From the NCBI GenBank assembly GCA_021805445.1, contig JAJZFH010000066.1, positions 1-64,000 on the forward strand: a stretch of 64,000 nucleotides of DNA. Reading direction: 5' to 3'. The position numbers were made by a program, and so were the translations under genes. This DNA comes from Pseudomonadota bacterium. Its GTDB lineage: Bacteria; Pseudomonadota; Gammaproteobacteria; Burkholderiales; Ferrovaceae. How positions within the stretch are numbered: position 1 is the stretch's first letter; every line of letters begins with the position of its first letter. Of the stretch, positions 1 to 64,000 are shown in pieces. The notes under the pieces were generated by a model, which searched no databases, was not told the origin of the DNA, and saw nothing but the letters and a program-made list of their open reading frames with translations.

Positions 1-1164
1 CCCGGTACCACACAACAACAGCGCTGCCTCCCTGATCTGGACAAAAGCAATCCCCTTGCCCTTCATTGCCTGTTCGATCTGTCCCAAGGTCCTGGGTTGG
101 TAATCTGCCAGGAAGTCCAGAATCGGGTCATAGACAGCTTCCTGCATTGTTGCCTCACCCAAGGCACCTTTGACCGTGAGAGAAACATCAGGACGATACT
201 GAACCAGCATCACCTTCTGCTTGCGTAACCCTTCAGCCTGTTCCAGAGGATTGAGCCGTCGCGCACCCTTGACCCAGTAATCCTTGCGGAACTGCTGGTT
301 GACCATAAAATCCCGTACCGTCTCGCGAAACAAAGGGTCTGGGATTTCATTCAAAAAAATCTGCTGTTCAGCAGTGATGTTAATCGCTGAAATGTGATCC
401 AGAAAATTGGCCGACCCCGCAAAATCCAACTTGGCCGACCCCAGCCATCGGGTCATGGCAGCGAAGGACATGGGTAACCAATCCCGATTGAAGTATTCGT
501 GAGCAAGATAATTGCGATTCTGCCCCTTAAGTGCCTTCAACCTTTCTGCCACTTGAGGATTCGCACGGCTGTAGGTAGGATTGGTGGTCAGGAGTTTGTC
601 CGCGAAATCAATGGCGGCATCGATGCGGGAGATGGTTCCCTGACCTGAGGACCCCATGATGTCTCCATGCCCGGTCAACAGATCCCGTAAGGGCACCATC
701 GCAGCCCAACCGGGCTGGGTGTTGTAACTGATATAAAGTACGCCACCCACCTTAAGCTTACGGCGGACAAAGTCCACGATCACCGCCCGATTGTCATCAG
801 AAATCCAACTCCAGATTCCATGCAGACCAATATAATCAAAATCCGGCAGGTCTGAACGGGTACAGAATTCAGCAAAGGACTGGTCAAACAATTGGGCTCC
901 AGCACCTGATGCCGCAGCCAATTCCTGAGCAAAGTCTGCTTGAGCAGGATTGAAATCGGTAGCAAACCATGAAACTGTGGAAGCCGCCGCGTGTAAGTTT
1001 GCACTCATGCCCTGCCCAAAACCCAGTTCGCAGGCAGCACCCACTTCTGGACAAACCAGACCGGCATTGAGAAAGGCCAGTTTCAGCCGCAGCGGGTTGA
1101 GTTCGGTGTAATAGCCAAAGGTATAGCCGATATCGGCCACATAGCCCGAGGTCCAGTCTATCAT
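1..1164 (-). CDS. Class I SAM methyltransferase with methyltransferase-regulatory (PKMT-type) domain, 3' end cut by window
   Basis: The frame stays open from ATG at 1164 to the window edge, giving 388 residues without a stop, so the C-terminus lies outside. Residues 46-52 read ELGFGQG, a SAM-binding motif I, followed about 20 residues later by ATDFNP, the acidic end of strand 2. Further on, LHGIWSWIS and GGVLYISYNTQPGW follow the pattern of SAM methyltransferases that carry a regulatory domain near the centre and a winged domain at the end (usual length about 500). The substrate cannot be told; some relatives modify protein lysines, others act in surface polysaccharide loci. It is transcribed in the same direction as the sulfotransferase and S-layer-like genes upstream, with a 67-bp gap, so a shared role at the cell surface is plausible but inferred. 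Confidence 0.75.
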   Translation of the reverse strand, partial: MIDWTSGYVADIGYTFGYYTELNPLRLKLAFLNAGLVCPEVGAACELGFGQGMSANLHAAASTVSWFATDFNPAQADFAQELAAASGAGAQLFDQSFAEFCTRSDLPDFDYIGLHGIWSWISDDNRAVIVDFVRRKLKVGGVLYISYNTQPGWAAMVPLRDLLTGHGDIMGSSGQGTISRIDAAIDFADKLLTTNPTYSRANPQVAERLKALKGQNRNYLAHEYFNRDWLPMSFAAMTRWLGSAKLDFAGSANFLDHISAINITAEQQIFLNEIPDPLFRETVRDFMVNQQFRKDYWVKGARRLNPLEQAEGLRKQKVMLVQYRPDVSLTVKGALGEATMQEAVYDPILDFLADYQPRTLGQIEQAMKGKGIAFVQIREAALLLCGTG

Positions 1165-1231
1165 GGTTTCCTTAATTATGAGTTCATTGATCACATTCTC
1201 GCAAGACGAAGACCTGATTCCGACTTCGCTC

Positions 1232-3451
1232 CTAACATTTGCTCAGCCCTTCCAGCAGCGGCCCCAGGTGTGACTCAAACTTTCTCCATGCCTTGGAGCT
1301 ACCTTTGTACATTTTGTTGCGCACCTGCACTGCGCTTGCCGTATTCACGACACGCTTCTTTTTTTCGAATTCCAGACAGCCTTCTTGCCATTCCAGACCG
1401 CAGTATTCCAGCAGCTTGCGCGTCTCTTCTTCCTGATTTTCTGTCAACTTTTCGTAATTAAGATCGTAGATGCGGCCTGGGAAACGCTCACGCCAGAACT
1501 GCATCAAGCTCTCGTACATCCTGTAAAATTCAGCAAGATCGACAAGATCGTGCGTGAAACCGAGCCCTTGCGCAGGAAAGTAATTCCTGAAATTCGACCA
1601 GCACACTGCTACCGGATCTCGGTTCATGTGTATGATCCTGATGTCAGGCTGTGCGAGCAACAGAAAACCCAAGAACAGGCAATTTAGCGGCATCTTGTCG
1701 GTCACATACCTGCGCTTATCCCCCAATGAACTCAGTTCATCCAGATATTCCGATGCAATCATCCGGCTTGCCTGCTCCAAATCGCTGCCGGATGTGTTCA
1801 GAAAATGCTTCCGCACCAGATTGTCCAGCGTAGCAAGTTCGCCTGCGCCATATACTTCGCTATGGGAAGCCAGAATTTGCTCGACTAGACTCGTACCCGA
1901 TCTCATCATCCCGACAATGAGTATGGGAGTTCTGTCGCGCAACACTTCCGGCGCTGCGGCAGGCACGCGGTCAAACGCCGCCCGGATTCTGTCGAATAAC
2001 TTCCTGTCCTGTTCGATGGAATAGCCCAGTTCTTTCTTTCTTAAAAAATTTCCCTCCTCATACAACGCAAAAGCATCGTCGTACTCTCCGATATCTTCGC
2101 AGGCCTTCGCCAGCGCAAAGCAAATATGCGCCCTTTCTGCATTCTTCTTTACAGACTTATACAATCCATGAAGAACTGCCAGTTGCGGATCTTCCCGCGT
2201 GAATTTCTTCAATTGCGACAGACTGCGGTGGCACTCCGGCAAGTTCGGATTGATTTCTATTGCCAGTTCGTAACAATCTCTGGCACCCTTCATTTGACCT
2301 ATGGCCTTTAACAGGTTACCAAGATTATGGTGTGCCTCGACATAACGCGGCTTTAGAACGATCGCCTGCCTGAAACAGGCCTGCGCATCATCCTGCTTCC
2401 CCATCTGCTTATATGCATTGCCGAGATTGTTGTGCGCTTCCGCATAGTCTGGCTTGATGGCGATCGCCTTCTGGCAATAACCTGCCGCATCGCCATGCCT
2501 CCCCAATTCGTTCAATATTGCACCCAGATTGTTATGCGCCTCTGCATAGTCAGGCTGAATCCTGATAGCATTGCTAAAACCGGCTTCTGCATCATTTGTT
2601 TTTTTAAGAATAGCCTGCACATTCCCCAGATTATTGTAGGCTTCCGCAAAGTCTGGCCTGAGACTGATCGCCTTGTGGTAAGCGGATTCTGCTTCTTCAT
2701 GTTTGCCTTTTGCAATGCAAACATTGCCAAGCAAATACCATCCTGTCGCATCTTCGGGTTTAAGCGACACTAAACTGCGAAAACTTTCTTCAGCCTCATC
2801 CAGCAGCCCCAGTGCCTGCTCGACATCGCCAAGATTAGCATGTGCCTCCGCATCGTCCGGCATCAGTGTCAGCCCCTTTCGCATCGCCTGCAGCGCGTCA
2901 CGGTTTCTGTCCATTTTCCTCCATGTCGCGCCGAGCACTTTCCAGATATAAGCATCATTCTGATTGCTTTCCAGCATGTTCAGCGCGCGTTTTTCCACCT
3001 CCTCATACTGCCCGTTGTTAAAAGCATGCCTGATCAACTCGTATGCAGCCAGTTTCGACGTTTCCTGCGCAGCAAGCCAAGCATCCAGCCTGTCTACTGT
3101 CTCGCCGTGCAGTCCAAGATTTCTTCCCTGGCGTAACACATCGCGTGCATTATCGATTTGACCTGCCTTGATGAGCGCATCTATAAAACTGACCCAGTAT
3201 TGATTATGGTTGGGATATGCCTCCAGTGCATTTTTGAACAGCGCCAGCGAAGCTTCAACGTGGCCAGTCTGAACTGCGATCACGCCAAGGTTATGGTTCG
3301 CATCAGGCTGAGTGGGCTGACTCTCAAGAATCGCGCGATACAACCTTTCAGCATCTTGTAATCGACCCGAACGGTGATGGTCAACTGCCTGTAGCAGAAC
3401 TGCATCGACTGAGAAAGAGTCGGCGGTGGTCTTTTCGGCAACAACTTGCAT
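1232..3451 (-). CDS. TPR-repeat sulfotransferase family protein
   Basis: This 739-residue protein has about ten tetratricopeptide repeats (roughly residues 30-430; the pattern AEAHNNLGxxxxxxG recurs every 34 residues). A C-terminal sulfotransferase domain follows. Around residue 507 the sequence IVGMMRSGTSLVEQIL matches the 5'-phosphosulfate-binding loop of PAPS-dependent sulfotransferases, and RIIHMNRDPVAVCWSNF near residue 604 matches the 3'-phosphate-binding segment. The family transfers sulfate from PAPS to glycans or tyrosines; TPR fusions are common in bacteria but their acceptors are mostly unknown. No signal peptide or membrane segment is evident. Start: ATG at 3451 with a weak AGAGAA upstream. 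It lies between the S-layer-like gene and a methyltransferase on the same strand, so modification of that surface protein or its glycan is a reasonable guess. A terminator separates it from the S-layer-like gene. Confidence 0.85.
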   Translation of the reverse strand: MQVVAEKTTADSFSVDAVLLQAVDHHRSGRLQDAERLYRAILESQPTQPDANHNLGVIAVQTGHVEASLALFKNALEAYPNHNQYWVSFIDALIKAGQIDNARDVLRQGRNLGLHGETVDRLDAWLAAQETSKLAAYELIRHAFNNGQYEEVEKRALNMLESNQNDAYIWKVLGATWRKMDRNRDALQAMRKGLTLMPDDAEAHANLGDVEQALGLLDEAEESFRSLVSLKPEDATGWYLLGNVCIAKGKHEEAESAYHKAISLRPDFAEAYNNLGNVQAILKKTNDAEAGFSNAIRIQPDYAEAHNNLGAILNELGRHGDAAGYCQKAIAIKPDYAEAHNNLGNAYKQMGKQDDAQACFRQAIVLKPRYVEAHHNLGNLLKAIGQMKGARDCYELAIEINPNLPECHRSLSQLKKFTREDPQLAVLHGLYKSVKKNAERAHICFALAKACEDIGEYDDAFALYEEGNFLRKKELGYSIEQDRKLFDRIRAAFDRVPAAAPEVLRDRTPILIVGMMRSGTSLVEQILASHSEVYGAGELATLDNLVRKHFLNTSGSDLEQASRMIASEYLDELSSLGDKRRYVTDKMPLNCLFLGFLLLAQPDIRIIHMNRDPVAVCWSNFRNYFPAQGLGFTHDLVDLAEFYRMYESLMQFWRERFPGRIYDLNYEKLTENQEEETRKLLEYCGLEWQEGCLEFEKKKRVVNTASAVQVRNKMYKGSSKAWRKFESHLGPLLEGLSKC

Positions 3452-3514
3452 TATATGGTTCTCTTGTATCTTGCTGTTATTCTACAGTTTTTTACGCTAT
3501 TTTATGCAATTTAT

Positions 3515-3551
3515 TATCGAAAAACCCCACTGCCTTTTGAGCAGTGGGGTT
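3515..3551 (-). terminator. Rho-independent terminator of the S-layer-like gene
   Basis: Perfect inverted repeat: AACCCCACTGC (3523-3533), 7-nt loop, GCAGTGGGGTT (3541-3551). Read on the minus strand, the GC-rich 11-bp stem is followed at once by TTTTTCG, the expected U-tract. It sits 46 bp after the stop of the S-layer-like gene and before the sulfotransferase start, so it should end the strong surface-protein transcript. Confidence 0.85.
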
Positions 3552-3596
3552 CGATTTATTGCAACCCACGATATTCTGCGGGCATCTCCGGAGAGA

Positions 3597-6500
3597 TTAA
3601 GAAGCCAGTGTGACGTGGCCTAATCCAGCTGTCAGCGTATGAACACCGACGATTTCGACGATCGTGGTATCCGTTGCCGCATGCGTTCCCGTCAAAGTTT
3701 CAGCCACATAAGTATTGCCGCCATATACGCCATAAGCGACAGTATGAGCTGCTGCACCAAGCGCTGTCTCGACCAGACCGATCGCACTTGCCACAGTAGT
3801 TGCAGCTGCCGTGGAGGTCGCGGTCAGCGCAGTAGCCGATGATGCAGAATCCGCCGAGAAGTGGATCACATCGCCCGTCACAGCACCGGTCACCACGTAG
3901 TTGGCAGTGGTGGCATAAGCCGTACCACCCGTGCCGACATTGATCTGGTCAGGGCCCGATGCCAGCGTATGCGCACCCAGCGTCACGTTGAAAGCGCCAG
4001 TGGTATTGGTCGTAGCGCCACCCAGAACGATCAGGTTGGAACCCGTACCCACCGTTACATTCACCGTGTTCGAGAGTGAGCCGTCAATGATCAGATCGTT
4101 GCCGTTACCCAGAGTGATGCTATCGATAACGGTAGATGCCCCACCCGTAGCACCCGCCAGTTGCAGGTTGATATGCGCGTTGTCTGTGCCGCCTGCAACC
4201 GTCACGCCCATTGCCACCGTATTCATGGCAGGATTGATCGTCATGGCAGTACCAATAGGCGAACTGGCAACAGTGGTTGTGTTGGTATAGGCTACGTTGC
4301 CCAGCAGATCCAGTGCCGCGACGTTTGCATTGTGATCCATCGACACCGTCATGGAGCCCGTGCCGCTGTTGTTGTAGGTTTCCTTCACAACGGATGCATC
4401 ATTGCTAACCGCACCGATGGTCACCACAGCGCTGCCGGAGTTCGTGAAACTATCCGCAGTCGTCGTCGTACTCGTATTGGTCAGCGTGGTGATCGTTGTA
4501 GCACCACTGCCCGAAAAACCCATGGCCAGTGACAGACCGGATGCAACCCCCGCATCGGTAAGCGTACCAATGACAGCAGCCGCTGCATCATTGTTGCTGA
4601 TGCTGATCACACCTGAATTGTCGTTCAATTTGGTGATGAACGATGCGCCGGTTCCGGTGAAATTCAGCGTGCCCAGGCTCGCATCCGTGAAACTGGCTAT
4701 CGTCACACCCGTTGCCGCCGCATTGGTCTCGGTGTTGTTCAAGGTGAACGAGGTCGCCGCGGTAGTGGCTTCGTTCAGTGTGCCGATAGTGAGTGCACCG
4801 GTTCCACTGACGTTTAACACAGACAGGCCGTTGTCGACCAGCGTGGTGATGGTGTTGACACCCGTACCCGTGCCGACATCGTTGCTCACCAGATTCACTG
4901 TGCCAATACCCACCAGGTTTGCATCTTCCAGCGTCAGGCTGAACAAGGTCAGGTCAGCCTTGTTCGTTGCAGTACCGAGAGTCAACGCCAGCGTGTCAGC
5001 CGAACCCGTCGTATCTGAAGTCTGGTAAACGATTCCACCCGCTGTTTGAGCCGCTGCGATCGAATCAATCGACAAGGAGGTTCCTGCAGTCACATTAGTA
5101 AAGGTTTCAGCAGTCGTTGCTGTCATGTTCTGCACATCGATCGCATTGAAGCCCTTCAGCACGCTCATGTCGAACGTGCCGCTTGATCCTGTATTGGTGC
5201 CCAGGGTCGTGAAGCCGGTCACGTTGGCAACCGTCTTGGTAGTTCCGCCCGTGAAGGTTGAGGCTGCATTGTTCAACACAATTTCGTTGTTGGTTGCGGA
5301 GCCGCCTGTAACAGCCTTGGTCTGATCAGCGGTGATCGTGATGATGTCCTGACCGGTCGAACCCGTGAAGGTATCGGTGCCTGCAGCGTGCAGGGTTGCC
5401 GTGATCGTTCCGCTCGAGGTCGTCGTCAAGGTCGAGCCCGCAAACGTGTTTGCAAAAGTGCCGCCATCGTTAAAGCCGGCTGCGCCGCTCACAGAGATCG
5501 CCAGCGCAGCCGTGCTGCCTGCGCTACCCACCCCTGAACCCACAGTAGTACTACCCAGACTTCCCACTTCCAACTTATTGGTGCCGGAAATGTTCAGGTT
5601 TTTCAGTGCGGGATCGGCTATGTAAGACAGGCTGGAGTCTGCTCCGCTCGTGTTCACGTTCAATGTGGTAAGGTCAAGAGCACCACCACTACCTGCACCA
5701 TACATAGCGCCTTTAACATTATTCAGATTCAGCGCAAGCGTTTTAGTGGCAACCGTATTCGTTGCAAGTTGAGCAAAACGTATGTTATGACCATTGCTAA
5801 GTGTCAGCGTTTGTAATGAGTTGTCATAAATAGAGGCTGTTGAAAAATTATTGATCGTTACAGTCTTGATCGTGCCTGCCAGACTAGTGCTCTCGTAATT
5901 CACGTCGAGGACACTCACCCAACCATCGACAACCCCAACAACACCCGTCACGCCTGCTACTGCCGTAACAGGAGCAACCGCAGCAACAGCGGCAACCGCA
6001 TCCACGCCTGGCGCCTGCGCAACTGCCGTAACAGGAGCAACCGCAGCAACACCTGCAACCGCTTTGACCGCCTGAACTCCAGTCACCGCAGCGCTTTGAT
6101 TGACGGTGACTGAAGTCGTCGAGGCATTGCCCTCGACAAACACATCTCCACCATCAACTGTTGTCAATCCCTGTGTTGGGTCTGTCGCAATTGCACTGGC
6201 AAGCGTGCTGGCTACAGTCAGGTTCTGGTTGATGGTAACAGTCGAGCCGCCATAGCTTCGAATATAATTTGCAACTTGATTTCCCGTTGTCGTAAAAGCG
6301 CTCGTATCATTGATGGTGATCGCGCCTGCGTTCGAAGAAGAAGTTATAGTACTTCCTATCCAAGAACCCGTGCCTACTGTGATACCCATTCCAATGTCGC
6401 CAGTGTCGTTCACGGTGATCGCGCCGGTGGACGCGACGTTCTGGTCGATAGCGATTAGTGCACCGCCTGTTTCATTGACCGTGACAGCCGTACCGCCGTT

Positions 6501-7586
6501 GACAACGACGGTATAAGCAGTAGAAGCCGAGTTGTTAACCGTTACCGTTCCAGCCGGATCTGTCGCTGTTGTGCTACCCACAGTCACGCTGCCACTATTG
6601 GTGACGGTCACGTTGTTTCCGCCAATCGTGGTCACCGCATTGGTAGTGCCGTGCGATGTGTCGGTGATGTCCGTCGTTGCTGCGGCCGTGATAAAATCGC
6701 CATTATTTCCAGCGGAAGTCACGGTTACAGAGGTCAAACCAGTCAGCCCGGACACATCAAACGTAGTTGTTGCACTTGACCCCGCATTTCCTGCCGTAGC
6801 AAGGGTAAGGGTTTGAACACCAGTGATCGTTGCGCCAGTTGGAATAGTGTCACGGCCTGTAGAACTGCTGTCGGTCAATTTCAGGGTATTACCCGTGCCG
6901 GTCGCGGCAATGGTGTCTGCACCACCCAAAGTTGCTGTAGAGAGTGCTGCGCCAGCGTTGTTGTCAAGCGTACCGTTGATCGTGCTGTTGCCTGCAGGTG
7001 CGATGGTGTCCACACCTGTAGTGAGCGTGAATGTTGTCGCTGATGCTGCGGAACCGACATTGACCACGGAATTCACGTTGGCGGCCAATGAGGAGAAAGT
7101 CGTCGTTGCCACGGCACTGCTGGGCACTGCGGTAAACAACGCAGAACGTGCCGCGTTGGCAGCGGCGGACCCGTTGTAACCAATGATGTCCGGGGTGCTG
7201 GTGCTCATCATGGTGGTGAATTGTGTGGCGTATGACACACGGTTCTGCACGGTGATGTAATCGGTGCTGGTGGGAGATTCATTCAGCACGGTGTTGTAGA
7301 TGGTGTTGACAAGGGTGCTGATGGACACACCGTCCATGAGTTGCCCACCCCAATAGGTTATGGCCGCGCTTCCGGCAGAGCGTCCCAGTACGTTCTGGTA
7401 CACCTGTTGCACTTGCGCAGCCGGGCTCAATCCGGCGTAAAGACCGGCAAATTCAGGGCTACCGGTAAAACCAGCAGTCATGGCGGCTGAAGTCTGACCT
7501 TCCCAATAGTTAAGACCCAAGACATCTGCAGGGCGACCAAAATATGCAAGATAAGCTTGTTGTACTTGTGTGGCGGTAAGAGCCAT
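3597..7586 (-). CDS. S-layer-like / large secreted DUF4214-type surface protein
   Basis: This 1,329-residue protein is made almost wholly of Thr, Ala, Gly, Val, Ser, Asn and Asp, with very few Lys and no Cys seen. Residues 1-115 (TATQVQQAYLAYFGRPAD..., repeated as VQQVYQNVLGRSAG) resemble the DUF4214 domain found at the N-terminus of many type I-secreted surface proteins. The rest is repetitive beta-rich sequence. A single RTX-like stretch, LGNGNDLIIDGS, lies near residue 1159. There is no Sec signal peptide, and the C-terminus (HTLTAGLGHVTLAS) suits an uncleaved type I secretion signal. Start: AGGAG stands 8 nt before ATG at 7586; the ATG at 7592 is only 2 nt from it and is less likely. S-layer subunit is my best guess; a giant adhesin is the alternative. 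The likely exporter is the type I system at 20.3-24.8 kb. Confidence 0.75.
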   Translation of the reverse strand: MALTATQVQQAYLAYFGRPADVLGLNYWEGQTSAAMTAGFTGSPEFAGLYAGLSPAAQVQQVYQNVLGRSAGSAAITYWGGQLMDGVSISTLVNTIYNTVLNESPTSTDYITVQNRVSYATQFTTMMSTSTPDIIGYNGSAAANAARSALFTAVPSSAVATTTFSSLAANVNSVVNVGSAASATTFTLTTGVDTIAPAGNSTINGTLDNNAGAALSTATLGGADTIAATGTGNTLKLTDSSSTGRDTIPTGATITGVQTLTLATAGNAGSSATTTFDVSGLTGLTSVTVTSAGNNGDFITAAATTDITDTSHGTTNAVTTIGGNNVTVTNSGSVTVGSTTATDPAGTVTVNNSASTAYTVVVNGGTAVTVNETGGALIAIDQNVASTGAITVNDTGDIGMGITVGTGSWIGSTITSSSNAGAITINDTSAFTTTGNQVANYIRSYGGSTVTINQNLTVASTLASAIATDPTQGLTTVDGGDVFVEGNASTTSVTVNQSAAVTGVQAVKAVAGVAAVAPVTAVAQAPGVDAVAAVAAVAPVTAVAGVTGVVGVVDGWVSVLDVNYESTSLAGTIKTVTINNFSTASIYDNSLQTLTLSNGHNIRFAQLATNTVATKTLALNLNNVKGAMYGAGSGGALDLTTLNVNTSGADSSLSYIADPALKNLNISGTNKLEVGSLGSTTVGSGVGSAGSTAALAISVSGAAGFNDGGTFANTFAGSTLTTTSSGTITATLHAAGTDTFTGSTGQDIITITADQTKAVTGGSATNNEIVLNNAASTFTGGTTKTVANVTGFTTLGTNTGSSGTFDMSVLKGFNAIDVQNMTATTAETFTNVTAGTSLSIDSIAAAQTAGGIVYQTSDTTGSADTLALTLGTATNKADLTLFSLTLEDANLVGIGTVNLVSNDVGTGTGVNTITTLVDNGLSVLNVSGTGALTIGTLNEATTAATSFTLNNTETNAAATGVTIASFTDASLGTLNFTGTGASFITKLNDNSGVISISNNDAAAAVIGTLTDAGVASGLSLAMGFSGSGATTITTLTNTSTTTTADSFTNSGSAVVTIGAVSNDASVVKETYNNSGTGSMTVSMDHNANVAALDLLGNVAYTNTTTVASSPIGTAMTINPAMNTVAMGVTVAGGTDNAHINLQLAGATGGASTVIDSITLGNGNDLIIDGSLSNTVNVTVGTGSNLIVLGGATTNTTGAFNVTLGAHTLASGPDQINVGTGGTAYATTANYVVTGAVTGDVIHFSADSASSATALTATSTAAATTVASAIGLVETALGAAAHTVAYGVYGGNTYVAETLTGTHAATDTTIVEIVGVHTLTAGLGHVTLAS
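5938..6060 (-). repeat. Internal Ala/Val/Pro low-complexity tandem repeat in the S-layer-like gene
   Basis: A DNA segment beginning TGCCGTAACAGGAGCAACCG occurs at 5961 and again at 6024, a 63-bp period. It encodes two copies of a block containing AAVAPVTAVA. The surrounding beta-repeat sequence is Thr/Asn-rich, so this Ala/Val/Pro insert stands out and may be a flexible linker or an expanding slippage tract. Confidence 0.7.
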
Positions 7587-7774
7587 TATCATTTCTCCTG
7601 GTAATTATCGAATTCGAACCCAAACTCTGGGCATAACCTCGCCCATCAATACATAAACTTCAACTTCCGTGCCATCGTACGCTATGGTACAGCGCATCCT
7701 GTCTTTTGTCATCCCCAATCAAACTTTCAAACTGTTTCGCTCTCCCGAATACCCCCTGATCGAAGTTCGGCTAG

Positions 7775-7817
7775 ATATTAGCAAGACCCATCGCCATAAT
7801 CTGTGATACAAATCACA
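7775..7817 (-). promoter_or_regulatory. CRP-type box and candidate promoter of the S-layer-like gene
   Basis: TGTGATACAAATCACA at 7802-7817 is a perfect TGTGA-N6-TCACA site, the consensus bound by CRP-family regulators. On the minus strand TAATAT (7780 down to 7775, 4 of 6 consensus) would act as -10 and place the transcription start near 7768. The centre of the box (7809.5) then falls at -41.5, the position from which CRP activates class II promoters. The box is directly visible; the promoter assignment is inference. Confidence 0.65.
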
Positions 7818-7949
7818 TTTTCTGTTTTTTTGAGTCTTTATTCCATGAGTGAAAGAAAAACAGGTGAATCATGACCGTCCTTCTCGGTCCTTGTCAAGCA
7901 AAAAGAAGTTTCCCCAAGAGTACGGTCTTTAAACAGCGGAATTTTTTTC

Positions 7950-7978
7950 ATGACAAGGTGATTTGATCAGGTTATAGT
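7950..7978 (+). promoter_or_regulatory. Candidate sigma-70 promoter of the polysaccharide cluster
   Basis: ATGACA (7950-7955), a 17-bp spacer and TATAGT (7973-7978) match 5 of 6 bases in each consensus hexamer and stand 38 bp before the ATG of the first dehydratase gene. The same ATGACA -35 occurs before proA. Confidence 0.5.
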
Positions 7979-8016
7979 GGCCGTGGCAACGATTTTTTCA
8001 GGTGTGTTGACTGGGT

Positions 8017-9057
8017 ATGAGTACAGTAATGGTGACGGGCATCACAGGTCAGGATGGTTCTTACCTGGCGGAACTCTTGCTGGGAAAGGGGCACCGGGTG
8101 TTCGGGTTTGCCCGCCGTGAGAGCGGGACTGGTTCTGCAGTCGCCCACCCGTTGGGATCGCGGGTAGAGATACTGTTTGGGGATATGGCCGCAGAAGGGG
8201 ACATTTCTTCAGCGGTCGAGATGACGCAGCCCGATGAGATTTACAACCTGGCCTCTCAGTCCCGTCCTGCGGAATCCTGGTCCCGCCCCATAGACACCCT
8301 GATGGTCAACGGACTGGGGCCGGTTCGCCTGTTTGATGCCGTGCGTCGATACAAGCCCCGCTGCCGTGTGTTTCATGCCTCCTCCTCCGAGATGTTTGGT
8401 CAGCCTGCTGCCGGCCCCCAGAACGAGCAATCCACTTTTTTTGGTGCGGCCAATCCCTATGCTGCCGCCAAGGTCTATGCCCATCAGATGGCGCGCATTT
8501 ATCGTCAAAGTCACGGGATGTTCATTGCCTGCGGCATTCTGTTCAATCATGAAAGTGAGCGGCGCCCTTTGCATTTTCTGTCTCAGAAGGTGGCGTATGG
8601 GGCTGCCTGTGCGGTTTTGGGGGTGCTGGATTCCCCTGATCTGAATGAACGGGGTCATCCCATTGTGCGGGAGGGAAAACTCTCTCTGGGGAATTTGGAT
8701 GTGTCCCGAGATTGGGGGTATGCGCCGGATTATGTGGAGGCCATGTGGCGCATGCTTCAATTGGACCGGCCTGACGATTTCGTGATCGGCACGGGACGGT
8801 TACGCTCGTTGCGCGACTTATGTGCCGCTGCCTATGGCTGCGTGGGACTGGACTGGACGGATTTCGTGGTGAGTGACCCTGCATTGGTGCGCCCCGTGGA
8901 GACCGGACGTAATCTGGCAGATCCTGCAAAAGCCAGGTCAGAACTGGGATGGGAACCCACCGTGACCTTTGAATCCATGATCGCTCGAATGGTGGCGGCA
9001 CAACGGCAAAGATTGGTTGAACATTTGACCGATAAAACCACGATGTTGAATCAATAA
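8017..9057 (+). CDS. GDP-mannose 4,6-dehydratase-like SDR protein (divergent paralogue)
   Basis: This 346-residue extended short-chain dehydrogenase/reductase is built like GDP-mannose 4,6-dehydratase. The NAD(P)-binding [16 protein letters not shown] is at residues 7-22, the Ser-rich strand [10 protein letters not shown] near 120, and the catalytic [10 protein letters not shown] (YxxxK) near 150. [10 protein letters not shown] corresponds to the family's FNHESP(L)RG segment but lacks its Pro-Leu-Arg-Gly part. It is clearly diverged from the canonical Gmd encoded 17 bp downstream. Two tandem copies suggest sequential steps to a 6-deoxyhexose: Gmd makes GDP-4-keto-6-deoxymannose, and this one may be a second dehydratase or the C4 reductase that yields GDP-rhamnose. 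No separate fcl or rmd gene is seen here. The ATG start lacks a strong ribosome-binding site. Confidence 0.75.
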
Positions 9058-9074
9058 CCTTGGGGGGCGAAGGA

Positions 9075-10160
9075 ATGAAGCGGATCGCATTGATTACCGG
9101 GGTCACAGGACAGGATGGCGCCTATTTGGCCGAGTTGCTGCTGGACAAGGGGTATGAGGTACACGGGATCAAGCGACGCAGTTCACTCTTCAATACGGAT
9201 CGCATCGACCATCTGTACCATGATCCCCATGTCTCAGGACATGACTTCGTACTCCACTATGGGGATTTGACCGATTCGAGTTGTTTGATTCGCATCATCC
9301 AGAAGGTTCAACCCGACGAGATCTATAATCTGGCGGCTCAAAGCCACGTAGCCGTGTCCTTCGAGGAGCCGGAATATACCGCCAATTCCGATGCGCTGGG
9401 GACTTTGCGAATTCTTGAGGCCATCCGGATTTCGGGATTGGAGAAGAAGACGCGCTTTTACCAGGCATCGACTTCCGAAATGTATGGTCTGGTGCAGGAA
9501 ACCCCTCAAAAGGAGACGACGCCCTTCTACCCGCGCAGTCCCTATGCCGTGGCCAAACTGTACGCCTACTGGATTACGGTGAACTACCGGGAATCCTATG
9601 GCATGTATGCCTGCAACGGGATCTTGTTCAACCACGAATCTCCCCTGCGCGGGGAAACTTTCGTGACGCGCAAGGTGACCCGCGCCCTGGCACGCATCAA
9701 ACTGGGACTGCAGGCGTGTCTTTATATAGGGAACCTCGATTCCAGACGGGATTGGGGTCATGCCAGGGACTATGTGGAAATGCAGTGGATGATGCTGCAG
9801 CAGGATCATCCCGAAGACTTCGTCATCGCCACCGGGGTGCAGTACAGTGTACGCCAATTCATCGAAGCCGCCGCGCTGGAACTGGGCATGCCGCTGCATT
9901 GGAAAGGACAGGGAGGGGATGAAAAAGGGTACGATGCTGCCGGTCGCTGCGTGGTGGCGGTAGACCCCCGTTATTTCCGTCCCGCCGAGGTGGAAACCCT
10001 GTTAGGGGATGCCACCAAGGCACGGGAAAAATTGGGGTGGGTCCCGCGTATCACTTTTGCCGAACTGGTGACCGAGATGGTGCACGCGGACCTCAAGTCC
10101 GCCGAGCGCGACGAACTGGTCAAGCGCCACGGGCACAAGACCTACGACTATCATGAGTAA
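9075..10160 (+). CDS. gmd: GDP-mannose 4,6-dehydratase
   Basis: This enzyme converts GDP-D-mannose to GDP-4-keto-6-deoxy-D-mannose, precursor of GDP-fucose, GDP-rhamnose and GDP-perosamine. Length (361 residues) and sequence match the family closely: [16 protein letters not shown] (residues 8-23), [18 protein letters not shown], the active-site ASTSEMYG strand, [12 protein letters not shown] (YxxxK) and [20 protein letters not shown] at 9075 is chosen because a GGGGGG stretch lies about 8 nt upstream and the protein then begins MKRIALITG as in relatives; an in-frame TTG at 9060 is less likely. It is the second gene of the cluster, probably co-transcribed with the paralogue before it. The following 335-bp gap separates it from the O-antigen exporter genes. 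Confidence 0.93.
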
Positions 10161-10495
10161 ACGGGCAGAAGCCGGTGTTTCCTGTGGTTCAGGTACTCCC
10201 CTGCAGAACAATCCGTCTCTATAATTCCCTGGAGAAGGCCGGTCGAAAGGTGAACGACGTGACACATCTTCCATCCTGTGAGGTCAATGCTTCATTTGGG
10301 TCAGATGCCCAATAAACGAGAAATCCACCACATATCTTTGATATTCTAACCACTTTTCGCATAGGTTCTATCGAACGAGTTGACGAGGGTTCGATTTTAT
10401 CCGCACCGCGTATCCTGCGCCAACTTTAATTTCCACTTCCCCGACCCGTCTGAAGTTATAATGCAGCCCTCCCTACTCCGTCGAGTGGCTTCGGA
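10161..10495. other. 335-bp intergenic region before the O-antigen ABC exporter genes
   Basis: No coding frame is supported. Two TATAAT hexamers occur, at 10220-10225 and 10457-10462; the second lies 34 bp before the permease start and could be the -10 of an exporter promoter, but no convincing -35 stands at the right distance. No terminator hairpin was seen after gmd. Confidence 0.45.
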
Positions 10496-11311
10496 ATGAT
10501 AATGCGTTTCTTCTGGGAACCCCTGACCCTCTTCGCCCGCCACAGGATCTTGCTGCGCCGTCTGACGCGGCGCGAATTCGAGGCCAGATACCGCGGCTCG
10601 ATATTGGGCCTGACTTGGGCAGTGATTACGCCGGTGACCATGATGGCGGTCTATACTTTTGTGTTCCACTCCGTATTGGCGGCCCGCTGGCCTGGTCACG
10701 CCGTTGACGACCGGATGGGCTACGCGCTGAACCTGCTGGCCGGGCTGATCGTCTTCAACGTGATCGCCGAGTGCTTGGGCCGGGCACCACGCCTGATCCT
10801 GGAAAATCCGAGTTATGTGAAGAAACTGGTTTTCCCGGTGGAAATCCTTCCGGTGGTGGCGCTCCTGGGCGCCTTGATCTCTGCCTCGATCGGTTGCCTC
10901 GTGCTGCTGCTCCTCCAGTGGGCGACAGGGGGTCCGCCATCACCGGCAATCCTGCTGTTGCCGCTGCTCGTCATGCCGCTCCTTTCTTTGTGCCTGGGTG
11001 TCACGTACCTGCTGGCAGCGCTCGGGGTATTTCTGCGCGATATCGGCCAGATCATCGGCCCACTGGTGATGGTACTGATGTTTTTGTCGCCCGTGTTCTA
11101 TCCCGCAGAAAGCGTGCCCCAGCCTTGGCGCGACTGGCTGGAACTCAATCCACTGGCGGCGGCAATCGGCTGGGTCCGGGGAGTTATTTTGCTCGGCAAC
11201 CTGCCATCGGTCGGGGCCTATGTCGGCCAACTGGCAGCCGGAGTACTGTTTCTTGCGCTGGGCTACCGGACGTTCATGGCCTTGCGGCCCGGTTTTGCCG
11301 ATGTCGTCTGA
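10496..11311 (+). CDS. wzm: ABC-2 type polysaccharide export permease (Wzm-like)
   Basis: This 271-residue membrane protein of the ABC-2 permease family (TagG/Wzm/KpsM) moves undecaprenyl-linked O-antigen across the inner membrane together with a Wzt ATPase. The N-terminal amphipathic segment RRLTRREFEARYRGSILGLTW, typical of these permeases, spans about residues 24-44. Around six hydrophobic segments follow, and the family ending FLSPVFYPxExVP...LNPL is present near residues 195-220. The start may be the ATG at 10496 or 10502. The gene overlaps the first wzt by 11 bp, so translation is coupled. It is the only permease in the cluster although two Wzt proteins are encoded. Confidence 0.88.
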   Translation: MIMRFFWEPLTLFARHRILLRRLTRREFEARYRGSILGLTWAVITPVTMMAVYTFVFHSVLAARWPGHAVDDRMGYALNLLAGLIVFNVIAECLGRAPRLILENPSYVKKLVFPVEILPVVALLGALISASIGCLVLLLLQWATGGPPSPAILLLPLLVMPLLSLCLGVTYLLAALGVFLRDIGQIIGPLVMVLMFLSPVFYPAESVPQPWRDWLELNPLAAAIGWVRGVILLGNLPSVGAYVGQLAAGVLFLALGYRTFMALRPGFADVV

Positions 11312-12599
11312 ATTCCCGGAAAGCGTCCTTGCCTGCACCGAATTGGGGAAAGCGTACACGATTTACGCGCGACCGGAGGACCGCTTGAAGGAGTGGCTGA
11401 AAGGCGGACCCCACGGCAACACGTTCTGGGCACTGAGAAATGTGTCGCTGAGCATACGCCCCGGTCAAACAGTGGGCATCATCGGGCGTAACGGGTCAGG
11501 CAAATCCACTTTCCTTCAAATGGTGGCCGGCATCCTCAACCCAACGGAAGGCGTCCTCCATACCCGCGGCCGCATCGCCGCACTGCTCGAACTCGGCACC
11601 GGCTTCAACCCCGAATTCACCGGCCGCGAAAACATCCGCCTCGGCGCCTCCCTCCTCGGCCTCGACCCCGACACCATCGAAGCGCGCATCCCCGACATCG
11701 CCCACTTCGCCGACATCGGCCACTTCTTCGATTACCCCGTCAAACTCTATTCCTCAGGAATGCACGCCCGCCTCGCCTTCGCCCTCGTCGCCCACGTCGA
11801 TGCCGATCTCCTCATCGTCGATGAAGCCCTCGCCGTCGGAGATGCCGCCTTCTCCCAAAAATGCATGCGTTTCATGCGCGAATTCCGCAATCAGGGCACC
11901 CTCTGCTTCGTCTCCCATGATGCCGCCGCCGTCATCAACCTCTGCGATTCCGCCCTCTGGCTCGACCACGGCACACTCCAGGCCTTCGACGATGCCCGCT
12001 CCGTCTGCAGGGAATACAACGCGATGATGTTGGGCCAGGCGCGGCAACAAGGTATCCATCAATCGGGGGGGCGCATTCTGCCCCCCCCCGTCGTGACCGA
12101 AATACCGGAGCCCTTGCTGACGGCCCCTGTAATGGAATTGCCGAACTGCTCCCTGGATACCGTCGATCTGGTCGATGAGACAGGCATTTCGGTCCATGCC
12201 CTACGGGGCGGTGAACGGCTCTCCCTGCGATTGTCGGGAAAGATCGACCGGTCCGCCCAGCCGCTGAATGCAGGATTCGTTTTCAAGGATCGATTGGGAC
12301 AGACCCTGTTTGGCGTTCTGGCCGATGTCTCGCTGAACGCCCAGTGCGATGCGGACGGAAGTTTCGAAGCGCGATTCATTTTTGACCTGCCCATGCTTCG
12401 GGCCGGAGATTTTTCCTTCACGGCAGTACTGGCGTCACCCTGCGATCATTCGTTGATCGTCCGGGCGCGCCGCGATGAAGCATGCGTCCTTCGCCTCGAC
12501 CCGCAACGGGTGACTCACGGGCTGTTGCCCATCCCCGTCGCGGTCGATTATCGTGTTGTTTCAAGATCCCCTATTTCAGAACGAGTGAATCATGAATGA
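11301..12599 (+). CDS. wzt: O-antigen ABC exporter ATPase with C-terminal carbohydrate-binding domain (Wzt copy 1)
   Basis: The 432-residue ATP-binding subunit starts at ATG 11301, inside the last codons of wzm. Residues 1-240 form the nucleotide-binding domain: Walker A GIIGRNGSGKST, signature YSSGMHARLAFALV and Walker B DLLIVDEALAVGD. About residues 290-430 form a Wzt-C beta-sandwich domain (GFVFKDRLGQTLFG, then FIFDLPMLRAGDFSFTAVLAS), which in related systems reads the modified end of the polysaccharide. Bases 11329-12017 match 15601-16289 in the second Wzt at every base I compared. The segments beyond the repeat share only family-level likeness. It overlaps the following fusion gene by 8 bp. 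Confidence 0.9.
   Translation: MSSEFPESVLACTELGKAYTIYARPEDRLKEWLKGGPHGNTFWALRNVSLSIRPGQTVGIIGRNGSGKSTFLQMVAGILNPTEGVLHTRGRIAALLELGTGFNPEFTGRENIRLGASLLGLDPDTIEARIPDIAHFADIGHFFDYPVKLYSSGMHARLAFALVAHVDADLLIVDEALAVGDAAFSQKCMRFMREFRNQGTLCFVSHDAAAVINLCDSALWLDHGTLQAFDDARSVCREYNAMMLGQARQQGIHQSGGRILPPPVVTEIPEPLLTAPVMELPNCSLDTVDLVDETGISVHALRGGERLSLRLSGKIDRSAQPLNAGFVFKDRLGQTLFGVLADVSLNAQCDADGSFEARFIFDLPMLRAGDFSFTAVLASPCDHSLIVRARRDEACVLRLDPQRVTHGLLPIPVAVDYRVVSRSPISERVNHE
11329..12017 (+). repeat. 689-bp direct repeat, copy A (Wzt ATPase domain)
   Basis: By eye every base from 11329 to 12017 matches 15601-16289 at a constant offset of 4,272 bp, with no gap or mismatch found. The repeat covers the whole ATPase domain and stops before the carbohydrate-binding domain. 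It can recombine to delete or amplify the 4.3 kb between copies. Confidence 0.93.
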
Positions 12600-15549
12600 T
12601 ATTTTCCCCGAGACGCTGTCCCGCCTGGGTACGTCCCTGGTCTTCGCAGAACCTGCCCTGACAAGCCCCGATACGGCCTGGAGTTGTCATCTGCCCTTTG
12701 CTTTCTGGCTTGTGGAGGCGTTACGCCCGAACATCCTGGTCGAACTGGGCGTGCACACCGGGGTTTCCTACTGTGCCTTTTGTCAGGCAGTGGCGCAACT
12801 GGGTTTGCCGACCGCAACCTATGGCGTGGACACTTGGCAAGGGGATGCGCACGCCGGTTCCTATGGCGACCGGGTGCTCGACACGCTGCGTGCCCATCAT
12901 GATCCGCGCTATGGCAGTTTTTCCAGCCTGGTGCGCACGAACTTCGATGCGGCGCAAACCCATTTCTCCCCAGGATCCATTGATCTGTTGCACATCGATG
13001 GCCTGCACACCTATGAAGCGGTACGGCACGATTTCGAAACCTGGCTCCCCCTGATGTCTGAGCGAGGGGTAGTGCTGTTTCACGATACCATGGTGCGCGA
13101 ACGCGATTTCCGGGTCTGGAAACTATGGCAGGAACTGAGTGGACGGTATCCCTCATTTTCCTTCCCCTTTGGTCATGGACTGGGGGTTCTCGGCGTGGGC
13201 AGTCGTTTGCCCGACGCTATTGGCTGGTTGCTGGGCCAGGCAAGCCAGAGCACCCATGGTGCCGTGGTTCGTTTCTTCTCTGTGCTGGGAGAAAGGCTGG
13301 AAACCCGTTCAGGGATGGAACGCGCCTTGCGGGATGGCTTGCAGGAACGGGAGCGCCACCGGACTCAAGTCCATAGCCTCATGACCGAAGTCTCTGAACT
13401 CCATGAGCACAGAGCAGTCGCAACGAGCGCACTGAATGCCTGTCGCGCCGAGATTTCCCTTCTCAAAACCTCGACTTCGTGGCGAATCACGGCCCCCCTG
13501 CGCCTTGCCAATCAGAAAATCCGCCAGACCATGGATAGCCGCACGCCCCCCGAGGTCTCGACGGTCGTACCCGAGCCCCGCCCGACCGCGATCAAACAGT
13601 ACTACCCGTTGCGCGACGCATGGTACGACAGCGAATCGCCCGAGGTGTCATTGGTCGTCCTGAACTTCAACCGTTCGGACCTGACGCTCGCCTGCCTGGA
13701 TTCCCTGTGGGAATATACTACGAACCACCGTTATGAAATCGTGCTGGTGGACAACGGCAGCAATGCCGATGAGTTCCTGAAACTGGCACCCGCCGCCGCT
13801 GGCGCACGCACGGTCCGTCTGGGCATCAACCGATTCTTCAGCGAGGGTAACAATATCGGCTTCGAGGCTTCCCGTGGCCGCCATGTGGTGTTTCTGAACA
13901 ATGATGTCACGGTGACGCCGGGTTGGCTGACGCCGCTGATCCACCGTCTGACGAATGATCCCGGGATCGGCGCCATCGGCCCCAAGATGGTGTATCCCGA
14001 CGGGGTACTGCAGGAAGCAGGGGCAGAAGTTCGTCTCGACGGCAGCAGTTGCCAGTTCGGCAAAGGAGGGGATCCTCTTGACCCCATTTATGGGAAGGAA
14101 CGGGAGGTCATGTATGTCTCGGCAGCAGCCCTGGCCCTGCGCCGCGAAACATTCGAACAGGTTCTTGGATTCGATCTGTGTTACGAGCCGGCTTATTACG
14201 AAGACAGCGACCTGTGCATGAAAATACGACAGACGGGATTGCGCATCGTGTATTGCCCGGATTCCACCATCGTGCACCACGAGAGCGCCACTTCCCGCGA
14301 CCTGGTCCAACAACTCCGGCTCGACGCCGTCGTCCCGCTGAACCAGGCACGCTTTCTGGCGCGTTGGAAGCCAGTCATGACTGGCGAAATCGCTGCCGTG
14401 GCAGATCTGATTCCCCCGCTCGCCCCCCCCCTCCTGCATCAGGCAGAATTGCCTGATGTCCTTCTTTACACGCCCTACGCTCTCATTCCCGGTGGAGGCG
14501 AACGTTATCTGCTCACCATTGCCGCCGGACTTGCCGGGCTTGCCAATGTCACGCTGGCAACCCCGTACTCCTATTCGCGCCTCAGACTGCGCACAATGGG
14601 GCGCGAGTTGTCGCTCGACCTGGATGCCGTCAACATCGCCACGCTCGATCAGGCGACGAAATCCGCGCCTTACGACTGGTCGATCGTGATCGGCAACGAG
14701 TTGGTTCCTGCAATTCCTGCAAAGGGAAGGCGTAACCTCTTCATATGCCAGTTTCCCTTCCCGGTTCCGGAGCAGGTGCTGGTCGACAGGTGGAACTACA
14801 CTGACGACTACGAGCGGGTGGTCGTGTACAGCCCGTATGTCCAACGCCATTATTCTTCCCTGCTGTCGGCAGCCGGCAAGCCGAAATTGCCGATCTCGAT
14901 CGTCAGCCCACCCGCGCCGTCCGTGTTGGCGCCCGATGCAGCGACCCCGGTGAAGAAACCCATGATATTGGGCGTCGGACGCTTCTTCGTTGGAGGTCAT
15001 GCCAAGCGCCAGGACCTCATGATCGATGCCTTCCGACAACTTGTCGTTCTGCATCCTGAAGCGGAACTGCATCTGGCCGGATCGCTTCCCACCGAAAGCG
15101 AGTTTCGCGCCTATTTTGCCGATTTGCAAAAGAAAGCCGAAGGATTGCCGATCTTCTTTCATCCTAATGCTTCTTCTGAGCAACTGGCCCGACTCTACGC
15201 CGAGGCCTCACTCTACTGGCATCTGTCGGGGTATGGTATCGATGAAGCCAAAGAAGCCCAGTGCTGCGAACACTTTGGCATCACCATCGTCGAAGCGATG
15301 TCGGCCGGGTGCATTCCCCTGGTGGTCAATCGCGGCGGCCCCCCCGAAATCGTGCAGCAGGGGGTTACCGGCCATGTGTTCGAATCCCTTGACGATCTCG
15401 TGAAGATCAGCGACCGAATCCTGTCCTTGCCGGACGATGATGCCGACATCACCACCCTGCGAAGAGCGGCGATGAGTGCAAGCAGGAAATTCGGCAGCGA
15501 ACGTTTCACCGCCGAGTTTCTGAGCCTGATGGAGTTTTCTGGCAGATGA
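12592..15549 (+). CDS. Three-domain fusion: SAM methyltransferase - GT2 glycosyltransferase - GT4 glycosyltransferase
   Basis: The 985-residue protein has three enzymatic parts. Residues 1-210 are a class I methyltransferase (VELGVHTGVSYCAF, then DLLHIDGLHTYEAVRHDFETW and VVLFHDT). Residues 240-290 look like a coiled coil ending in SWRITAPLR, a motif often found beside polysaccharide glycosyltransferases. Residues 350-600 are a GT-A fold GT2 domain (VSLVVLNFNRSDLTLACLDS, VDNGSNAD, the metal-site-like FLNNDVTVTPGW and YYEDSDLCMKIR). Residues 620-985 are a GT-B fold GT4 domain (GVGRFFVGGHAKRQDLMIDAF; HFGITIVEAMSAGCIPLVV with the E-x7-E pair near 892). Such proteins extend and terminally methylate O-chains; the methyl cap would be what a Wzt-C domain recognises. 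It sits between the two wzt genes and overlaps both (8 and 4 bp). Confidence 0.88.
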   Translation: MNDIFPETLSRLGTSLVFAEPALTSPDTAWSCHLPFAFWLVEALRPNILVELGVHTGVSYCAFCQAVAQLGLPTATYGVDTWQGDAHAGSYGDRVLDTLRAHHDPRYGSFSSLVRTNFDAAQTHFSPGSIDLLHIDGLHTYEAVRHDFETWLPLMSERGVVLFHDTMVRERDFRVWKLWQELSGRYPSFSFPFGHGLGVLGVGSRLPDAIGWLLGQASQSTHGAVVRFFSVLGERLETRSGMERALRDGLQERERHRTQVHSLMTEVSELHEHRAVATSALNACRAEISLLKTSTSWRITAPLRLANQKIRQTMDSRTPPEVSTVVPEPRPTAIKQYYPLRDAWYDSESPEVSLVVLNFNRSDLTLACLDSLWEYTTNHRYEIVLVDNGSNADEFLKLAPAAAGARTVRLGINRFFSEGNNIGFEASRGRHVVFLNNDVTVTPGWLTPLIHRLTNDPGIGAIGPKMVYPDGVLQEAGAEVRLDGSSCQFGKGGDPLDPIYGKEREVMYVSAAALALRRETFEQVLGFDLCYEPAYYEDSDLCMKIRQTGLRIVYCPDSTIVHHESATSRDLVQQLRLDAVVPLNQARFLARWKPVMTGEIAAVADLIPPLAPPLLHQAELPDVLLYTPYALIPGGGERYLLTIAAGLAGLANVTLATPYSYSRLRLRTMGRELSLDLDAVNIATLDQATKSAPYDWSIVIGNELVPAIPAKGRRNLFICQFPFPVPEQVLVDRWNYTDDYERVVVYSPYVQRHYSSLLSAAGKPKLPISIVSPPAPSVLAPDAATPVKKPMILGVGRFFVGGHAKRQDLMIDAFRQLVVLHPEAELHLAGSLPTESEFRAYFADLQKKAEGLPIFFHPNASSEQLARLYAEASLYWHLSGYGIDEAKEAQCCEHFGITIVEAMSAGCIPLVVNRGGPPEIVQQGVTGHVFESLDDLVKISDRILSLPDDDADITTLRRAAMSASRKFGSERFTAEFLSLMEFSGR

Positions 15550-16937
15550 CCACCCGGAAGGATTCTGGCAATGGCATGGACATCAACACCGAGCACGCCA
15601 TTGCCTGCACCGAATTGGGGAAAGCGTACACGATTTACGCGCGACCGGAGGACCGCTTGAAGGAGTGGCTGAAAGGCGGACCCCACGGCAACACGTTCTG
15701 GGCACTGAGAAATGTGTCGCTGAGCATACGCCCCGGTCAAACAGTGGGCATCATCGGGCGTAACGGGTCAGGCAAATCCACTTTCCTTCAAATGGTGGCC
15801 GGCATCCTCAACCCAACGGAAGGCGTCCTCCATACCCGCGGCCGCATCGCCGCACTGCTCGAACTCGGCACCGGCTTCAACCCCGAATTCACCGGCCGCG
15901 AAAACATCCGCCTCGGCGCCTCCCTCCTCGGCCTCGACCCCGACACCATCGAAGCGCGCATCCCCGACATCGCCCACTTCGCCGACATCGGCCACTTCTT
16001 CGATTACCCCGTCAAACTCTATTCCTCAGGAATGCACGCCCGCCTCGCCTTCGCCCTCGTCGCCCACGTCGATGCCGATCTCCTCATCGTCGATGAAGCC
16101 CTCGCCGTCGGAGATGCCGCCTTCTCCCAAAAATGCATGCGTTTCATGCGCGAATTCCGCAATCAGGGCACCCTCTGCTTCGTCTCCCATGATGCCGCCG
16201 CCGTCATCAACCTCTGCGATTCCGCCCTCTGGCTCGACCACGGCACACTCCAGGCCTTCGACGATGCCCGCTCCGTCTGCAGGGAATACCAGGAATCGAT
16301 CAATGTCGAGCGCCGCGGGGGGTATTCGAAGACCAACCAAGGACCCCACTCCAGTCCATCTTCTCCCGCCCCCGCCGGGCAAGTCTGCTCGCAGTTCGTA
16401 GTCGGAGCATTCGACTCCCAGGGACCATGGCATGGGTTTCTGGAGGCTCGCATCATCGATGCTGAGCTTACTCGGGCAGGGGATCCGTCCTGCCGTATCT
16501 TTCAGAACGGCAACCGGGTATGCCTGCGGGTGACGGCGCGTTGCGACAAGGACCTGGCGAGTCCAGTCATCGGTTTTTCCTGGAAAGACGCGCGTGGACA
16601 GGAGATCTTTGGCGGCAATACCCTCGCCGCCCTGAGCGACAGCGAAACATTGTTGACGGGTGAAGGCTTCGTCGCCGAGTTCATGTTCACTTTGCCCATA
16701 TTGCATACGGGGACCTACTTCATCACCCTGGCATTGGCTGAGGGTGACCAGTTCAATCATGTGCATCATCACTGGATGGACGAAGCCTTTACCCTGCAGG
16801 TCAGTTCCACAGTGCCGGTCATCGGCATCATGGATGTTCCGTGCGAATGTAAAATCCTCCATGCTTCCTCTCGAATGGAAGCAGCGGGGACTGTTTCCCC
16901 AGAGGACGGCAACAGATATCTGACCAGCACGCCTTGA
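15546..16937 (+). CDS. wzt: O-antigen ABC exporter ATPase with a different C-terminal domain (Wzt copy 2)
   Basis: The protein has 463 residues. Its start overlaps the stop of the fusion gene (ATGA); ATG at 15576 is an alternative. Residues about 20-248 are identical to the first Wzt, with the same Walker A, signature and Walker B. After residue 248 the sequence changes abruptly. A linker rich in Ser and Pro leads to a distinct Wzt-C domain (about 285-430) with GFSWKDARGQEIFGGNTLA, FMFTLPILHTGTYFITLALAEG and HHHWMDEAFTLQV, which is closer to the usual family pattern than copy 1. Same motor with a second recognition domain suggests export of a second or differently capped polysaccharide through the single Wzm. 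I infer this from domain layout only. Confidence 0.9.
   Translation: MTTRKDSGNGMDINTEHAIACTELGKAYTIYARPEDRLKEWLKGGPHGNTFWALRNVSLSIRPGQTVGIIGRNGSGKSTFLQMVAGILNPTEGVLHTRGRIAALLELGTGFNPEFTGRENIRLGASLLGLDPDTIEARIPDIAHFADIGHFFDYPVKLYSSGMHARLAFALVAHVDADLLIVDEALAVGDAAFSQKCMRFMREFRNQGTLCFVSHDAAAVINLCDSALWLDHGTLQAFDDARSVCREYQESINVERRGGYSKTNQGPHSSPSSPAPAGQVCSQFVVGAFDSQGPWHGFLEARIIDAELTRAGDPSCRIFQNGNRVCLRVTARCDKDLASPVIGFSWKDARGQEIFGGNTLAALSDSETLLTGEGFVAEFMFTLPILHTGTYFITLALAEGDQFNHVHHHWMDEAFTLQVSSTVPVIGIMDVPCECKILHASSRMEAAGTVSPEDGNRYLTSTP
15601..16289 (+). repeat. 689-bp direct repeat, copy B (Wzt ATPase domain)
   Basis: This is the partner of 11329-12017. The boundaries are sharp: upstream TCCTT versus GCCATT before TTGCCTG, downstream GAATAC followed by AAC versus CAG. 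Confidence 0.93.
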
Positions 16938-16966
16938 GAAAAATCAGCCTCGTTTTCCAAAGCCCC

Positions 16967-16972
16967 TATAAT
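16967..16972 (+). promoter_or_regulatory. Candidate -10 element before the zinc-ribbon methyltransferase gene
   Basis: A perfect TATAAT lies 32 bp before the GTG start at 17004. A TTGAGA (16934-16939) is too far away (27 bp) to be a standard -35, so an internal promoter is only possible. Confidence 0.3.
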
Positions 16973-17003
16973 ACGAAGTCGCGGATTCCCAAGGAGGGAC
17001 AGA

Positions 17004-17822
17004 GTGAAATTACCCATTGACGCCCCTGAATTCATCGAGTACCACTGCAACATTTGCGGTGCTGGAAATCGGCTGGCGACCAGTAAATTCCGCCGCGAAC
17101 TGGCGCTTTGTGAAGCATGTGGGGCAAATGCCCGTTTTCGGGGAATCATCCATGTCCTGGCGCAAGCCCTGGGTGAAAGTGACGCTCGCCCCCTCAAGGA
17201 ATGGAGCGAGTGCAGGAACATCCGTGGCATCGGCATGAGTGATTGGCCCGGCTACGCCGACCTTCTCAAAAAGAAATTCAGTTATGAGAATACGTTCTAT
17301 GATCGCCTTCCACGGCTGGATATCCAGAATCCCGATCTCGAACTGTCGGGCAAGCACGACTTTCTCATCAGCACGGATGTGTTCGAACATATCCTGCCGC
17401 CGTTGCAAAGAAGTTTCGACAACCTGCTCGCCTTGCTGAGACCTGGGGGAAGCCTCATATTCAGCGTACCCTACACGCGCACCCCCAACACCCTGGAACA
17501 CTATCCAGGACTGCGCGAATATGAAATATTTGATTTCCGCAACCGTAAAATACTTGTCAACCGCGATGAAGACGGTAAACTGCAGGCCTACGACAACCTG
17601 GTTTTTCATGGTGGAGAAGGGACGACACTGGAAATGCGCCTGTTCTGCGAATCAGACATATTGAACCTCCTTGCCCAGGCCGGGTTCGAAAACACACGCG
17701 TACACGATCAACCACAACTCTCCATCGGCTACTACTGGCCGGAACTGGAGCAGGCCGATGCGAACGCTCCCCCCCTCTACGCCTATATCATCAGCGCCCG
17801 CCGGCCTGTCGCTACTTGCTGA
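17004..17822 (+). CDS. Class I methyltransferase with N-terminal zinc ribbon
   Basis: This 272-residue protein starts at GTG 17004, with AAGGAGG at 16991-16997, one of the strongest ribosome-binding sites in the window. Cys15, Cys18, Cys36 and Cys39 form two CxxC knuckles. A class I methyltransferase core follows with a weak motif I (IRGIGMSDWPGY) and a clear STDVFEHI, then LRPGGSLIFSVPYTR. Similar proteins occur inside O-antigen and glycan loci, where their acceptors are usually unknown. Its stop overlaps the start of the radical SAM gene (TGATG), so the pair is translationally coupled. I cannot name the substrate; glycan methylation is the likeliest reading from the neighbourhood. Confidence 0.8.
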   Translation: MKLPIDAPEFIEYHCNICGAGNRLATSKFRRELALCEACGANARFRGIIHVLAQALGESDARPLKEWSECRNIRGIGMSDWPGYADLLKKKFSYENTFYDRLPRLDIQNPDLELSGKHDFLISTDVFEHILPPLQRSFDNLLALLRPGGSLIFSVPYTRTPNTLEHYPGLREYEIFDFRNRKILVNRDEDGKLQAYDNLVFHGGEGTTLEMRLFCESDILNLLAQAGFENTRVHDQPQLSIGYYWPELEQADANAPPLYAYIISARRPVATC

Positions 17823-19099
17823 TGGCACTCCTTCCCCGAAAAAAGACGCGCATCGCCTTCGAAAATTTTTTGCTGGCGCATTATGAACGGAACTTGCGCG
17901 TCGAACAGGTTCGTTCCCGTCCCTTCGTGCTGTTACTCGATCCAGCCTCCGTGTGTCAACTCCAGTGTCCAATGTGTCCGACCGGGTTGGAGAATGCCGG
18001 AAAGGTGGGCCATGGCCGAACTGCTTACCGACCCCGTGGCCTGCTCAATCGGAAAGTTTTTGATGCCGTGCTCGACGAATTGGGGGATACCCTGTTTTTC
18101 GTCCACCTCTACAACTGGGGAGAACCGCTGCTCAATAAGGACTTGCCGTATTTCATACGGGAACTTGTCCGACGAGATATCGTTGTCGACACCAATACCA
18201 ATCTCTCCTTACCCCTCAGTGATCTGTTCATAGACGAATTGCTTGGTTCAGGCATCGACCGGATCGAAGCTTCGATCGATGGTTTCAGCCAGGAAACCTA
18301 TGGACGTTACCGAATCAAGGGGCGTTTCGCTCTCGCCCGAGACAACTTGCTGAAACTGGTTGCCGCCCGCGACCGCCTCGGCCTCGATACCCAGATAGTC
18401 TGGAACTTCCTGGTTTTTCGCTTCAATGAACCTGAGATCGAGACGGCAAAACAGTTCTGCGAAGATCACGGTATCGAGTTCGTACGCCGGGAGGCAGCCC
18501 TGTCCGAACCCTTGCGTGCTGAATTCCTGCCCACATACCGCGAAGGAGAAATCCTCGAAGGATTCTTTGAGCAGCGGGCAAAACCATTCGATCCCACCTC
18601 CGTCAGCAGACGCCCGGAGCAGAGTTGTGGTTGGCACTACTATTACTCCGTCATCAATGCGGACGGCAGCGTATCGCCCTGCTGTGCACCCTGGGAAGCC
18701 GACTGGGATTTCGGTTTCGTGGTGCCGGGAAGCACGCGTTTCTCTGACCTCTGGAACGGCGAGGCAATGCAGGCATCCCGCCGCGATGTCGCAGGACACC
18801 GACTGCTCGAGGAATTACGTCACTCGGGTAAACTGGGCTCGATCCTGTCAGTGGACGATTTCGTCCGGCAAGGAACGATTTGCGAAGGCTGTCAAATGCC
18901 GTTGCCGATGCTCGATCTTTATTCGGGTCGAGCCGACCTCATCATTCCCCATTACTTTCAGACCGCAGGAGGAAATGATGCGTTCCTGGACCGCGCCTTT
19001 GAACTGGTGCGCAGTAATCCAGCCGCTTTTGTCCAGCACCTGTCAAGCAACAATAAAATCACGCAGTTTATCGCCCAGCATACTTACCCTTTAAAATGA
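17822..19099 (+). CDS. Radical SAM/SPASM domain protein
   Basis: ATG at 17822 overlaps the preceding stop by one base and gives a 425-residue protein; an in-frame TTG at 17816 is less likely. Cys45, Cys49 and Cys52 (CQLQCPMC) bind the radical SAM 4Fe-4S cluster. YNWGEPLLN near residue 100 is the GGE-type segment, and NADGSVSPCCAPWE near residue 280, with later FVRQGTICEGCQMPL, is a SPASM-type auxiliary cluster region. Such enzymes modify peptides or small molecules; members in sugar clusters may dehydrogenate, epimerise or rearrange sugars. It is the last gene of the polysaccharide cluster. Substrate unknown. Confidence 0.83.
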   Translation: MALLPRKKTRIAFENFLLAHYERNLRVEQVRSRPFVLLLDPASVCQLQCPMCPTGLENAGKVGHGRTAYRPRGLLNRKVFDAVLDELGDTLFFVHLYNWGEPLLNKDLPYFIRELVRRDIVVDTNTNLSLPLSDLFIDELLGSGIDRIEASIDGFSQETYGRYRIKGRFALARDNLLKLVAARDRLGLDTQIVWNFLVFRFNEPEIETAKQFCEDHGIEFVRREAALSEPLRAEFLPTYREGEILEGFFEQRAKPFDPTSVSRRPEQSCGWHYYYSVINADGSVSPCCAPWEADWDFGFVVPGSTRFSDLWNGEAMQASRRDVAGHRLLEELRHSGKLGSILSVDDFVRQGTICEGCQMPLPMLDLYSGRADLIIPHYFQTAGGNDAFLDRAFELVRSNPAAFVQHLSSNNKITQFIAQHTYPLK

Positions 19100-19112
19100 C
19101 GGGACGGGTGTC

Positions 19113-19439
19113 ATGATGGACAACTTTCTGCTGATTCTTTTTCTGGTCCTGCTGCTGGTGGCTTTTTCCGAGTGGCCGCGGTTTTTCATGGCCCACTGGT
19201 TCATGCGCGAGCCGGAGTTCCTGTGGACCGGGACGGGGGAACCGGCAGGGGCAGTTCCCTTGGCGGATTGGCGACGGGTGCTCGAAGTCCCCCTTGAAGA
19301 AAAACGCCTTGCGGTCATCAAACGGGCCTACCGGCGCAAGGCTCAGGTAGCACACCCCGACCGGGGGGGGGATACCGCCGCCATGACCCAACTCAACGAA
19401 GCCTATCGTCTGGCTCTGGAAGAACTGGGAGGAAATTGA
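19113..19439 (+). CDS. Small membrane-anchored J-domain protein
   Basis: The 108-residue protein has one N-terminal hydrophobic helix (about residues 4-21, NFLLILFLVLLLVAF) and a compact C-terminal J-domain (about 50-105). The domain carries the HPD triad in VAHPDRGGDTAAMTQLNEAY, the DnaK-stimulating signature. It resembles stand-alone DnaJ-like proteins that recruit DnaK to the inner membrane. It begins 13 bp after the radical SAM gene and 24 bp before the Crp/Fnr regulator. Function in this neighbourhood is unknown. Confidence 0.8.
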   Translation: MMDNFLLILFLVLLLVAFSEWPRFFMAHWFMREPEFLWTGTGEPAGAVPLADWRRVLEVPLEEKRLAVIKRAYRRKAQVAHPDRGGDTAAMTQLNEAYRLALEELGGN

Positions 19440-19463
19440 ATTTTCTCTCATGAATCCCGTAAA

Positions 19464-20264
19464 ATGCAGGATTATGGTGTTTCCGTGAATGATGATCCGA
19501 CAATGAGTGCCCCCCAACCTTCTCCCTTGGCGGAAGATTCTCCCGCACCCGAATGTCTCCAGTCCGTTCCCGCGGGTGGGCGGAACAAGGTGGAACTCAC
19601 CGTCAATCTGCGCAAGATTCCCTTGTTTGCCCTGTTGACGGATGCGGAAATGAAGGAGGTTCAGGAGGCTCTGCGTTTTCGTTTTTTTGAAAAGCGGGCC
19701 ACCGTGATCCAGCAGGGGGCGGCCAATGGCGGACTGGTTTTTTTATTGTCGGGACAGTTGCAGTTGATGCGAATCACGGAAGATGGACGCGCCCTCAGCC
19801 TGGAGTTGATTCCTGAAGGCGGTTTCTTCGGAGAGATCAGTCTGCTCAACGAGGGGCCCTATGCCGCCTCTGCCGTGGCTCTGAGCCGGGTGCTGGTGGC
19901 CATCCTGCCCTCTGCCCAGGCCTTGCACCTGTTCGCCCACTCCCCCAGCGTCGCCCACCATCTCCTGCGTCATCTGGCCCGCCAGGTCCAACGGGATGCC
20001 GAATTCAAGGCACTGCTGAGCATCACCAACACCTCCCGGCGCATCGTCAATTTCCTGTGGCTGATCAAAAAGGAAGCCCCCACCCACCAACTCGCCGTGG
20101 AAAACCTTCCGACCCATCAGGACATCGCCAACCTGATCAATACCAGCCGGGAAACCGTCACCCGCGTCCTGAATCTGTTGACCCAGAAGGGGATCATTCA
20201 GCGGGAAGCCCACCGCCTGATCATCCTGGACCCGGAAGCCCTCAACCGGATGGCTCTGGAATAA
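19464..20264 (+). CDS. Crp/Fnr family transcriptional regulator
   Basis: The 266-residue protein has a cyclic-nucleotide-binding-type beta-roll (about residues 50-170, FFGEISLLNEGPYAASAVAL), a dimerisation helix and a C-terminal winged helix (about 215-262). The recognition helix SRETVTRVLNLL keeps the Arg, Glu and Arg that E. coli CRP uses to read TGTGA (SRETVGRIL). The cAMP-contacting Arg82-Ser83 pair of CRP is replaced by Ala-Ala, and the Cys set of Fnr is absent, so the signal is probably neither cAMP nor an iron-sulfur cluster. A 40-residue N-terminal extension rich in Pro and Ser precedes the roll; ATG at 19503 is an alternative start. It converges on the type I secretion operon, which carries two CRP-like boxes in its promoter region. 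Confidence 0.9.
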   Translation: MQDYGVSVNDDPTMSAPQPSPLAEDSPAPECLQSVPAGGRNKVELTVNLRKIPLFALLTDAEMKEVQEALRFRFFEKRATVIQQGAANGGLVFLLSGQLQLMRITEDGRALSLELIPEGGFFGEISLLNEGPYAASAVALSRVLVAILPSAQALHLFAHSPSVAHHLLRHLARQVQRDAEFKALLSITNTSRRIVNFLWLIKKEAPTHQLAVENLPTHQDIANLINTSRETVTRVLNLLTQKGIIQREAHRLIILDPEALNRMALE

Positions 20265-20266
20265 GG

Positions 20267-21652
20267 TCAGTGGGAGTGGGCGACCTCGAAATGGGGAACC
20301 GCATCCTGGGCGGTCTTGACCGGGCTATGATCGAAATAGTGGGCCAGCTGCCTGACGTCGTCCTTGCTCAAGGTACCGGCATCGGCGTTGAGGTGCAGGT
20401 AACTGTTGAGGTAATCGTAGCGGGCTTTGGCCAGATCCCGGCGTGCCTGATAATACTGGGACTGGGCGTTGAGCAGGTCGAGGTTGACCCGTTCGCCCCC
20501 CTGAATGCTCATGCGGGTGGCCTTGATCAACTGCTGGGCTGAATTCACCGCTTTTTCCAGAGCGCGGATACGGGCAAAACTGCTCAGCACCAGGCCATAC
20601 TGCTTGTACAGATCCACCAGCACCTTGTTGGTCTTGTCATCCAGATCCGACTGGGCCCGTTCCAGATTGGCCTTGGCCTGACTGGACAGGGCGGTGACAT
20701 AGCCTCCGGCGTAAAGCGGGATGCTCAGTTCGATCCCGATGGAACGCACGAACATGTCCTGGGCAAAGGTATAGATGGAGCCCTGGTTATTGCGGCTGAC
20801 ACTCCCCACGAGGTCCAGTTGAGGGGCATGACCGGCCTGATCCTTCTTGACTTCCTGTGCGCTGGCATCCACCGCATACTTTTGCGAGGCGATCTCGGGG
20901 TTATGGTCGAGCGCCAGGGCTTTCCACCCGTCAAAATCCTCCGGATCGAGGGGAGAAGGATGGAATTCATCCGTCAGGGGTTCCAGATCGGGGACATCGG
21001 TCCCCACGATGCTGTTGAAACTGCGCTTGACCGTGGCCAGGTTTTCCTGTGCCTCGATCACCTGGGACTCGCTCAGGGCATACTTGGACTGGGTTTCCAG
21101 GGTATCGGTCAAGGTCCCCTGCCCTTTCTGGAACAGCCGTTCATTGGCCTGCATCTGTTCGCCGTAAGCCGTATGTTGCGCCTGGACCAGGTCGAGTTGA
21201 TCCTGGGCATACAACACGTCCGTATAGGCTTGTACCAGACGCAGGATCAGATCCTGGGCGTGTCCGGAAAACTGGGCATCACTGTAATTGGCCTGGGCCT
21301 TCCCCTGACGGTACATGGCCATGTCCCCCAGATTGAAGAGGGGCTGACGAAGGGACAGGGTCGTCACTTCACTGATGTAATTCACTTGCTGGCCCGGCAG
21401 GGGGGACCCCACATTCGAAATCCCCAACAGGTTGGTGCCCTTTTGATAGTCCAGGGATAAGTTGGGCAATAACTTGGAACGCCCCAGGGCCACGTTTTGC
21501 GCCCCCGCATCCCGCTCATGTTGCGCCGAACGATAGGTGGGGTCGTTCTGGAGTGCGGCATCCAGAGCCTCTTCCAGCCCCAGCGCCCACCCCTGGCTGG
21601 AAACCAGACCCAATAGGACGAGGAGGGTACCTCGTCGAGGAACGATTCTCAT
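20267..21652 (-). CDS. TolC-family outer membrane channel of a type I secretion system
   Basis: This is the third gene of the exporter operon. ATG at 21652 follows GAGGAG with a 7-nt spacer and lies 4 nt after the adaptor stop; an in-frame GTG at 21667 is possible but less likely. A signal peptide (IVPRRGTLLVLLGLVSSQGWAL) precedes two outer-membrane-efflux repeats with the family features LEEALDAALQNDPTYRSA and, in the second half, AQSQYYQARRDLAKARYDYLNSYLHL. Mature length of about 440 matches TolC, PrtF and RsaF. It forms the trimeric channel through which the substrate leaves the cell. Confidence 0.93.
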   Translation of the reverse strand: MRIVPRRGTLLVLLGLVSSQGWALGLEEALDAALQNDPTYRSAQHERDAGAQNVALGRSKLLPNLSLDYQKGTNLLGISNVGSPLPGQQVNYISEVTTLSLRQPLFNLGDMAMYRQGKAQANYSDAQFSGHAQDLILRLVQAYTDVLYAQDQLDLVQAQHTAYGEQMQANERLFQKGQGTLTDTLETQSKYALSESQVIEAQENLATVKRSFNSIVGTDVPDLEPLTDEFHPSPLDPEDFDGWKALALDHNPEIASQKYAVDASAQEVKKDQAGHAPQLDLVGSVSRNNQGSIYTFAQDMFVRSIGIELSIPLYAGGYVTALSSQAKANLERAQSDLDDKTNKVLVDLYKQYGLVLSSFARIRALEKAVNSAQQLIKATRMSIQGGERVNLDLLNAQSQYYQARRDLAKARYDYLNSYLHLNADAGTLSKDDVRQLAHYFDHSPVKTAQDAVPHFEVAHSH

Positions 21653-21656
21653 ACGC

Positions 21657-23012
21657 TCACTCCTCACTCATGGAGGTCTTGATGCGATCGAACATGGGCT
21701 TGAGCAGATAACTCATCATGGTTCGATTGCCGGTTCTGACAAAGGCCTCCACCGGCATGCCGGGACGTACCTGCAAGTTACCCAGCAGTTTGGCGCCTTT
21801 TTCGGTCACCTCTGCGCGCATGGTGTAATAGGATTGTCCTGTTTTCTGGTCGGTGAGGCGGTCGGCAGATATCTCGATCACGCGCCCCGGAATATGCGGG
21901 GTGGTATTCCGGTTGAAGGCCGGAAAAGTCATGTCGACTTCCAGTCCCGGATGCATCTTGTCGATGAGTTCCAGAGGAATTCTCCCTTCGATGATGAGGG
22001 CATCATGGGAAGGAACCACTTCCATCATGGGCATCCCCGGAGAGACGACCCCCCCCTGGGTGAACACCTTGAGATCCACCACGGTGCCATCCACGGGAGA
22101 TTTCACCTCAGTATTGCTCAGATCGAAATCCTGACTGGAAAGACGGTGCTGGATCGTGATCGCTTCTTTTTCCACCTCGGTCAATTGCTGGCGGACCTCT
22201 TTCTGATAATCTTCCAGCCGTTGGCTTTTCTTCAACTTCATTTCGGCGGCCTGCCGCTGGGTATACCCCAGGCGCCCGCTTTCCTCGGCCAGAATACCGT
22301 TGACTTCCGCCTGATTGCGCTGCAGGTCCAGAAAACGGCTCTTGGCTACATACCCTTCCTTGACCAGATCGCGCATGTTGTCGATCTGTTCCGTCAGGTA
22401 CTGCAACTGCTGGGTGCGGCTGCTCCTGGCGGCTTCCAGTCCGGCAGCCTGCTGTTCCAGGCCGGCGATGTTCTCGTCCATGGCAGAAAGTTCATTCTGC
22501 AGGGCTGAACGGCGTGCCGTGAACAACTGTTGCTGCAGGGCCATGTCATCCTTGACGCGCGGATCGTCCTGGTGGGCCAACAAGGTCTGGGGAAAGCGCA
22601 CGGTGGCCTTGCCATCCCGTTCGGCTTCCAGGCGGGCTTGCACGGCCAGATCGGAGTCATACTGGGTCCGGCTCATCTCGGCCTGGGCCTTGGCCTGGGT
22701 ATCATTGATCCGCACCAGTACCTGCCCTGCCTTGACCGTATCGCCTTCCTTGACCAGAATCGCCTCGACGATGCCCCCCGGTTGGTACTGGATCTGCTTG
22801 CGGTTGGTGGCTACTTCCACCACACCGCTGACGGCCACCCCCTGATCCAGCGGCGCAAAGATCGCCCACAGCAGGAAGCCCCCCACCCCGCCCAAGATGA
22901 TCCACCAGCCCATGCGGGTGTATACCCGATCATCGGTCTTGACGATGTCCACCGCCGTGACATCGATGATTTGATTCTTGTTCTTGAGTAATGGATTGAT
23001 GGGATTCATCAT
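21657..23012 (-). CDS. HlyD-family membrane fusion protein of a type I secretion system
   Basis: This 451-residue periplasmic adaptor has one N-terminal membrane helix ([21 protein letters not shown], about residues 36-56). A biotinyl-lipoyl-like half motif follows ([23 protein letters not shown], ending [16 protein letters not shown]), then a long alpha-helical hairpin (about 110-290). The second half ([21 protein letters not shown]) and a C-terminal beta domain complete it. The start overlaps the ABC stop (ATGATGA), so the two are coupled. Closest in layout to PrtE and RsaE, adaptors for proteases and S-layer proteins. Confidence 0.94.
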
Positions 23013-24769
23013 GCCCCCTTCCCTGCCGCCTGAGCGGCTTGCTGTGCTTGTTGCTGCGCCTGCTGGAGTTGCTGTTGCTGCTGGGCCAGATGGGCCAGGA
23101 CCTGGTCCGTGGGACCAAAGAGTTGCGCCACCCCGTCGCGCAGCAGGAGCAGTTTGCTGGTCGCGCTGATGATACTGGTACGGTGCGTAATGAGGACGAT
23201 GGTTTTTTTGCGCTGGCGCAGTTCCAGAATGGCGCGCACCAAAGCCTGTTCGCCCACGTCATCCAGGTTGGAATTGGGCTCATCCAGCACCAGTACCGCA
23301 GGGTCGCCATACATGGCCCGAGCCAGTCCCAAACGCTGTTTCTGTCCACCCGACAGTCCGTTGCCGCCATCCCCCAGGATCGTGTCATAGCCTTTGGGCA
23401 GTTGCAGGATCAGGTCATGCACGCCCGCCCGTTGCGCGGCTTCCACCACCATTTCCGGAATCACCACCCCGAAACGGGCGATGTTCTCGCTCACCGTCCC
23501 CTCGAACAATTCGATATCCTGGGGCAGATACCCCAGATGCGGTCCCAACTGGTCCTTGTTCCACTGCACCACGTCCGCCCCATCCAGCCGTACCTTCCCC
23601 ATGACCGCAGGCCATACCCCGACGAGCAGACGCGCCAGCGTGGATTTACCGGAGCCACTGGGTCCGATTACGCCCAGAACGTCTCCGGGCACGATGGCCA
23701 GGTTGAGGCCCTTGATGACCGGGATGGAGGCCCCCGGAGGCGCTGCCGTCACGTTCTCCACCGTCAGCACCCCCTCCGGGGGAGGCAATTCCATGCCCGG
23801 CACCCGCGGCGGATTCGTCGCCAACAGCAATACCAGACGTTCATAGGCACTGCGCGTGGCACTGAACTGGCGCCACACGCTGATGAGCAACTGGACCGGT
23901 CCCATGGCCTTGCCCATGAGGATGGACCCGGCGATCATCATCCCTGGGGTAATGCTGCCCTTGACCGCCAACCACCCCCCCACCCCCAGCACCAGGGATT
24001 GGGACGTCACCGACATGAATTTGGTCCCCGCTCCCACGATTCCCGCCTTTTCACTGGCTTCGGCCTGCAGGGTGATGAAGCGGGTATGCAGGGTGTACCA
24101 GCGCCCCTGCAATTGGGGCAACATTCCCATGGCTTCGATCACCTCGGCGTTGCGCAGGTTATTGCTGGCCAGGTTGCTGGAAGAGATGGCGAGGGCATTG
24201 GCTTCGGAGAGGGGTTTGTGGGAAACCTTTTCATTGAGCCAGGCCAGCCAGATCAGGATCAGGGTACTGATCAGGGAAAACAACCCCAACCAGACGTTGA
24301 ACAGAAAGATCACCAGCAAGTAGATGGGAAACCAGGGGGCATCAAAAAAGGCGAACAGGGCATTGCCGGTCATGAACTGGCGCAAGGCCGTCAAATCCTG
24401 CAGAGCCTGCCCGGCATTGCCGCCGGCTTTCCTGAGACTTTGCTCGAAGGCGGCCGTATACACCCGTTTGTTTAGCTTTTCATCCAGTTTCGCCCCCACC
24501 CGGATCAAAATGAAACTGCGCACGAATTCCAGGGCACTCATGAAAACATAGGCCCCCACCGCCATGATCGTCACCATCAGCAACGTCATCTCGTTGCGAC
24601 TGGGCAAAACCCGATCATAAACCTGGAGCATATATAAGGAAGGGGCCAGCATCAGCACATTGATAATGGCACTGAACACCCCCACCGTGCGAAATACGCT
24701 GCGGTAGGCCAACACTGCCTGACCGATTTCATTCTGCGGGATTTTGGGAAGAGCCTGGAAAGGTTTCAT
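23009..24769 (-). CDS. Type I secretion ABC transporter (PrtD/RsaD class)
   Basis: The 586-residue half-transporter has a membrane domain at about residues 25-310 ([23 protein letters not shown] is a hallmark of the PrtD class). The ATPase domain follows with [14 protein letters not shown] (Walker A), [15 protein letters not shown] (signature) and [12 protein letters not shown] (Walker B). It has no N-terminal C39 peptidase or C39-like domain, so it should export leaderless proteins with C-terminal signals. The last 40 residues are a Gln/Ala-rich helix ([20 protein letters not shown]), an unusual tail. It is the first gene of the leftward ABC-adaptor-TolC operon and the best candidate exporter for the S-layer-like protein. 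No strong ribosome-binding site precedes the ATG. Confidence 0.94.
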
Positions 24770-25070
24770 GAAGGATGTGGGGATATTTTTTATGTGATGA
24801 AAATCACTGAAATTACAGTGATGAAAATCACATCAATCTACCATACCTCCCGAGCACTGTCCAGATTTTCCAACTTCAACTCTGCAAATCGAGCGACTTC
24901 TCTCTGAAAAAGTCACCAAACAGGCATGGCCGCGAACAGATCAACGATGCCAGGAGATCTGTAAAGCCGGTTCAGCGACAGGTCGGACGAAGCCGCGCCC
25001 ACGAAGAGATGACTCCCCATCAGTTTTAATCGAAACACTCAAACCGTTTGAGGGGCGGTAGAATGTCGCC
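24770..25070. other. 301-bp divergent intergenic region between secretion operon and ClC gene
   Basis: The left end carries two CRP-like boxes (24793-24832). Nothing else could be identified; no small gene or hairpin is supported in 24840-25070. Confidence 0.5.
24793..24832 (-). promoter_or_regulatory. Two tandem CRP-like boxes upstream of the type I secretion operon
   Basis: TGTGATGAAAATCACT (24793-24808) and AGTGATGAAAATCACA (24817-24832) each match TGTGA-N6-TCACA with one mismatch in one half site. The 14-nt core GTGATGAAAATCAC is identical in both and the sites are 24 bp apart. They end 24 bp before the ABC gene. The distal site could activate, while the proximal one would lie over the -10 region. 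The arrangement parallels the single perfect box before the S-layer-like gene. Confidence 0.75.
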
Positions 25071-26396
25071 ATGTCGGCCCAATCTCCCCCTCCTCCCTCT
25101 CCCACCTACAATGCCAATCAGCAATTGCTGAGATATCTGGGTCTGGCAGCCGTCGTGGGGATATCCGGTTCTCTCGCCGTTCTCGCCTTCCATCAGTTCC
25201 TTTTATGGCTGGAGGACCTCCTGTATGGCTCAAACCAGGGTTTGGTGGCCAACGCCGCCCATCTGTCGCCGGGGGTTCGGGTATTTTTTCCGGCCTGCGG
25301 CGGATTGCTTGCAGGAGTGATCCTTCAATATTTCCTGAACTCCAGAAAAGGGGACACTGGCACGGATTACATGGAAGTCATCGCGGCGGGCAGTAATATT
25401 CCCGTGCGCTCCTCGCTGTTGAAATCGGTGGCCTCGGCTGCCACCGTGGTTTCGGGGGGGTCGATCGGGCGCGAGGGTTCCATGGTCCAACTGGCCGCAC
25501 TGACCGGAAGCGTTTTCGGCAGCATCCTCCGCCTGACCGCTGCAGAGCGGCGCTTTGCGGTAGCCTGTGGTGCGGCGGCGGGACTGGCCGGCGCTTACAA
25601 CACACCGATTGCCGGTGCATTGTTCGTCGTTGAAATCATTCTGGGCGAAATCGGGGTGAAAAGCCTTGGGCCCCTTTTGCTGGCAGCGGCGATTGCAGAT
25701 TTCGTGGTGCGCCACATCAGTGGTGCCGCGCCCATCTTCGCGGCAACACCCGGCAATTTGCAGAGCCTGATGGAACTGCTCATGGTGGTGGGGATGGGAC
25801 TCGTTTCGGGGCTGTTGGGCCCCTTGTTCATCCTGGCTTTGGATCACACCCATCATTTTTTTTCCCGGTTGCGCCTGCCCCTCTGGGTGAAAATGACCCT
25901 CGCAGGACTGATCGTGGGGGGGCTCTCGGCCATTCGTCCGGAAGTCTGGGGGAATGGCTATTCGGTGATCAACTCATTGCTCCATCAATCGTGGTTGTGG
26001 CAAAACATCCTGCTCATCCTGGGACTGAAGATACTGGCCACTGTTCTGACGTCCGGTTCGGGAGCGGTGGGGGGCGTGTTCACGCCCACGTTGTTTATCG
26101 GGGCTGCACTCGGAACGCTGGCTGGCCATATGGCCCAAACTTTTCTACCGGAAACTTCATTGACCGCTTTTACCCTGGTGGGCATGAGCGCATTTCTGGC
26201 TGCCGTGACTCATGCCCCGTTGACCGCAGTGATGATGGTCAGCGAAATGACTTCGGGTTACGGCCTCGTCCCTGCGTTGTTGGTGGCGAGTCTGGCGGGG
26301 CACTACGTCTCGTCTGTTTTGCATCCCCCCTCCATTTACGCGCACTCGATTCCGACGGATCACCCCACACAAAACCCGCCCACCATTTCTTTCTGA
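25071..26396 (+). CDS. ClC-family chloride channel/transporter
   Basis: The 441-residue multi-spanning membrane protein shows the three ion-path signatures of the ClC family: GGSIGREGSMVQLAAL (the GREGP-type motif, about residue 130), AYNTPIAGALFVVEI, and GSGAVGGVFTPTLFIGAALG (the GxFxP motif, about 340). It ends shortly after the last helix with no C-terminal CBS pair, like the ClcB group. ClC proteins exchange chloride for protons or conduct chloride and are linked to acid tolerance. Monocistronic, flanked by a hairpin and then tRNA-Glu. No link to its neighbours is apparent. Confidence 0.92.
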   Translation: MSAQSPPPPSPTYNANQQLLRYLGLAAVVGISGSLAVLAFHQFLLWLEDLLYGSNQGLVANAAHLSPGVRVFFPACGGLLAGVILQYFLNSRKGDTGTDYMEVIAAGSNIPVRSSLLKSVASAATVVSGGSIGREGSMVQLAALTGSVFGSILRLTAAERRFAVACGAAAGLAGAYNTPIAGALFVVEIILGEIGVKSLGPLLLAAAIADFVVRHISGAAPIFAATPGNLQSLMELLMVVGMGLVSGLLGPLFILALDHTHHFFSRLRLPLWVKMTLAGLIVGGLSAIRPEVWGNGYSVINSLLHQSWLWQNILLILGLKILATVLTSGSGAVGGVFTPTLFIGAALGTLAGHMAQTFLPETSLTAFTLVGMSAFLAAVTHAPLTAVMMVSEMTSGYGLVPALLVASLAGHYVSSVLHPPSIYAHSIPTDHPTQNPPTISF

Positions 26397-26425
26397 AGAG
26401 AGAGAACCGGGCGGGGGAGATTTTT
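26375..26425 (+). terminator. Possible terminator after the ClC gene
   Basis: CCCGCCC (26375-26381) pairs with GGGCGGG (26409-26415), and the inner TTTCTTTCT/AGAGAGAA segments extend the stem imperfectly. A short T-run (ATTTTT, 26420-26425) follows after 4 bases. The hairpin overlaps the end of the coding region. Confidence 0.4.
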
Positions 26426-26518
26426 CTCCCACCAGAGGCGCTGATCGGTTCTGCCTCGAACACCTCGACATCCTCTCGGGGTAGCGAGGGAATGATGGCG
26501 AAGGGCCGCTCGATCCTC

Positions 26519-26547
26519 TTGGCAAACCGGTAAAAGTCAGATAGAAT
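26519..26547 (+). promoter_or_regulatory. Promoter of tRNA-Glu
   Basis: TTGGCA (26519-26524), a 17-bp spacer and TAGAAT (26542-26547) form a good sigma-70 promoter with a start near 26554, about 44 nt before the mature tRNA 5' end. Confidence 0.6.
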
Positions 26548-26597
26548 TGCGCTTCTCTACAACATCGATCAAAAGATGTTGACCTTTCGAGGTGTCT

Positions 26598-26673
26598 GTC
26601 CCCATCGTCTAGAGGCCTAGGACATCGCCCTTTCACGGCGGTAACCGGGGTTCGAATCCCCGTGGGGACGCCA
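26598..26673 (+). tRNA. tRNA-Glu (anticodon TTC)
   Basis: This is a 76-nt cloverleaf with encoded CCA. Acceptor GTCCCCA pairs with TGGGGAC (26663-26669). The anticodon loop CTTTCAC (26630-26636) holds TTC at 26632-26634, and the T-loop TTCGAAT is present. It is nearly identical to the E. coli tRNA-Glu. Its 3' end is the left boundary of the mini-island described below. Confidence 0.97.
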
Positions 26674-26680
26674 ATAAAAT
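26651..26680 (+). repeat. attL-like site: 3' end of tRNA-Glu
   Basis: These 30 bases, from the T-loop through CCA and seven bases beyond, recur at 27930-27959 with two mismatches (28 of 30). Tyrosine recombinases commonly use the 3' half of a tRNA gene as attB, and integration leaves such a copy at the far end of the element. Confidence 0.8.
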
Positions 26681-27091
26681 CAAGCGGTTAGCACATTACA
26701 CCGCCCCAGATTCGCCGTCCGTACGGAATCAGTACGGAAAGAGCCTTTTAAGATCCCCTATAGCGGCAGTGCGGCGTTCCACCCCGCATTGCTGCTGTCG
26801 ATTCTGGTTTACGGCTATGCTACCGGCGTATTTTCCAGTCGCAAGCTTGAAAACGCGACCGGGTATGTATAGTTTTTGAAATTGCGAATAAATTCTCTCG
26901 GCAAGAATGCGCGAACTATCCGATTAAACATCAAGCCCGACAGGCTGCTAGACAAAAGGGCGTGATAGCCACGAAAATCGAAATCTTGGAATCATTTCAT
27001 GGAAAGCACCCAGAAAAAATATGGCATACAATCTGCTGAACTACTTTGAAAAAACCGTGTTATGGTATCTCTCGGTAAGGTGAGGTGACAC
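26674..27091. other. 418-bp segment at the left end of the tRNA-Glu mini-island
   Basis: The segment contains an IS1182-type transposase scrap (26741-26872). Just before it stands the 10-bp palindrome TCCGTACGGA (26718-26727), and the direct repeats GTACGGAA (26721-26728 and 26732-26739, 11 bp apart) could be recombinase arm sites. No other gene was recognised up to the small ORF at 27092. Confidence 0.5.
26741..26872 (+). pseudogene. Fragment of an IS1182-type transposase N-terminal domain
   Basis: In the frame beginning at 26741 the translation runs EPFKIPYSGSAAFHPALLL, then SILVYGYATGVFSSRKLENA, and ends at TAG 26870-26872. The pattern (G)xxAxHPxxLLxxLxYGYxxGxxSSRKLE is characteristic of the N-terminal region of IS1182 and related transposases. 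No start codon and none of the catalytic domain is present, so it is a decayed remnant. Confidence 0.6.
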
Positions 27092-27292
27092 ATGCAACCC
27101 GTGAGCCAGTATCAGGAAATAGAACGCGCCATCGTTTATGACGATGGTCAGGCGGCCAGAGAACATCTGGAGGCAGGAAGACCGATTTATTTCATGCGAC
27201 ACGACCAGATCATCAAAAAGTTCCCTGACGGCAGGGAACAAGTCGTAGACATCAGCGACGACGGAGTAGTATTGATTATCCAGGATCTGTAA
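27092..27292 (+). CDS. Small acidic protein, possible antitoxin partner of the zeta-like kinase
   Basis: The 66-residue protein (IVYDDGQAAREHLEAGRPIYF ... REQVVDISDDGVVLIIQDL) has no family I recognise. It is acidic, with a predicted mixed alpha/beta fold and no DNA-binding motif that I can see. Its stop overlaps the start of the zeta-like gene by one base (TAATG), the tight coupling usual for antitoxin-toxin pairs. GTGAGGTGA lies about 10 nt before the ATG as ribosome-binding site. It does not resemble the known epsilon or PezA antitoxins. Antitoxin function is inferred only from size, charge and position. Confidence 0.65.
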   Translation: MQPVSQYQEIERAIVYDDGQAAREHLEAGRPIYFMRHDQIIKKFPDGREQVVDISDDGVVLIIQDL

Positions 27293-27870
27293 TGCCTCAA
27301 CTCTGGGTCATTGCTGGCCCCAATGGCGCTGGAAAGACGACTATTGCCAATCGCTGGCTGGCCCATCGGATCCCCGTTGTTTCACCGGATACATTTGCTA
27401 CCAATGAAGGATTGAGTTCGGTAGATGCAGGCCGCAAGGCTGTTGTCATACAAAATTCCCTACTGGATTCCGGTTCTGACTTTGCCATCGACACGACGCT
27501 ATCAGGGAAACGGGAACTCTCTTTGATGCGTACAGCCGCTCAACGCGGGTACAAGGTCAGTCTGGTTTTTGTCTGCGTTGAATCCCCAAAGATTTGCAAC
27601 TTACGAATACTGGAACGCGTGGCCAATGGGGGGCACTCAGTACCGCCAGAAGATGTGGTCCGAAGATTCGAACGCAGTCTGAACAATCTCAGAGAGAGTT
27701 TCAATGTAGCCCATCGGATTTTTGTTCTCGACAATAGCGATGAGCGACGCAATCTATTGTTTTCCATTGAAAATGGGCGCGTCAAGCACCTGTCAGGTCA
27801 TTTACCGTTATGGGCAAAATCCTCCATTCCCGAGGAACTTCTGGTTTTTCGCAAAGAGAAAAGTATCTGA
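27292..27870 (+). CDS. Zeta-toxin-like P-loop kinase
   Basis: The 192-residue protein opens with Walker A AGPNGAGKTT (about residues 8-17), followed by VVSPDTFA (the aspartate-containing segment where zeta toxins bind substrate). FAIDTTLSGKRE near residue 65 and RFERSLNNLRES near residue 120 follow, with Arg residues placed like the phosphate-contacting arginines of zeta/PezT. Zeta toxins phosphorylate UDP-N-acetylglucosamine and block wall synthesis; relatives of this short form are often annotated simply as AAA or zeta-toxin family. It is the only intact enzyme gene inside the tRNA-Glu-bounded element. A non-toxic kinase role remains possible. Confidence 0.78.
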   Translation: MPQLWVIAGPNGAGKTTIANRWLAHRIPVVSPDTFATNEGLSSVDAGRKAVVIQNSLLDSGSDFAIDTTLSGKRELSLMRTAAQRGYKVSLVFVCVESPKICNLRILERVANGGHSVPPEDVVRRFERSLNNLRESFNVAHRIFVLDNSDERRNLLFSIENGRVKHLSGHLPLWAKSSIPEELLVFRKEKSI

Positions 27871-27929
27871 ACGGCTTAGGCAGGTTGTTGAAAAACGAGG
27901 CCATCCTTACGATTTCTTCCTCATGAAAC

Positions 27930-27959
27930 TTCGAATCCCCGTGGAGACGCCAATGAAAT
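27930..27959 (+). repeat. attR-like site: partial copy of the tRNA-Glu 3' end
   Basis: 28 of 30 bases match 26651-26680; differences are at 27946 (A for G) and 27955 (G for A). Similarity stops abruptly to the left (AAAC before it versus GGGG in the tRNA), so it is not a second tRNA gene. The distance between copies is 1,279 bp. Confidence 0.8.
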
Positions 27960-27989
27960 TTGGTCATTATCACGGCTTGCAGTCGAAAT

Positions 27990-28023
27990 CGCAAGAAGTT
28001 ATACTTTAATATAACTTCTTGCG
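27990..28023 (+). promoter_or_regulatory. Palindromic operator of the MazEF/PemIK-like operon
   Basis: CGCAAGAAGTTATA (27990-28003), a 6-bp spacer CTTTAA, and TATAACTTCTTGCG (28010-28023) form a perfect 14-bp-arm palindrome. It ends 13 bp before the antitoxin ATG and contains AT-rich -10-like sequence. Antitoxins of the AbrB/MazE fold bind such palindromes and repress their own operon. Confidence 0.75.
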
Positions 28024-28036
28024 TGGGAGGTGCATC

Positions 28037-28294
28037 ATGCACACAACCAATCTGCGCAAGGTTGGAGGCTCGATCATGTTGGCCGTGCCGCCAGCCTTCC
28101 TCGATCAACTGCACCTGCAAGCCGGCGCAACGGTCGGCCTCACAGTCGACCATGGCCGCCTGGTGGTCAACCCCAATCCGCGCCCCCGCTACACGCTCGC
28201 GGAGTTGCTGGCCGTGTCAGACTATTCGCAACCGCAAACGGCCGATGACCGTGAATGGGTTGATGCGCCCGCCGTAGGCGGTGAACTGCCATGA
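28037..28294 (+). CDS. AbrB/MazE-fold antitoxin (PemI/ChpS-like)
   Basis: The protein has 85 residues from ATG 28037, with GGGAGG at 28025-28030 as ribosome-binding site; a TTG at 28019 lies inside the operator and is rejected. The first 45 residues (NLRKVGGSIMLAVPPAFLDQL, then GATVGLTVDHGRLVV) are a SpoVT/AbrB swapped-hairpin DNA-binding domain. The tail (YTLAELLAVSDYSQPQ ... EWVDAPAVGGELP) is the disordered toxin-wrapping part typical of PemI and ChpS. Its stop overlaps the toxin start (ATGA). It lies just outside the right att-like repeat. Confidence 0.9.
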   Translation: MHTTNLRKVGGSIMLAVPPAFLDQLHLQAGATVGLTVDHGRLVVNPNPRPRYTLAELLAVSDYSQPQTADDREWVDAPAVGGELP

Positions 28295-28617
28295 AGCGGG
28301 GCGACATCTATCTCTTGTCGCTCGATCCGACTGCCGGACACGAGCAAAGCGGTAGCCTTCCCGTCTTGGTCGTGTCTCCCGCCGAGTTCAATGAGGCCAC
28401 CAAGTTGCCGGTGATCCTGCCCATCACCAACGGCGGCGAGTTCGCCCGCCGCCTTGGTTTCGCCGTACCCGTGACCAGGATCAAGACTACCGGCATCGTG
28501 CGCTGTGACCAGCCGCGCGTAATCGACCTGGCCGCACGCCACGCCCGCAAGGTAGACACACTGCCAGCGCTGCTCATGGATGAAGTGCTGGCGAAAGTCG
28601 CCACTCTCTTCGAGTGA
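28291..28617 (+). CDS. MazF/PemK-family endoribonuclease toxin
   Basis: The 108-residue protein begins KRGDIYLLSLDPTAGHEQSG, the family signature; this loop holds the catalytic Arg/Thr region of MazF-type RNases. PVLVVSPAEFNEATKLPVILPIT and VRCDQPRVIDL complete the CcdB/PemK fold. Length is normal and the gene looks intact. It cleaves mRNA at short motifs and is neutralised by the protein encoded directly upstream. The operon is presumably autoregulated through the palindrome at 27990-28023. Confidence 0.93.
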   Translation: MKRGDIYLLSLDPTAGHEQSGSLPVLVVSPAEFNEATKLPVILPITNGGEFARRLGFAVPVTRIKTTGIVRCDQPRVIDLAARHARKVDTLPALLMDEVLAKVATLFE

Positions 28618-28653
28618 GCACTCACTGAGCGGCGTTATTTCCAATTCCAAACA

Positions 28654-28683
28654 ATGACAGACAGTGCCGCGACCCCTTATAAT
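28654..28683 (+). promoter_or_regulatory. Candidate sigma-70 promoter of the proA-nadD-rsfS-rlmH-rng operon
   Basis: ATGACA (28654-28659), an 18-bp spacer and a perfect TATAAT (28678-28683) lie 45 bp before the proA ATG. Confidence 0.6.
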
Positions 28684-28727
28684 GGTAGTGTAAAACTCCC
28701 TGTCCTATTTTTTGGGTATACCGGTTC

Positions 28728-29993
28728 ATGACCTCAGCACTTTCCGCCCAACTCGACGCTTTGGGGCAACGGGCTCGCCAGGCTGCCCGCGTGGGCGCGC
28801 GCGCCAGCACTGCGACCAAAAATCAGGCGCTGCGCGCGGCGGCCCGGATCCTGCGCCAGGATCAGAAAAGCCTCTTGCACGCCAACGCGCAGGATGTGGC
28901 CAATGCCCGCGCCCATGGACAGGATGCAGCCTTCATCGACCGCCTCACCCTGACCGCCCAATCCATCGAAGCCATGGCCGTCGGCCTGGAACAGATTGCA
29001 GACCTGCCTGATCCGGTGGGGGCGATCAACGGGTTGACCCGCCGCCCCTCAGGCATCGAGGTGGGGCAGATGCGGGTTCCCCTCGGCGTCATCGCCATCA
29101 TCTATGAATCCCGTCCCAACGTGACCGCTGATGCCGCCGGTCTTTGCCTCAAGGCGGGCAATGCCTGTCTCCTGCGGGGAGGGTCCGAAGCGCACCATTC
29201 CAACCGGGCCATTGCCCGTGCCCTGCATGAAGGGCTGGAATCCGCCCAACTCCCCACCGATCTGATCCAGGTCTTGCCCATGACCGACCGGGCGGCAGTG
29301 GACATTCTGGTCACCCTGACCCAATGGGTGGATGTCGTCATCCCCCGCGGCGGGAAGGGACTGATCGAACACATTTCGGCCCTGGCCCGGGTACCGGTCC
29401 TGAAACACCTGCACGGCGTCTGTCATACCTACATCGATGCCGGTGCGGATGTTCCCATGGCCCTGCGCGTGGCGGACAATGCCAAGACCCAGCGCTATGG
29501 CACCTGCAATACCATGGAAACCCTTTTGGTGCACCAGGACATCGCACCGTCCATCCTGCCCCCCCTCGCCGCCCTGTATCTGGCCAAGGGGGTGGAACTG
29601 CGGGGCGACGAAACGACCCGCTCGCTGATCCCCCAAGCCATTCCCGCCACTGAAGAAGACTGGTCCACCGAATATCTGGCCCCGATCCTGGCCATACGGG
29701 TCGTGCCCGATCTGGATGCCGCCCTCGACCATATTTCCCGGTACGGTTCCCAGCATACCGATGCCATTCTCACCAACCATTGGGAACATGCCCAACGGTT
29801 CCTGCGCGAAGTGGATTCCAGTTCCGTCATGGTCAATGCTTCCACGCGCTTTGCCGATGGCTTTGAATACGGATTGGGGGCGGAAATCGGCATTTCCACG
29901 GACAAATTGCATGCACGCGGCCCCGTTGGCCTGGAAGGGTTGACCAGTCAGAAATATATCGTGCTGGGACACGGGGAAACCCGCACCGGATGA
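28728..29993 (+). CDS. proA: Gamma-glutamyl phosphate reductase
   Basis: ProA reduces gamma-glutamyl phosphate with NADPH in the second step of proline synthesis. The 421 residues match the usual length (about 417). The aldehyde-dehydrogenase-like fold is marked by [36 protein letters not shown] and the catalytic cysteine region [18 protein letters not shown] (Cys near residue 261). [10 protein letters not shown] and [27 protein letters not shown] close the active site. proC for the last proline step is in the same window (33.6 kb), while proB is absent here. It overlaps nadD by 4 bp (ATGA). Confidence 0.97.
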
Positions 29994-30643
29994 AATCCAT
30001 GATTGGGGTACTGGGCGGGACCTTCGACCCGATCCATGATGGGCACCTGGCCATGGCCCGATTTGCGCGCGCCCAACTGGATCTGTCCAAAGTCCTGCTG
30101 ATCCCTGCCGGGTTTCCCTGGCAACGACAACCCCGCGCTTCCGCCGAAGACCGTCTGCATATGGCCGAGTTGGCCGTCGCCCAGCACCCCTTCATCGAGG
30201 TGGATGCCCGGGAGATCTGCCGTCATACCCCGACGTATACCCTGGACACGCTCGAGGAATTGCGCACGGTCTACGGCAGCGATCAACCCTTCTGCCTGAT
30301 TCTGGGCAGCGACGCCTTCCTCAACCTCCCCACCTGGAAAGAGTGGATGCGCGTTCTCGATCTGGCCCATGTGGCTGTGCTGTGCCGTCCGGGGTTTGAC
30401 CTGCCCATCGAACACTTTATCCCCCCTCTGCGCGAAGCCTGGAATGCACGGCAGAGCAACGTGTCGGACATCCGGAACGCTCTCGGAGGACGAATGATTC
30501 GCCTTGAAATGCCGCCCATGCCCATTTCCTCGACCCAGATCCGGCATGCCCTGGCCCATTCCCTCCCCTCGCTGGAGAGTTTGTTGCCTCCGCCCGTGTT
30601 GAATTACATTGAAACCCACCACCTATACCGTCCCCTCCCATGA
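29990..30643 (+). CDS. nadD: Nicotinate-nucleotide adenylyltransferase
   Basis: NadD joins ATP and nicotinate mononucleotide to give deamido-NAD. The 217-residue protein shows the nucleotidyltransferase motif [12 protein letters not shown] near the N-terminus and [13 protein letters not shown] (the S/T-x-x-R/I motif) near the C-terminus. The start overlaps the proA stop (ATGA); a second ATG 9 bp on is an alternative. Order proA-nadD-rsfS-rlmH is conserved in many proteobacteria. Confidence 0.96.
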
Positions 30644-31062
30644 ATGCATCCTTGTCTCCCTCCACTCCTGCGAGCGCTCCGGAACCCATGACCCTGCCCG
30701 CCGTTCCAAGTTCCCTGCTGCCCACCGTACTGAATGCCCTCGAAGACATCAAGGCGAAGAATATCGAAGTGCTGGACGTTCGCACGCTGACCAGTCTGTT
30801 CGACACCCTGGTCATCGCGAGCGCCGATTCCACCCGCCAGACCCGCGCCCTGGCCCACCATGTGGCGGATGAAGTTCGGAATGCCGGAAGAAAAGTTCTG
30901 AGCATGGAAGGCCTGCAGAGTGGCGAATGGATCCTGGTGGACCTGGGCTCCCTCATCGTCCACCTCATGCAACCCACGGTCCGTGATTATTATGACTTGT
31001 CTTCCCTGTGGAAAGGCCCCCTCAGACCCGCATCGCCGCCGGCGCAGGACCCCACCCCTTGA
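30640..31062 (+). CDS. rsfS: Ribosome silencing factor
   Basis: RsfS binds ribosomal protein L14 and blocks subunit joining in poor growth. The core (about residues 30-135: LEDIKAKNIEVLDVRTLTS, then LFDTLVIASADSTRQTRALA, then EGLQSGEWILVDLGSLIVHL and RDYYDLSSLW) is typical. The first 25 residues are a Pro/Ser-rich extension not seen in E. coli; an internal Met17 could be the true start. It overlaps nadD (ATGA) and rlmH (TTGA). Confidence 0.95.
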   Translation: MNASLSPSTPASAPEPMTLPAVPSSLLPTVLNALEDIKAKNIEVLDVRTLTSLFDTLVIASADSTRQTRALAHHVADEVRNAGRKVLSMEGLQSGEWILVDLGSLIVHLMQPTVRDYYDLSSLWKGPLRPASPPAQDPTP

Positions 31063-31529
31063 GATTGCGCCTGCTCACCCTGGGACAGCGCATGCCCGCC
31101 TGGGTCACGGACGCTTCCCGGACCTACGAAGCACGCATGCCCCGCGAGTTCTCCCTGGAGGTAGTGGAACTGAAGGCGGCCCCCCGCCATGACGGACGCA
31201 CGCGCACACAACTGTTGACCCGCGAAGCAGACGATCTTCTGACCACCTTGGGCAGTACCCCCTTCCATGCCCTGGATGAACGGGGCAGTCTCTGGACCAC
31301 CCTGGAACTGGCCAAGAAACTGGAGCAAGCCCAGCAGAGCGGGGACTCCCTGGCCTTTGTGATCGGCAGTGCCGATGGCCTTCATCCCCGCATTTTTCAA
31401 CACTCGCGGGCCCCACTGGCGCTCTCGCGCATGACCTTGCCCCATGGTCTGGCGCGCGTTTTGATGGTGGAACAACTCTACCGTGCCGTCATGATCCTGA
31501 AAGGGCACCCTTATCATCGAGACAGTTGA
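31059..31529 (+). CDS. rlmH: 23S rRNA (pseudouridine1915-N3)-methyltransferase
   Basis: RlmH is a SPOUT-class enzyme that methylates pseudouridine 1915 in helix 69. I choose TTG at 31059, overlapping the rsfS stop, because it gives MRLRLLTLGQRMPAWV and 156 residues, the same length as E. coli RlmH; the longer frame would add 17 residues read out of rsfS. The SAM-binding knot is seen in FVIGSADGLHP and LSRMTLPHGLARVLMVEQLYRA, with the conserved ending HPYHR. Confidence 0.95.
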   Translation: MRLRLLTLGQRMPAWVTDASRTYEARMPREFSLEVVELKAAPRHDGRTRTQLLTREADDLLTTLGSTPFHALDERGSLWTTLELAKKLEQAQQSGDSLAFVIGSADGLHPRIFQHSRAPLALSRMTLPHGLARVLMVEQLYRAVMILKGHPYHRDS

Positions 31530-31540
31530 GGACGAACCCT

Positions 31541-32995
31541 GTGAACAATCAGATCCTGGTCAATATCACCCCACAGGAAACCCGCGTGGCCATCATGGAA
31601 TTGGGCGTTCCCCAGGAAATTCATGTCGAACGGTCCTCGGCACGAGGCATCGTGGGAAATATCTACTGGGGACGGGTGGCCCGCATCCTGCCCGGCATGC
31701 AATCGGCCTTCGTCGATCTGGGGCTGGAACGGGCCGCTTTCCTCCACGTCGGCGATATCTGGACTCCGCGTCACACGGACAACCCCCCGTGCCCTATTGA
31801 AAAAACCCTTTCCGAAGGCCAGACCCTCCTGGTCCAGGTCATCAAGGACCCCATCGGCACCAAAGGCGCCCGTCTCTCCACCCAGATCAGCATCGCGGGC
31901 CGTTATCTGGTCTATCTCCCCCAGGAAAATCATATCGGGGTTTCACAGCGGATCGAAAGCGAAGATGAACGGCAAACCCTGCGCGAACGCGTTCAAAACC
32001 TGATCCCGAACTGTACCCAGGGCGGATTCATCGTGCGCACCATGGCCGAATCCACTTCCGACCAGGAACTCCGGCACGACCTGGAATACCTGACCCAACT
32101 CTGGACCGAATTACAGGCAGCCTGTCGTCAAGCCACGGCTCCCTATCTTTTGTATCAGGACCTCAGCCTGGGACAACGGGTCATCCGCGACTTCGTCATG
32201 GAGGATACCGACCGAATCATGGTGGATTCCCGGGAGAATCATGCCGGACTGGTGGAGTTCGCCCAACATTATTGCCCTCAGGCGCTCCTCTTTCTGGAGC
32301 ATTACAGTGGAGCCCGCCCGCTCTTCGACCTGTTCGGGGTCGAGGAAGAGATCGAAAAAGCCCTGTCGCGCCGGGTCGACCTGAAATCGGGGGGCTACCT
32401 GATCATCGACCAGACTGAAGCCATGACCACCATCGACATCAATACCGGGGGGTTCGTGGGGCACCGCAACTTCGACGAAACCATTTTCAAGACCAACCTC
32501 GAAGCGACCCATGCCGTTGCGCGTCAACTGCGCTTGCGCAACCTGGGCGGGATCATCATCGTCGATTTCATCGACATGGACACGGAAGAACACCAACAGG
32601 CCATTCTCGAGGAATTTCGCAAAGCGTTGGCACGGGACCGCACCCGCATCACCGTCAATGGATTCACTTCCCTGGGCCTGATCGAACTGACGCGCAAACG
32701 CACACGCGAGAGTCTGGCCCATGTCCTCTGCGAGCCCTGCCCTTGTTGCAAGGGCAGCGCCCAACTCAAGACCCCGCAGACCGTGTGTTATGAAATCCTG
32801 CGCGAAATCGTGCGCGTTGCCCGCCAATATGATGCCCGCGAATTTCGCATCATCGCCCACCCCCTGGTCACCGATCTTTTTCTGGACGAGGAATCCCAGA
32901 CGCTGGCCAATGTCAGCGACTTCATCGGAAAACCCATTACCCTGCAGACCTCGAACGATCCCAATCAGGAACAGTACGACGTCATCTTCACATGA
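31541..32995 (+). CDS. rng: Ribonuclease G
   Basis: This RNase E/G family endoribonuclease matures the 5' end of 16S rRNA. The GTG start at 31541 follows GAGG with 9 nt spacing and gives MNNQILVNITPQETRVAIME, aligning with E. coli RNase G (489 aa, here 484). The S1 domain (GNIYWGRVARILPGMQSAFVDLG, about 40-65), the catalytic Mg-binding TTIDINTGGFVG (about residue 300) and IIIVDFIDM (about 345) are present. CEPCPCCKG provides the zinc-link cysteines. It has no C-terminal degradosome scaffold, so G rather than E. The maf gene often found between rlmH and rng is absent. The 3' end overlaps the converging yggT gene by 8 bp. Confidence 0.95.
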   Translation: MNNQILVNITPQETRVAIMELGVPQEIHVERSSARGIVGNIYWGRVARILPGMQSAFVDLGLERAAFLHVGDIWTPRHTDNPPCPIEKTLSEGQTLLVQVIKDPIGTKGARLSTQISIAGRYLVYLPQENHIGVSQRIESEDERQTLRERVQNLIPNCTQGGFIVRTMAESTSDQELRHDLEYLTQLWTELQAACRQATAPYLLYQDLSLGQRVIRDFVMEDTDRIMVDSRENHAGLVEFAQHYCPQALLFLEHYSGARPLFDLFGVEEEIEKALSRRVDLKSGGYLIIDQTEAMTTIDINTGGFVGHRNFDETIFKTNLEATHAVARQLRLRNLGGIIIVDFIDMDTEEHQQAILEEFRKALARDRTRITVNGFTSLGLIELTRKRTRESLAHVLCEPCPCCKGSAQLKTPQTVCYEILREIVRVARQYDAREFRIIAHPLVTDLFLDEESQTLANVSDFIGKPITLQTSNDPNQEQYDVIFT

Positions 32996-33563
32996 GACGC
33001 TGCACCAGCATTTCCAATGCCCCTACCCCGATCGTCAAGGAAAACTGAAAGAAAAGCATCAGAATGACGGGGCTCAGATCGATGCTCCCCAAAGGACGGA
33101 CAAACCGTCGCAACACCCTCAAAAAAGGGTGGACCAACCCCTCCACGGCGCCCAACAACGGGCTATAGGGATTGATCCAGCTCAGCACGGCCAACAAAAA
33201 CACGGCGGCCATCCAGACATACAGAATCTGACGCACCACGTCCACCAGGGCCAGGGCCATCCCCCAGGGCAGCAAATGCCATACTCCGGCCCCCTCCACT
33301 TCCAGCACATGCAGACTCAAGTGGGACAGGGACATGATCAAGTCGAGAAACCAGGCCCAGAACAAGGCAGACCGATCCCGCCCGGGCAAGGCAGACAATG
33401 CCGGACGAATCCATTGCAAGGCGAACTCCGTCGAGGTCACGGCCAATTTCATGAGCGGGTTGGGACGTTTCGCCCCTCCCCCTTCCAACAAATAACGCAG
33501 TACGGCCATGCTGGCAAAAAAAGTACCCACCAGATCCACCAGCGACCTACCCCAATCGATCAT
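32988..33563 (-). CDS. yggT: YggT-family integral membrane protein
   Basis: The 191-residue protein carries two YggT repeats, each with two membrane helices (DLVGTFFASMAVLRYLLEG at the N-terminus and MAAVFLLAVLSWINPYSPLLG in the second half). PLLGAVEGLVHPFLRVLRRFVRPLGSIDLSPVI is the family signature. ATG at 33563 overlaps the proC stop (TGATG). The proC-yggT pair is widely conserved. The molecular role is not established; links to osmotic stress and cell division have been proposed for relatives. Confidence 0.92.
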   Translation of the reverse strand: MIDWGRSLVDLVGTFFASMAVLRYLLEGGGAKRPNPLMKLAVTSTEFALQWIRPALSALPGRDRSALFWAWFLDLIMSLSHLSLHVLEVEGAGVWHLLPWGMALALVDVVRQILYVWMAAVFLLAVLSWINPYSPLLGAVEGLVHPFLRVLRRFVRPLGSIDLSPVILMLFFQFSLTIGVGALEMLVQRLM

Positions 33564-34366
33564 CAAACCACACCCTCCAGTTCCCGCGAACGCTGAGCCG
33601 CCGCCTGCACTGCCTGTTCCAGGACCTGCGCCCAGGCACCCTCCTCGAGTACCCGCAACGCCGCCTCCGTGGTTCCGCCCGGAGAGGTGACCCGTCGACG
33701 CAACTGGGCCGGCGCGTCCTTTTCAGAACACGCCAGAAGCGCGGCGCCCCGCACCATTTCCTGTACCAGGGCACGAGCCATGTCTGCCGGAAGATCCAGA
33801 TCGAGCGCCGCCTGGTGCAGTATTTCCATCAAATAAAAAACATAGGCCGGACCACTGCCTGACAAAGCCGTGACCGCATCCATCTGAGATTCCCTGGTCA
33901 ACCAGTGAACACTCCCGACGGCATGCATCAGGGCCTGGACCCGCGCCCGATCCTCTTCGGAAACTCCGGGGAGCGCAAAGAGTCCGGTCACCCCGGCCTG
34001 AATCAACGCCGGGGTGTTGGGCATGGCGCGCACCAGATTGGCATGTCCCTTCAGTCCAGCCGAGAGGCGTGACGTGGTCCAGCCCGCCACGATACTGACG
34101 AGGAGCGCCTCGGTCGGCAGAGGAGGGAAATGTCCCAGAAGTTCGGTCATCTGCTGAGGCTTGACGGCCAATACCACCGTGCTGGCTCCCCCCAGATCCG
34201 CCGGCACGGCGGCATACACCCGGATCCCCCAGCGGGCGCCCAACTGCGCGGCGGTGGCCTCGTTCACTTCGACCACTGCAATGTCGGACAGCGCCTGCCC
34301 ATGGGACACCAACCCACCGATCAGGGCCGCTGCCATATTGCCGCCGCCCACAAATAGAATGCTCAT
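33563..34366 (-). CDS. proC: Pyrroline-5-carboxylate reductase
   Basis: ProC reduces pyrroline-5-carboxylate to proline. The start is ATG 34366, preceded by GGGAG; the open frame continues upstream through yggS but that part is not protein-like. 267 residues is normal. The Rossmann motif FVGGGNMAAALIGGL is at the N-terminus, VLAVKPQQM near residue 70, and the C-terminal signature ALSGSGPAYVFYLMEIL ... RRRVTSPGGTTEAALRVLE is complete. It lies between yggS and yggT, the usual order. Confidence 0.97.
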   Translation of the reverse strand: MSILFVGGGNMAAALIGGLVSHGQALSDIAVVEVNEATAAQLGARWGIRVYAAVPADLGGASTVVLAVKPQQMTELLGHFPPLPTEALLVSIVAGWTTSRLSAGLKGHANLVRAMPNTPALIQAGVTGLFALPGVSEEDRARVQALMHAVGSVHWLTRESQMDAVTALSGSGPAYVFYLMEILHQAALDLDLPADMARALVQEMVRGAALLACSEKDAPAQLRRRVTSPGGTTEAALRVLEEGAWAQVLEQAVQAAAQRSRELEGVV

Positions 34367-34368
34367 CT

Positions 34369-35043
34369 TCAGTTCTCCCGCCGTCCGAACAAAATCGTTC
34401 CCAGTCGCAATAGTGTAGCGCCTTCTTCCAGTGCCAGCGGATAATCTCCCGACATCCCCATGGACAGGGTATCCAGGGAATGGCCCGCCGCACGCAGAGA
34501 GTCCAGTTGTTGGCGCAGTGCCGCAAAGTGACGGCGGGTGGTGTCTTCGCCCCCCTGAAAGGGGGCTGGAGGCGCCATCAGACCGCGCAGAGTCACGCCC
34601 GGCATCTGTGCCACCGCCTCGGCCAACGCCGGGAGTTGAGCAGGACCGACGCCCCCTTTGCTGGCTTCCCCGCTGATATTGACCTGCAGGCAAATGGGCA
34701 GGGGGGGCTGACCGTCTCCCATCCGAACCTCGGACAAGCGCCGGGCCTGACCTTCCTCCGTCACGCCATGAACCCAGTGGAAGCGGGACGCGATGAGGCG
34801 CGTTTTATTGCGCTGGATGCGCCCGATGAAATGCCACTCGAGGTCGGTACGTCCCACCCGGTCCTGCTTCTCGAGGGCTTCCTGGACATAACTTTCACCG
34901 AAAAGACGCACGCCTGCCTCGGCGGCGGCACGAATCTCGGCCACCCCCTGCCCTTTGCTCACCGCAATCACGCGAATTTCCCGTGGGGGGGTCAGGGAAG
35001 CGAGGACCGCCTGGATTTGCCGCCATCTCGAGACATCGAACAT
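34369..35043 (-). CDS. yggS: PLP homeostasis protein (YggS/PROSC family)
   Basis: The 224-residue single-domain TIM-barrel binds pyridoxal phosphate. The Schiff-base lysine is in RVIAVSKGQ (about residue 30). FGESYVQEALEK, WHFIGRIQRNK, VNISGEASKGGV and LSMGMSGDYPLALEEGATLLRLGTILFG are the family landmarks. YggS keeps free PLP low and affects amino acid pools. It is separated by 2 bp from proC and starts 61 bp from the divergent DUF971 gene. Confidence 0.96.
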   Translation of the reverse strand: MFDVSRWRQIQAVLASLTPPREIRVIAVSKGQGVAEIRAAAEAGVRLFGESYVQEALEKQDRVGRTDLEWHFIGRIQRNKTRLIASRFHWVHGVTEEGQARRLSEVRMGDGQPPLPICLQVNISGEASKGGVGPAQLPALAEAVAQMPGVTLRGLMAPPAPFQGGEDTTRRHFAALRQQLDSLRAAGHSLDTLSMGMSGDYPLALEEGATLLRLGTILFGRREN

Positions 35044-35104
35044 TACAAACCATTTAGGGTATCATCACAGGCTGAGATTTTAACCTTTATTGCGGAGAAT
35101 GGTT

Positions 35105-35482
35105 ATGGCAGGTTTGACACCGGACACTCCCTGGCCCACGGAAATCACCCTTCAGCAGGTCACGCGCGTCCTTGATGTCGTCTTCAGTGACGGTCGCCAG
35201 TATCACTTTCCCATCGAATTTCTCCGGGTCCATTCTCCCTCGGCAGAAGTCCGGGGTCACGGCCCCGGTCAGGAAACCCTGCAGACCGGAAAACGTCAGG
35301 TAGGTATCCAGGAAATCGTTCCGGTCGGACAGTATGCCATCCAGTTGCGCTTTACCGATGGGCATGAAACCGGCATCTATTCCTGGGACTATCTCCTCGA
35401 TCTGGGCCGTCATCAGGAGGAATACTGGGCCGACTACCTCAACCGCATGGAAGCCGTCGGCGCCAGCCGCGATGCCCACTGA
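35105..35482 (+). CDS. DUF971 (gamma-butyrobetaine hydroxylase N-terminal-like) protein
   Basis: The 125-residue protein carries a DUF971 fold ([37 protein letters not shown] ... [19 protein letters not shown]). Family members are small zinc- or iron-linked proteins, and in betaproteobacteria the gene is commonly next to ubiE. ATG at 35105 is chosen because GGAG lies about 7 nt upstream; ATG at 35099 would be too close. Function unknown, possibly iron-sulfur or ubiquinone related by context. Confidence 0.9.
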
Positions 35483-35486
35483 CATC

Positions 35487-36218
35487 ATGACGAACACCCA
35501 CTTCGGTTTCCAATCCGTGGCGGAAAACGAAAAGGCCGACAAGGTCGCGGCGGTTTTCGACTCGGTGGCTTCCCGCTACGATGTGATGAACGACCTCATG
35601 TCGGTGGGCATGCACCGTCTCTGGAAGAAATTCACCCTGCAGGTATCCGGCGTTCGTTCCGGACAACGGGTTCTCGATCTGGCCTCGGGCAGCGGCGACC
35701 TGGCGCGAGGTTTTGCGAAAAAGACGGGCAAGGAAGGGCAGGTCGTCATGACCGACATCAACCCGGCCATGCTCAGCCGTGGACGGGACCGGGCCATCGA
35801 CCAGGGGTATCTGCTCCCCACCCTGCAATGTGATGCCGAACGGTTGCCCTTCCCCGCCGGTTACTTCGATTGTGTCAGCGTGGCCTTCGGACTACGCAAC
35901 ATGACCCACAAGGAGCGGGCTCTCGAAGAAATGTACCGGGTCCTGAAACCCGGCGGTTGTGCCCTGATCCTGGAATTCTCCAAAATCTGGGAACCGCTCA
36001 AGCCTTTCTACGACCTCTACTCTTTTCAGGTGATTCCCAAAATTGGACGATGGGTCGCCGACGATGAAGCAAGCTACCAGTATCTGGCCGAATCCATCCG
36101 CATGCATCCGGATCAGGAAACCCTGGGCACCCTGATGAACCAGGCACATTTCGAAAATGTCGAATGGTTCAATCTGAGTGCGGGCGTGGTCGCCCTGCAC
36201 CGAGGGTATAAATGGTGA
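35487..36218 (+). CDS. ubiE: Ubiquinone/menaquinone C-methyltransferase
   Basis: UbiE carries out C-methylation of demethylmenaquinone or of the ubiquinone precursor. The sequence [20 protein letters not shown] starts the family alignment; [22 protein letters not shown] motif [26 protein letters not shown] and [20 protein letters not shown] are diagnostic. I use ATG 35487 (MTNTHFGF, as in relatives); ATG 35472 is in frame and overlaps the DUF971 stop. First gene of ubiE-ubiJ-ubiB. Confidence 0.97.
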
Positions 36219-36793
36219 TGAGAGACCCCGCCCAGACCGTCTCACACGCTCTCCATGCCCTATTGGATACGGCGCCCTGGGCGTTGGAACGGCTTCGGCC
36301 CTTCGCCGGACAAACGCTGGTCCTGAATGTGGGGACCTGGACCCTGTTTTTCACCATCGATGAGCGCGGTTCCCTGGTGCTGAACCGGGAGCGCCCATCC
36401 GCGCCCGCACTGACCCTCGACCTGTCACCCTCTGCCCTGCCTCTGCTGCTCCTGCGCCCGGAAGAGGCGCTTCACCACCTGCATCTGTCCGGGAACAGCG
36501 CCTTGGCCACCGAGATCGGATTTCTGGCCAAACACTTCCGCCCGGATCTGGAAGAATTGCTGAGTCGAGTCGTGGGAGACCGGGGCGCTCATCGTCTGGG
36601 CCATTTTTTCAGGCAGGGCAGTGCCTGGGCACGGGAAACGCTGTCCCGTTCCCAGAGCATGCTCCAGGAATACGCGACGGAAGAAATTCACCTGCTCCCC
36701 AGCCGGGCCCAGGCTCGACGTTTCGCCCTGCAAGTACACCAGCTGGATGAAGACCTCGGGCACCTGGAACAACGCCTGGGCAGACTACTCTGA
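36212..36793 (+). CDS. ubiJ: Ubiquinone biosynthesis accessory factor UbiJ
   Basis: The 193-residue protein has an SCP2-type lipid-binding domain in its first 120 residues ([23 protein letters not shown] ... [20 protein letters not shown]). A helical tail follows (LHQ-type coiled coil, [22 protein letters not shown]). UbiJ presents ubiquinone intermediates to the aerobic Ubi complex. It overlaps ubiE by 7 bp and ubiB by 1 bp. Confidence 0.92.
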
Positions 36794-38343
36794 TGCGGAT
36801 CTGGCGGGTTGCTTTCATCCTTTATGTCGTCCTGCGCTATGGCCTCGACGAACTGGTGCTGGCCCATGACCGTTTGGGCCCCCTGCGCCGACTCAGCCGT
36901 TCCCTGCTGTTCTGGCGCCATTTCAGCACGCCCCGCGCACTTCGCCTGCGCCTGGCCCTGGAACGCCTGGGGCCCATTTTCGTCAAATTCGGTCAGGCCC
37001 TCTCCACCCGGCGCGATCTGATCCCGCCAGACATTGCCGACGAACTGGCCCGCCTTCAGGACCAAGTCCCCCCCTTTCCCGGAGAAGAGGCCGTCCGAAT
37101 CCTGGAAAAGATCTATGGGCGCCCCTTGTCCCAGGTCTTTACCGAATTCGACATCGAACCCATCGCCAGCGCTTCCGTCGCCCAGGTCCATTTTGCCGTT
37201 CTCAAAAACGGCAAACAAGCGGCGGTCAAAATTCTGCGCCCCGAGGTGGACCGTGTCATCCAGCGCGACGTCGCCCTCATGCTCACCCTGGCCCGACTGC
37301 TCGAATACGGGTTCAAGGAGGCCCGGCGCCTGCGCCCGGTGGAAGTGGTGGCCGAATTTCGCAAGCATCTGTCCGACGAGTTGGACCTGATGGTGGAGGC
37401 TTCCAACGCCAGCCAGTTGCGCCGTAATTTCTCCGACCGGCGCCTGCTCATCATCCCCGAAGTCTACTGGGATTACTGCGATACCCGGGTGATGGTCATG
37501 GAACGCATGTTCGGCACGCCCATCAGTCAGGTGGACCGGCTACGCGCACGAGGCGTGGATATTCCAAAACTGGCGCGCGATGGCGTGGAAATCTTCTTCA
37601 CCCAGGTTTTCCGGGATGGCTTCTTTCATGCCGACATGCATCCGGGCAATATCCAGGTCGCCGAGGACGGGCGTTACATCGGCCTGGATTTCGGCATCAT
37701 CGGCACCTTGACCGCCGAGGACAAAAGTTATCTGGCACAAAATTTTCTGGCATTTTTCCAACGCGACTATCAACGCGTGGCCGAAGCCCATATCGAAGCC
37801 GGATGGGTACCCGCCCATACCCGCTCCAACGAGTTCGAATCGGCCATTCGCTCGGTCTGTGAACCTATTTTTGACAAACCCCTGCGCGAAATTTCCTTCG
37901 GCAAGGTACTGTTGCGCCTCTTTCAGGTTTCCCGCCGCTTTCAGATGGAAATTCAACCCCAACTGGTCCTGCTGCAAAAAACCCTGCTGAATGTGGAAGG
38001 ATTGGGGCGGGATCTCGACCCCGAACTGGATCTGTGGAAAACCGCCAAACCTTTCCTGGAACGCTGGATGAGCGAACAAGTGGGTTGGCGGGGACTGATC
38101 AAGGCCATCAAACAGGAAGGCGGGCAATGGGTCACTCTGGTCCCCCAACTCCCCCGTCTGGTCCATCGCGCCCTCGAGGACGGCGTCCAACGAAACGCCC
38201 TGGTCGGCGAAGTGGCGCGGTTGCGTCGACAACACCATCAAACCCAGCGCTGGATGATCTTCCTGATGGTTGGAATGGGACTCCTCTTCGGGATTTTGCT
38301 GGCGCTGGCATGGATGATCTGGATGGACGTTCCGGCCAACTAG
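36793..38343 (+). CDS. ubiB: Ubiquinone biosynthesis regulatory protein kinase UbiB
   Basis: UbiB is an atypical ABC1/ADCK kinase-like ATPase needed for ubiquinone synthesis. Of its 516 residues, [32 protein letters not shown] (KxGQ motif, about 55-85), the Ala-rich loop [11 protein letters not shown] (about 130), [11 protein letters not shown] (catalytic loop, about 277) and [10 protein letters not shown] (metal loop) are all visible. Two C-terminal membrane helices (about 478-512) anchor it. The start overlaps the ubiJ stop (TGATG). Confidence 0.97.
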
Positions 38344-38382
38344 CGTACCCCCCTTTTCTTCTCAACTCATGGACTGCCGACT

Positions 38383-38922
38383 ATGCGCTATCGTCTGGGC
38401 TCAGATGCCCCCCAGGTTTCTCCCTCTGCCTTCATCGAAGAAAGCGCCACCCTCATCGGCAAGGTCATTCTGGAAGATCAGACCAGCGTATGGTGCCAGG
38501 CGGTCCTGCGGGGGGACAATGAGCCGATTCGCATCGGACGACGCAGTAATGTGCAGGATGGCGCACTGCTCCATACCGACCCGGGGGCTCCCCTCACCGT
38601 CGCAGACAACGTCAGTATCGGACATGGAGCGGTGTTGCATGGGTGTACGGTGGGGGCCGGTTCGCTGATCGGAATCCGGGCGGTGGTCCTGAATCATGCC
38701 GTCATCGGCAGGAACTGTTTGATTGGCGCCAATGCGCTGATCACCGAGGGCAAGCAGATCCCCGACAACTCTCTGGTGGTGGGGAGTCCGGGTCGGGTCA
38801 TCCGCACCCTGAACGCAGAGGAAATTGCCGGTCTGGCGCATAATGCCGAGGTGTACGTGAACCGTGCCGAACAATTCCGGAACACCTGCGTGCGTCTCCC
38901 CGACCCGCTTGCCCATGAATGA
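38383..38922 (+). CDS. Gamma-carbonic anhydrase family protein
   Basis: The 179-residue left-handed beta-helix protein has hexapeptide repeats from about residue 15 to 140 (IEESATLIGKVILEDQTSVW, IGHGAVLHGCTVGAGSLIGI). The zinc-ligand histidines of the family are present in LLHTDPG, IGHG and LHG. It is closest to the YrdA/PaaY group, in which carbonic anhydrase activity varies. It overlaps the hydrolase gene by 8 bp. Confidence 0.9.
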   Translation: MRYRLGSDAPQVSPSAFIEESATLIGKVILEDQTSVWCQAVLRGDNEPIRIGRRSNVQDGALLHTDPGAPLTVADNVSIGHGAVLHGCTVGAGSLIGIRAVVLNHAVIGRNCLIGANALITEGKQIPDNSLVVGSPGRVIRTLNAEEIAGLAHNAEVYVNRAEQFRNTCVRLPDPLAHE

Positions 38923-39526
38923 CTTCTCTTCCGAAACCCGCCTGATCCCCGGCCCTGCCGGTCTTCTGGAAACCGTCATCGACCGTCCCGTGGGCCTTGC
39001 CCGTGGTCTGGCCCTGGTGGCCCACCCCCATCCGCTGTTTGGCGGCACCCTGAACAACAAGGTCACCCAGACCCTGGCTCGCGCATTCACTGATCTGGGT
39101 TACGTCACCTGGCGCATGAACTTTCGGGGCGTGGGCAACAGTACCGGAAATTTCACGCACGGACGGGGCGAAACGGAAGACTGGCTGGCCCTCCACGCGC
39201 GCGCCGCCCAGGAAACGCCCGGAGTCCCGCTGCTGTTGGGCGGCTTTTCCTTTGGGGCCTTCGTCATGACCGAAGTTGCCCGCACCCTGCCCTGTCAGCG
39301 TCTGGTCCTGGTGGCGCCGGCCGTGGGTCATTTCCCCGTGGGCACCGTCCAGCCCCAAACGCTCGTCGTACACGGAGAACGGGATACCACCGTGCCTCTG
39401 ACGGATGTGCTGCACTGGGCCGAGCCGCAGGACCTTCCCGTCCTGGTGGTCCCCGGCGCCGACCATTTCTTTCATCAACGCTTGATCCTGTTGCGCAACT
39501 GGGTTAGTCTGGTCTGTCGTTCCTAA
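38915..39526 (+). CDS. Alpha/beta hydrolase
   Basis: This 203-residue small alpha/beta hydrolase of the type often annotated alpha/beta hydrolase or dienelactone-hydrolase-like has ALVAHPHPLFGGTLNNKVTQ near residue 30, NFRGVGNSTG near 65 and the nucleophile elbow GGFSFGAF near 105. The acid is in VVHGERDTTVPL and the catalytic His in VPGADHFFHQRL. ATG 38915 is the first start that fits the family. Natural substrate unknown. Confidence 0.9.
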   Translation: MNDFSSETRLIPGPAGLLETVIDRPVGLARGLALVAHPHPLFGGTLNNKVTQTLARAFTDLGYVTWRMNFRGVGNSTGNFTHGRGETEDWLALHARAAQETPGVPLLLGGFSFGAFVMTEVARTLPCQRLVLVAPAVGHFPVGTVQPQTLVVHGERDTTVPLTDVLHWAEPQDLPVLVVPGADHFFHQRLILLRNWVSLVCRS

Positions 39527-39544
39527 CCTTCCTTCGAGAAACCC

Positions 39545-39970
39545 GTGCTGCTGCTTTCGATCAAATCCTTCCATATCATGGCCATGGTGACCTGGTTTGC
39601 CGGATTGTTCTACCTTCCTCGTCTCTTCGTCTATCATGCACAATGCCCGGCATCGGATACGCTGGGACGGGAACGCTTCAAAATCATGGAGCGCAAGTTA
39701 TTCTGGGGCATCACCACCCCCGGCGGCGTATTGACCCTCCTGTCCGGCCTGTTCATGGCCTTCGGGCTGGATGACCGGGGCGGCTGGCTCTATGCCAAAC
39801 TGGCCCTCGTGACCTTGCTGGTGGCCTACCATGTCTGGTGTGGTGCCCTGGTCAAAACCTTTGCCCGGGACCGCAATCCGCACGGTCATGTCTGGTACCG
39901 CTGGTTCAATGAATTCCCCGTGCTGATTCTCGTCCCCGTGGTCATTCTGGTGGTCTTCAAACCCTTCTGA
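39545..39970 (+). CDS. hemJ: Protoporphyrinogen oxidase HemJ family protein
   Basis: The 141-residue membrane protein has four predicted helices. SIKSFHIMAMVTWFAGLFYLPRLFVYHA holds the conserved His, and GLLTLxxG-type (GGVLTLLSGLFMAF), KLALVTLLVAYHVWCG and WYRWFNEFPVLILVPVVILVVFKPF follow. HemJ oxidises protoporphyrinogen IX in haem synthesis in bacteria lacking HemG/HemY. The likely start is GTG at 39545. Confidence 0.93.
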   Translation: MLLLSIKSFHIMAMVTWFAGLFYLPRLFVYHAQCPASDTLGRERFKIMERKLFWGITTPGGVLTLLSGLFMAFGLDDRGGWLYAKLALVTLLVAYHVWCGALVKTFARDRNPHGHVWYRWFNEFPVLILVPVVILVVFKPF

Positions 39971-39978
39971 GTCTCTTC

Positions 39979-41133
39979 ATGAATCCTCCCGACCAAACTT
40001 TTTTCTGCCCATGTCCACGCGGACTGGAAGACGTGCTATCCCAGGAACTGGCTTCCCTGGGCGCTTCGGACATCACACCCCGGGACTCCGGGGTCGGTTT
40101 TACGGGGAATTATCCCCTGGCCATGCGGGTCAATCTGGAAAGTCGCCTCGCCAGTCGGGTTCTCTGGCAAGTGGCCAAGGGCCCCTATCATTCCGAACAG
40201 GATCTCTACGATCAGGCCGTGCGCTTGCCCTGGAGTGACTGGTTCTGCGTGGAACGAACCCTGAAGGTCGATACCCGGGCGCACCATTCTCCCTTGCGCA
40301 GTCTGGATTTTGCCACGCTACGCATCAAGGATGCTCTCTGCGACCATTTTCGTGCGCAACAGGGTCAGCGCCCTTCCATCGATACCCATCAACCCGAAAT
40401 CCGTGTCTATCTGTTTCTGGATGCCACCCATTTCACCCTGTCCCTGGACACCTCGGGCGATGCGCTGTTCAAGCGCGGGACACGACCGGAGGGCGGCGAT
40501 GCGCCCCTGAAGCGCAACCTGGCGGCCGGACTGCTGGCCCTGGCCCAGTGGCAGCCCGGGGGGCCCCTGCTCGATGCCTTCTGCGGCGCAGGCACGATCT
40601 TGCTGGAGGCAGCGGAGCAAAGTTTGCAGCGCGCGCCAGGACTGAACCGTTCCTTTGCCTTTGAGCGCCTGCACTCGTGGCCGGTGGCCCGGCATTGGCC
40701 CGCCTTGCTCGAGGAAGCCCATGCCCGGGTCCTGCCGCCCACCGCTTTGCCCCTGTGGGGCCAGGATCTGAAAGGCGATGCCCTGGAACTCACCCGCCTC
40801 AACTTGGCCGCAGCCGGACTGGAAGGGTGTGTGACCCTGAAGCAGGTCAACGTGCTGGAGTCCTCCCCGCCCTGCCCCTCGGGGCTGCTCCTCAGCAACC
40901 TGCCCTATGGGGTACGGCTCGGGGAACAAGCCGAGTTGTCTCTTTTTTATCCCGCCCTGGGCAATACCCTGAAGCAGCGTTATGCCGGCTGGACGGCCTG
41001 CCTGTTCAGCGCTGACCTGAGCCTCCCCAAATCCCTGCGTCTCAAGGTCACGCGCCGCACCCCCTTGTACAATGGCGCCCTCGAGTGTCGCCTGTTCCGT
41101 ATACCCCTGGTGCAAGGGTCAAACCGCACCTGA
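39979..41133 (+). CDS. THUMP-domain 23S rRNA guanine methyltransferase (RlmL N-terminal-type)
   Basis: The protein has 384 residues. A THUMP RNA-binding domain (about 50-155) is preceded by PCPRGLEDVLSQELASLG and followed by RGTRPEGGDAPLKRNLAAGLL, the signature of the RlmL/COG0116 group. The methyltransferase core has LLDAFCGAGTILLEAAE and the NLPYG catalytic motif (NPPY-type) of N2-guanine enzymes. It lacks the second RlmK half found in E. coli RlmKL, as is usual for betaproteobacterial homologues. Confidence 0.93.
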   Translation: MNPPDQTFFCPCPRGLEDVLSQELASLGASDITPRDSGVGFTGNYPLAMRVNLESRLASRVLWQVAKGPYHSEQDLYDQAVRLPWSDWFCVERTLKVDTRAHHSPLRSLDFATLRIKDALCDHFRAQQGQRPSIDTHQPEIRVYLFLDATHFTLSLDTSGDALFKRGTRPEGGDAPLKRNLAAGLLALAQWQPGGPLLDAFCGAGTILLEAAEQSLQRAPGLNRSFAFERLHSWPVARHWPALLEEAHARVLPPTALPLWGQDLKGDALELTRLNLAAAGLEGCVTLKQVNVLESSPPCPSGLLLSNLPYGVRLGEQAELSLFYPALGNTLKQRYAGWTACLFSADLSLPKSLRLKVTRRTPLYNGALECRLFRIPLVQGSNRT

Positions 41134-41159
41134 AGAGAAGGATGAGCGCCAACGACTTG

Positions 41160-41193
41160 CTGTAATATGACAGTCACATGAAGGGCGTATAAC
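41160..41193 (+). promoter_or_regulatory. Pho box and -10 of the phoBR promoter
   Basis: CTGTAATATGACAGTCAC (41160-41177) matches the PhoB box (CTGTCAT, 4-bp AT-rich spacer, CTGTCAC) with one mismatch per repeat. It is followed after 10 bp by TATAAC (41188-41193). Box-to--10 spacing is that of PhoB-activated promoters, so phoBR is probably autoregulated. Confidence 0.72.
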
Positions 41194-41201
41194 ACTCCCT
41201 C

Positions 41202-41933
41202 ATGGACACGCATATCGAAGTCATCCCCCCTATGGAGGCGAATTTGGGAGCCCATATTCTGGTCGTGGAAGACGAAGTCGCCATTCAGGAATTGATCACC
41301 CTCAATCTGGCTCAGGCCGGTCACGAGACCGAAGTCGCCTCCGATGGACTGGAGGCCCTTTCGCGCGTGCAGGACATGCTCCCCGACCTGATCCTGGTGG
41401 ACTGGATGTTGCCCGGCATGAGCGGGCTGGATCTGGTCCGACGCCTGCGCGCCCACCAGCGGACACAGCGCATCCCCATCATCATGCTGACGGCACGAGT
41501 CGATGAATCGGACAAATTGCTCGGACTGGAATCCGGCGCCGATGATTACATCACCAAGCCCTTCTCGATCCGGGAACTGAATGCACGCATCAAGGCCGTG
41601 TTGCGCCGACGCGCCCCCCAGATGACGGAAGATCTGGTCCTCTTCAACACCTTGTCCCTGGACCCCGCCACCCACCGGGTTCATGCGGGGGCCACGGAGA
41701 TCCTGCTGGGTCCCACCGAGTTCAAGTTGCTCCACTTTTTCATGACTCACCCGGAGCGCGTCTATTCCCGGACCCAGATTCTCGATCATGTCTGGGGAGA
41801 TCACATTTTCATCGAAGAACGCACGGTGGATGTCCACATCCGCCGTCTCCGCTCAGCCCTGGAAACCACCGACAACGACCGGTTTCTGCAAACCGTTCGA
41901 GGCGCGGGCTACCGCCTGACAGCCCTCACCTGA
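41202..41933 (+). CDS. phoB: Phosphate regulon response regulator PhoB
   Basis: The 243-residue OmpR-class regulator has a receiver domain (about 15-130) with acidic pocket VVEDE, phospho-acceptor Asp in LILVDWMLPGMSG, and T/K residues in IIMLTARVDE and YITKPFS. The winged-helix DNA-binding domain (about 150-240: ILLGPTEFKLLHFFMTHPERVYSRTQILDHVWG, RTVDVHIRRLRSALE) is PhoB-like. If the promoter above is right, transcription begins about 41200, so ATG 41202 would be leaderless; ATG 41232 (MEANLGAHILVVEDE) is a good alternative start. Confidence 0.93.
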   Translation: MDTHIEVIPPMEANLGAHILVVEDEVAIQELITLNLAQAGHETEVASDGLEALSRVQDMLPDLILVDWMLPGMSGLDLVRRLRAHQRTQRIPIIMLTARVDESDKLLGLESGADDYITKPFSIRELNARIKAVLRRRAPQMTEDLVLFNTLSLDPATHRVHAGATEILLGPTEFKLLHFFMTHPERVYSRTQILDHVWGDHIFIEERTVDVHIRRLRSALETTDNDRFLQTVRGAGYRLTALT

Positions 41934-42004
41934 GCGTATCTCTCCCCCTTACCCCGGTGAGGGTGGTACTCTTTGGTTTTTGGTTGATTGCGGGTTGATG
42001 GGTC

Positions 42005-43324
42005 ATGCGGTCGTTTGTCAGATACGTTCTGGGAGTTCTCGTCACGGTCCTGGTCCTGTGCGCCGGGATCACGGCCCTTTGGGGCTGGGCCTGGGGCCTG
42101 GGACTGCTGGCCCTGTTCATGGGTGCCGTGGCCGCACGGGACGCCTGGAAATTACAAACCCTGCACCACTGGCTTCAGGAACAGCAACTCTCCCCAGGAT
42201 ATCAGCCGGGACGGACCTGGGAACAGGTTTTCGGGCGACTGCATTCCCTGGAGCGGCGCATCGATGAAAACCAGGCCCGCCGGCAGGAGGCCATCGAGCG
42301 TTTCCAGCAGGTCCTGACCCTGTTGCCCAGCGGTATCGTGATCCTCGATCAAACCCACCGTATTCTCTGGTGCAACCCTGCCGCAGAATCTCATTTACAG
42401 ATTCACCTGGAGCAGGACCGGGGACAAAGCCTGCCTTATCTCATCCGCCAAACCGAGTTCCAGAATTTCCTGGACCAGAAACCCGCCCCTGACCATCGCT
42501 GCATCCTGCATCGACGCTCCCAACAGGATCTCTCCCTGGCCTTGCAACTCATCCCTTACAGTGCCCACGAACGCATGCTGGTCACTCAGGACATCACCCA
42601 ATGGGAACGGGACGAAAAGGTGCGGCGCGATTTCGTGGCCAATGTCTCCCATGAACTGCGCACCCCCCTCACCGTGCTGGGGGGGTTCATCGAAACCCTG
42701 CAAAACAGCGGCCCACTTCCGCCCACTACCCGGGAACGCATCTTTCAGACCATGGAAACCCAGACCGACCGCATGCGCCGACTGGTGGAAGAACTGCTCT
42801 CCCTGTCCCGTCTGGAAAGCCAGACCGGGGTTGCGCCGTTCATCCCCATTCCCCTTTCTGCCCTGCTCACCCAAATGCTGCAGATGGTCAGCCAGTTGAG
42901 CCAGGGGCAACATACCCTCGATACCCAGGGCCATTTCGATCAGCGCACCCTGCTGGGAATCGAAGCGGAACTCGTGAGCGCCTTCGGCAATCTGGTGGCC
43001 AATGCGGTCCGTTATACCCCGCCGGGAGGACAAATCACACTGTCCTGGCGCGAAGAGGGGGGGGAAGGTATTTTTACGGTGCACGATACGGGCATCGGCA
43101 TCTCTGCCGAACATATCCCCCGTCTCACGGAACGGTTCTATCGGGTGGATCAGGCCCGTTCCCGCGACACCGGGGGGACGGGCCTGGGATTGTCGATCGT
43201 CAAGCAAATCGCCCTGCATCACGACCTCACCCTCACCATTGACAGCCAACCGGACAAAGGCAGCACATTTGCCCTTCGTTTTCCTGCCCATCGTCTGGGA
43301 CTGCCCGAAAACGACGCGTCCTGA
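42005..43324 (+). CDS. phoR: Phosphate regulon sensor histidine kinase PhoR
   Basis: The 439-residue sensor has two N-terminal membrane helices (YVLGVLVTVLVLCAGITALW, then LGLLALFMGAVAA) separated by only a few residues, as in PhoR. A PAS domain (about 95-190, VLTLLPSGIVILDQTHRILWCN), H-box FVANVSHELRTPLTVLGGF (His near residue 218) and ATPase boxes NLVANAVRYTP, DTGIGIS and GTGLGLSIVKQIA follow. Lack of a periplasmic sensor domain fits control through the Pst/PhoU complex. It is 71 bp after phoB. Confidence 0.95.
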   Translation: MRSFVRYVLGVLVTVLVLCAGITALWGWAWGLGLLALFMGAVAARDAWKLQTLHHWLQEQQLSPGYQPGRTWEQVFGRLHSLERRIDENQARRQEAIERFQQVLTLLPSGIVILDQTHRILWCNPAAESHLQIHLEQDRGQSLPYLIRQTEFQNFLDQKPAPDHRCILHRRSQQDLSLALQLIPYSAHERMLVTQDITQWERDEKVRRDFVANVSHELRTPLTVLGGFIETLQNSGPLPPTTRERIFQTMETQTDRMRRLVEELLSLSRLESQTGVAPFIPIPLSALLTQMLQMVSQLSQGQHTLDTQGHFDQRTLLGIEAELVSAFGNLVANAVRYTPPGGQITLSWREEGGEGIFTVHDTGIGISAEHIPRLTERFYRVDQARSRDTGGTGLGLSIVKQIALHHDLTLTIDSQPDKGSTFALRFPAHRLGLPENDAS

Positions 43325-43356
43325 TAGAATGGAGGGACTTTTCTCAGAGATGCGCC

Positions 43357-43626
43357 ATGCCTTCCCAGGATATCCAGATCATCAACAAACTCGGGCTCCA
43401 CGCCCGCGCCTCCGCCAAACTGTCGCAAACCGCCTCGGCCTATCCCTGTGAGGTCAAGATCGGTCGCAATGGACGACAGGTCAATGCCAAGAGCATCATG
43501 GGCGTCATGATGCTGGCGGCGGGCCGCGGCAGCTGGGTCACGCTGGAAACGCACGGTGAAAAAGAAACGGAAGCACTCGAGGCGCTGTCCCACTTGATCG
43601 AAAACCGCTTCGACGAGGGCGAATGA
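43357..43626 (+). CDS. ptsH: Phosphocarrier protein HPr
   Basis: The 89-residue protein carries the phosphorylatable His in NKLGLHARASAKLSQTA (His15) and the regulatory Ser region AKSIMGVMMLAAGRGS (Ser46), the HPr kinase site, suggesting that HprK exists in the genome. It accepts phosphate from enzyme I, encoded one base downstream. No EIIA gene lies upstream here (phoR does). Confidence 0.96.
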   Translation: MPSQDIQIINKLGLHARASAKLSQTASAYPCEVKIGRNGRQVNAKSIMGVMMLAAGRGSWVTLETHGEKETEALEALSHLIENRFDEGE

Positions 43627-43627
43627 G

Positions 43628-45364
43628 ATGAGTTTCGCGCTTCATGGCAGCGCAGTCGCCCACGGCATTGCCATCGGACGGGCGCACCTGTTTTCCCAAA
43701 CCACGCTGGAAGTCGCCCACTATGTCGTGCTTCCCGAGCAGCGGCCCGCCGAAATTCAACGCTTTGAACAGGCGCTGCACCAAGTCACCCAGGAACTCGA
43801 AGGACTGGAGCGGCAAATCCCGGCAGGCGCCCCTGCCGAAATGGCAGCCTTTCTGCAATTACATCGCCTGATCCTGAAGGATGAGATGCTGGCGCGCACG
43901 CCCAGACAGTCCATTCAAACGCAGGGGTGCAATGCCGAATGGGCGCTGAAACAACAACTGGACAGTCTGATCGATCGGTTCGAGCAGATGGAAGACCCTT
44001 ACCTGCGCCAACGTCGGGACGATATCTGGCAGGTTGGCGAACGCCTGCTCAAGGCGCTGACCGGACAACCTGCGCCGCACCTTCCCGCCCATCACGAAGC
44101 AGCAGACAGTATCCTGGTGGCCCACGACCTGAGTCCGGCAGACATGGTCCTGTTCAAGGAACACCCCTTCCAGTCCTTCATTACCGACATGGGCGGGGCA
44201 ACCTCCCACACCGCCATCCTGGCACGCAGTCTGGGCATCCCCTCCGTCATGGCCCTTCACCATGCCTGGCAAATGATTCGCGAAGGAGAACTCCTGATCG
44301 TGGACGGCATGGCAGGGGTCGTGATCGTGAATCCGGACAACCAGATTCTGGCCGAGTACCGCCTGCGCCAGGAACAATGGTCCCTGGAACGGCAAAAACT
44401 GAAACGCCTGCGCACCACCCGGGCCACCACACTGGATGGGACCCCGATCGAGTTGCTCGCCAACATCGAGATGCCCGGAGACGTGGATGCCGTCAAAAAA
44501 AGCGGTGCCCGGGGCATCGGTCTGTACCGCACCGAATTCCTGTTCATGAACCGTCCCGGCCTGCCGAGTGAAGAAGAACAATTTCATGCCTATCGACAAG
44601 TCGCCGAGGCTCTGCGCGGACTGCCGGTCACCATTCGCACGCTCGATATCGGGGCCGATAAACCCGTGGAGCCCAGCGGCATCGCTTCGACCTTGAACCC
44701 GGCGCTGGGACTGCGCGCCATTCGTTACTGCCTCGCCGAACCTCAAATTTTTCTGACTCAAATCCGGGCCATCCTGCGCGCCTCGCACTTCGGGCAGGTC
44801 CAGATGCTCCTGCCCATGCTCTCCAGTCGCTCCGAACTGCTCCAAACTCTGATGCTGGTGGAACAAGCCAAAGCCGAACTCACCCAGCAAGCCATCCCCT
44901 TCGATCTTCACCTGCCCATCGGCGGCATGATCGAAGTCCCGGCCGCTGCGCTGGCCCTCCCCCTGTTTCTGGACAAACTGGACTTCCTCTCCATCGGCAC
45001 CAACGACCTGATCCAGTATACCCTGGCCATCGACCGCACCGACGATGCCGTGGCCCATCTTTTCGACCCGCTCCATCCGGCCGTCCTGATGCTCATCGCC
45101 CACACCCTGCGTACAGCCCAGAAAGCCGGCAAACCCATCGCCGTCTGTGGGGAAATGGCAGGCAACCCCACCATGACCCGATTGCTCCTCGGTTTCGGCC
45201 TGCGCGAATTCTCCATGCATCCCGCCCACCTGCCCGAAGTCAAACAGGTCATCCTGAAAACCAGCCTGACCGACCTCCAGAACCCGGTCAAGCGCATCCT
45301 CTCCACCCATGACCCCGACAAACTGGAGGAAATCCTGACCCGCCTCAACCAGCAGGTGTGCTGA
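43628..45364 (+). CDS. ptsI: Phosphoenolpyruvate-protein phosphotransferase (enzyme I)
   Basis: The 578-residue enzyme I transfers phosphate from PEP to HPr. The active-site His is in DMGGATSHTAILARSLGIPSV (about residue 190). The PEP-binding barrel shows GIGLYRTEFLFM, the signature LSIGTNDLIQYTLAIDR and VCGEMAGNP. It lacks the GAF domain of nitrogen-type PtsP, so it belongs to the standard class. With no sugar permease in view the pair probably serves a regulatory chain. It overlaps the convergent pyrE by 20 bp. Confidence 0.96.
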   Translation: MSFALHGSAVAHGIAIGRAHLFSQTTLEVAHYVVLPEQRPAEIQRFEQALHQVTQELEGLERQIPAGAPAEMAAFLQLHRLILKDEMLARTPRQSIQTQGCNAEWALKQQLDSLIDRFEQMEDPYLRQRRDDIWQVGERLLKALTGQPAPHLPAHHEAADSILVAHDLSPADMVLFKEHPFQSFITDMGGATSHTAILARSLGIPSVMALHHAWQMIREGELLIVDGMAGVVIVNPDNQILAEYRLRQEQWSLERQKLKRLRTTRATTLDGTPIELLANIEMPGDVDAVKKSGARGIGLYRTEFLFMNRPGLPSEEEQFHAYRQVAEALRGLPVTIRTLDIGADKPVEPSGIASTLNPALGLRAIRYCLAEPQIFLTQIRAILRASHFGQVQMLLPMLSSRSELLQTLMLVEQAKAELTQQAIPFDLHLPIGGMIEVPAAALALPLFLDKLDFLSIGTNDLIQYTLAIDRTDDAVAHLFDPLHPAVLMLIAHTLRTAQKAGKPIAVCGEMAGNPTMTRLLLGFGLREFSMHPAHLPEVKQVILKTSLTDLQNPVKRILSTHDPDKLEEILTRLNQQVC

Positions 45365-46001
45365 CACCATACTGCTGGCGATAGGCCTGCAAACGCCCGA
45401 GGGTCTCGACCTGGGTTGAATCCCGTGCCAAATGGACCACCAGGTGATCGAGGGTCGCGACGCAACAGACGGGGAGCCCCCATTGGCGGGTCACTTCCTG
45501 GGTGGCGGACAGTTCGGTCTGACCGCGTTCCATGCGATCCAGAGCAATCACCACCCCCGCTGGAATGGCTTGGGCCCGGTCGAGCAGAACCACCGATTCA
45601 CGCACGGAGGTCCCGGCCGAAATCACGTCATCCACGATCAATACCCGCTTCCCCCGAGGATCAGCCCCCACCAGGACGCCGCCTTCTCCATGATCCTTGA
45701 CTTCCTTGCGGTTGTAGGCAAAAGGCACGTCCCGTCCCCGCCGTGCCAGCGTCAGGGCGATTCCTGCCACCAGGGGAATCCCCTTGTAGGCGGGTCCGAA
45801 CAGAAGATCGAAGGGGGGTGCCTGCGCCTCGATGGCATCGGCATAAAATTCGCAGAGGGTGGCCAGTGCCGCCCCCGTATTGAACAAGCCGGCGTTGAAA
45901 AAATAGGGCGACCATCGCCCCGCCTTGGTCCTGAACTCGCCAAAGCGAATCACCTGCCGTTCCACCGCAAACGCCACAAAACGATCTGCAAAATCACTCA
46001 A
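45345..46001 (-). CDS. pyrE: Orotate phosphoribosyltransferase
   Basis: PyrE joins orotate and PRPP to make OMP in pyrimidine synthesis. The 218 residues include FGEFRTKAGRWSPYFFNAG, LFGPAYKGIPLV, FAYNRKEVKDHGEGG and the PRPP motif RVLIVDDVISAGTS. Start ATG at 46001. It follows the ampG-like gene on the same strand after 116 bp that hold no recognised signal. Confidence 0.97.
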   Translation of the reverse strand: MSDFADRFVAFAVERQVIRFGEFRTKAGRWSPYFFNAGLFNTGAALATLCEFYADAIEAQAPPFDLLFGPAYKGIPLVAGIALTLARRGRDVPFAYNRKEVKDHGEGGVLVGADPRGKRVLIVDDVISAGTSVRESVVLLDRAQAIPAGVVIALDRMERGQTELSATQEVTRQWGLPVCCVATLDHLVVHLARDSTQVETLGRLQAYRQQYGVSTPAG

Positions 46002-46117
46002 TCTTCCTCTCCGGTTTCATCCCTGTCACACGTCCATCCCGCTGACTCACGATCCTTTTGCCCATGTCAGAGCGTAGTCTGGAGCGATCTCCCTGTCAAT
46101 CGAGGCGACTCCAACGC

Positions 46118-47353
46118 TCACGGTTCGACCTGTTCCAACGCGCCGATTTCACGCCGCAGGTTCCACAGGACCACGAGCCCCGGCAAGGCCAGGAGAGTCG
46201 CCACCAAAAAATAGATTTCCCACCCGGTCTGTTGGGCCAGTATCCCGGCAAACGGCCCGATCAGGACCCGTCCCAGAGCCGCCAGAGCAGAGAGCAGGGC
46301 AAACTGCGTGGCACTATACCGCGTGCTACAGAGACTCATCAACAAAGCCGCAAACGCACTGGTGCCCATTCCGCTGGTAAAGTTTTCGAGAAAAACCGCC
46401 CCCACCATGCCGGTGAAATGATGCCCCCACGCCGCCAAACCCATAAAAGACAGGGTCGCCAAACCCTGAATCCAGCCAAAGTACCAAAGGCTGCGAAACA
46501 ATCCCCAGCGCAGCATGAGCCCTCCCCCGACAAAACTTCCGGCAATGGTCGCCCCCAGCCCCACGCCCTTGTTCACCATGCCCACCTGCACCAGATCAAA
46601 CCCCAGACCCCGCAATAGAAAGGCACTGGACAAGGAAAAAGCCAAGGCATCGCCCAATTTGTACAGCACCACCAGCGCCAGCAAGGGCGAAGCCCCCGAA
46701 CGTGCGAAAAAATCCTGCCAGGGTCCGGTGAAGGTTTCCTGCCATGAATGCCCCTGTCCAGAGGGGCTCTCTGGCTCCTGCCCCCAGAGCGTGCCCAGGA
46801 TCCCGACCCCCATGGCCAGCGCCATGACCTCATAAGTCGTCGCCCACCCCCAGGCAGCGGCCATACCCAACGCCACGGCACCGGCACAGAGCATGGCCAG
46901 TCGGTAGCCCAGCATGGCGCTGCTGGCGCCCAACCCGCGGACAGCGGGGGACAAGATATCGGTACGGTAAGCATCTACCACGATATCCTGGGTTGCGGAA
47001 GCAAATGCCAGCAGCAGCGCCCAGACCGCAATCGACTCCCCCGGCCGGGAAGTGTCGGCCTGCCCCAGTGACCAGATCAAAACCAGGGTCAGCACCTGGG
47101 TCACCAGCATCCAGCTGCGACGCCTCCCCAAAAAGGGCCAGCGCCAGCGGTCCAGAAACGGGGCCCAAAGAAATTTCAAGGTATAGGGAAGTCCGGCCAG
47201 CGTGATCCACCCGATCTGGTCCAAGGCAATGCCATCCGTCGTCATGCGCGCCTGTAAGGTGGCCCCACTCAAGGACAAAGGCAGCCCCGAAGAAAACCCC
47301 AGGAACATCACGACCCCCAGCGAGCGAAAGTTGTCTTTCGTGATCACAAACAC
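46118..47353 (-). CDS. ampG: AmpG-family muropeptide MFS transporter
   Basis: This 411-residue member of the major facilitator superfamily has about 12 helices. It has FLGFSSGLPLSLSGATLQARM, WITLAGLPYTLKFLWAPFLDRW and the AmpG-typical SATQDIVVDAYRTDIL motif in the first half. GMGTSAFAALLMSLCSTRYSATQFALLSALAALGRV marks the second. AmpG imports anhydro-muropeptides for wall recycling. It lies downstream of metW in the same direction. Confidence 0.93.
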   Translation of the reverse strand: MFVITKDNFRSLGVVMFLGFSSGLPLSLSGATLQARMTTDGIALDQIGWITLAGLPYTLKFLWAPFLDRWRWPFLGRRRSWMLVTQVLTLVLIWSLGQADTSRPGESIAVWALLLAFASATQDIVVDAYRTDILSPAVRGLGASSAMLGYRLAMLCAGAVALGMAAAWGWATTYEVMALAMGVGILGTLWGQEPESPSGQGHSWQETFTGPWQDFFARSGASPLLALVVLYKLGDALAFSLSSAFLLRGLGFDLVQVGMVNKGVGLGATIAGSFVGGGLMLRWGLFRSLWYFGWIQGLATLSFMGLAAWGHHFTGMVGAVFLENFTSGMGTSAFAALLMSLCSTRYSATQFALLSALAALGRVLIGPFAGILAQQTGWEIYFLVATLLALPGLVVLWNLRREIGALEQVEP

Positions 47354-47390
47354 GGGTTATCCTCTCACGGACGGAGAGCGAAGCATCGGA

Positions 47391-47978
47391 TCACGCTTGC
47401 AGGCGAATGCGGTAATAGGCCAGACTGCCCCACAGATTGGGCATCAGGTCCACCGTCCGGCCTGCCGGATTCATCACCCGTCGCTCTATCACCTGAATCC
47501 CAATATCGGCACAGAGCCTCTCAAAATCGTGCAGCGTACAGAGATGCACATTGGGGGTGTCATACCACTCGTAAGGCATGTCCTCAGACTTGGGCATGGT
47601 CCCATTCAAGACCTGCCAGCGGTGTTTCCAGTAACCAAAATTCGGGAAGGTGACGATCCCTTCGCGCCCCACCCGCAACATCTCACGCAGAATCTCTTTC
47701 GTGTGACGCATGGCCTGCAACGTTTGGGAAAGGATCACGGTATCGAATGAGTGATCGGAAAAACCCGACAACCCTTCCTCCAGATTGACCTGCAACACCG
47801 GAATACCCTGGCGCAAAGCAGCCACCACCCGCTCCGGAACGATCTCGATGCCATAGCCACTGACCCGTCGAACGCGTTGGAGATGGGCCAGCAACTGACC
47901 GTCCCCGCAGCCCAGGTCGAGCACCCGACTTTCCACGGGCACCCCCTGGGCGATCAATTCATAGTCGGCGCGGATCAT
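47391..47978 (-). CDS. metW: Methionine biosynthesis protein MetW
   Basis: The 195-residue methyltransferase-like protein has [17 protein letters not shown] as SAM motif, and VQVN-type ([13 protein letters not shown]), [15 protein letters not shown] and the [16 protein letters not shown] segment characteristic of MetW. ATG at 47978 overlaps the metX stop (ATGA) and is preferred to ATG 47987. MetW acts with MetX: in several proteobacteria the acyltransferase needs it for full activity. Confidence 0.95.
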
Positions 47979-49120
47979 GGGGGGCACTCCCCGGCGATCC
48001 GTTCGAAATAGGCGAACATCACCGCGAAATAATCCTCGTTTTCCATCAGAAAAGCATCATGCCCCTGATTGGAATCGATTTCCGCATAACTCACCACCGC
48101 CCGGTTATCCAGCAAAGCCTGGACGATCTCGCGGGAGCGCGCAGGGGAAAAACGCCAGTCCGTGGTAAAAGACAGGACCAGAAACTGCGCGCGCGCGGGC
48201 TTCAGCGCCCGTGCCAGAACGCCGCCCGCAGCGCGTGCCGGATCGAAATAATCCAGGGCCTTGGTCATGATCAGGTAGGTATTGGCATCAAACCGCTCCG
48301 AAAACTTTTTCCCCTGATGGCGCAGGTAGGATTCGATCTCGAATTCCACCTCGAGGGAAAAACGGGGGGTTCCTCCGAGCAATTCGCGCCCGAATTTCGT
48401 CATCATGGCGTCATCGCTCAGGTAGGTGATATGCCCCAACATACGCGCCAGACGCAACCCGCGTTCCGGCACGACTCCCTGCGCATAGAAATCTCCCCCA
48501 TGGAAGTGGGGATCGCTGGTAATGGCCTGGCGCGCCACTTCATTGAAGCCGATATTCTGGGCAGAGAGGCAGGGCGCGGCGGCAATGATCAGGGCATGAC
48601 GGACCCGTTCGGGAAAACGGATCGTCCATTGCAGGGCTTGCATGGCGCCCAAACTGCCCCCCATCACCGCTGCAAATGTGGAAATCCCCAGATGATCCGC
48701 CAGCCGGGCCTGGGACTCGACCCAATCCTCCACCGTCAGGAATGGAAAACCCGACCCATAGGGCTGGCCCGTGACCGGGTTCACACTGGAGGGGCCCGTC
48801 GAACCATGACAGCCTCCCAGGTTGTTGACCCCGATCACAAAGAACCGATCCGTATCCACAGGTTTGCCGGGCCCGACCATGTTCTCCCACCAACCCACCG
48901 CACGAGGGTCCCCGGCATACTGCCCCGCCACATGATGGGAACCGGACAAGGCGTGACAGACGAGAACGGCATTGTCCTTCCCTTCCGCGAGAACCCCGTA
49001 GGTCTCATACACCAACTGGTACTGCGGCAATACCGCGCCGGAGGACAGGTGCAAAGGGACATCGAAATGGGCGATCCGGGCGGTGACGATGCCGACAGAC
49101 GATGCAGTCCGGGTCATCAC
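47975..49120 (-). CDS. metX: Homoserine O-acyltransferase
   Basis: The 381-residue alpha/beta hydrolase-fold enzyme acylates homoserine at the first committed step of methionine synthesis. [26 protein letters not shown], the nucleophile elbow [14 protein letters not shown] (Ser near residue 150), and the Asp/His segments [16 protein letters not shown] and [15 protein letters not shown] are complete. Presence of metW suggests the succinyl-using type common in this class, though acyl choice cannot be read with certainty. Start ATG 49120. Confidence 0.95.
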
Positions 49121-49126
49121 GTGCGC

Positions 49127-50563
49127 TCAGGACCCACTCAATTTGCGGCGCAGCAACTCATTGAGTTGTTGCGGGTTGGCACGCCCACCACTGGCCTTCA
49201 TGGCCCGCCCGACGAAAAAACCAAAAACCTTGTCCTTGCCCGCGCGAAACTCTTCCACCTGAGCCGGATGCGCGGCCAACAATTCATCGATCAATTTTTC
49301 CAGTACCGCGTTGTCCGATACCTGGGAAAGGCCACGAGCCGCAATGAGCGCATCCACCTCCCCTCCCTCCTGCCACAAAATTTCGAATACCTCCCTGGCC
49401 ATCTTGCCCGACAAGGTGCCATCCTGTATCCGCCGCAGCAAAGCCGCCAGTTGATGGGCACTCACGGAGGAATCCTGCACCTCCAGACCGGTGCGCTTGA
49501 GGGTGGCGGCCAATTCTCCCGTCATCCAGTTGGCGCAGAGTTTGGGGTCCAGGGTCCCCTCCCCCGTCATGACCAGAAAATAGTTGGCCCATTCCCGAGA
49601 GGCCGTCAGCAAGCCGGCATCGTAGGCGGACAGGCCAAATCGGGTTTGCAGACGCTGCGCCAGGGCTGCCGGCAACTCCGGCAATGCGGCCCGTTCCTGC
49701 TCGATCCAGGCGGCATCGATACACAACGGCGGCAGGTCCGGGTCCGGGAAATAACGATAATCCTGCGCATCCTCCTTGGAGCGCATGGTGCGTGTCTCAT
49801 CCCGCTCCGGATCGTACAGGCGGGTTTCCTGAACCACCTTCCCCCCGCTTTCCAGCAACTCGACCTGCCGTTCAAATTCATGCAGAATGGCCTGCTCCAG
49901 AAAACGGAAGGAATTCAGATTCTTGATTTCACAGCGCGTACCGAACTCGACCTGTCCTCGGGGCCGCACCGAGACATTGGCATCGCATCGGAACGATCCT
50001 TCCTGCATGTTGCCATCGCAAATCCCGATCCAGGTCACCAGTTGGTGCAATGTACGGGCATAAGCCACCGCTTCCGCTGCGCTGCGCATCACCGGTTCCG
50101 TCACGATTTCGAGCAAGGGTGTCCCGGCACGATTCAGATCGATGCCGGAACGCCCATGAAAGTCCTCGTGCAACGACTTGCCCGCATCCTCTTCCAGATG
50201 CGCCCGGGTCAGGAGGACCTGATGCGGCACCCCCTCCAGGGCAAAGGTCACGACACCGCCTTTGACCACCGGTTCCTCGTACTGGCTGATCTGATACCCC
50301 TTGGGCAAATCGGGGTAAAAATAATTCTTGCGCTCGAACCACGAATGCGGGTTGATCTGTGCGCCCACGGCCAGGCCGAAGCGAATGGCATCGGCGACGG
50401 CCTGGCGGTTTGGAACCGGCAAAACGCCGGGCAGGGCCAGATCCACCGCATCGGCCTGAACATTCGGAGCCGCGCCGAAAGCCGTGGGCGAACCGGAAAA
50501 CATTTTGGAACGGGTTGCCAACTGCACATGGGTTTCCAGCCCGATGACCATTTCCCACTTCAT
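49127..50563 (-). CDS. gatB: Aspartyl/glutamyl-tRNA(Asn/Gln) amidotransferase subunit B
   Basis: GatB binds mischarged Asp-tRNA-Asn or Glu-tRNA-Gln and with GatAC amidates it. The start ATG 50563 ([15 protein letters not shown]) overlaps the gatA stop (ATGA). Of its 478 residues, [51 protein letters not shown]-type [13 protein letters not shown] and the C-terminal tail domain ([23 protein letters not shown]) are all present. Indicates that AsnRS or GlnRS function is at least partly replaced by the indirect route. Confidence 0.97.
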
Positions 50564-52029
50564 GCCTTTTCTCCCCGCCCGGGAACCCGGGCATGCCAAT
50601 CGGTGGCCTGTTGATACCCATGGGCAATGGCCAGGAGGCGTGCCTCGCCGAAGTGGGGGCCAATCAGTTGCAGCCCCACGGGCAGCCCCTGACCATCGAA
50701 TCCCACCGGAATGGACATGCCCGGCAAGCCCGCCAGATTGACCCCAATGGTAAAGATGTCGGACAGATACATCTGGACCGGGTCGCTGCCCTTGTCGCCA
50801 AAACGAAAGGCCGTACTGGGCGCGGTGGGCCCCATCAACACATCACACCGTTCAAAAGCCTGTAAAAAATCCTGCTGGATGAGGCGGCGTACCCGTTGTG
50901 CCTGCAAATAGTACGCATCATAATATCCTTGGGACAACACATAGGCACCGGTCAAGATGCGCAGTTTGACCTCTGCGCCGAACCCTTCGGCCCGGCTGCG
51001 CGCAATCATTTCATCGAGATCACCGTACTGTTGCGCGCGCCATCCATAACGCACGCCATCGTAGCGGGACAAGTTGCTGGAGGCTTCGGCGGGGGCCAGT
51101 ACATAGTAAACCGGCACCGACAGGTCGCTGTGCGGCAGATCGACGTCCACAAGTCGGGCACCGCGGGATTCATAGACGCGCAGGGCCTCCTCCAGGGCCT
51201 GCGCCACCTCGGGATCCACCCCTGCCCCGAAATACTGGCGGGGCAAACCGATGCGCAGTCCTTTCAGGGAAGGTTCGAGTTGCGTGCTGAAGTCTTCCGC
51301 CGGGCGCGCCAGCGAGGTGGCGTCCCGTTCATCGAATCCCACCAGGGTGCCCAGGCTCCAGGCCAAATCCGCCGCGCTGGGGGCCATGAGCCCGCCCTGA
51401 TCGAGACTGGATGCGAAGGCAATCATGCCGTAACGGGAAACCCGTCCATAGGTGGGTTTGAGCCCGCTGATCCCGCAGAAGGCTGCCGGTTGGCGAATCG
51501 ACCCCCCGGTATCCGTAGCGGTCGCCAAAGGGGCCAAACGGGCCGCCACGGCCGCTGCAGATCCCCCGGAACTGCCCCCCGGCACATGCGCCGTTTGCCA
51601 GGGATTGTGCACCGGACCGTAAAAGGAGGTTTCATTGCTCGATCCCATGGCAAATTCGTCCATGTTGGTCTTCCCCAGAATGACCGCACCAGCCTCATTG
51701 AAGCGCTGGATGACGTGTGCATCGTAGGGGGCCACGAAATTGGACAGCATGCGCGACCCACAGGTGGTCCGCCATCCCTCGGCACAGAAAATGTCCTTGT
51801 GCGCCACCGGGATTCCCGTCAACGGGCCGCCCTCTCCCCGCGCCAGGCGCACATCGGCGGCTCGAGCCTGGGACAGGGAACGGTCGGGGTCCACCGTAAT
51901 GAAACAACCCAGGTGCGTATCGTACTGTTCGATACGCTGCAGGTAAGCCCGTGTCAATTCTTCGCTGGAAAAGGTGCGCTCGCGTAATCCGGCGCAGAGC
52001 GCGCGCAGTGAGGTGTCATCAAGATTCAT
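50560..52029 (-). CDS. gatA: Aspartyl/glutamyl-tRNA amidotransferase subunit A
   Basis: The 489-residue amidase-signature enzyme releases ammonia from glutamine. The catalytic Lys is in [11 protein letters not shown] (about residue 76), and the Ser cis-Ser pair in [32 protein letters not shown] (about 150-180). The C-terminal half has [25 protein letters not shown]. Second gene of gatC-gatA-gatB, 9 bp after gatC. Confidence 0.98.
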
Positions 52030-52038
52030 GAGAAGCCC

Positions 52039-52344
52039 TTATTCGATGACTCGGGGAACGAGATACAGGCCATCCGCCACTTCGGGGGCCAGGGACTGAA
52101 AGAGTGCGCGCTGATCCCGGGTGGTGATTTCATCATCCCGCAGACGCAGGGTCAGATCAAAGGACTGAGCCAGAGGCTTGACGCCTTGGGTATCCACTTG
52201 CTGCAGGCGATCGATGAGCCCCAGAATGCTGTGGAACCGGGCCGGCAAGCGGTCCAGCTCCTCCGCACTCAGTTCGATACAGGCCAAACGCGCCAGTTGG
52301 CGCAGGGAACTTTCATTCAATGAATCAGACAAGGAACCTCCCAT
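52039..52344 (-). CDS. gatC: Aspartyl/glutamyl-tRNA amidotransferase subunit C
   Basis: The 101-residue small subunit stabilises GatA on GatB. SSLRQLARLACIELSAEELDRLPARFHSILGLIDRLQQVDTQGVKPL is typical, as is the ending LAPEVADGLYLVPRVIE. ATG 52344 is the annotated start; a GGGAGG inside the first codons suggests that a TTG at 52332 might be used instead. It is divergent from mreB with 61 bp between. Confidence 0.92.
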   Translation of the reverse strand: MGGSLSDSLNESSLRQLARLACIELSAEELDRLPARFHSILGLIDRLQQVDTQGVKPLAQSFDLTLRLRDDEITTRDQRALFQSLAPEVADGLYLVPRVIE

Positions 52345-52384
52345 GGAAAGGAATGGTGTAATCGCGTATCATAAAGGGCTTTGA

Positions 52385-53449
<1,065 letters not shown>

Positions 53450-53471
53450 TGGCGTTCTCCTGCGGTCCGGC

Positions 53472-54374
53472 ATGTCGCCCCTGAAATCCCGCCCCAGCGA
53501 TCTGTTCTCGCAGCCCACTCCCCTCTGGCTGCGGAGCGGGATTTATGGCCTGATCGCCCTGACGTGCATTCTTTTCGACCACCATTATCACCGTCTGGAA
53601 CGGGTCCACCAAATCCTGCGGATCTGGACCCTCCCCTTCCAGGAATTGGCGCGGGTTCCCCTCTGGACCGAACGGGAAATCGGCCGTCACCTGACAACCC
53701 TGGAACGCCTGCAAGCCGAGAATAACGCCCTGCGTCATGAATTGCTGGGGCAAGCCGCCCTGGTTCAACAAGCCCCCCTCCTGAACCGGGACCTGACCCG
53801 GTTACGCGCCCTGATGCAACTCGGGAGCAGCCCTCGATTCACGGGGCAGGTCTGCCGGATCATCGGCAGTGCGCGCAACCCCTTCGTCCAGAAGGTCCTG
53901 CTCGAAGGCGGGGAGAGTCAGGGCATCCGGACCGGCTCTCCCGTCCTGACGGATCAGGGACTGATGGGACAAATCACGCGCGTCTACCCCGACGAAAGTG
54001 AAGTCACCCTGATCAGCAACCGCAACCTGACCATTCCCGTCGAAATCGAACGCACCGGACTGCGCACTCTGGCCATGGGAACTGGCCACCAAGGGGAACT
54101 TTCCTTGCCCTATGTCCCTTCGGAAACCGATGTCAGGGTCGGGGATCTTCTGCTCACCTCCGGCATCGATGGCCTGTATCCGCGCGGATTGACCGTCGCC
54201 ACCCTGACTTCCGTCACGCACCATCCCTCTTCCGCATTTGTCGAAATCACGGCGCGCGTCAACGCCGGGACCGACACCTATCCCGACGTGCTGGTCATGA
54301 CTTCCAACACTTCTTTCCAGAACCTGCGCGCTCTGGACAATCCGCCTCTTTCCCCGATTCACAAAAAGCCCTGA
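53472..54374 (+). CDS. mreC: Rod-shape determining protein MreC
   Basis: The 300-residue bitopic protein has one membrane helix (WLRSGIYGLIALTCILF, about residues 19-35) and a coiled coil (EREIGRHLTTLERLQAENNALRHELL, about 65-95). Periplasmic beta domains follow, with ARVIG-type CRIIGSARNPFVQKVLLEGG, VLTDQGLMGQITRV and VGDLLLTSGIDGLYPRGL. It activates PBP2. ATG at 53472 gives the family-like start MSPLKSRPSDLF. Confidence 0.96.
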   Translation: MSPLKSRPSDLFSQPTPLWLRSGIYGLIALTCILFDHHYHRLERVHQILRIWTLPFQELARVPLWTEREIGRHLTTLERLQAENNALRHELLGQAALVQQAPLLNRDLTRLRALMQLGSSPRFTGQVCRIIGSARNPFVQKVLLEGGESQGIRTGSPVLTDQGLMGQITRVYPDESEVTLISNRNLTIPVEIERTGLRTLAMGTGHQGELSLPYVPSETDVRVGDLLLTSGIDGLYPRGLTVATLTSVTHHPSSAFVEITARVNAGTDTYPDVLVMTSNTSFQNLRALDNPPLSPIHKKP

Positions 54375-54375
54375 C

Positions 54376-54903
54376 ATGGACTCCATTGCCCCCCTCCCTG
54401 CGACGACCCTGCGCGTTTCTCCCTCGCGCGGGTGGATTCGTACCAGTCTGGGATTGAGTCTGATCTTCCTTTTTCTGCCCTGGCAAGGCTGGGGGCTGTG
54501 GATACGCCCCGATGCCACGGCCCTGCTCCTGATCTACTGGGGAATTTTCGAACCCACCGAGATGGGTGCCGGCCGCGCCTTCCTTCTGGGCCTATTGAGT
54601 GATGTGGCACAAAGCCATGTGCTCGGCATCCACGCCCTGACGTATTCAACCCTCTTCATCCTGGTTCAGTATTATCGACCGCGCATTCTGTCCTTCTACC
54701 GCCTCAACCAGATGCTGCACGTACTGATGTTGCTGCTGCTCACCCAATGGCTGGAAGGATTGGTGGACGGCTCGTTGGGTTACTCCTGGCCAAACTGGTC
54801 CTGGTGGGTGATCCAGCCCTTGCTGGGCGCCCTGAGCTGGCCGTTCCTGCCGCTCTTGCTGGAACGTGCCTCGCGTCCCGCTGCTCCCCCACAGTCCCCC
54901 TGA
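54376..54903 (+). CDS. mreD: Rod-shape determining protein MreD
   Basis: The 175-residue integral membrane protein has about five helices; RPDATALLLIYWGIFEPTEMGAGRAFLLGLLSDVAQSHVLGIHALTYS is the MreD signature region. Follows mreC after 1 bp and is followed by mrdA after 1 bp. Confidence 0.92.
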   Translation: MDSIAPLPATTLRVSPSRGWIRTSLGLSLIFLFLPWQGWGLWIRPDATALLLIYWGIFEPTEMGAGRAFLLGLLSDVAQSHVLGIHALTYSTLFILVQYYRPRILSFYRLNQMLHVLMLLLLTQWLEGLVDGSLGYSWPNWSWWVIQPLLGALSWPFLPLLLERASRPAAPPQSP

Positions 54904-54904
54904 C

Positions 54905-56773
54905 ATGACGCCCCCCCTGCGCGACCCACACCAGGAACGGTGGAATTTTCGCTTTCGCCTTGGAGTCACCTGGTGGCTCGTCATGGTTCTGTTCCTGGCC
55001 CTGATCACCCGCCTTGCCTGGCTTCAAATCGTGGCCCAGCGGCATTACCATACCCTGGCAGAAGCCAATCGAATCGCCATCGTTCCCCTGGTCCCCCAGC
55101 GCGGACTGATCCTCGATCGCCATGGCGTGGTGCTGGCAGAGAATCGTTACGAATTCGATCTGGAAATCGATCCTCATCTCTGTCCGGATGTCTCGGCCAC
55201 CCTGGAAGCCCTGACCCAACTGGTGACCATCACCCCCTCGGACCGCAAGTTGTTCCAGAAGATGCGCGATGAAAGCCATGGACTGGCCCCCGTTGCCATC
55301 CGCACCCATCTCACGGAAGAAGAAGTCGCGCGTTTTTCCGTGAATCGATACCGTTTCCCGGGGGTGGACATCGAAGCCCGCCTCACCCGTACCTACCCTT
55401 TGGGCCTGCATGCCTCCCACCTGATCGGCTATATCAGCCGGATCAACGAAGATGACCAGGACCGCCTGGAAGATGAAGACCTGAGCGACCAGTATCGGGG
55501 CACCAATCATATTGGCAAACAGGGCATCGAAAGTCATTATGAGTCCCTCCTGCACGGGACGACCGGATCCGAACAAGTCGAAACCGATGCCGCAGGACAT
55601 GGACTGCGCAGTCTGGCCCAAACAGCCCCCATTTCCGGAGACGATCTGTACCTGACCATCGACGCCAAACTGCAACAAGTGGCAGAGGAAGCCTTTGGCC
55701 TCCAACGCGGGGCTCTGGTCGCCCTCGACCCGGAGACGGGCGAAATCCTGGCCTTTGTCAGTCAACCGGGCTTTGATCCCAATTTATTCGTGGACGGGAT
55801 CGATCAAGAACACTGGAACGACCTCAATACCTCCCCCGACCACCCCCTCAATGACCGCGCCCTGCGCGGACAATACCCCCCCGGCTCCACCGTCAAGCCC
55901 TTCATGGCATTGGCCGCGCTGCAACTGAAGGTACGCAGTGCCGACGAAGTCCTGTACGATCCCGGTTATTTCTCCTTTCCCGGCAGCAGCCATCACTACC
56001 GCGACTGGCGCGAGGGGGGGCACGGCAAGGTGGATATGGCGCTTTCCATCATTCAGTCCTGCGACACCTACTACTATAGTCTGGCCAATCAAATGGGGAT
56101 CGACAGGATGCATGATTTCTTCACCCTGTTTGGATTTGGACAAAAAAGCGGCATCGACCTGGATGGGGAAGCCGCCGGACTTTACCCTTCAACCGCCTGG
56201 AAACAAAAAAAATATCATCAGGACTGGTATGCGGGAGATACGGTCATCAGCGGGATCGGTCAGGGCTATGTATTGGCGACCCCCCTGCAACTGGCCGTGG
56301 CCACGGCCACGCTGGCCAACCAGGGGAAACGCATGACCCCCCACCTGGTACGGGCCATTCGTCATGCGGCATCCGGCCGGATAACCCGCATCGCCCCCAA
56401 AGTCGGCCAAGCCCTCACTTTCCGCCCGGAGGACCTGGAAACCGTGCGAAACGCCATGATCGGGGTCATGAAACCCGGCGGAACCGCTGCTCAGGCCGGG
56501 GCGGGCGCCCCCTATTCGATTGCTGGAAAAACCGGCACGGCTCAGGTCGTGGGCATCCGTCAAGGGGAAAAATACAATGCCGGCGCCCTGACCGAACGTA
56601 ATCGCGACCATGCCCTGTTCATCGCCTATGCGCCGGCAGATCACCCCCGTCTGGCCTTGGCGGTTCTGGTGGAGAATGGCGGTCACGGCGGCTCGACGGC
56701 CGCGCCCATCGCCCGCCAGGTTTTTGATTATTATCTGCTGGGCAAACGGTCGCCCCCGCTGACCCATGATTAA
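54905..56773 (+). CDS. mrdA: Penicillin-binding protein 2 (elongation transpeptidase)
   Basis: The 622-residue protein is a class B PBP. One membrane helix lies at about residues 22-42 (WWLVMVLFLALITRLAWLQ) and the pedestal domain carries YPLGLHASHLIGYISRIN and GIESHYESLLHG. The transpeptidase domain has the active Ser in PPGSTVKPF (about 325), SCDTYYY (SxN-type) and GKTGTAQV (about 545). ATG 54905 overlaps nothing and fits the family start. mrdB overlaps its end by 8 bp. Confidence 0.97.
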   Translation: MTPPLRDPHQERWNFRFRLGVTWWLVMVLFLALITRLAWLQIVAQRHYHTLAEANRIAIVPLVPQRGLILDRHGVVLAENRYEFDLEIDPHLCPDVSATLEALTQLVTITPSDRKLFQKMRDESHGLAPVAIRTHLTEEEVARFSVNRYRFPGVDIEARLTRTYPLGLHASHLIGYISRINEDDQDRLEDEDLSDQYRGTNHIGKQGIESHYESLLHGTTGSEQVETDAAGHGLRSLAQTAPISGDDLYLTIDAKLQQVAEEAFGLQRGALVALDPETGEILAFVSQPGFDPNLFVDGIDQEHWNDLNTSPDHPLNDRALRGQYPPGSTVKPFMALAALQLKVRSADEVLYDPGYFSFPGSSHHYRDWREGGHGKVDMALSIIQSCDTYYYSLANQMGIDRMHDFFTLFGFGQKSGIDLDGEAAGLYPSTAWKQKKYHQDWYAGDTVISGIGQGYVLATPLQLAVATATLANQGKRMTPHLVRAIRHAASGRITRIAPKVGQALTFRPEDLETVRNAMIGVMKPGGTAAQAGAGAPYSIAGKTGTAQVVGIRQGEKYNAGALTERNRDHALFIAYAPADHPRLALAVLVENGGHGGSTAAPIARQVFDYYLLGKRSPPLTHD

Positions 56774-57860
56774 GCGCGCCTATGTGCGTTGGATCGCGCC
56801 CATGGACCGGACCTTGCTCCATACGACCCTGTTTCTCGTCCTGTTCAGCCTGATCGTGCTCTACAGCGCCTCAGGAGAAGAAGTGAGCAAGGTACTGAGC
56901 CAGGTGCGCAACCTGGGGCTGGCCTTCCTCGTGATGGGACTGGTGGCCCGGACCAATCCCCAGATCCTGGAACGCCTGGCTTTCCCCTTGTATGGGCTGG
57001 CCCTGCTGGCCCTGATCGCCGTCGCCCTGACGGGAGAAGTCAGTCATGGCGCGCGGCGCTGGCTGCACCTCGGCCCCCTGCACGTGCAACCCTCGGAATT
57101 GATGAAACTGGCCCTGCCCATGGCCCTGGCCGCTTTTTTCGAGTGGCGTTCCCGCACCCTGAACTGGCGTGATTTTGTGGTGGCCACCCTGATGATCCTG
57201 GTGCCGGTCGGTCTGGTCCTGCGCCAACCCGACCTGGGCACCGCGCTCCTCATCGCCAGTTCCGGATTCTACATCCTCTATTTTGCCGGTTTGCCGTGGA
57301 AAGTGATGGGACTTCTGAGCGCACTTGCCCTGGCGGCCCTTCCCCTGCTCTGGCCCCTCTTGCATGGTTACCAGAAAAAGCGCATCCTCATTTTTCTCGA
57401 CCCCACCCAGGATCCACTGGGGGCGGGCTATCATACCCTGCAAGCCATGATTGCCATCGGTTCCGGGGGGGTGCTGGGGAAAGGCTGGTTACAGGGCACT
57501 CAGTCCCATCTGGATTTTTTGCCGGAGCACACCACGGATTTCATCTTTGCCGTGTTTGGCGAAGAATTCGGTTTGGTGGGAGAATTGGCCTTTCTGGGGG
57601 CCATGCTGGTGTTGATCACCCGGGGCTTTTACATCGCCAACGAGGGATCCACCCCCTTTTCCCGCCTCATGGCGGGAGCGCTGTCCATGACGTTGTTCAC
57701 TTATACGTTCGTCAACATGGGCATGGTCAGCGGAATCTTGCCCGTGGTGGGGGTCCCCCTGCCTTTTCTCAGTTATGGAGGCACCTCTTTGGTCACCTTG
57801 TTCAGCAGCGTAGGGTTTTTGATGAGCGTGCATCACCACCGTAAATTGGTCAAACAATGA
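56766..57860 (+). CDS. mrdB: Rod-shape SEDS glycosyltransferase RodA
   Basis: This 364-residue SEDS-family polymerase works with PBP2. About ten helices are present; GARRWLHLGPLHVQPSELMKLALPM, LRQPDLGTALLI (catalytic Asp loop), GWLQGTQSHLDFLPEHTTDFIFAVFGEEFGLVG and GVPLPFLSYGGTSLV are hallmark segments. Translationally coupled with mrdA and with rlpA (4-bp overlap). Confidence 0.97.
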   Translation: MIKRAYVRWIAPMDRTLLHTTLFLVLFSLIVLYSASGEEVSKVLSQVRNLGLAFLVMGLVARTNPQILERLAFPLYGLALLALIAVALTGEVSHGARRWLHLGPLHVQPSELMKLALPMALAAFFEWRSRTLNWRDFVVATLMILVPVGLVLRQPDLGTALLIASSGFYILYFAGLPWKVMGLLSALALAALPLLWPLLHGYQKKRILIFLDPTQDPLGAGYHTLQAMIAIGSGGVLGKGWLQGTQSHLDFLPEHTTDFIFAVFGEEFGLVGELAFLGAMLVLITRGFYIANEGSTPFSRLMAGALSMTLFTYTFVNMGMVSGILPVVGVPLPFLSYGGTSLVTLFSSVGFLMSVHHHRKLVKQ

Positions 57861-58435
57861 CACCACACCAGAAAAGTCTCCTGAAGGACATCCTGCGCTC
57901 GAGCCTGATCCTGGCCATTCTGGCCGGGTGCAGTACCACACCGCCACCGCCTGCGCCCGTATCCCATGCGCCTTCGGAGGGAGGGCGTTATCAGACCGAT
58001 GGTCCAGGCCTCCATCCTCCCGCCAATCTGGCCGACATTCCCGATGCCGTGCCCAGAAAGGATCCCTTGAACAAGTTTGCCAACCGCCCGTATACAGCCC
58101 TCGGCAAGGTCTACGTCCCCGACCTCTCCAACAAACCCTATAAAGTCCGGGGGATGGCCTCCTGGTACGGACGCAAGTTCCACAACCAGAAAACCTCCAC
58201 GGGAGAGCTCTATGACATGTACGGAATGACGGCGGCAAATACCACTCTGCCTCTCCCCTGCTACGTCCGTGTCACGAATCTGGCCAACCACAAATCGGTG
58301 GTGGTGCGCGTCAACGACCGGGGTCCGTTCAAGTCCGACCGGGTCATCGATCTGACCTATACCGCCGCCTGGAAGTTGGGCTTCGTCAATCAGGGCTCGG
58401 CATGGGTGGAAGTGGAGCGGATTTTTCCGGAATGA
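57857..58435 (+). CDS. rlpA: Septal ring lytic transglycosylase-like lipoprotein RlpA
   Basis: The 192-residue lipoprotein has signal peptide LRSSLILAILAGCSTT with the lipobox Cys near residue 23. The double-psi beta-barrel domain (about 95-190) contains GMASWYGRKFHNQKTSTGE, DMYGMTAANTTLPLPCYVRVTNL and VRVNDRGPFKSDRVIDLTYTAA. The SPOR domain found in many RlpA proteins is missing, so septal targeting by that route is unlikely. It overlaps mrdB by 4 bp and meets lipA end to end. Confidence 0.93.
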   Translation: MTPHQKSLLKDILRSSLILAILAGCSTTPPPPAPVSHAPSEGGRYQTDGPGLHPPANLADIPDAVPRKDPLNKFANRPYTALGKVYVPDLSNKPYKVRGMASWYGRKFHNQKTSTGELYDMYGMTAANTTLPLPCYVRVTNLANHKSVVVRVNDRGPFKSDRVIDLTYTAAWKLGFVNQGSAWVEVERIFPE

Positions 58436-59371
58436 CTACGAAGGCGTTCTCACCGTCCCTGTTGCCTGGCTCTCGGCATGGTAACTGGAACGCACCAGAG
58501 GCCCGGAAGCCACTTGGCCGAAGCCGAGCCTCCGGGCGTCCTCTCCCAGTTGCTCGAATACCTCCGGCGCCCAGTAATGGGTCACCGGCAAATGATGGAC
58601 AGAGGGCTGGAGGTACTGTCCCAGGGTCAACATCTCCACCCCATGGGCACGCAGGTCCCTCAAGACTTCCCGCACTTCCTCGAGGGTTTCACCCAGCCCC
58701 AGCATGAGTCCGGATTTGGTCGCCACGGCTGGATGCAACGCCTTGAAGGAGCGCAGCAAATGGAGCGAATGCCCATAGTCGGCCCCCGGTCGGACCGAAG
58801 GATAGAGACGGGGAACGGTCTCCAGGTTATGGTTGAACACCTGGGGCGGTGCCTGACTCAGGAGTTCCAGCGCCGTATCCAGGCGTCCACGAAAATCCGG
58901 CACCAGAATCTCCACCTGCGTTGCGGGAGAAGCCTCTCGAATGGCTTGAATGCAGGCCACGAAATGCCCCGCCCCGCCATCGCGCAAATCATCGCGATCC
59001 ACACTGGTCACCACCACGAAACGCAACCCCAGACGCTGGATGCTGCGCGCCAAACGCTGGGGCTCCTGAGGGTCCACCGGATCGGGGAGTCCATGACCCA
59101 CGTCGCAGAAAGGGCAACGACGCGTGCAGCGATCCCCCAGAATCATGAAGGTGGCGGTCCCCCCGCTGAAACATTCCCCGATATTGGGACAGGCGGCTTC
59201 TTCGCACACCGTATGCAGGTTCTCTTCCCGCAACAGGGTGCGCACCGCCTGAAACTTTGCCCCCGTGGGAATCTTGACACGGATCCAGGCAGGTTTGGGC
59301 TGGGGTGCCCGGGGTTGAACCTTGATGGGGATGCGTGCCGTCTTGAGCGCCCCTTTTTCCTTGATGCTCAC
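58436..59371 (-). CDS. lipA: Lipoyl synthase
   Basis: This 311-residue radical SAM enzyme inserts two sulfurs into protein-bound octanoate. The auxiliary cluster ligands are in [12 protein letters not shown] (about 68-79). The radical SAM motif is [10 protein letters not shown] (about 94-103), and the C-terminal RSSYHA supplies the Ser ligand. GTG at 59371 overlaps the lipB stop (GTGA) and starts VSIKEKG; the open frame upstream lies inside lipB and is not protein-like. Confidence 0.97.
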
Positions 59372-60027
59372 CGGCCTTCCTCCCCATCCAGTTGCTGCCG
59401 TATCTTCTGCATGAGCGCTGCGCGCAGTCCCGGAAGCGTTTCCGTCACGCCCAGATCCCGTGTCTGAGTCACCGGCGTGCCCTTCAATCCGCAGGGATCG
59501 ATCCCCGCAAAAGGCTCCAGATCCATGGCCACATTGAGTGCCACCCCATGATAACAACGACCCTGGCTCACCCGCAGTCCCAGGGCCGCCACCTTGGCTT
59601 CCCCGACGTAGACGCCAGGCGCTCCAACCCGTCTTTTGGCCGGAATCTGACGGGATTCCAACAGCGCAATCACGGCTTCCTCCAAATGGTGCACCAGCGC
59701 CCTGATGCCCAGCGCACGCCGGCGCAGATCCACCAGACAATACACGATGGCTTGTCCCGGACCATGATAGGTGACCTGACCGCCGCGATCCGTCACCACG
59801 ACGGGAATCGTCCCGGTGTGGTGCAGATAACTCCGTTGTCCTGCCTGGCCCAAGGTATAGACCGGCAGATGTTCCAGTCCCCACAACTCGTCCGGGGTGT
59901 CTGCCCGGCGCTGGGCGGTCCAGTCGCGCATGGCCTGCCAAACGGTTTCATAGGCCAGCGGGGCAGGGAAACTGCGGGTCACCCAACGTTCAAACCGTTC
60001 CGTTCGGCCAGCGGGCAAACTGTCCAA
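59368..60027 (-). CDS. lipB: Lipoyl(octanoyl) transferase
   Basis: LipB moves octanoate from ACP to lipoyl domains. In the 219 residues, the signature [41 protein letters not shown] (catalytic Lys) and [16 protein letters not shown] (catalytic Cys) are seen. A TTG at 60027 is the likely start; no ATG lies near the family N-terminus. Confidence 0.95.
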
Positions 60028-60038
60028 TGCGGCTGCTC

Positions 60039-60311
60039 CTAAAGCACCATGACCACATCCGGATGGCCGGACAGGACCCGATACAAACCATCCAGTTGTT
60101 CCCGCGAGGTCGCCCTGAAGGTGCAGGTCACGCTCAGATATTTTCCTTTGGAACTGGCCCGCATCTCCAGATTTTCCGCAGAAAAATCCGGGGCGAACTG
60201 CAGGACGATATCCAACACGGTCTGGGCAAACCGTTCGGTTCTCAGTCCCATCACCTTGAGGGGGAATTCGCAGGGAAACTCGAATACCTCGTCACGCGGG
60301 GTCTCAATCAT
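60039..60311 (-). CDS. ybeD: DUF493 (YbeD-like) regulator
   Basis: This 90-residue ferredoxin-like-fold protein (VFEFPCEFPLKVMG ... YLSVTCTFRATSREQLDGLYRVLSGHPDVVMVL) is regularly found between dacA and lipB, as here. A role in lipoate metabolism has been proposed from this linkage. It overlaps the aminotransferase stop by 8 bp. Confidence 0.94.
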   Translation of the reverse strand: MIETPRDEVFEFPCEFPLKVMGLRTERFAQTVLDIVLQFAPDFSAENLEMRASSKGKYLSVTCTFRATSREQLDGLYRVLSGHPDVVMVL

Positions 60312-61146
60312 GATTTTTCAGCGCCTGGTAGGCACTCAGCAGACGGAGGCCGATGGGGCCGGGTTGGCCTGCACCCACGAACTTTCCGTCCAGTCGTGTC
60401 ACCGGGACCATTTCCCGGGTACTGGAGGTGATCCAGATTTCTTCGGCCGAACGCAACTCCTCTTCCGTGACCGGGCGTTCGGCATGGGCAATCCCCAGTT
60501 GCGCCGCCAGGTGCAAGACCAGATCCAGCGTGATCCCGGCGAGGAGCAGAGAGTTCCGGGGTGGAGAACACAGCACCCCATCCACCACCAGTACCACATT
60601 GCTGGCCGCGCCTTCCGTCAGAAAACCGGCGCGCAACAGCAGGCATTCCACCGCTCCCTCATCCAGCGCCTGCTGACGCAGCAGTACATTGGCCAAAAGC
60701 GCCGTGGTCTTCAAATCACAATGCAACCACCGATCATCCCTTCGGGTCACGGCCGCCACCCCTGCCTGCACCCATGCCGACGGCACGGGCGTCAAGGGCT
60801 TGCTCATGGCAAATACCGTGGGCGAAACCCCGCTGGGAAAGCCGTGGTCCCGTGGGGCCACGCCGCGCGTCACCTGAAGATAGAGGGACTGGTCGGGCGT
60901 CGTGGCTTCCTGAATCAAACGTTCCAGAAGGGACACCCATGCGGTTCGCTCCAACGGGTTGTCCAGACGAATCCCCGCCAGGGAATGTTCCAGACGGTCG
61001 AGATGGGCACCCAACGCCAGGGGCTTCCGCCCATACACCGGGATCACCTCATAAACCCCATCCCCGAACAGGAAGCCCCGGTCCAGCACAGGGATCCGTG
61101 CCTCTTCCAGAGGCAGAAAAACACCATTCAGATAAACCTGGCTCAT
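60304..61146 (-). CDS. dat: D-amino acid aminotransferase (class IV)
   Basis: The 280-residue fold-type IV PLP enzyme has LDRGFLFGDGVYEVIPVYGRK near residue 25, VTRGVAPRDHGFP near 105 and the PLP Lys in WLHCDLKTTALLANVLLRQQA (about 145). EGAASNVVLVVDG and ITSSTREMVPVTRLDG follow. It makes D-Ala/D-Glu from keto acids or, less likely, is a branched-chain or ADC-lyase type. ATG 61146 overlaps the dacA stop (ATGA); placement after the D,D-carboxypeptidase gene fits D-amino acid use in wall metabolism. Confidence 0.93.
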   Translation of the reverse strand: MSQVYLNGVFLPLEEARIPVLDRGFLFGDGVYEVIPVYGRKPLALGAHLDRLEHSLAGIRLDNPLERTAWVSLLERLIQEATTPDQSLYLQVTRGVAPRDHGFPSGVSPTVFAMSKPLTPVPSAWVQAGVAAVTRRDDRWLHCDLKTTALLANVLLRQQALDEGAVECLLLRAGFLTEGAASNVVLVVDGVLCSPPRNSLLLAGITLDLVLHLAAQLGIAHAERPVTEEELRSAEEIWITSSTREMVPVTRLDGKFVGAGQPGPIGLRLLSAYQALKNHD

Positions 61147-62270
61147 TTCAGCATCAACCTCACCGAATCCCAACTGCGTGTGAAAACATTCCCCGCCGGA
61201 ACACCCTCCAGCGCCACCAGATCTGCCCCATTGACCCACTGCCCGGCGTAGTAGACCTTCAGGGTACCCATTTTCTGACCGACATCCACCGGCGCAATGA
61301 CCGGTTGCAGGGTCGTCAACACTTCCCGTGTCTCTTTTTCATGCCCCACAGGGGTAGTCACCCAGATATCCCGTGTAAAACCCACGGAAACCATCGGCTT
61401 CCCCCCCTTGTAAGCATTCAGGGTGCGCACCGGCACCCCCTGTCGAAAGAGGATACGCGATTCAAATGCCTGAAACCCCCAATTGAGCAACTTTTGACTT
61501 TCATGGGTGCGGGCCTGATCGCTATTCGTTCCCAGTACCACCGCCAGCAAGCGTCGCTCGCCGCGCCGTGCCGAACTGATCAGGCAAAAACCTGCGGAAT
61601 CCGTATGTCCGGTCTTCAACCCATCCACGGACGGATCGATCCACAACAGACGGTTGCGGTTGGGCTGGGCAATTCCGTCATAGGTATACTCCTTCTGCCC
61701 ATAGAGCGGATAGTATTCGGGGAAATCCCGAATCAGCGCCTGTGCCAGAATGCCCAAGTCCTGTGCGGTACTGTAGTGCTGATCATCGGGCAACCCCGTG
61801 GCATTGACGAAATGGGTATTCTCCATCCCCAGGGTCCGGGCCATGGCATTCATCCGTTCCACAAATTTTTCTTCCGTTCCCCCCACGGTTTCAGCCAGAG
61901 CCACGCCCGCATCGTTGCCCGACTGGATGATCAGACCATGCAGAAGGTCCGTGACGCTGACCGCTTTGTCGGGTTGGATGAACATGCGGGAACCGGGCAT
62001 GTGCCAGGCATGGGTGGAGGGAAATATCCGCTGTTCCGGATGGATTTTCTTTTCCCTCAGGGCCTTGAAGACCAGGTACGCGGTCATGAGTTTGGTGAGG
62101 GAGGCCGGTTCCATTCGCTGATCGGGGTTCAAACTGGCCAGTGGCTGATTGCTTTCCACCTCCACCAGAGTATAGGCACGGGCCGCAATGAAAGGGGCCA
62201 CCAACGAGGGGTCGGCGCAGGCCGCAGTCACCCCGCCCACCCACAAAAGCATCAAGAAGAATAACCGCAT
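61143..62270 (-). CDS. dacA: D-alanyl-D-alanine carboxypeptidase (PBP5/6 family)
   Basis: ATG 62270 gives a signal peptide (RLFFLMLLWVGGVTAACA) and 375 residues. Catalytic motifs: SxxK in PASLTKLM (about residue 45), SGN in IIQSGNDAG (about 105) and KTG in DGLKTGHT (about 205). The C-terminal PBP5-C domain and the final amphipathic anchor (TRSWDSVRLMLK) are present. It trims pentapeptides in the periplasm. Head of the dacA-dat-DUF493-lipB-lipA operon. Confidence 0.96.
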   Translation of the reverse strand: MRLFFLMLLWVGGVTAACADPSLVAPFIAARAYTLVEVESNQPLASLNPDQRMEPASLTKLMTAYLVFKALREKKIHPEQRIFPSTHAWHMPGSRMFIQPDKAVSVTDLLHGLIIQSGNDAGVALAETVGGTEEKFVERMNAMARTLGMENTHFVNATGLPDDQHYSTAQDLGILAQALIRDFPEYYPLYGQKEYTYDGIAQPNRNRLLWIDPSVDGLKTGHTDSAGFCLISSARRGERRLLAVVLGTNSDQARTHESQKLLNWGFQAFESRILFRQGVPVRTLNAYKGGKPMVSVGFTRDIWVTTPVGHEKETREVLTTLQPVIAPVDVGQKMGTLKVYYAGQWVNGADLVALEGVPAGNVFTRSWDSVRLMLK

Positions 62271-62316
62271 AACCTGTACGTGCCTCTGAAATCGGTCCGT
62301 GATTATACGACCCGCG

Positions 62317-64000
62317 TCACATTTCTGCCGCATTCTTTCCGGACGGCGGAGAATTCAGCCAGGAGGCGGCAAAATCAGAGGCAGAAATCGATGGGCCGTA
62401 GTAGTACCCTTGAACTTCCTGGCATCCGTGGTCCTTCAGGAAATCCACCTGTTCCTGGGTTTCCACCCCCTCCGCAACCACCGTCAACCCCAGATGTCTG
62501 GTCATGGCCAATATGGCGGATACGATGGCTGCGTCGTTCTGGTCGTGGACGATGTCGCGGATGAACGCCCGATCTATCTTGACCACGTCCAGAGGTAACT
62601 GTTTCAGGTAACTCAGCGAAGAATAGCCGGTCCCGAAATCATCCATGGCAAAGCGCACCCCCAGGCCCTTGATGCGTTCCAGCAAACCGAGCGTGGTTTC
62701 CGTTTTTTGAACCATCAAACTTTCGGTGATTTCCAGTTCCAATGCATCTCCGGGCATGCCGGATTCAGTCAGGCACTGTTTGAGTGTGTTGAAGAATTCC
62801 GCATCGTGATGGATCTGCCAGGCCGACACATTGACGGCCACCTTCAGCGCGTGCCCCTGACGGCGCCATTCCCTGGCCTGCCTACAGGCCGTATGCAGGA
62901 CCCAGGCTCCAATGGGAATGATGACTCCGGTTTCCTCGGCCACCGGAATGAATTCCAGAGGGGCCACCCCCCCCAATTCTTCGTTCGTCCAGCGCAATAA
63001 TGCCTCGAAACCCACGACCCGTCCGCTCCGGATATCGATTTGTGGTTGATATTCCAGAAACAGTTCCCCCCGCGCGAGCGCCTGGCGCAAGTGGATCTCC
63101 AGGCGCAAACGTTGCTGGACCACCACGTTTTGCGAGGTCGTAAAAAACCGGAAGGCATTCTTGCCCACGGATTTGGCATGGTACATCGCCACATCTGCCC
63201 GTGACATCAGGGATTCGGGGGTATTGCCGTCATCCGGAAACATGCTGATCCCCACGCTGACCGTCACACAGGTCTCGTGATCGAACTCCGGCAAACGAAT
63301 CGGTTCCCGGACGGCGACCACGATCTTTTTTGCCACTGTCGCCACGTCCTGCACCGAGTCCACTTCGGGCAACAGGATGATGAATTCATCCCCGCCCAGG
63401 CGTGCCACCGTATCGCCCTCGCGCAACACGCCACTCAACACGGTGGCCAGGGCTTTCAACAGGGCGTCGCCCGCCGCATGACCGTAGGTGTCGTTGATCC
63501 CCTTGAAATTATCCAGATCGATGAACATCAGGGCCATTTTACGGCCATGACGCTGGCTGTTGGCCAGCACCTGGCACAAACGGTCTTCGATCAACCCCCG
63601 ATTGGGCAAACCCGTCAGCAGATCAAAATGGGCCAGATAATCGAGATGCTGTTGGGCCTTCTGCATCTCGCGCATCTCACGGGCATTTTCCAGGACCAGA
63701 GAGAGCGAATTGGCAAAACTCTTGGCCAGTAGCTCATCCTCCTCGGTGAACTCCTTCCCTTCCCACTTTTCACAGAGGTAAATACGTCCATAGCCCCTGC
63801 CGCCACGGGAAATCGGGACGGCCAGCAAGGAATGCATGACCGGATGTCCTGGTGGGAACCCTGCACTGCGCGGATCTTGCGACAGTTCCGGGAGACGAAG
63901 CACCGCATCCTCGCGAATGACGACGCCCAGCAAACCTCGTCCTTCAGGGAAAGTACCGATGCCGGCCACCTGCTGATCGGTCATCCCGGTATGATGAAAA
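62317..64000 (-). CDS. GAF-GGDEF-EAL cyclic-di-GMP protein, 5' end cut by window
   Basis: The frame is open to the window edge, so the true start lies outside; the Met at 63984 is internal to a GAF domain (TGMTDQQVAGIGTFPEGRGLLG). The visible 560 residues contain the rest of the GAF, a short helix, a GGDEF domain (LTGLPNRGLIEDRL; ARLGGDEFIILLP with an RxxD inhibitory site, REGD, five residues before GGDEF) and an EAL domain (GFEALLRW, DDFGTGYSSLSYLK, the latter with its catalytic residues, and GVETQEQVDFL). Both catalytic motifs are intact, so synthesis and breakdown of c-di-GMP are both possible. Confidence 0.93.
   Translation of the reverse strand, partial: FHHTGMTDQQVAGIGTFPEGRGLLGVVIREDAVLRLPELSQDPRSAGFPPGHPVMHSLLAVPISRGGRGYGRIYLCEKWEGKEFTEEDELLAKSFANSLSLVLENAREMREMQKAQQHLDYLAHFDLLTGLPNRGLIEDRLCQVLANSQRHGRKMALMFIDLDNFKGINDTYGHAAGDALLKALATVLSGVLREGDTVARLGGDEFIILLPEVDSVQDVATVAKKIVVAVREPIRLPEFDHETCVTVSVGISMFPDDGNTPESLMSRADVAMYHAKSVGKNAFRFFTTSQNVVVQQRLRLEIHLRQALARGELFLEYQPQIDIRSGRVVGFEALLRWTNEELGGVAPLEFIPVAEETGVIIPIGAWVLHTACRQAREWRRQGHALKVAVNVSAWQIHHDAEFFNTLKQCLTESGMPGDALELEITESLMVQKTETTLGLLERIKGLGVRFAMDDFGTGYSSLSYLKQLPLDVVKIDRAFIRDIVHDQNDAAIVSAILAMTRHLGLTVVAEGVETQEQVDFLKDHGCQEVQGYYYGPSISASDFAASWLNSPPSGKNAAEM

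Follow-up and report, generated by a model that had tools for sequence, protein, structure and literature searches.

A putative Ferrovum surface-glycan export operon with one Wzm and two Wzt genes, whose ATPase domains appear to be homogenized by gene conversion

Gene content of the operon and its surroundings

The window, by which we mean the whole stretch of 64,000 nucleotides analyzed here, contains a forward-strand operon of four overlapping genes in the order wzm, wzt1, methyltransferase/glycosyltransferase fusion, and wzt2. The only channel subunit of the operon is coded by wzm (10496 to 11311; PF01061 ABC2_membrane, 100.3 bits), a permease gene that adjoins wzt1 (11301 to 12599) and overlaps it by 11 bases. 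The fusion gene (12592 to 15549) combines methyltransferase, GT2, and GT4 parts (PF13578, PF00535, and PF00534) and overlaps wzt1 by 8 bases, while wzt2 (15546 to 16937) overlaps the fusion gene by 4. These overlaps, which depend on start codons of our own choice, suggest translational coupling of the operon. Both wzt reading frames are intact, and both proteins contain an ABC-type ATPase domain (NBD; PF00005, 73.8 bits in Wzt1 and 73.6 in Wzt2, cutoff 25) followed by a C-terminal Wzt_C domain, the putative glycan reader (PF14524, 54.3 and 96.6 bits, cutoff 30.4).

Upstream on the same strand, a GDP-mannose dehydratase family gene (8017 to 9057; PF16363) falls below the cutoff of the NCBIfam gmd model (255 versus 415 bits) and is possibly rmd, involved in GDP-D-rhamnose formation, which would make it a possible sugar supply. 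It is followed by gmd, coding for GDP-mannose 4,6-dehydratase (9060 to 10160; TIGR01472, 592.5 bits, cutoff 415), and the two together would yield GDP-D-rhamnose. Downstream of wzt2 lie a methyltransferase gene (17004 to 17822; PF13489, 32 bits, cutoff 27), a candidate cap or sugar modifier, and a gene for a radical SAM/SPASM protein (17816 to 19099; PF13186 and PF04055 above cutoff). Positions 20267 to 24769 code for putative TolC-, HlyD-, and ABC-like proteins of what looks like a type I secretion system. On the reverse strand, 3597 to 7592 codes for a repetitive protein of 1,331 amino acids, and 10223 to 10371 is what is left of a glycosyltransferase gene transcribed divergently, whose reading frame in Ferrovum myxofaciens P3G spans 651 open codons; about 548 bases were lost internally and the rest on the gmd side.

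The window genome, a draft of 1.97 Mb in 68 contigs, codes for a third Wzt on another contig (C29), which adjoins its own Wzm, the pair together occupying 507 to 2643; compared with the window's proteins, this pair is 44% (Wzm) and 57% (NBD) identical. The third ABC2_membrane gene of the genome is on contig C21.

A shared ATPase block and its counterpart in a sister species

Almost the entire NBD of the two Wzt proteins is coded by the same sequence. A direct comparison of 11329 to 12017 with 15601 to 16289 gave 689 of 689 identical bases, confirming what the first-pass annotation had claimed, and these intervals are the maximal exact match (offset 4272), with identity breaking off sharply at both edges. 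The first shared base is the second of the Leu/Ile codon preceding ACTELGK, and its final codon is TAC, coding for Tyr239 in Wzt1 and Tyr248 in Wzt2. What follows, the remaining hinge helix, the linker, and the reader domain (12018 to 12599 in wzt1 and 16290 to 16937 in wzt2), is as divergent as that annotation had stated, with 25.8% amino acid identity over 190 aligned residues. The only other exact direct repeat of at least 30 bases in the window is a single 30-base pair at 5959 and 6022, and no inverted exact matches of 30 bases were found across the 64 kb. A search of the window's own genome returned both copies of the block and one relative at 65%.

The window genome is a Ferrovum species other than F. 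myxofaciens P3G, within the same genus, and P3G has the same four genes, split over three contigs because each NBD is interrupted by a contig break. The C-terminal domains are orthologous across the two species and in the same order (83.3% amino acid identity for domain 1 and 81.2% for domain 2), and in a tree of these domains they group by gene across species, with support of 100/99 and 97/95. As each C-terminal domain has its own ortholog, the two-Wzt arrangement is older than the species split. The idea of a modular swap in progress, also put forward in the first-pass annotation, is not supported by this comparison, since both Wzt genes are present in P3G, with matching C-terminal domains and in unchanged order. 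The operon was carried by only these two species in the data examined.

The NBDs behave differently from the readers. Those of P3G are 98.8% identical to each other (7 differences over the 200 codons counted), and its block copies differ at 11 of 614 comparable positions, 4 of them in the first 14 bases. The 5' and 3' pieces of the P3G wzt genes are open; their middle is unassembled, and 75 bases of the block, equivalent to window positions 11667 to 11741, are absent from the contigs. Synonymous changes inside and outside the repeat, a comparison proposed by the first-pass annotation, were assessed against P3G. Within genomes, the dS of the NBDs was 0 in the window, where none of 164 synonymous sites differed, and 0.034 in P3G (5 of 149), whereas between species it was 0.26 for wzt1 and 0.22 for wzt2. 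The latter values are close to those of wzm (0.22), the fusion gene (0.29), and C-terminal domain 1 (0.29); C-terminal domain 2 has a dS of 0.54. With rounded counts, Fisher tests of the paralog comparison against the two ortholog comparisons gave P values of 6e-12 and 2e-10 in the window, and of 1e-6 and 1.3e-5 in P3G. Site patterns changed from ortholog type outside the block to species type inside it (32 species-type sites); as the window copies are identical, ortholog-type sites are impossible inside the block, and the weight of this evidence comes from the near-identity of the P3G copies together with the distance between species. The edges also correspond: the two species share the codon of the 3' edge, and their 5' edges are no more than 14 bases apart.

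As the two-Wzt arrangement predates the split, yet the identity of the NBDs has been maintained, the data support gene conversion as the process that holds them alike, i.e., concerted evolution of a single domain. The conversion limited to the ATPase domain that had been proposed from the window thus finds support in P3G, where synonymous sites are alike within each genome and not between them. The same pattern bears on whether selection on the protein, without recombination, could keep the NBDs identical. The nonsynonymous distance of the NBDs between species is indeed low (dN of 0.012 to 0.017), but synonymous sites, which show no difference between the window copies, few between those of P3G, and many between the species, exclude selection as the sole cause, and we consider its chances practically nil. 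Pressure for a common motor is plausible; it is the synonymous identity that indicates conversion, and the block edges coincide with the end of homology. Both readers are constrained beyond neutral, as the between-species dN/dS is approximately 0.35 in C-terminal domain 1 and approximately 0.18 in domain 2, compared with approximately 0.05 to 0.08 for the NBD.

Timing of the conversion and alternative histories

Complete identity in the window, without one synonymous difference, would also be expected if the NBD had been copied just once, and very recently, onto another C-terminal domain in the window strain, so that identity would reflect youth. However, P3G also has both genes, in the same order and with C-terminal domains orthologous to those of the window, and its NBDs are alike between themselves and at a dS of 0.22 to 0.26 from the window NBDs, which makes such a single duplication or domain replacement very unlikely. 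The data would agree with one NBD having overwritten the other at a late stage, an event that amounts to gene conversion.

Repeats of this length are difficult for short reads, and the window genome is a draft, so an assembler could have pasted a repeat consensus twice or produced a second copy that is not real. P3G, however, was assembled independently, and its contigs are interrupted at this repeat too. Four distinct flanks surround it, and the contig ends have exactly 126 bases in common, a length that fits a de Bruijn assembly with k = 127 halting at the repeat. Besides, the P3G copies are distinguishable at the positions given above. It is unlikely that the second copy was invented by the assembly, and an artifact as the whole explanation strikes us as extremely improbable; a few true differences are possibly hidden by the consensus in the window assembly.

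We conclude that at least one conversion has taken place since the species split, and probably one in each lineage. In a rooted NBD tree with 13 outgroup NBDs, the window pair had a support of 93 and the P3G pair of 66, while with three outgroup rows the P3G pair formed no clade and P3G wzt2 grouped with the window pair (82/75). Conversion after the split in the P3G lineage is not firm, because of this weak support and the loss of the clade with fewer outgroups. The NBDs could instead have been equalized once just before the split, with P3G evolving slowly since and later conversion only in the window lineage. The P3G pair's support of just 66 is consistent with this, as are its very short NBD tips (0.005 to 0.006) and the short branches of its C-terminal domains (0 and 0.054 versus 0.16). 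At the 32 species-type sites, however, most of which are third codon positions compared with distant outgroups, the outgroup majority has the window state in 16, the P3G state in 12, and a tie in 4, so that the changes common to both copies seem to lie on both species branches. We regard this history as rather unlikely, and favor conversion in both lineages after the split.

The operon itself may have moved. In the window, the four-gene block lies between gmd and the methyltransferase gene, while in P3G it is outside of, and convergent with, the rmd-gmd-methyltransferase-radical SAM genes. A move or exchange of all four genes together is possible. The between-species dS of the neighbors is 1.10 for the rmd-like gene, 1.35 for gmd, 1.17 for the methyltransferase gene, and 0.99 for the radical SAM gene; further downstream it is 0.75 for a presumably regulator-like gene, and then 0.32, 0.52, and 0.60 for the TolC-, HlyD-, and ABC-like genes (these labels are our own reading). 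Because divergence is greater in the genes beside the operon (dS of 0.75 to 1.35) than in the operon, the block may have passed from one lineage to another instead of being vertically inherited. The argument for conversion requires only one common ancestor of the two-Wzt cassette. Recombination between the direct copies would loop out 4,272 bases, removing domain 1 and the fusion gene along with the beginning of wzt2. The product would be wzm followed by one in-frame Wzt gene with reader 2; a looped-out single-Wzt form of this kind was not seen.

Proposed working and comparison with known systems

Export by Wzm/Wzt is usually described with one channel and one motor-reader subunit. Our main reading of the locus, to which we assign a probability of roughly 0.78, is that it is a surface-glycan export operon in which one channel subunit is accompanied by two ATPase subunits, with different readers on a motor segment homogenized by gene conversion; its functional part is predicted from gene content and domain matches. 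The genes of the operon would be coexpressed, and Wzt1 and Wzt2 would each drive the one Wzm, either as two homodimeric exporters or as one mixed dimer. We infer the use of a common channel because the operon holds a single Wzm, while the third Wzt of the genome has its own. The readers would accept different chain ends of the glycan, possibly one based on D-rhamnose. Conversion would keep both motors matched to the single Wzm, and the readers would remain distinct, having presumably diverged too far to convert. The attachment of two readers to a common motor has apparently persisted since before the species diverged, and the prediction that follows is that Wzt1 and Wzt2 each form a complex with the one Wzm and recognize different chain ends.

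The best PDB sequence match for both Wzts was the WzmWzt O-antigen exporter of Aquifex aeolicus (the 8dku group and 7k2t). The chain index of 8dku equals the numbering of the paper plus 1 at each residue compared by eye, and with that shift the Tyr that ends the block aligns with Aquifex Tyr232. The next residue, where divergence begins (Asn in Wzt1 and Gln in Wzt2), aligns with Tyr233. In both species the 3' edge lies one residue short of the position aligned with Tyr233, which is described as a residue of the hinge helix (226 to 240) of the Aquifex NBD that contacts the O antigen (PMC9445017). With Tyr233 just past the edge, the block would comprise the ATPase plus the first half of the hinge helix, and the part predicted to contact the sugar would go with the reader. 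The end of conversion is a natural join between motor and reader and suggests where the two are functionally separable, although this edge may be simply the end of homology. A bolder version, tentative and somewhat short of even odds, is that one channel serves two glycan ends via the two ATPase-reader subunits, with conversion as the upkeep of the motor half and a tract that stops just before the first predicted glycan-touching residue of the motor; the Wzts might then share one Wzm dimer as a mixed two-headed reader.

The pocket residues of both readers differ from those of the Aquifex protein. By eye, the Aquifex cap residues correspond in Wzt1 and Wzt2, respectively, to Leu and Asn (Asn313, a position that is a gap of Wzt1 in the MAFFT alignment), Ala and Ala (His350), Asp and Gln (Asp354), His and Phe (His355), and Arg and Trp (Trp362). 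Each reader thus keeps two of the five (Asp and His in Wzt1, Asn and Trp in Wzt2), and readers of other glycans need not share them; the P3G proteins retain the same states of Wzt1 and Wzt2. Predicted structures of the full-length Wzts, made from four-row alignments, were discarded (mean pLDDT of 37.4 and 39.9). In overall architecture, the window proteins are like Aquifex WzmWzt, with an NBD followed by a Wzt_C-type carbohydrate-binding domain, beside a Wzm. The Aquifex glycan is described as rich in D-rhamnose with methylated caps (PMC9445017), and the window operon adjoins gmd and the putative rmd. The Aquifex transporter is presented with one Wzt (PMC9445017), whereas the window operon has two, with the same NBD and different readers, for one Wzm.

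We also looked for similar loci in related genomes. The NBD query matched at least 152 of 399 genomes of the order (E value of 1e-55) and 37 of 369 of the class (1e-62), and the Wzt_C search at least 137 of 399 and 68 of 360, respectively; at least four genomes (that of the window, G000, and G046, G079, and G122) belong to both the order set and the class set. Among the matches listed, pairs of Wzt_C domains at most 20 kb apart on one contig were found only in the window genome (G000:C19) and in G067:C28, a count that pairs split by contig ends in drafts escape, as do weak pairs; the two Wzt_C domains of P3G itself are on separate contigs. In G198:C22, two NBD matches lie about 15 kb apart with one Wzt_C, and more distant pairs on the same contig occur in G174, G209, G226, and G268 (Wzt_C search, among the matches listed) and in G781 (NBD search of the class). 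A scan of named genomes gave three loci, two of them on P3G contigs and one a distant match at 25%.

The locus in G067, a genome of the same order, resembles that of the window, with wzm, wztA, a methyltransferase/GT fusion, another gene, and wztB, and with NBDs far more alike than the C-terminal domains. It has no match in the other two of the three genomes of its family. Unlike in the window, amino acid identity between its NBDs is only 70% and unevenly distributed, with 97% of bases identical in one 25-codon stretch and 48% in another. It also differs in a near-copy of the 3' end of wzm just before wztB (reverse strand, approximately 11080 to 11165), which looks like a trace of how wztB arose, and in a gene of 375 codons after wztB (reverse strand, 12666 to 13793) that codes for a Wzt_C without an NBD. 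A free reader domain can act in trans (PMC9445017).

Loci with one wzm and two wzt are already in print, so the gene set is not new. In Burkholderia pseudomallei and its near neighbors, the O-antigen clusters of LPS type B contain two wzt homologs and one wzm homolog, conserved over three related ladder types; we liken them to the window by description, and the passages concerned are silent on identical NBDs or conversion (PMC3541218). The Massilia violaceinigra cluster also has wzm and two wzt; the domain of the wzt gene adjacent to wzm could not be verified in that study, and the passages on the cluster do not mention NBD identity (PMC9834719). Our surveys, which sampled the same order as these printed cases, undercount such loci. 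In mainly non-subscription literature, no report was found that combines one Wzm and two Wzts with domain-limited concerted evolution, nor one of such evolution in Wzt, including where "Wzt" and "gene conversion" co-occur. The closest parallel to the process is that of PKS/NRPS clusters, in which domains of one cluster are homogenized by internal recombination and group by cluster; these are assembly lines of many modules, while in the window it is the motor half of two ABC transporter subunits (PMC4256081). One-Wzm/two-Wzt loci and domain-limited concerted evolution are each known separately, and, as far as the literature searched goes, what is new in the Ferrovum operon would be their combination.
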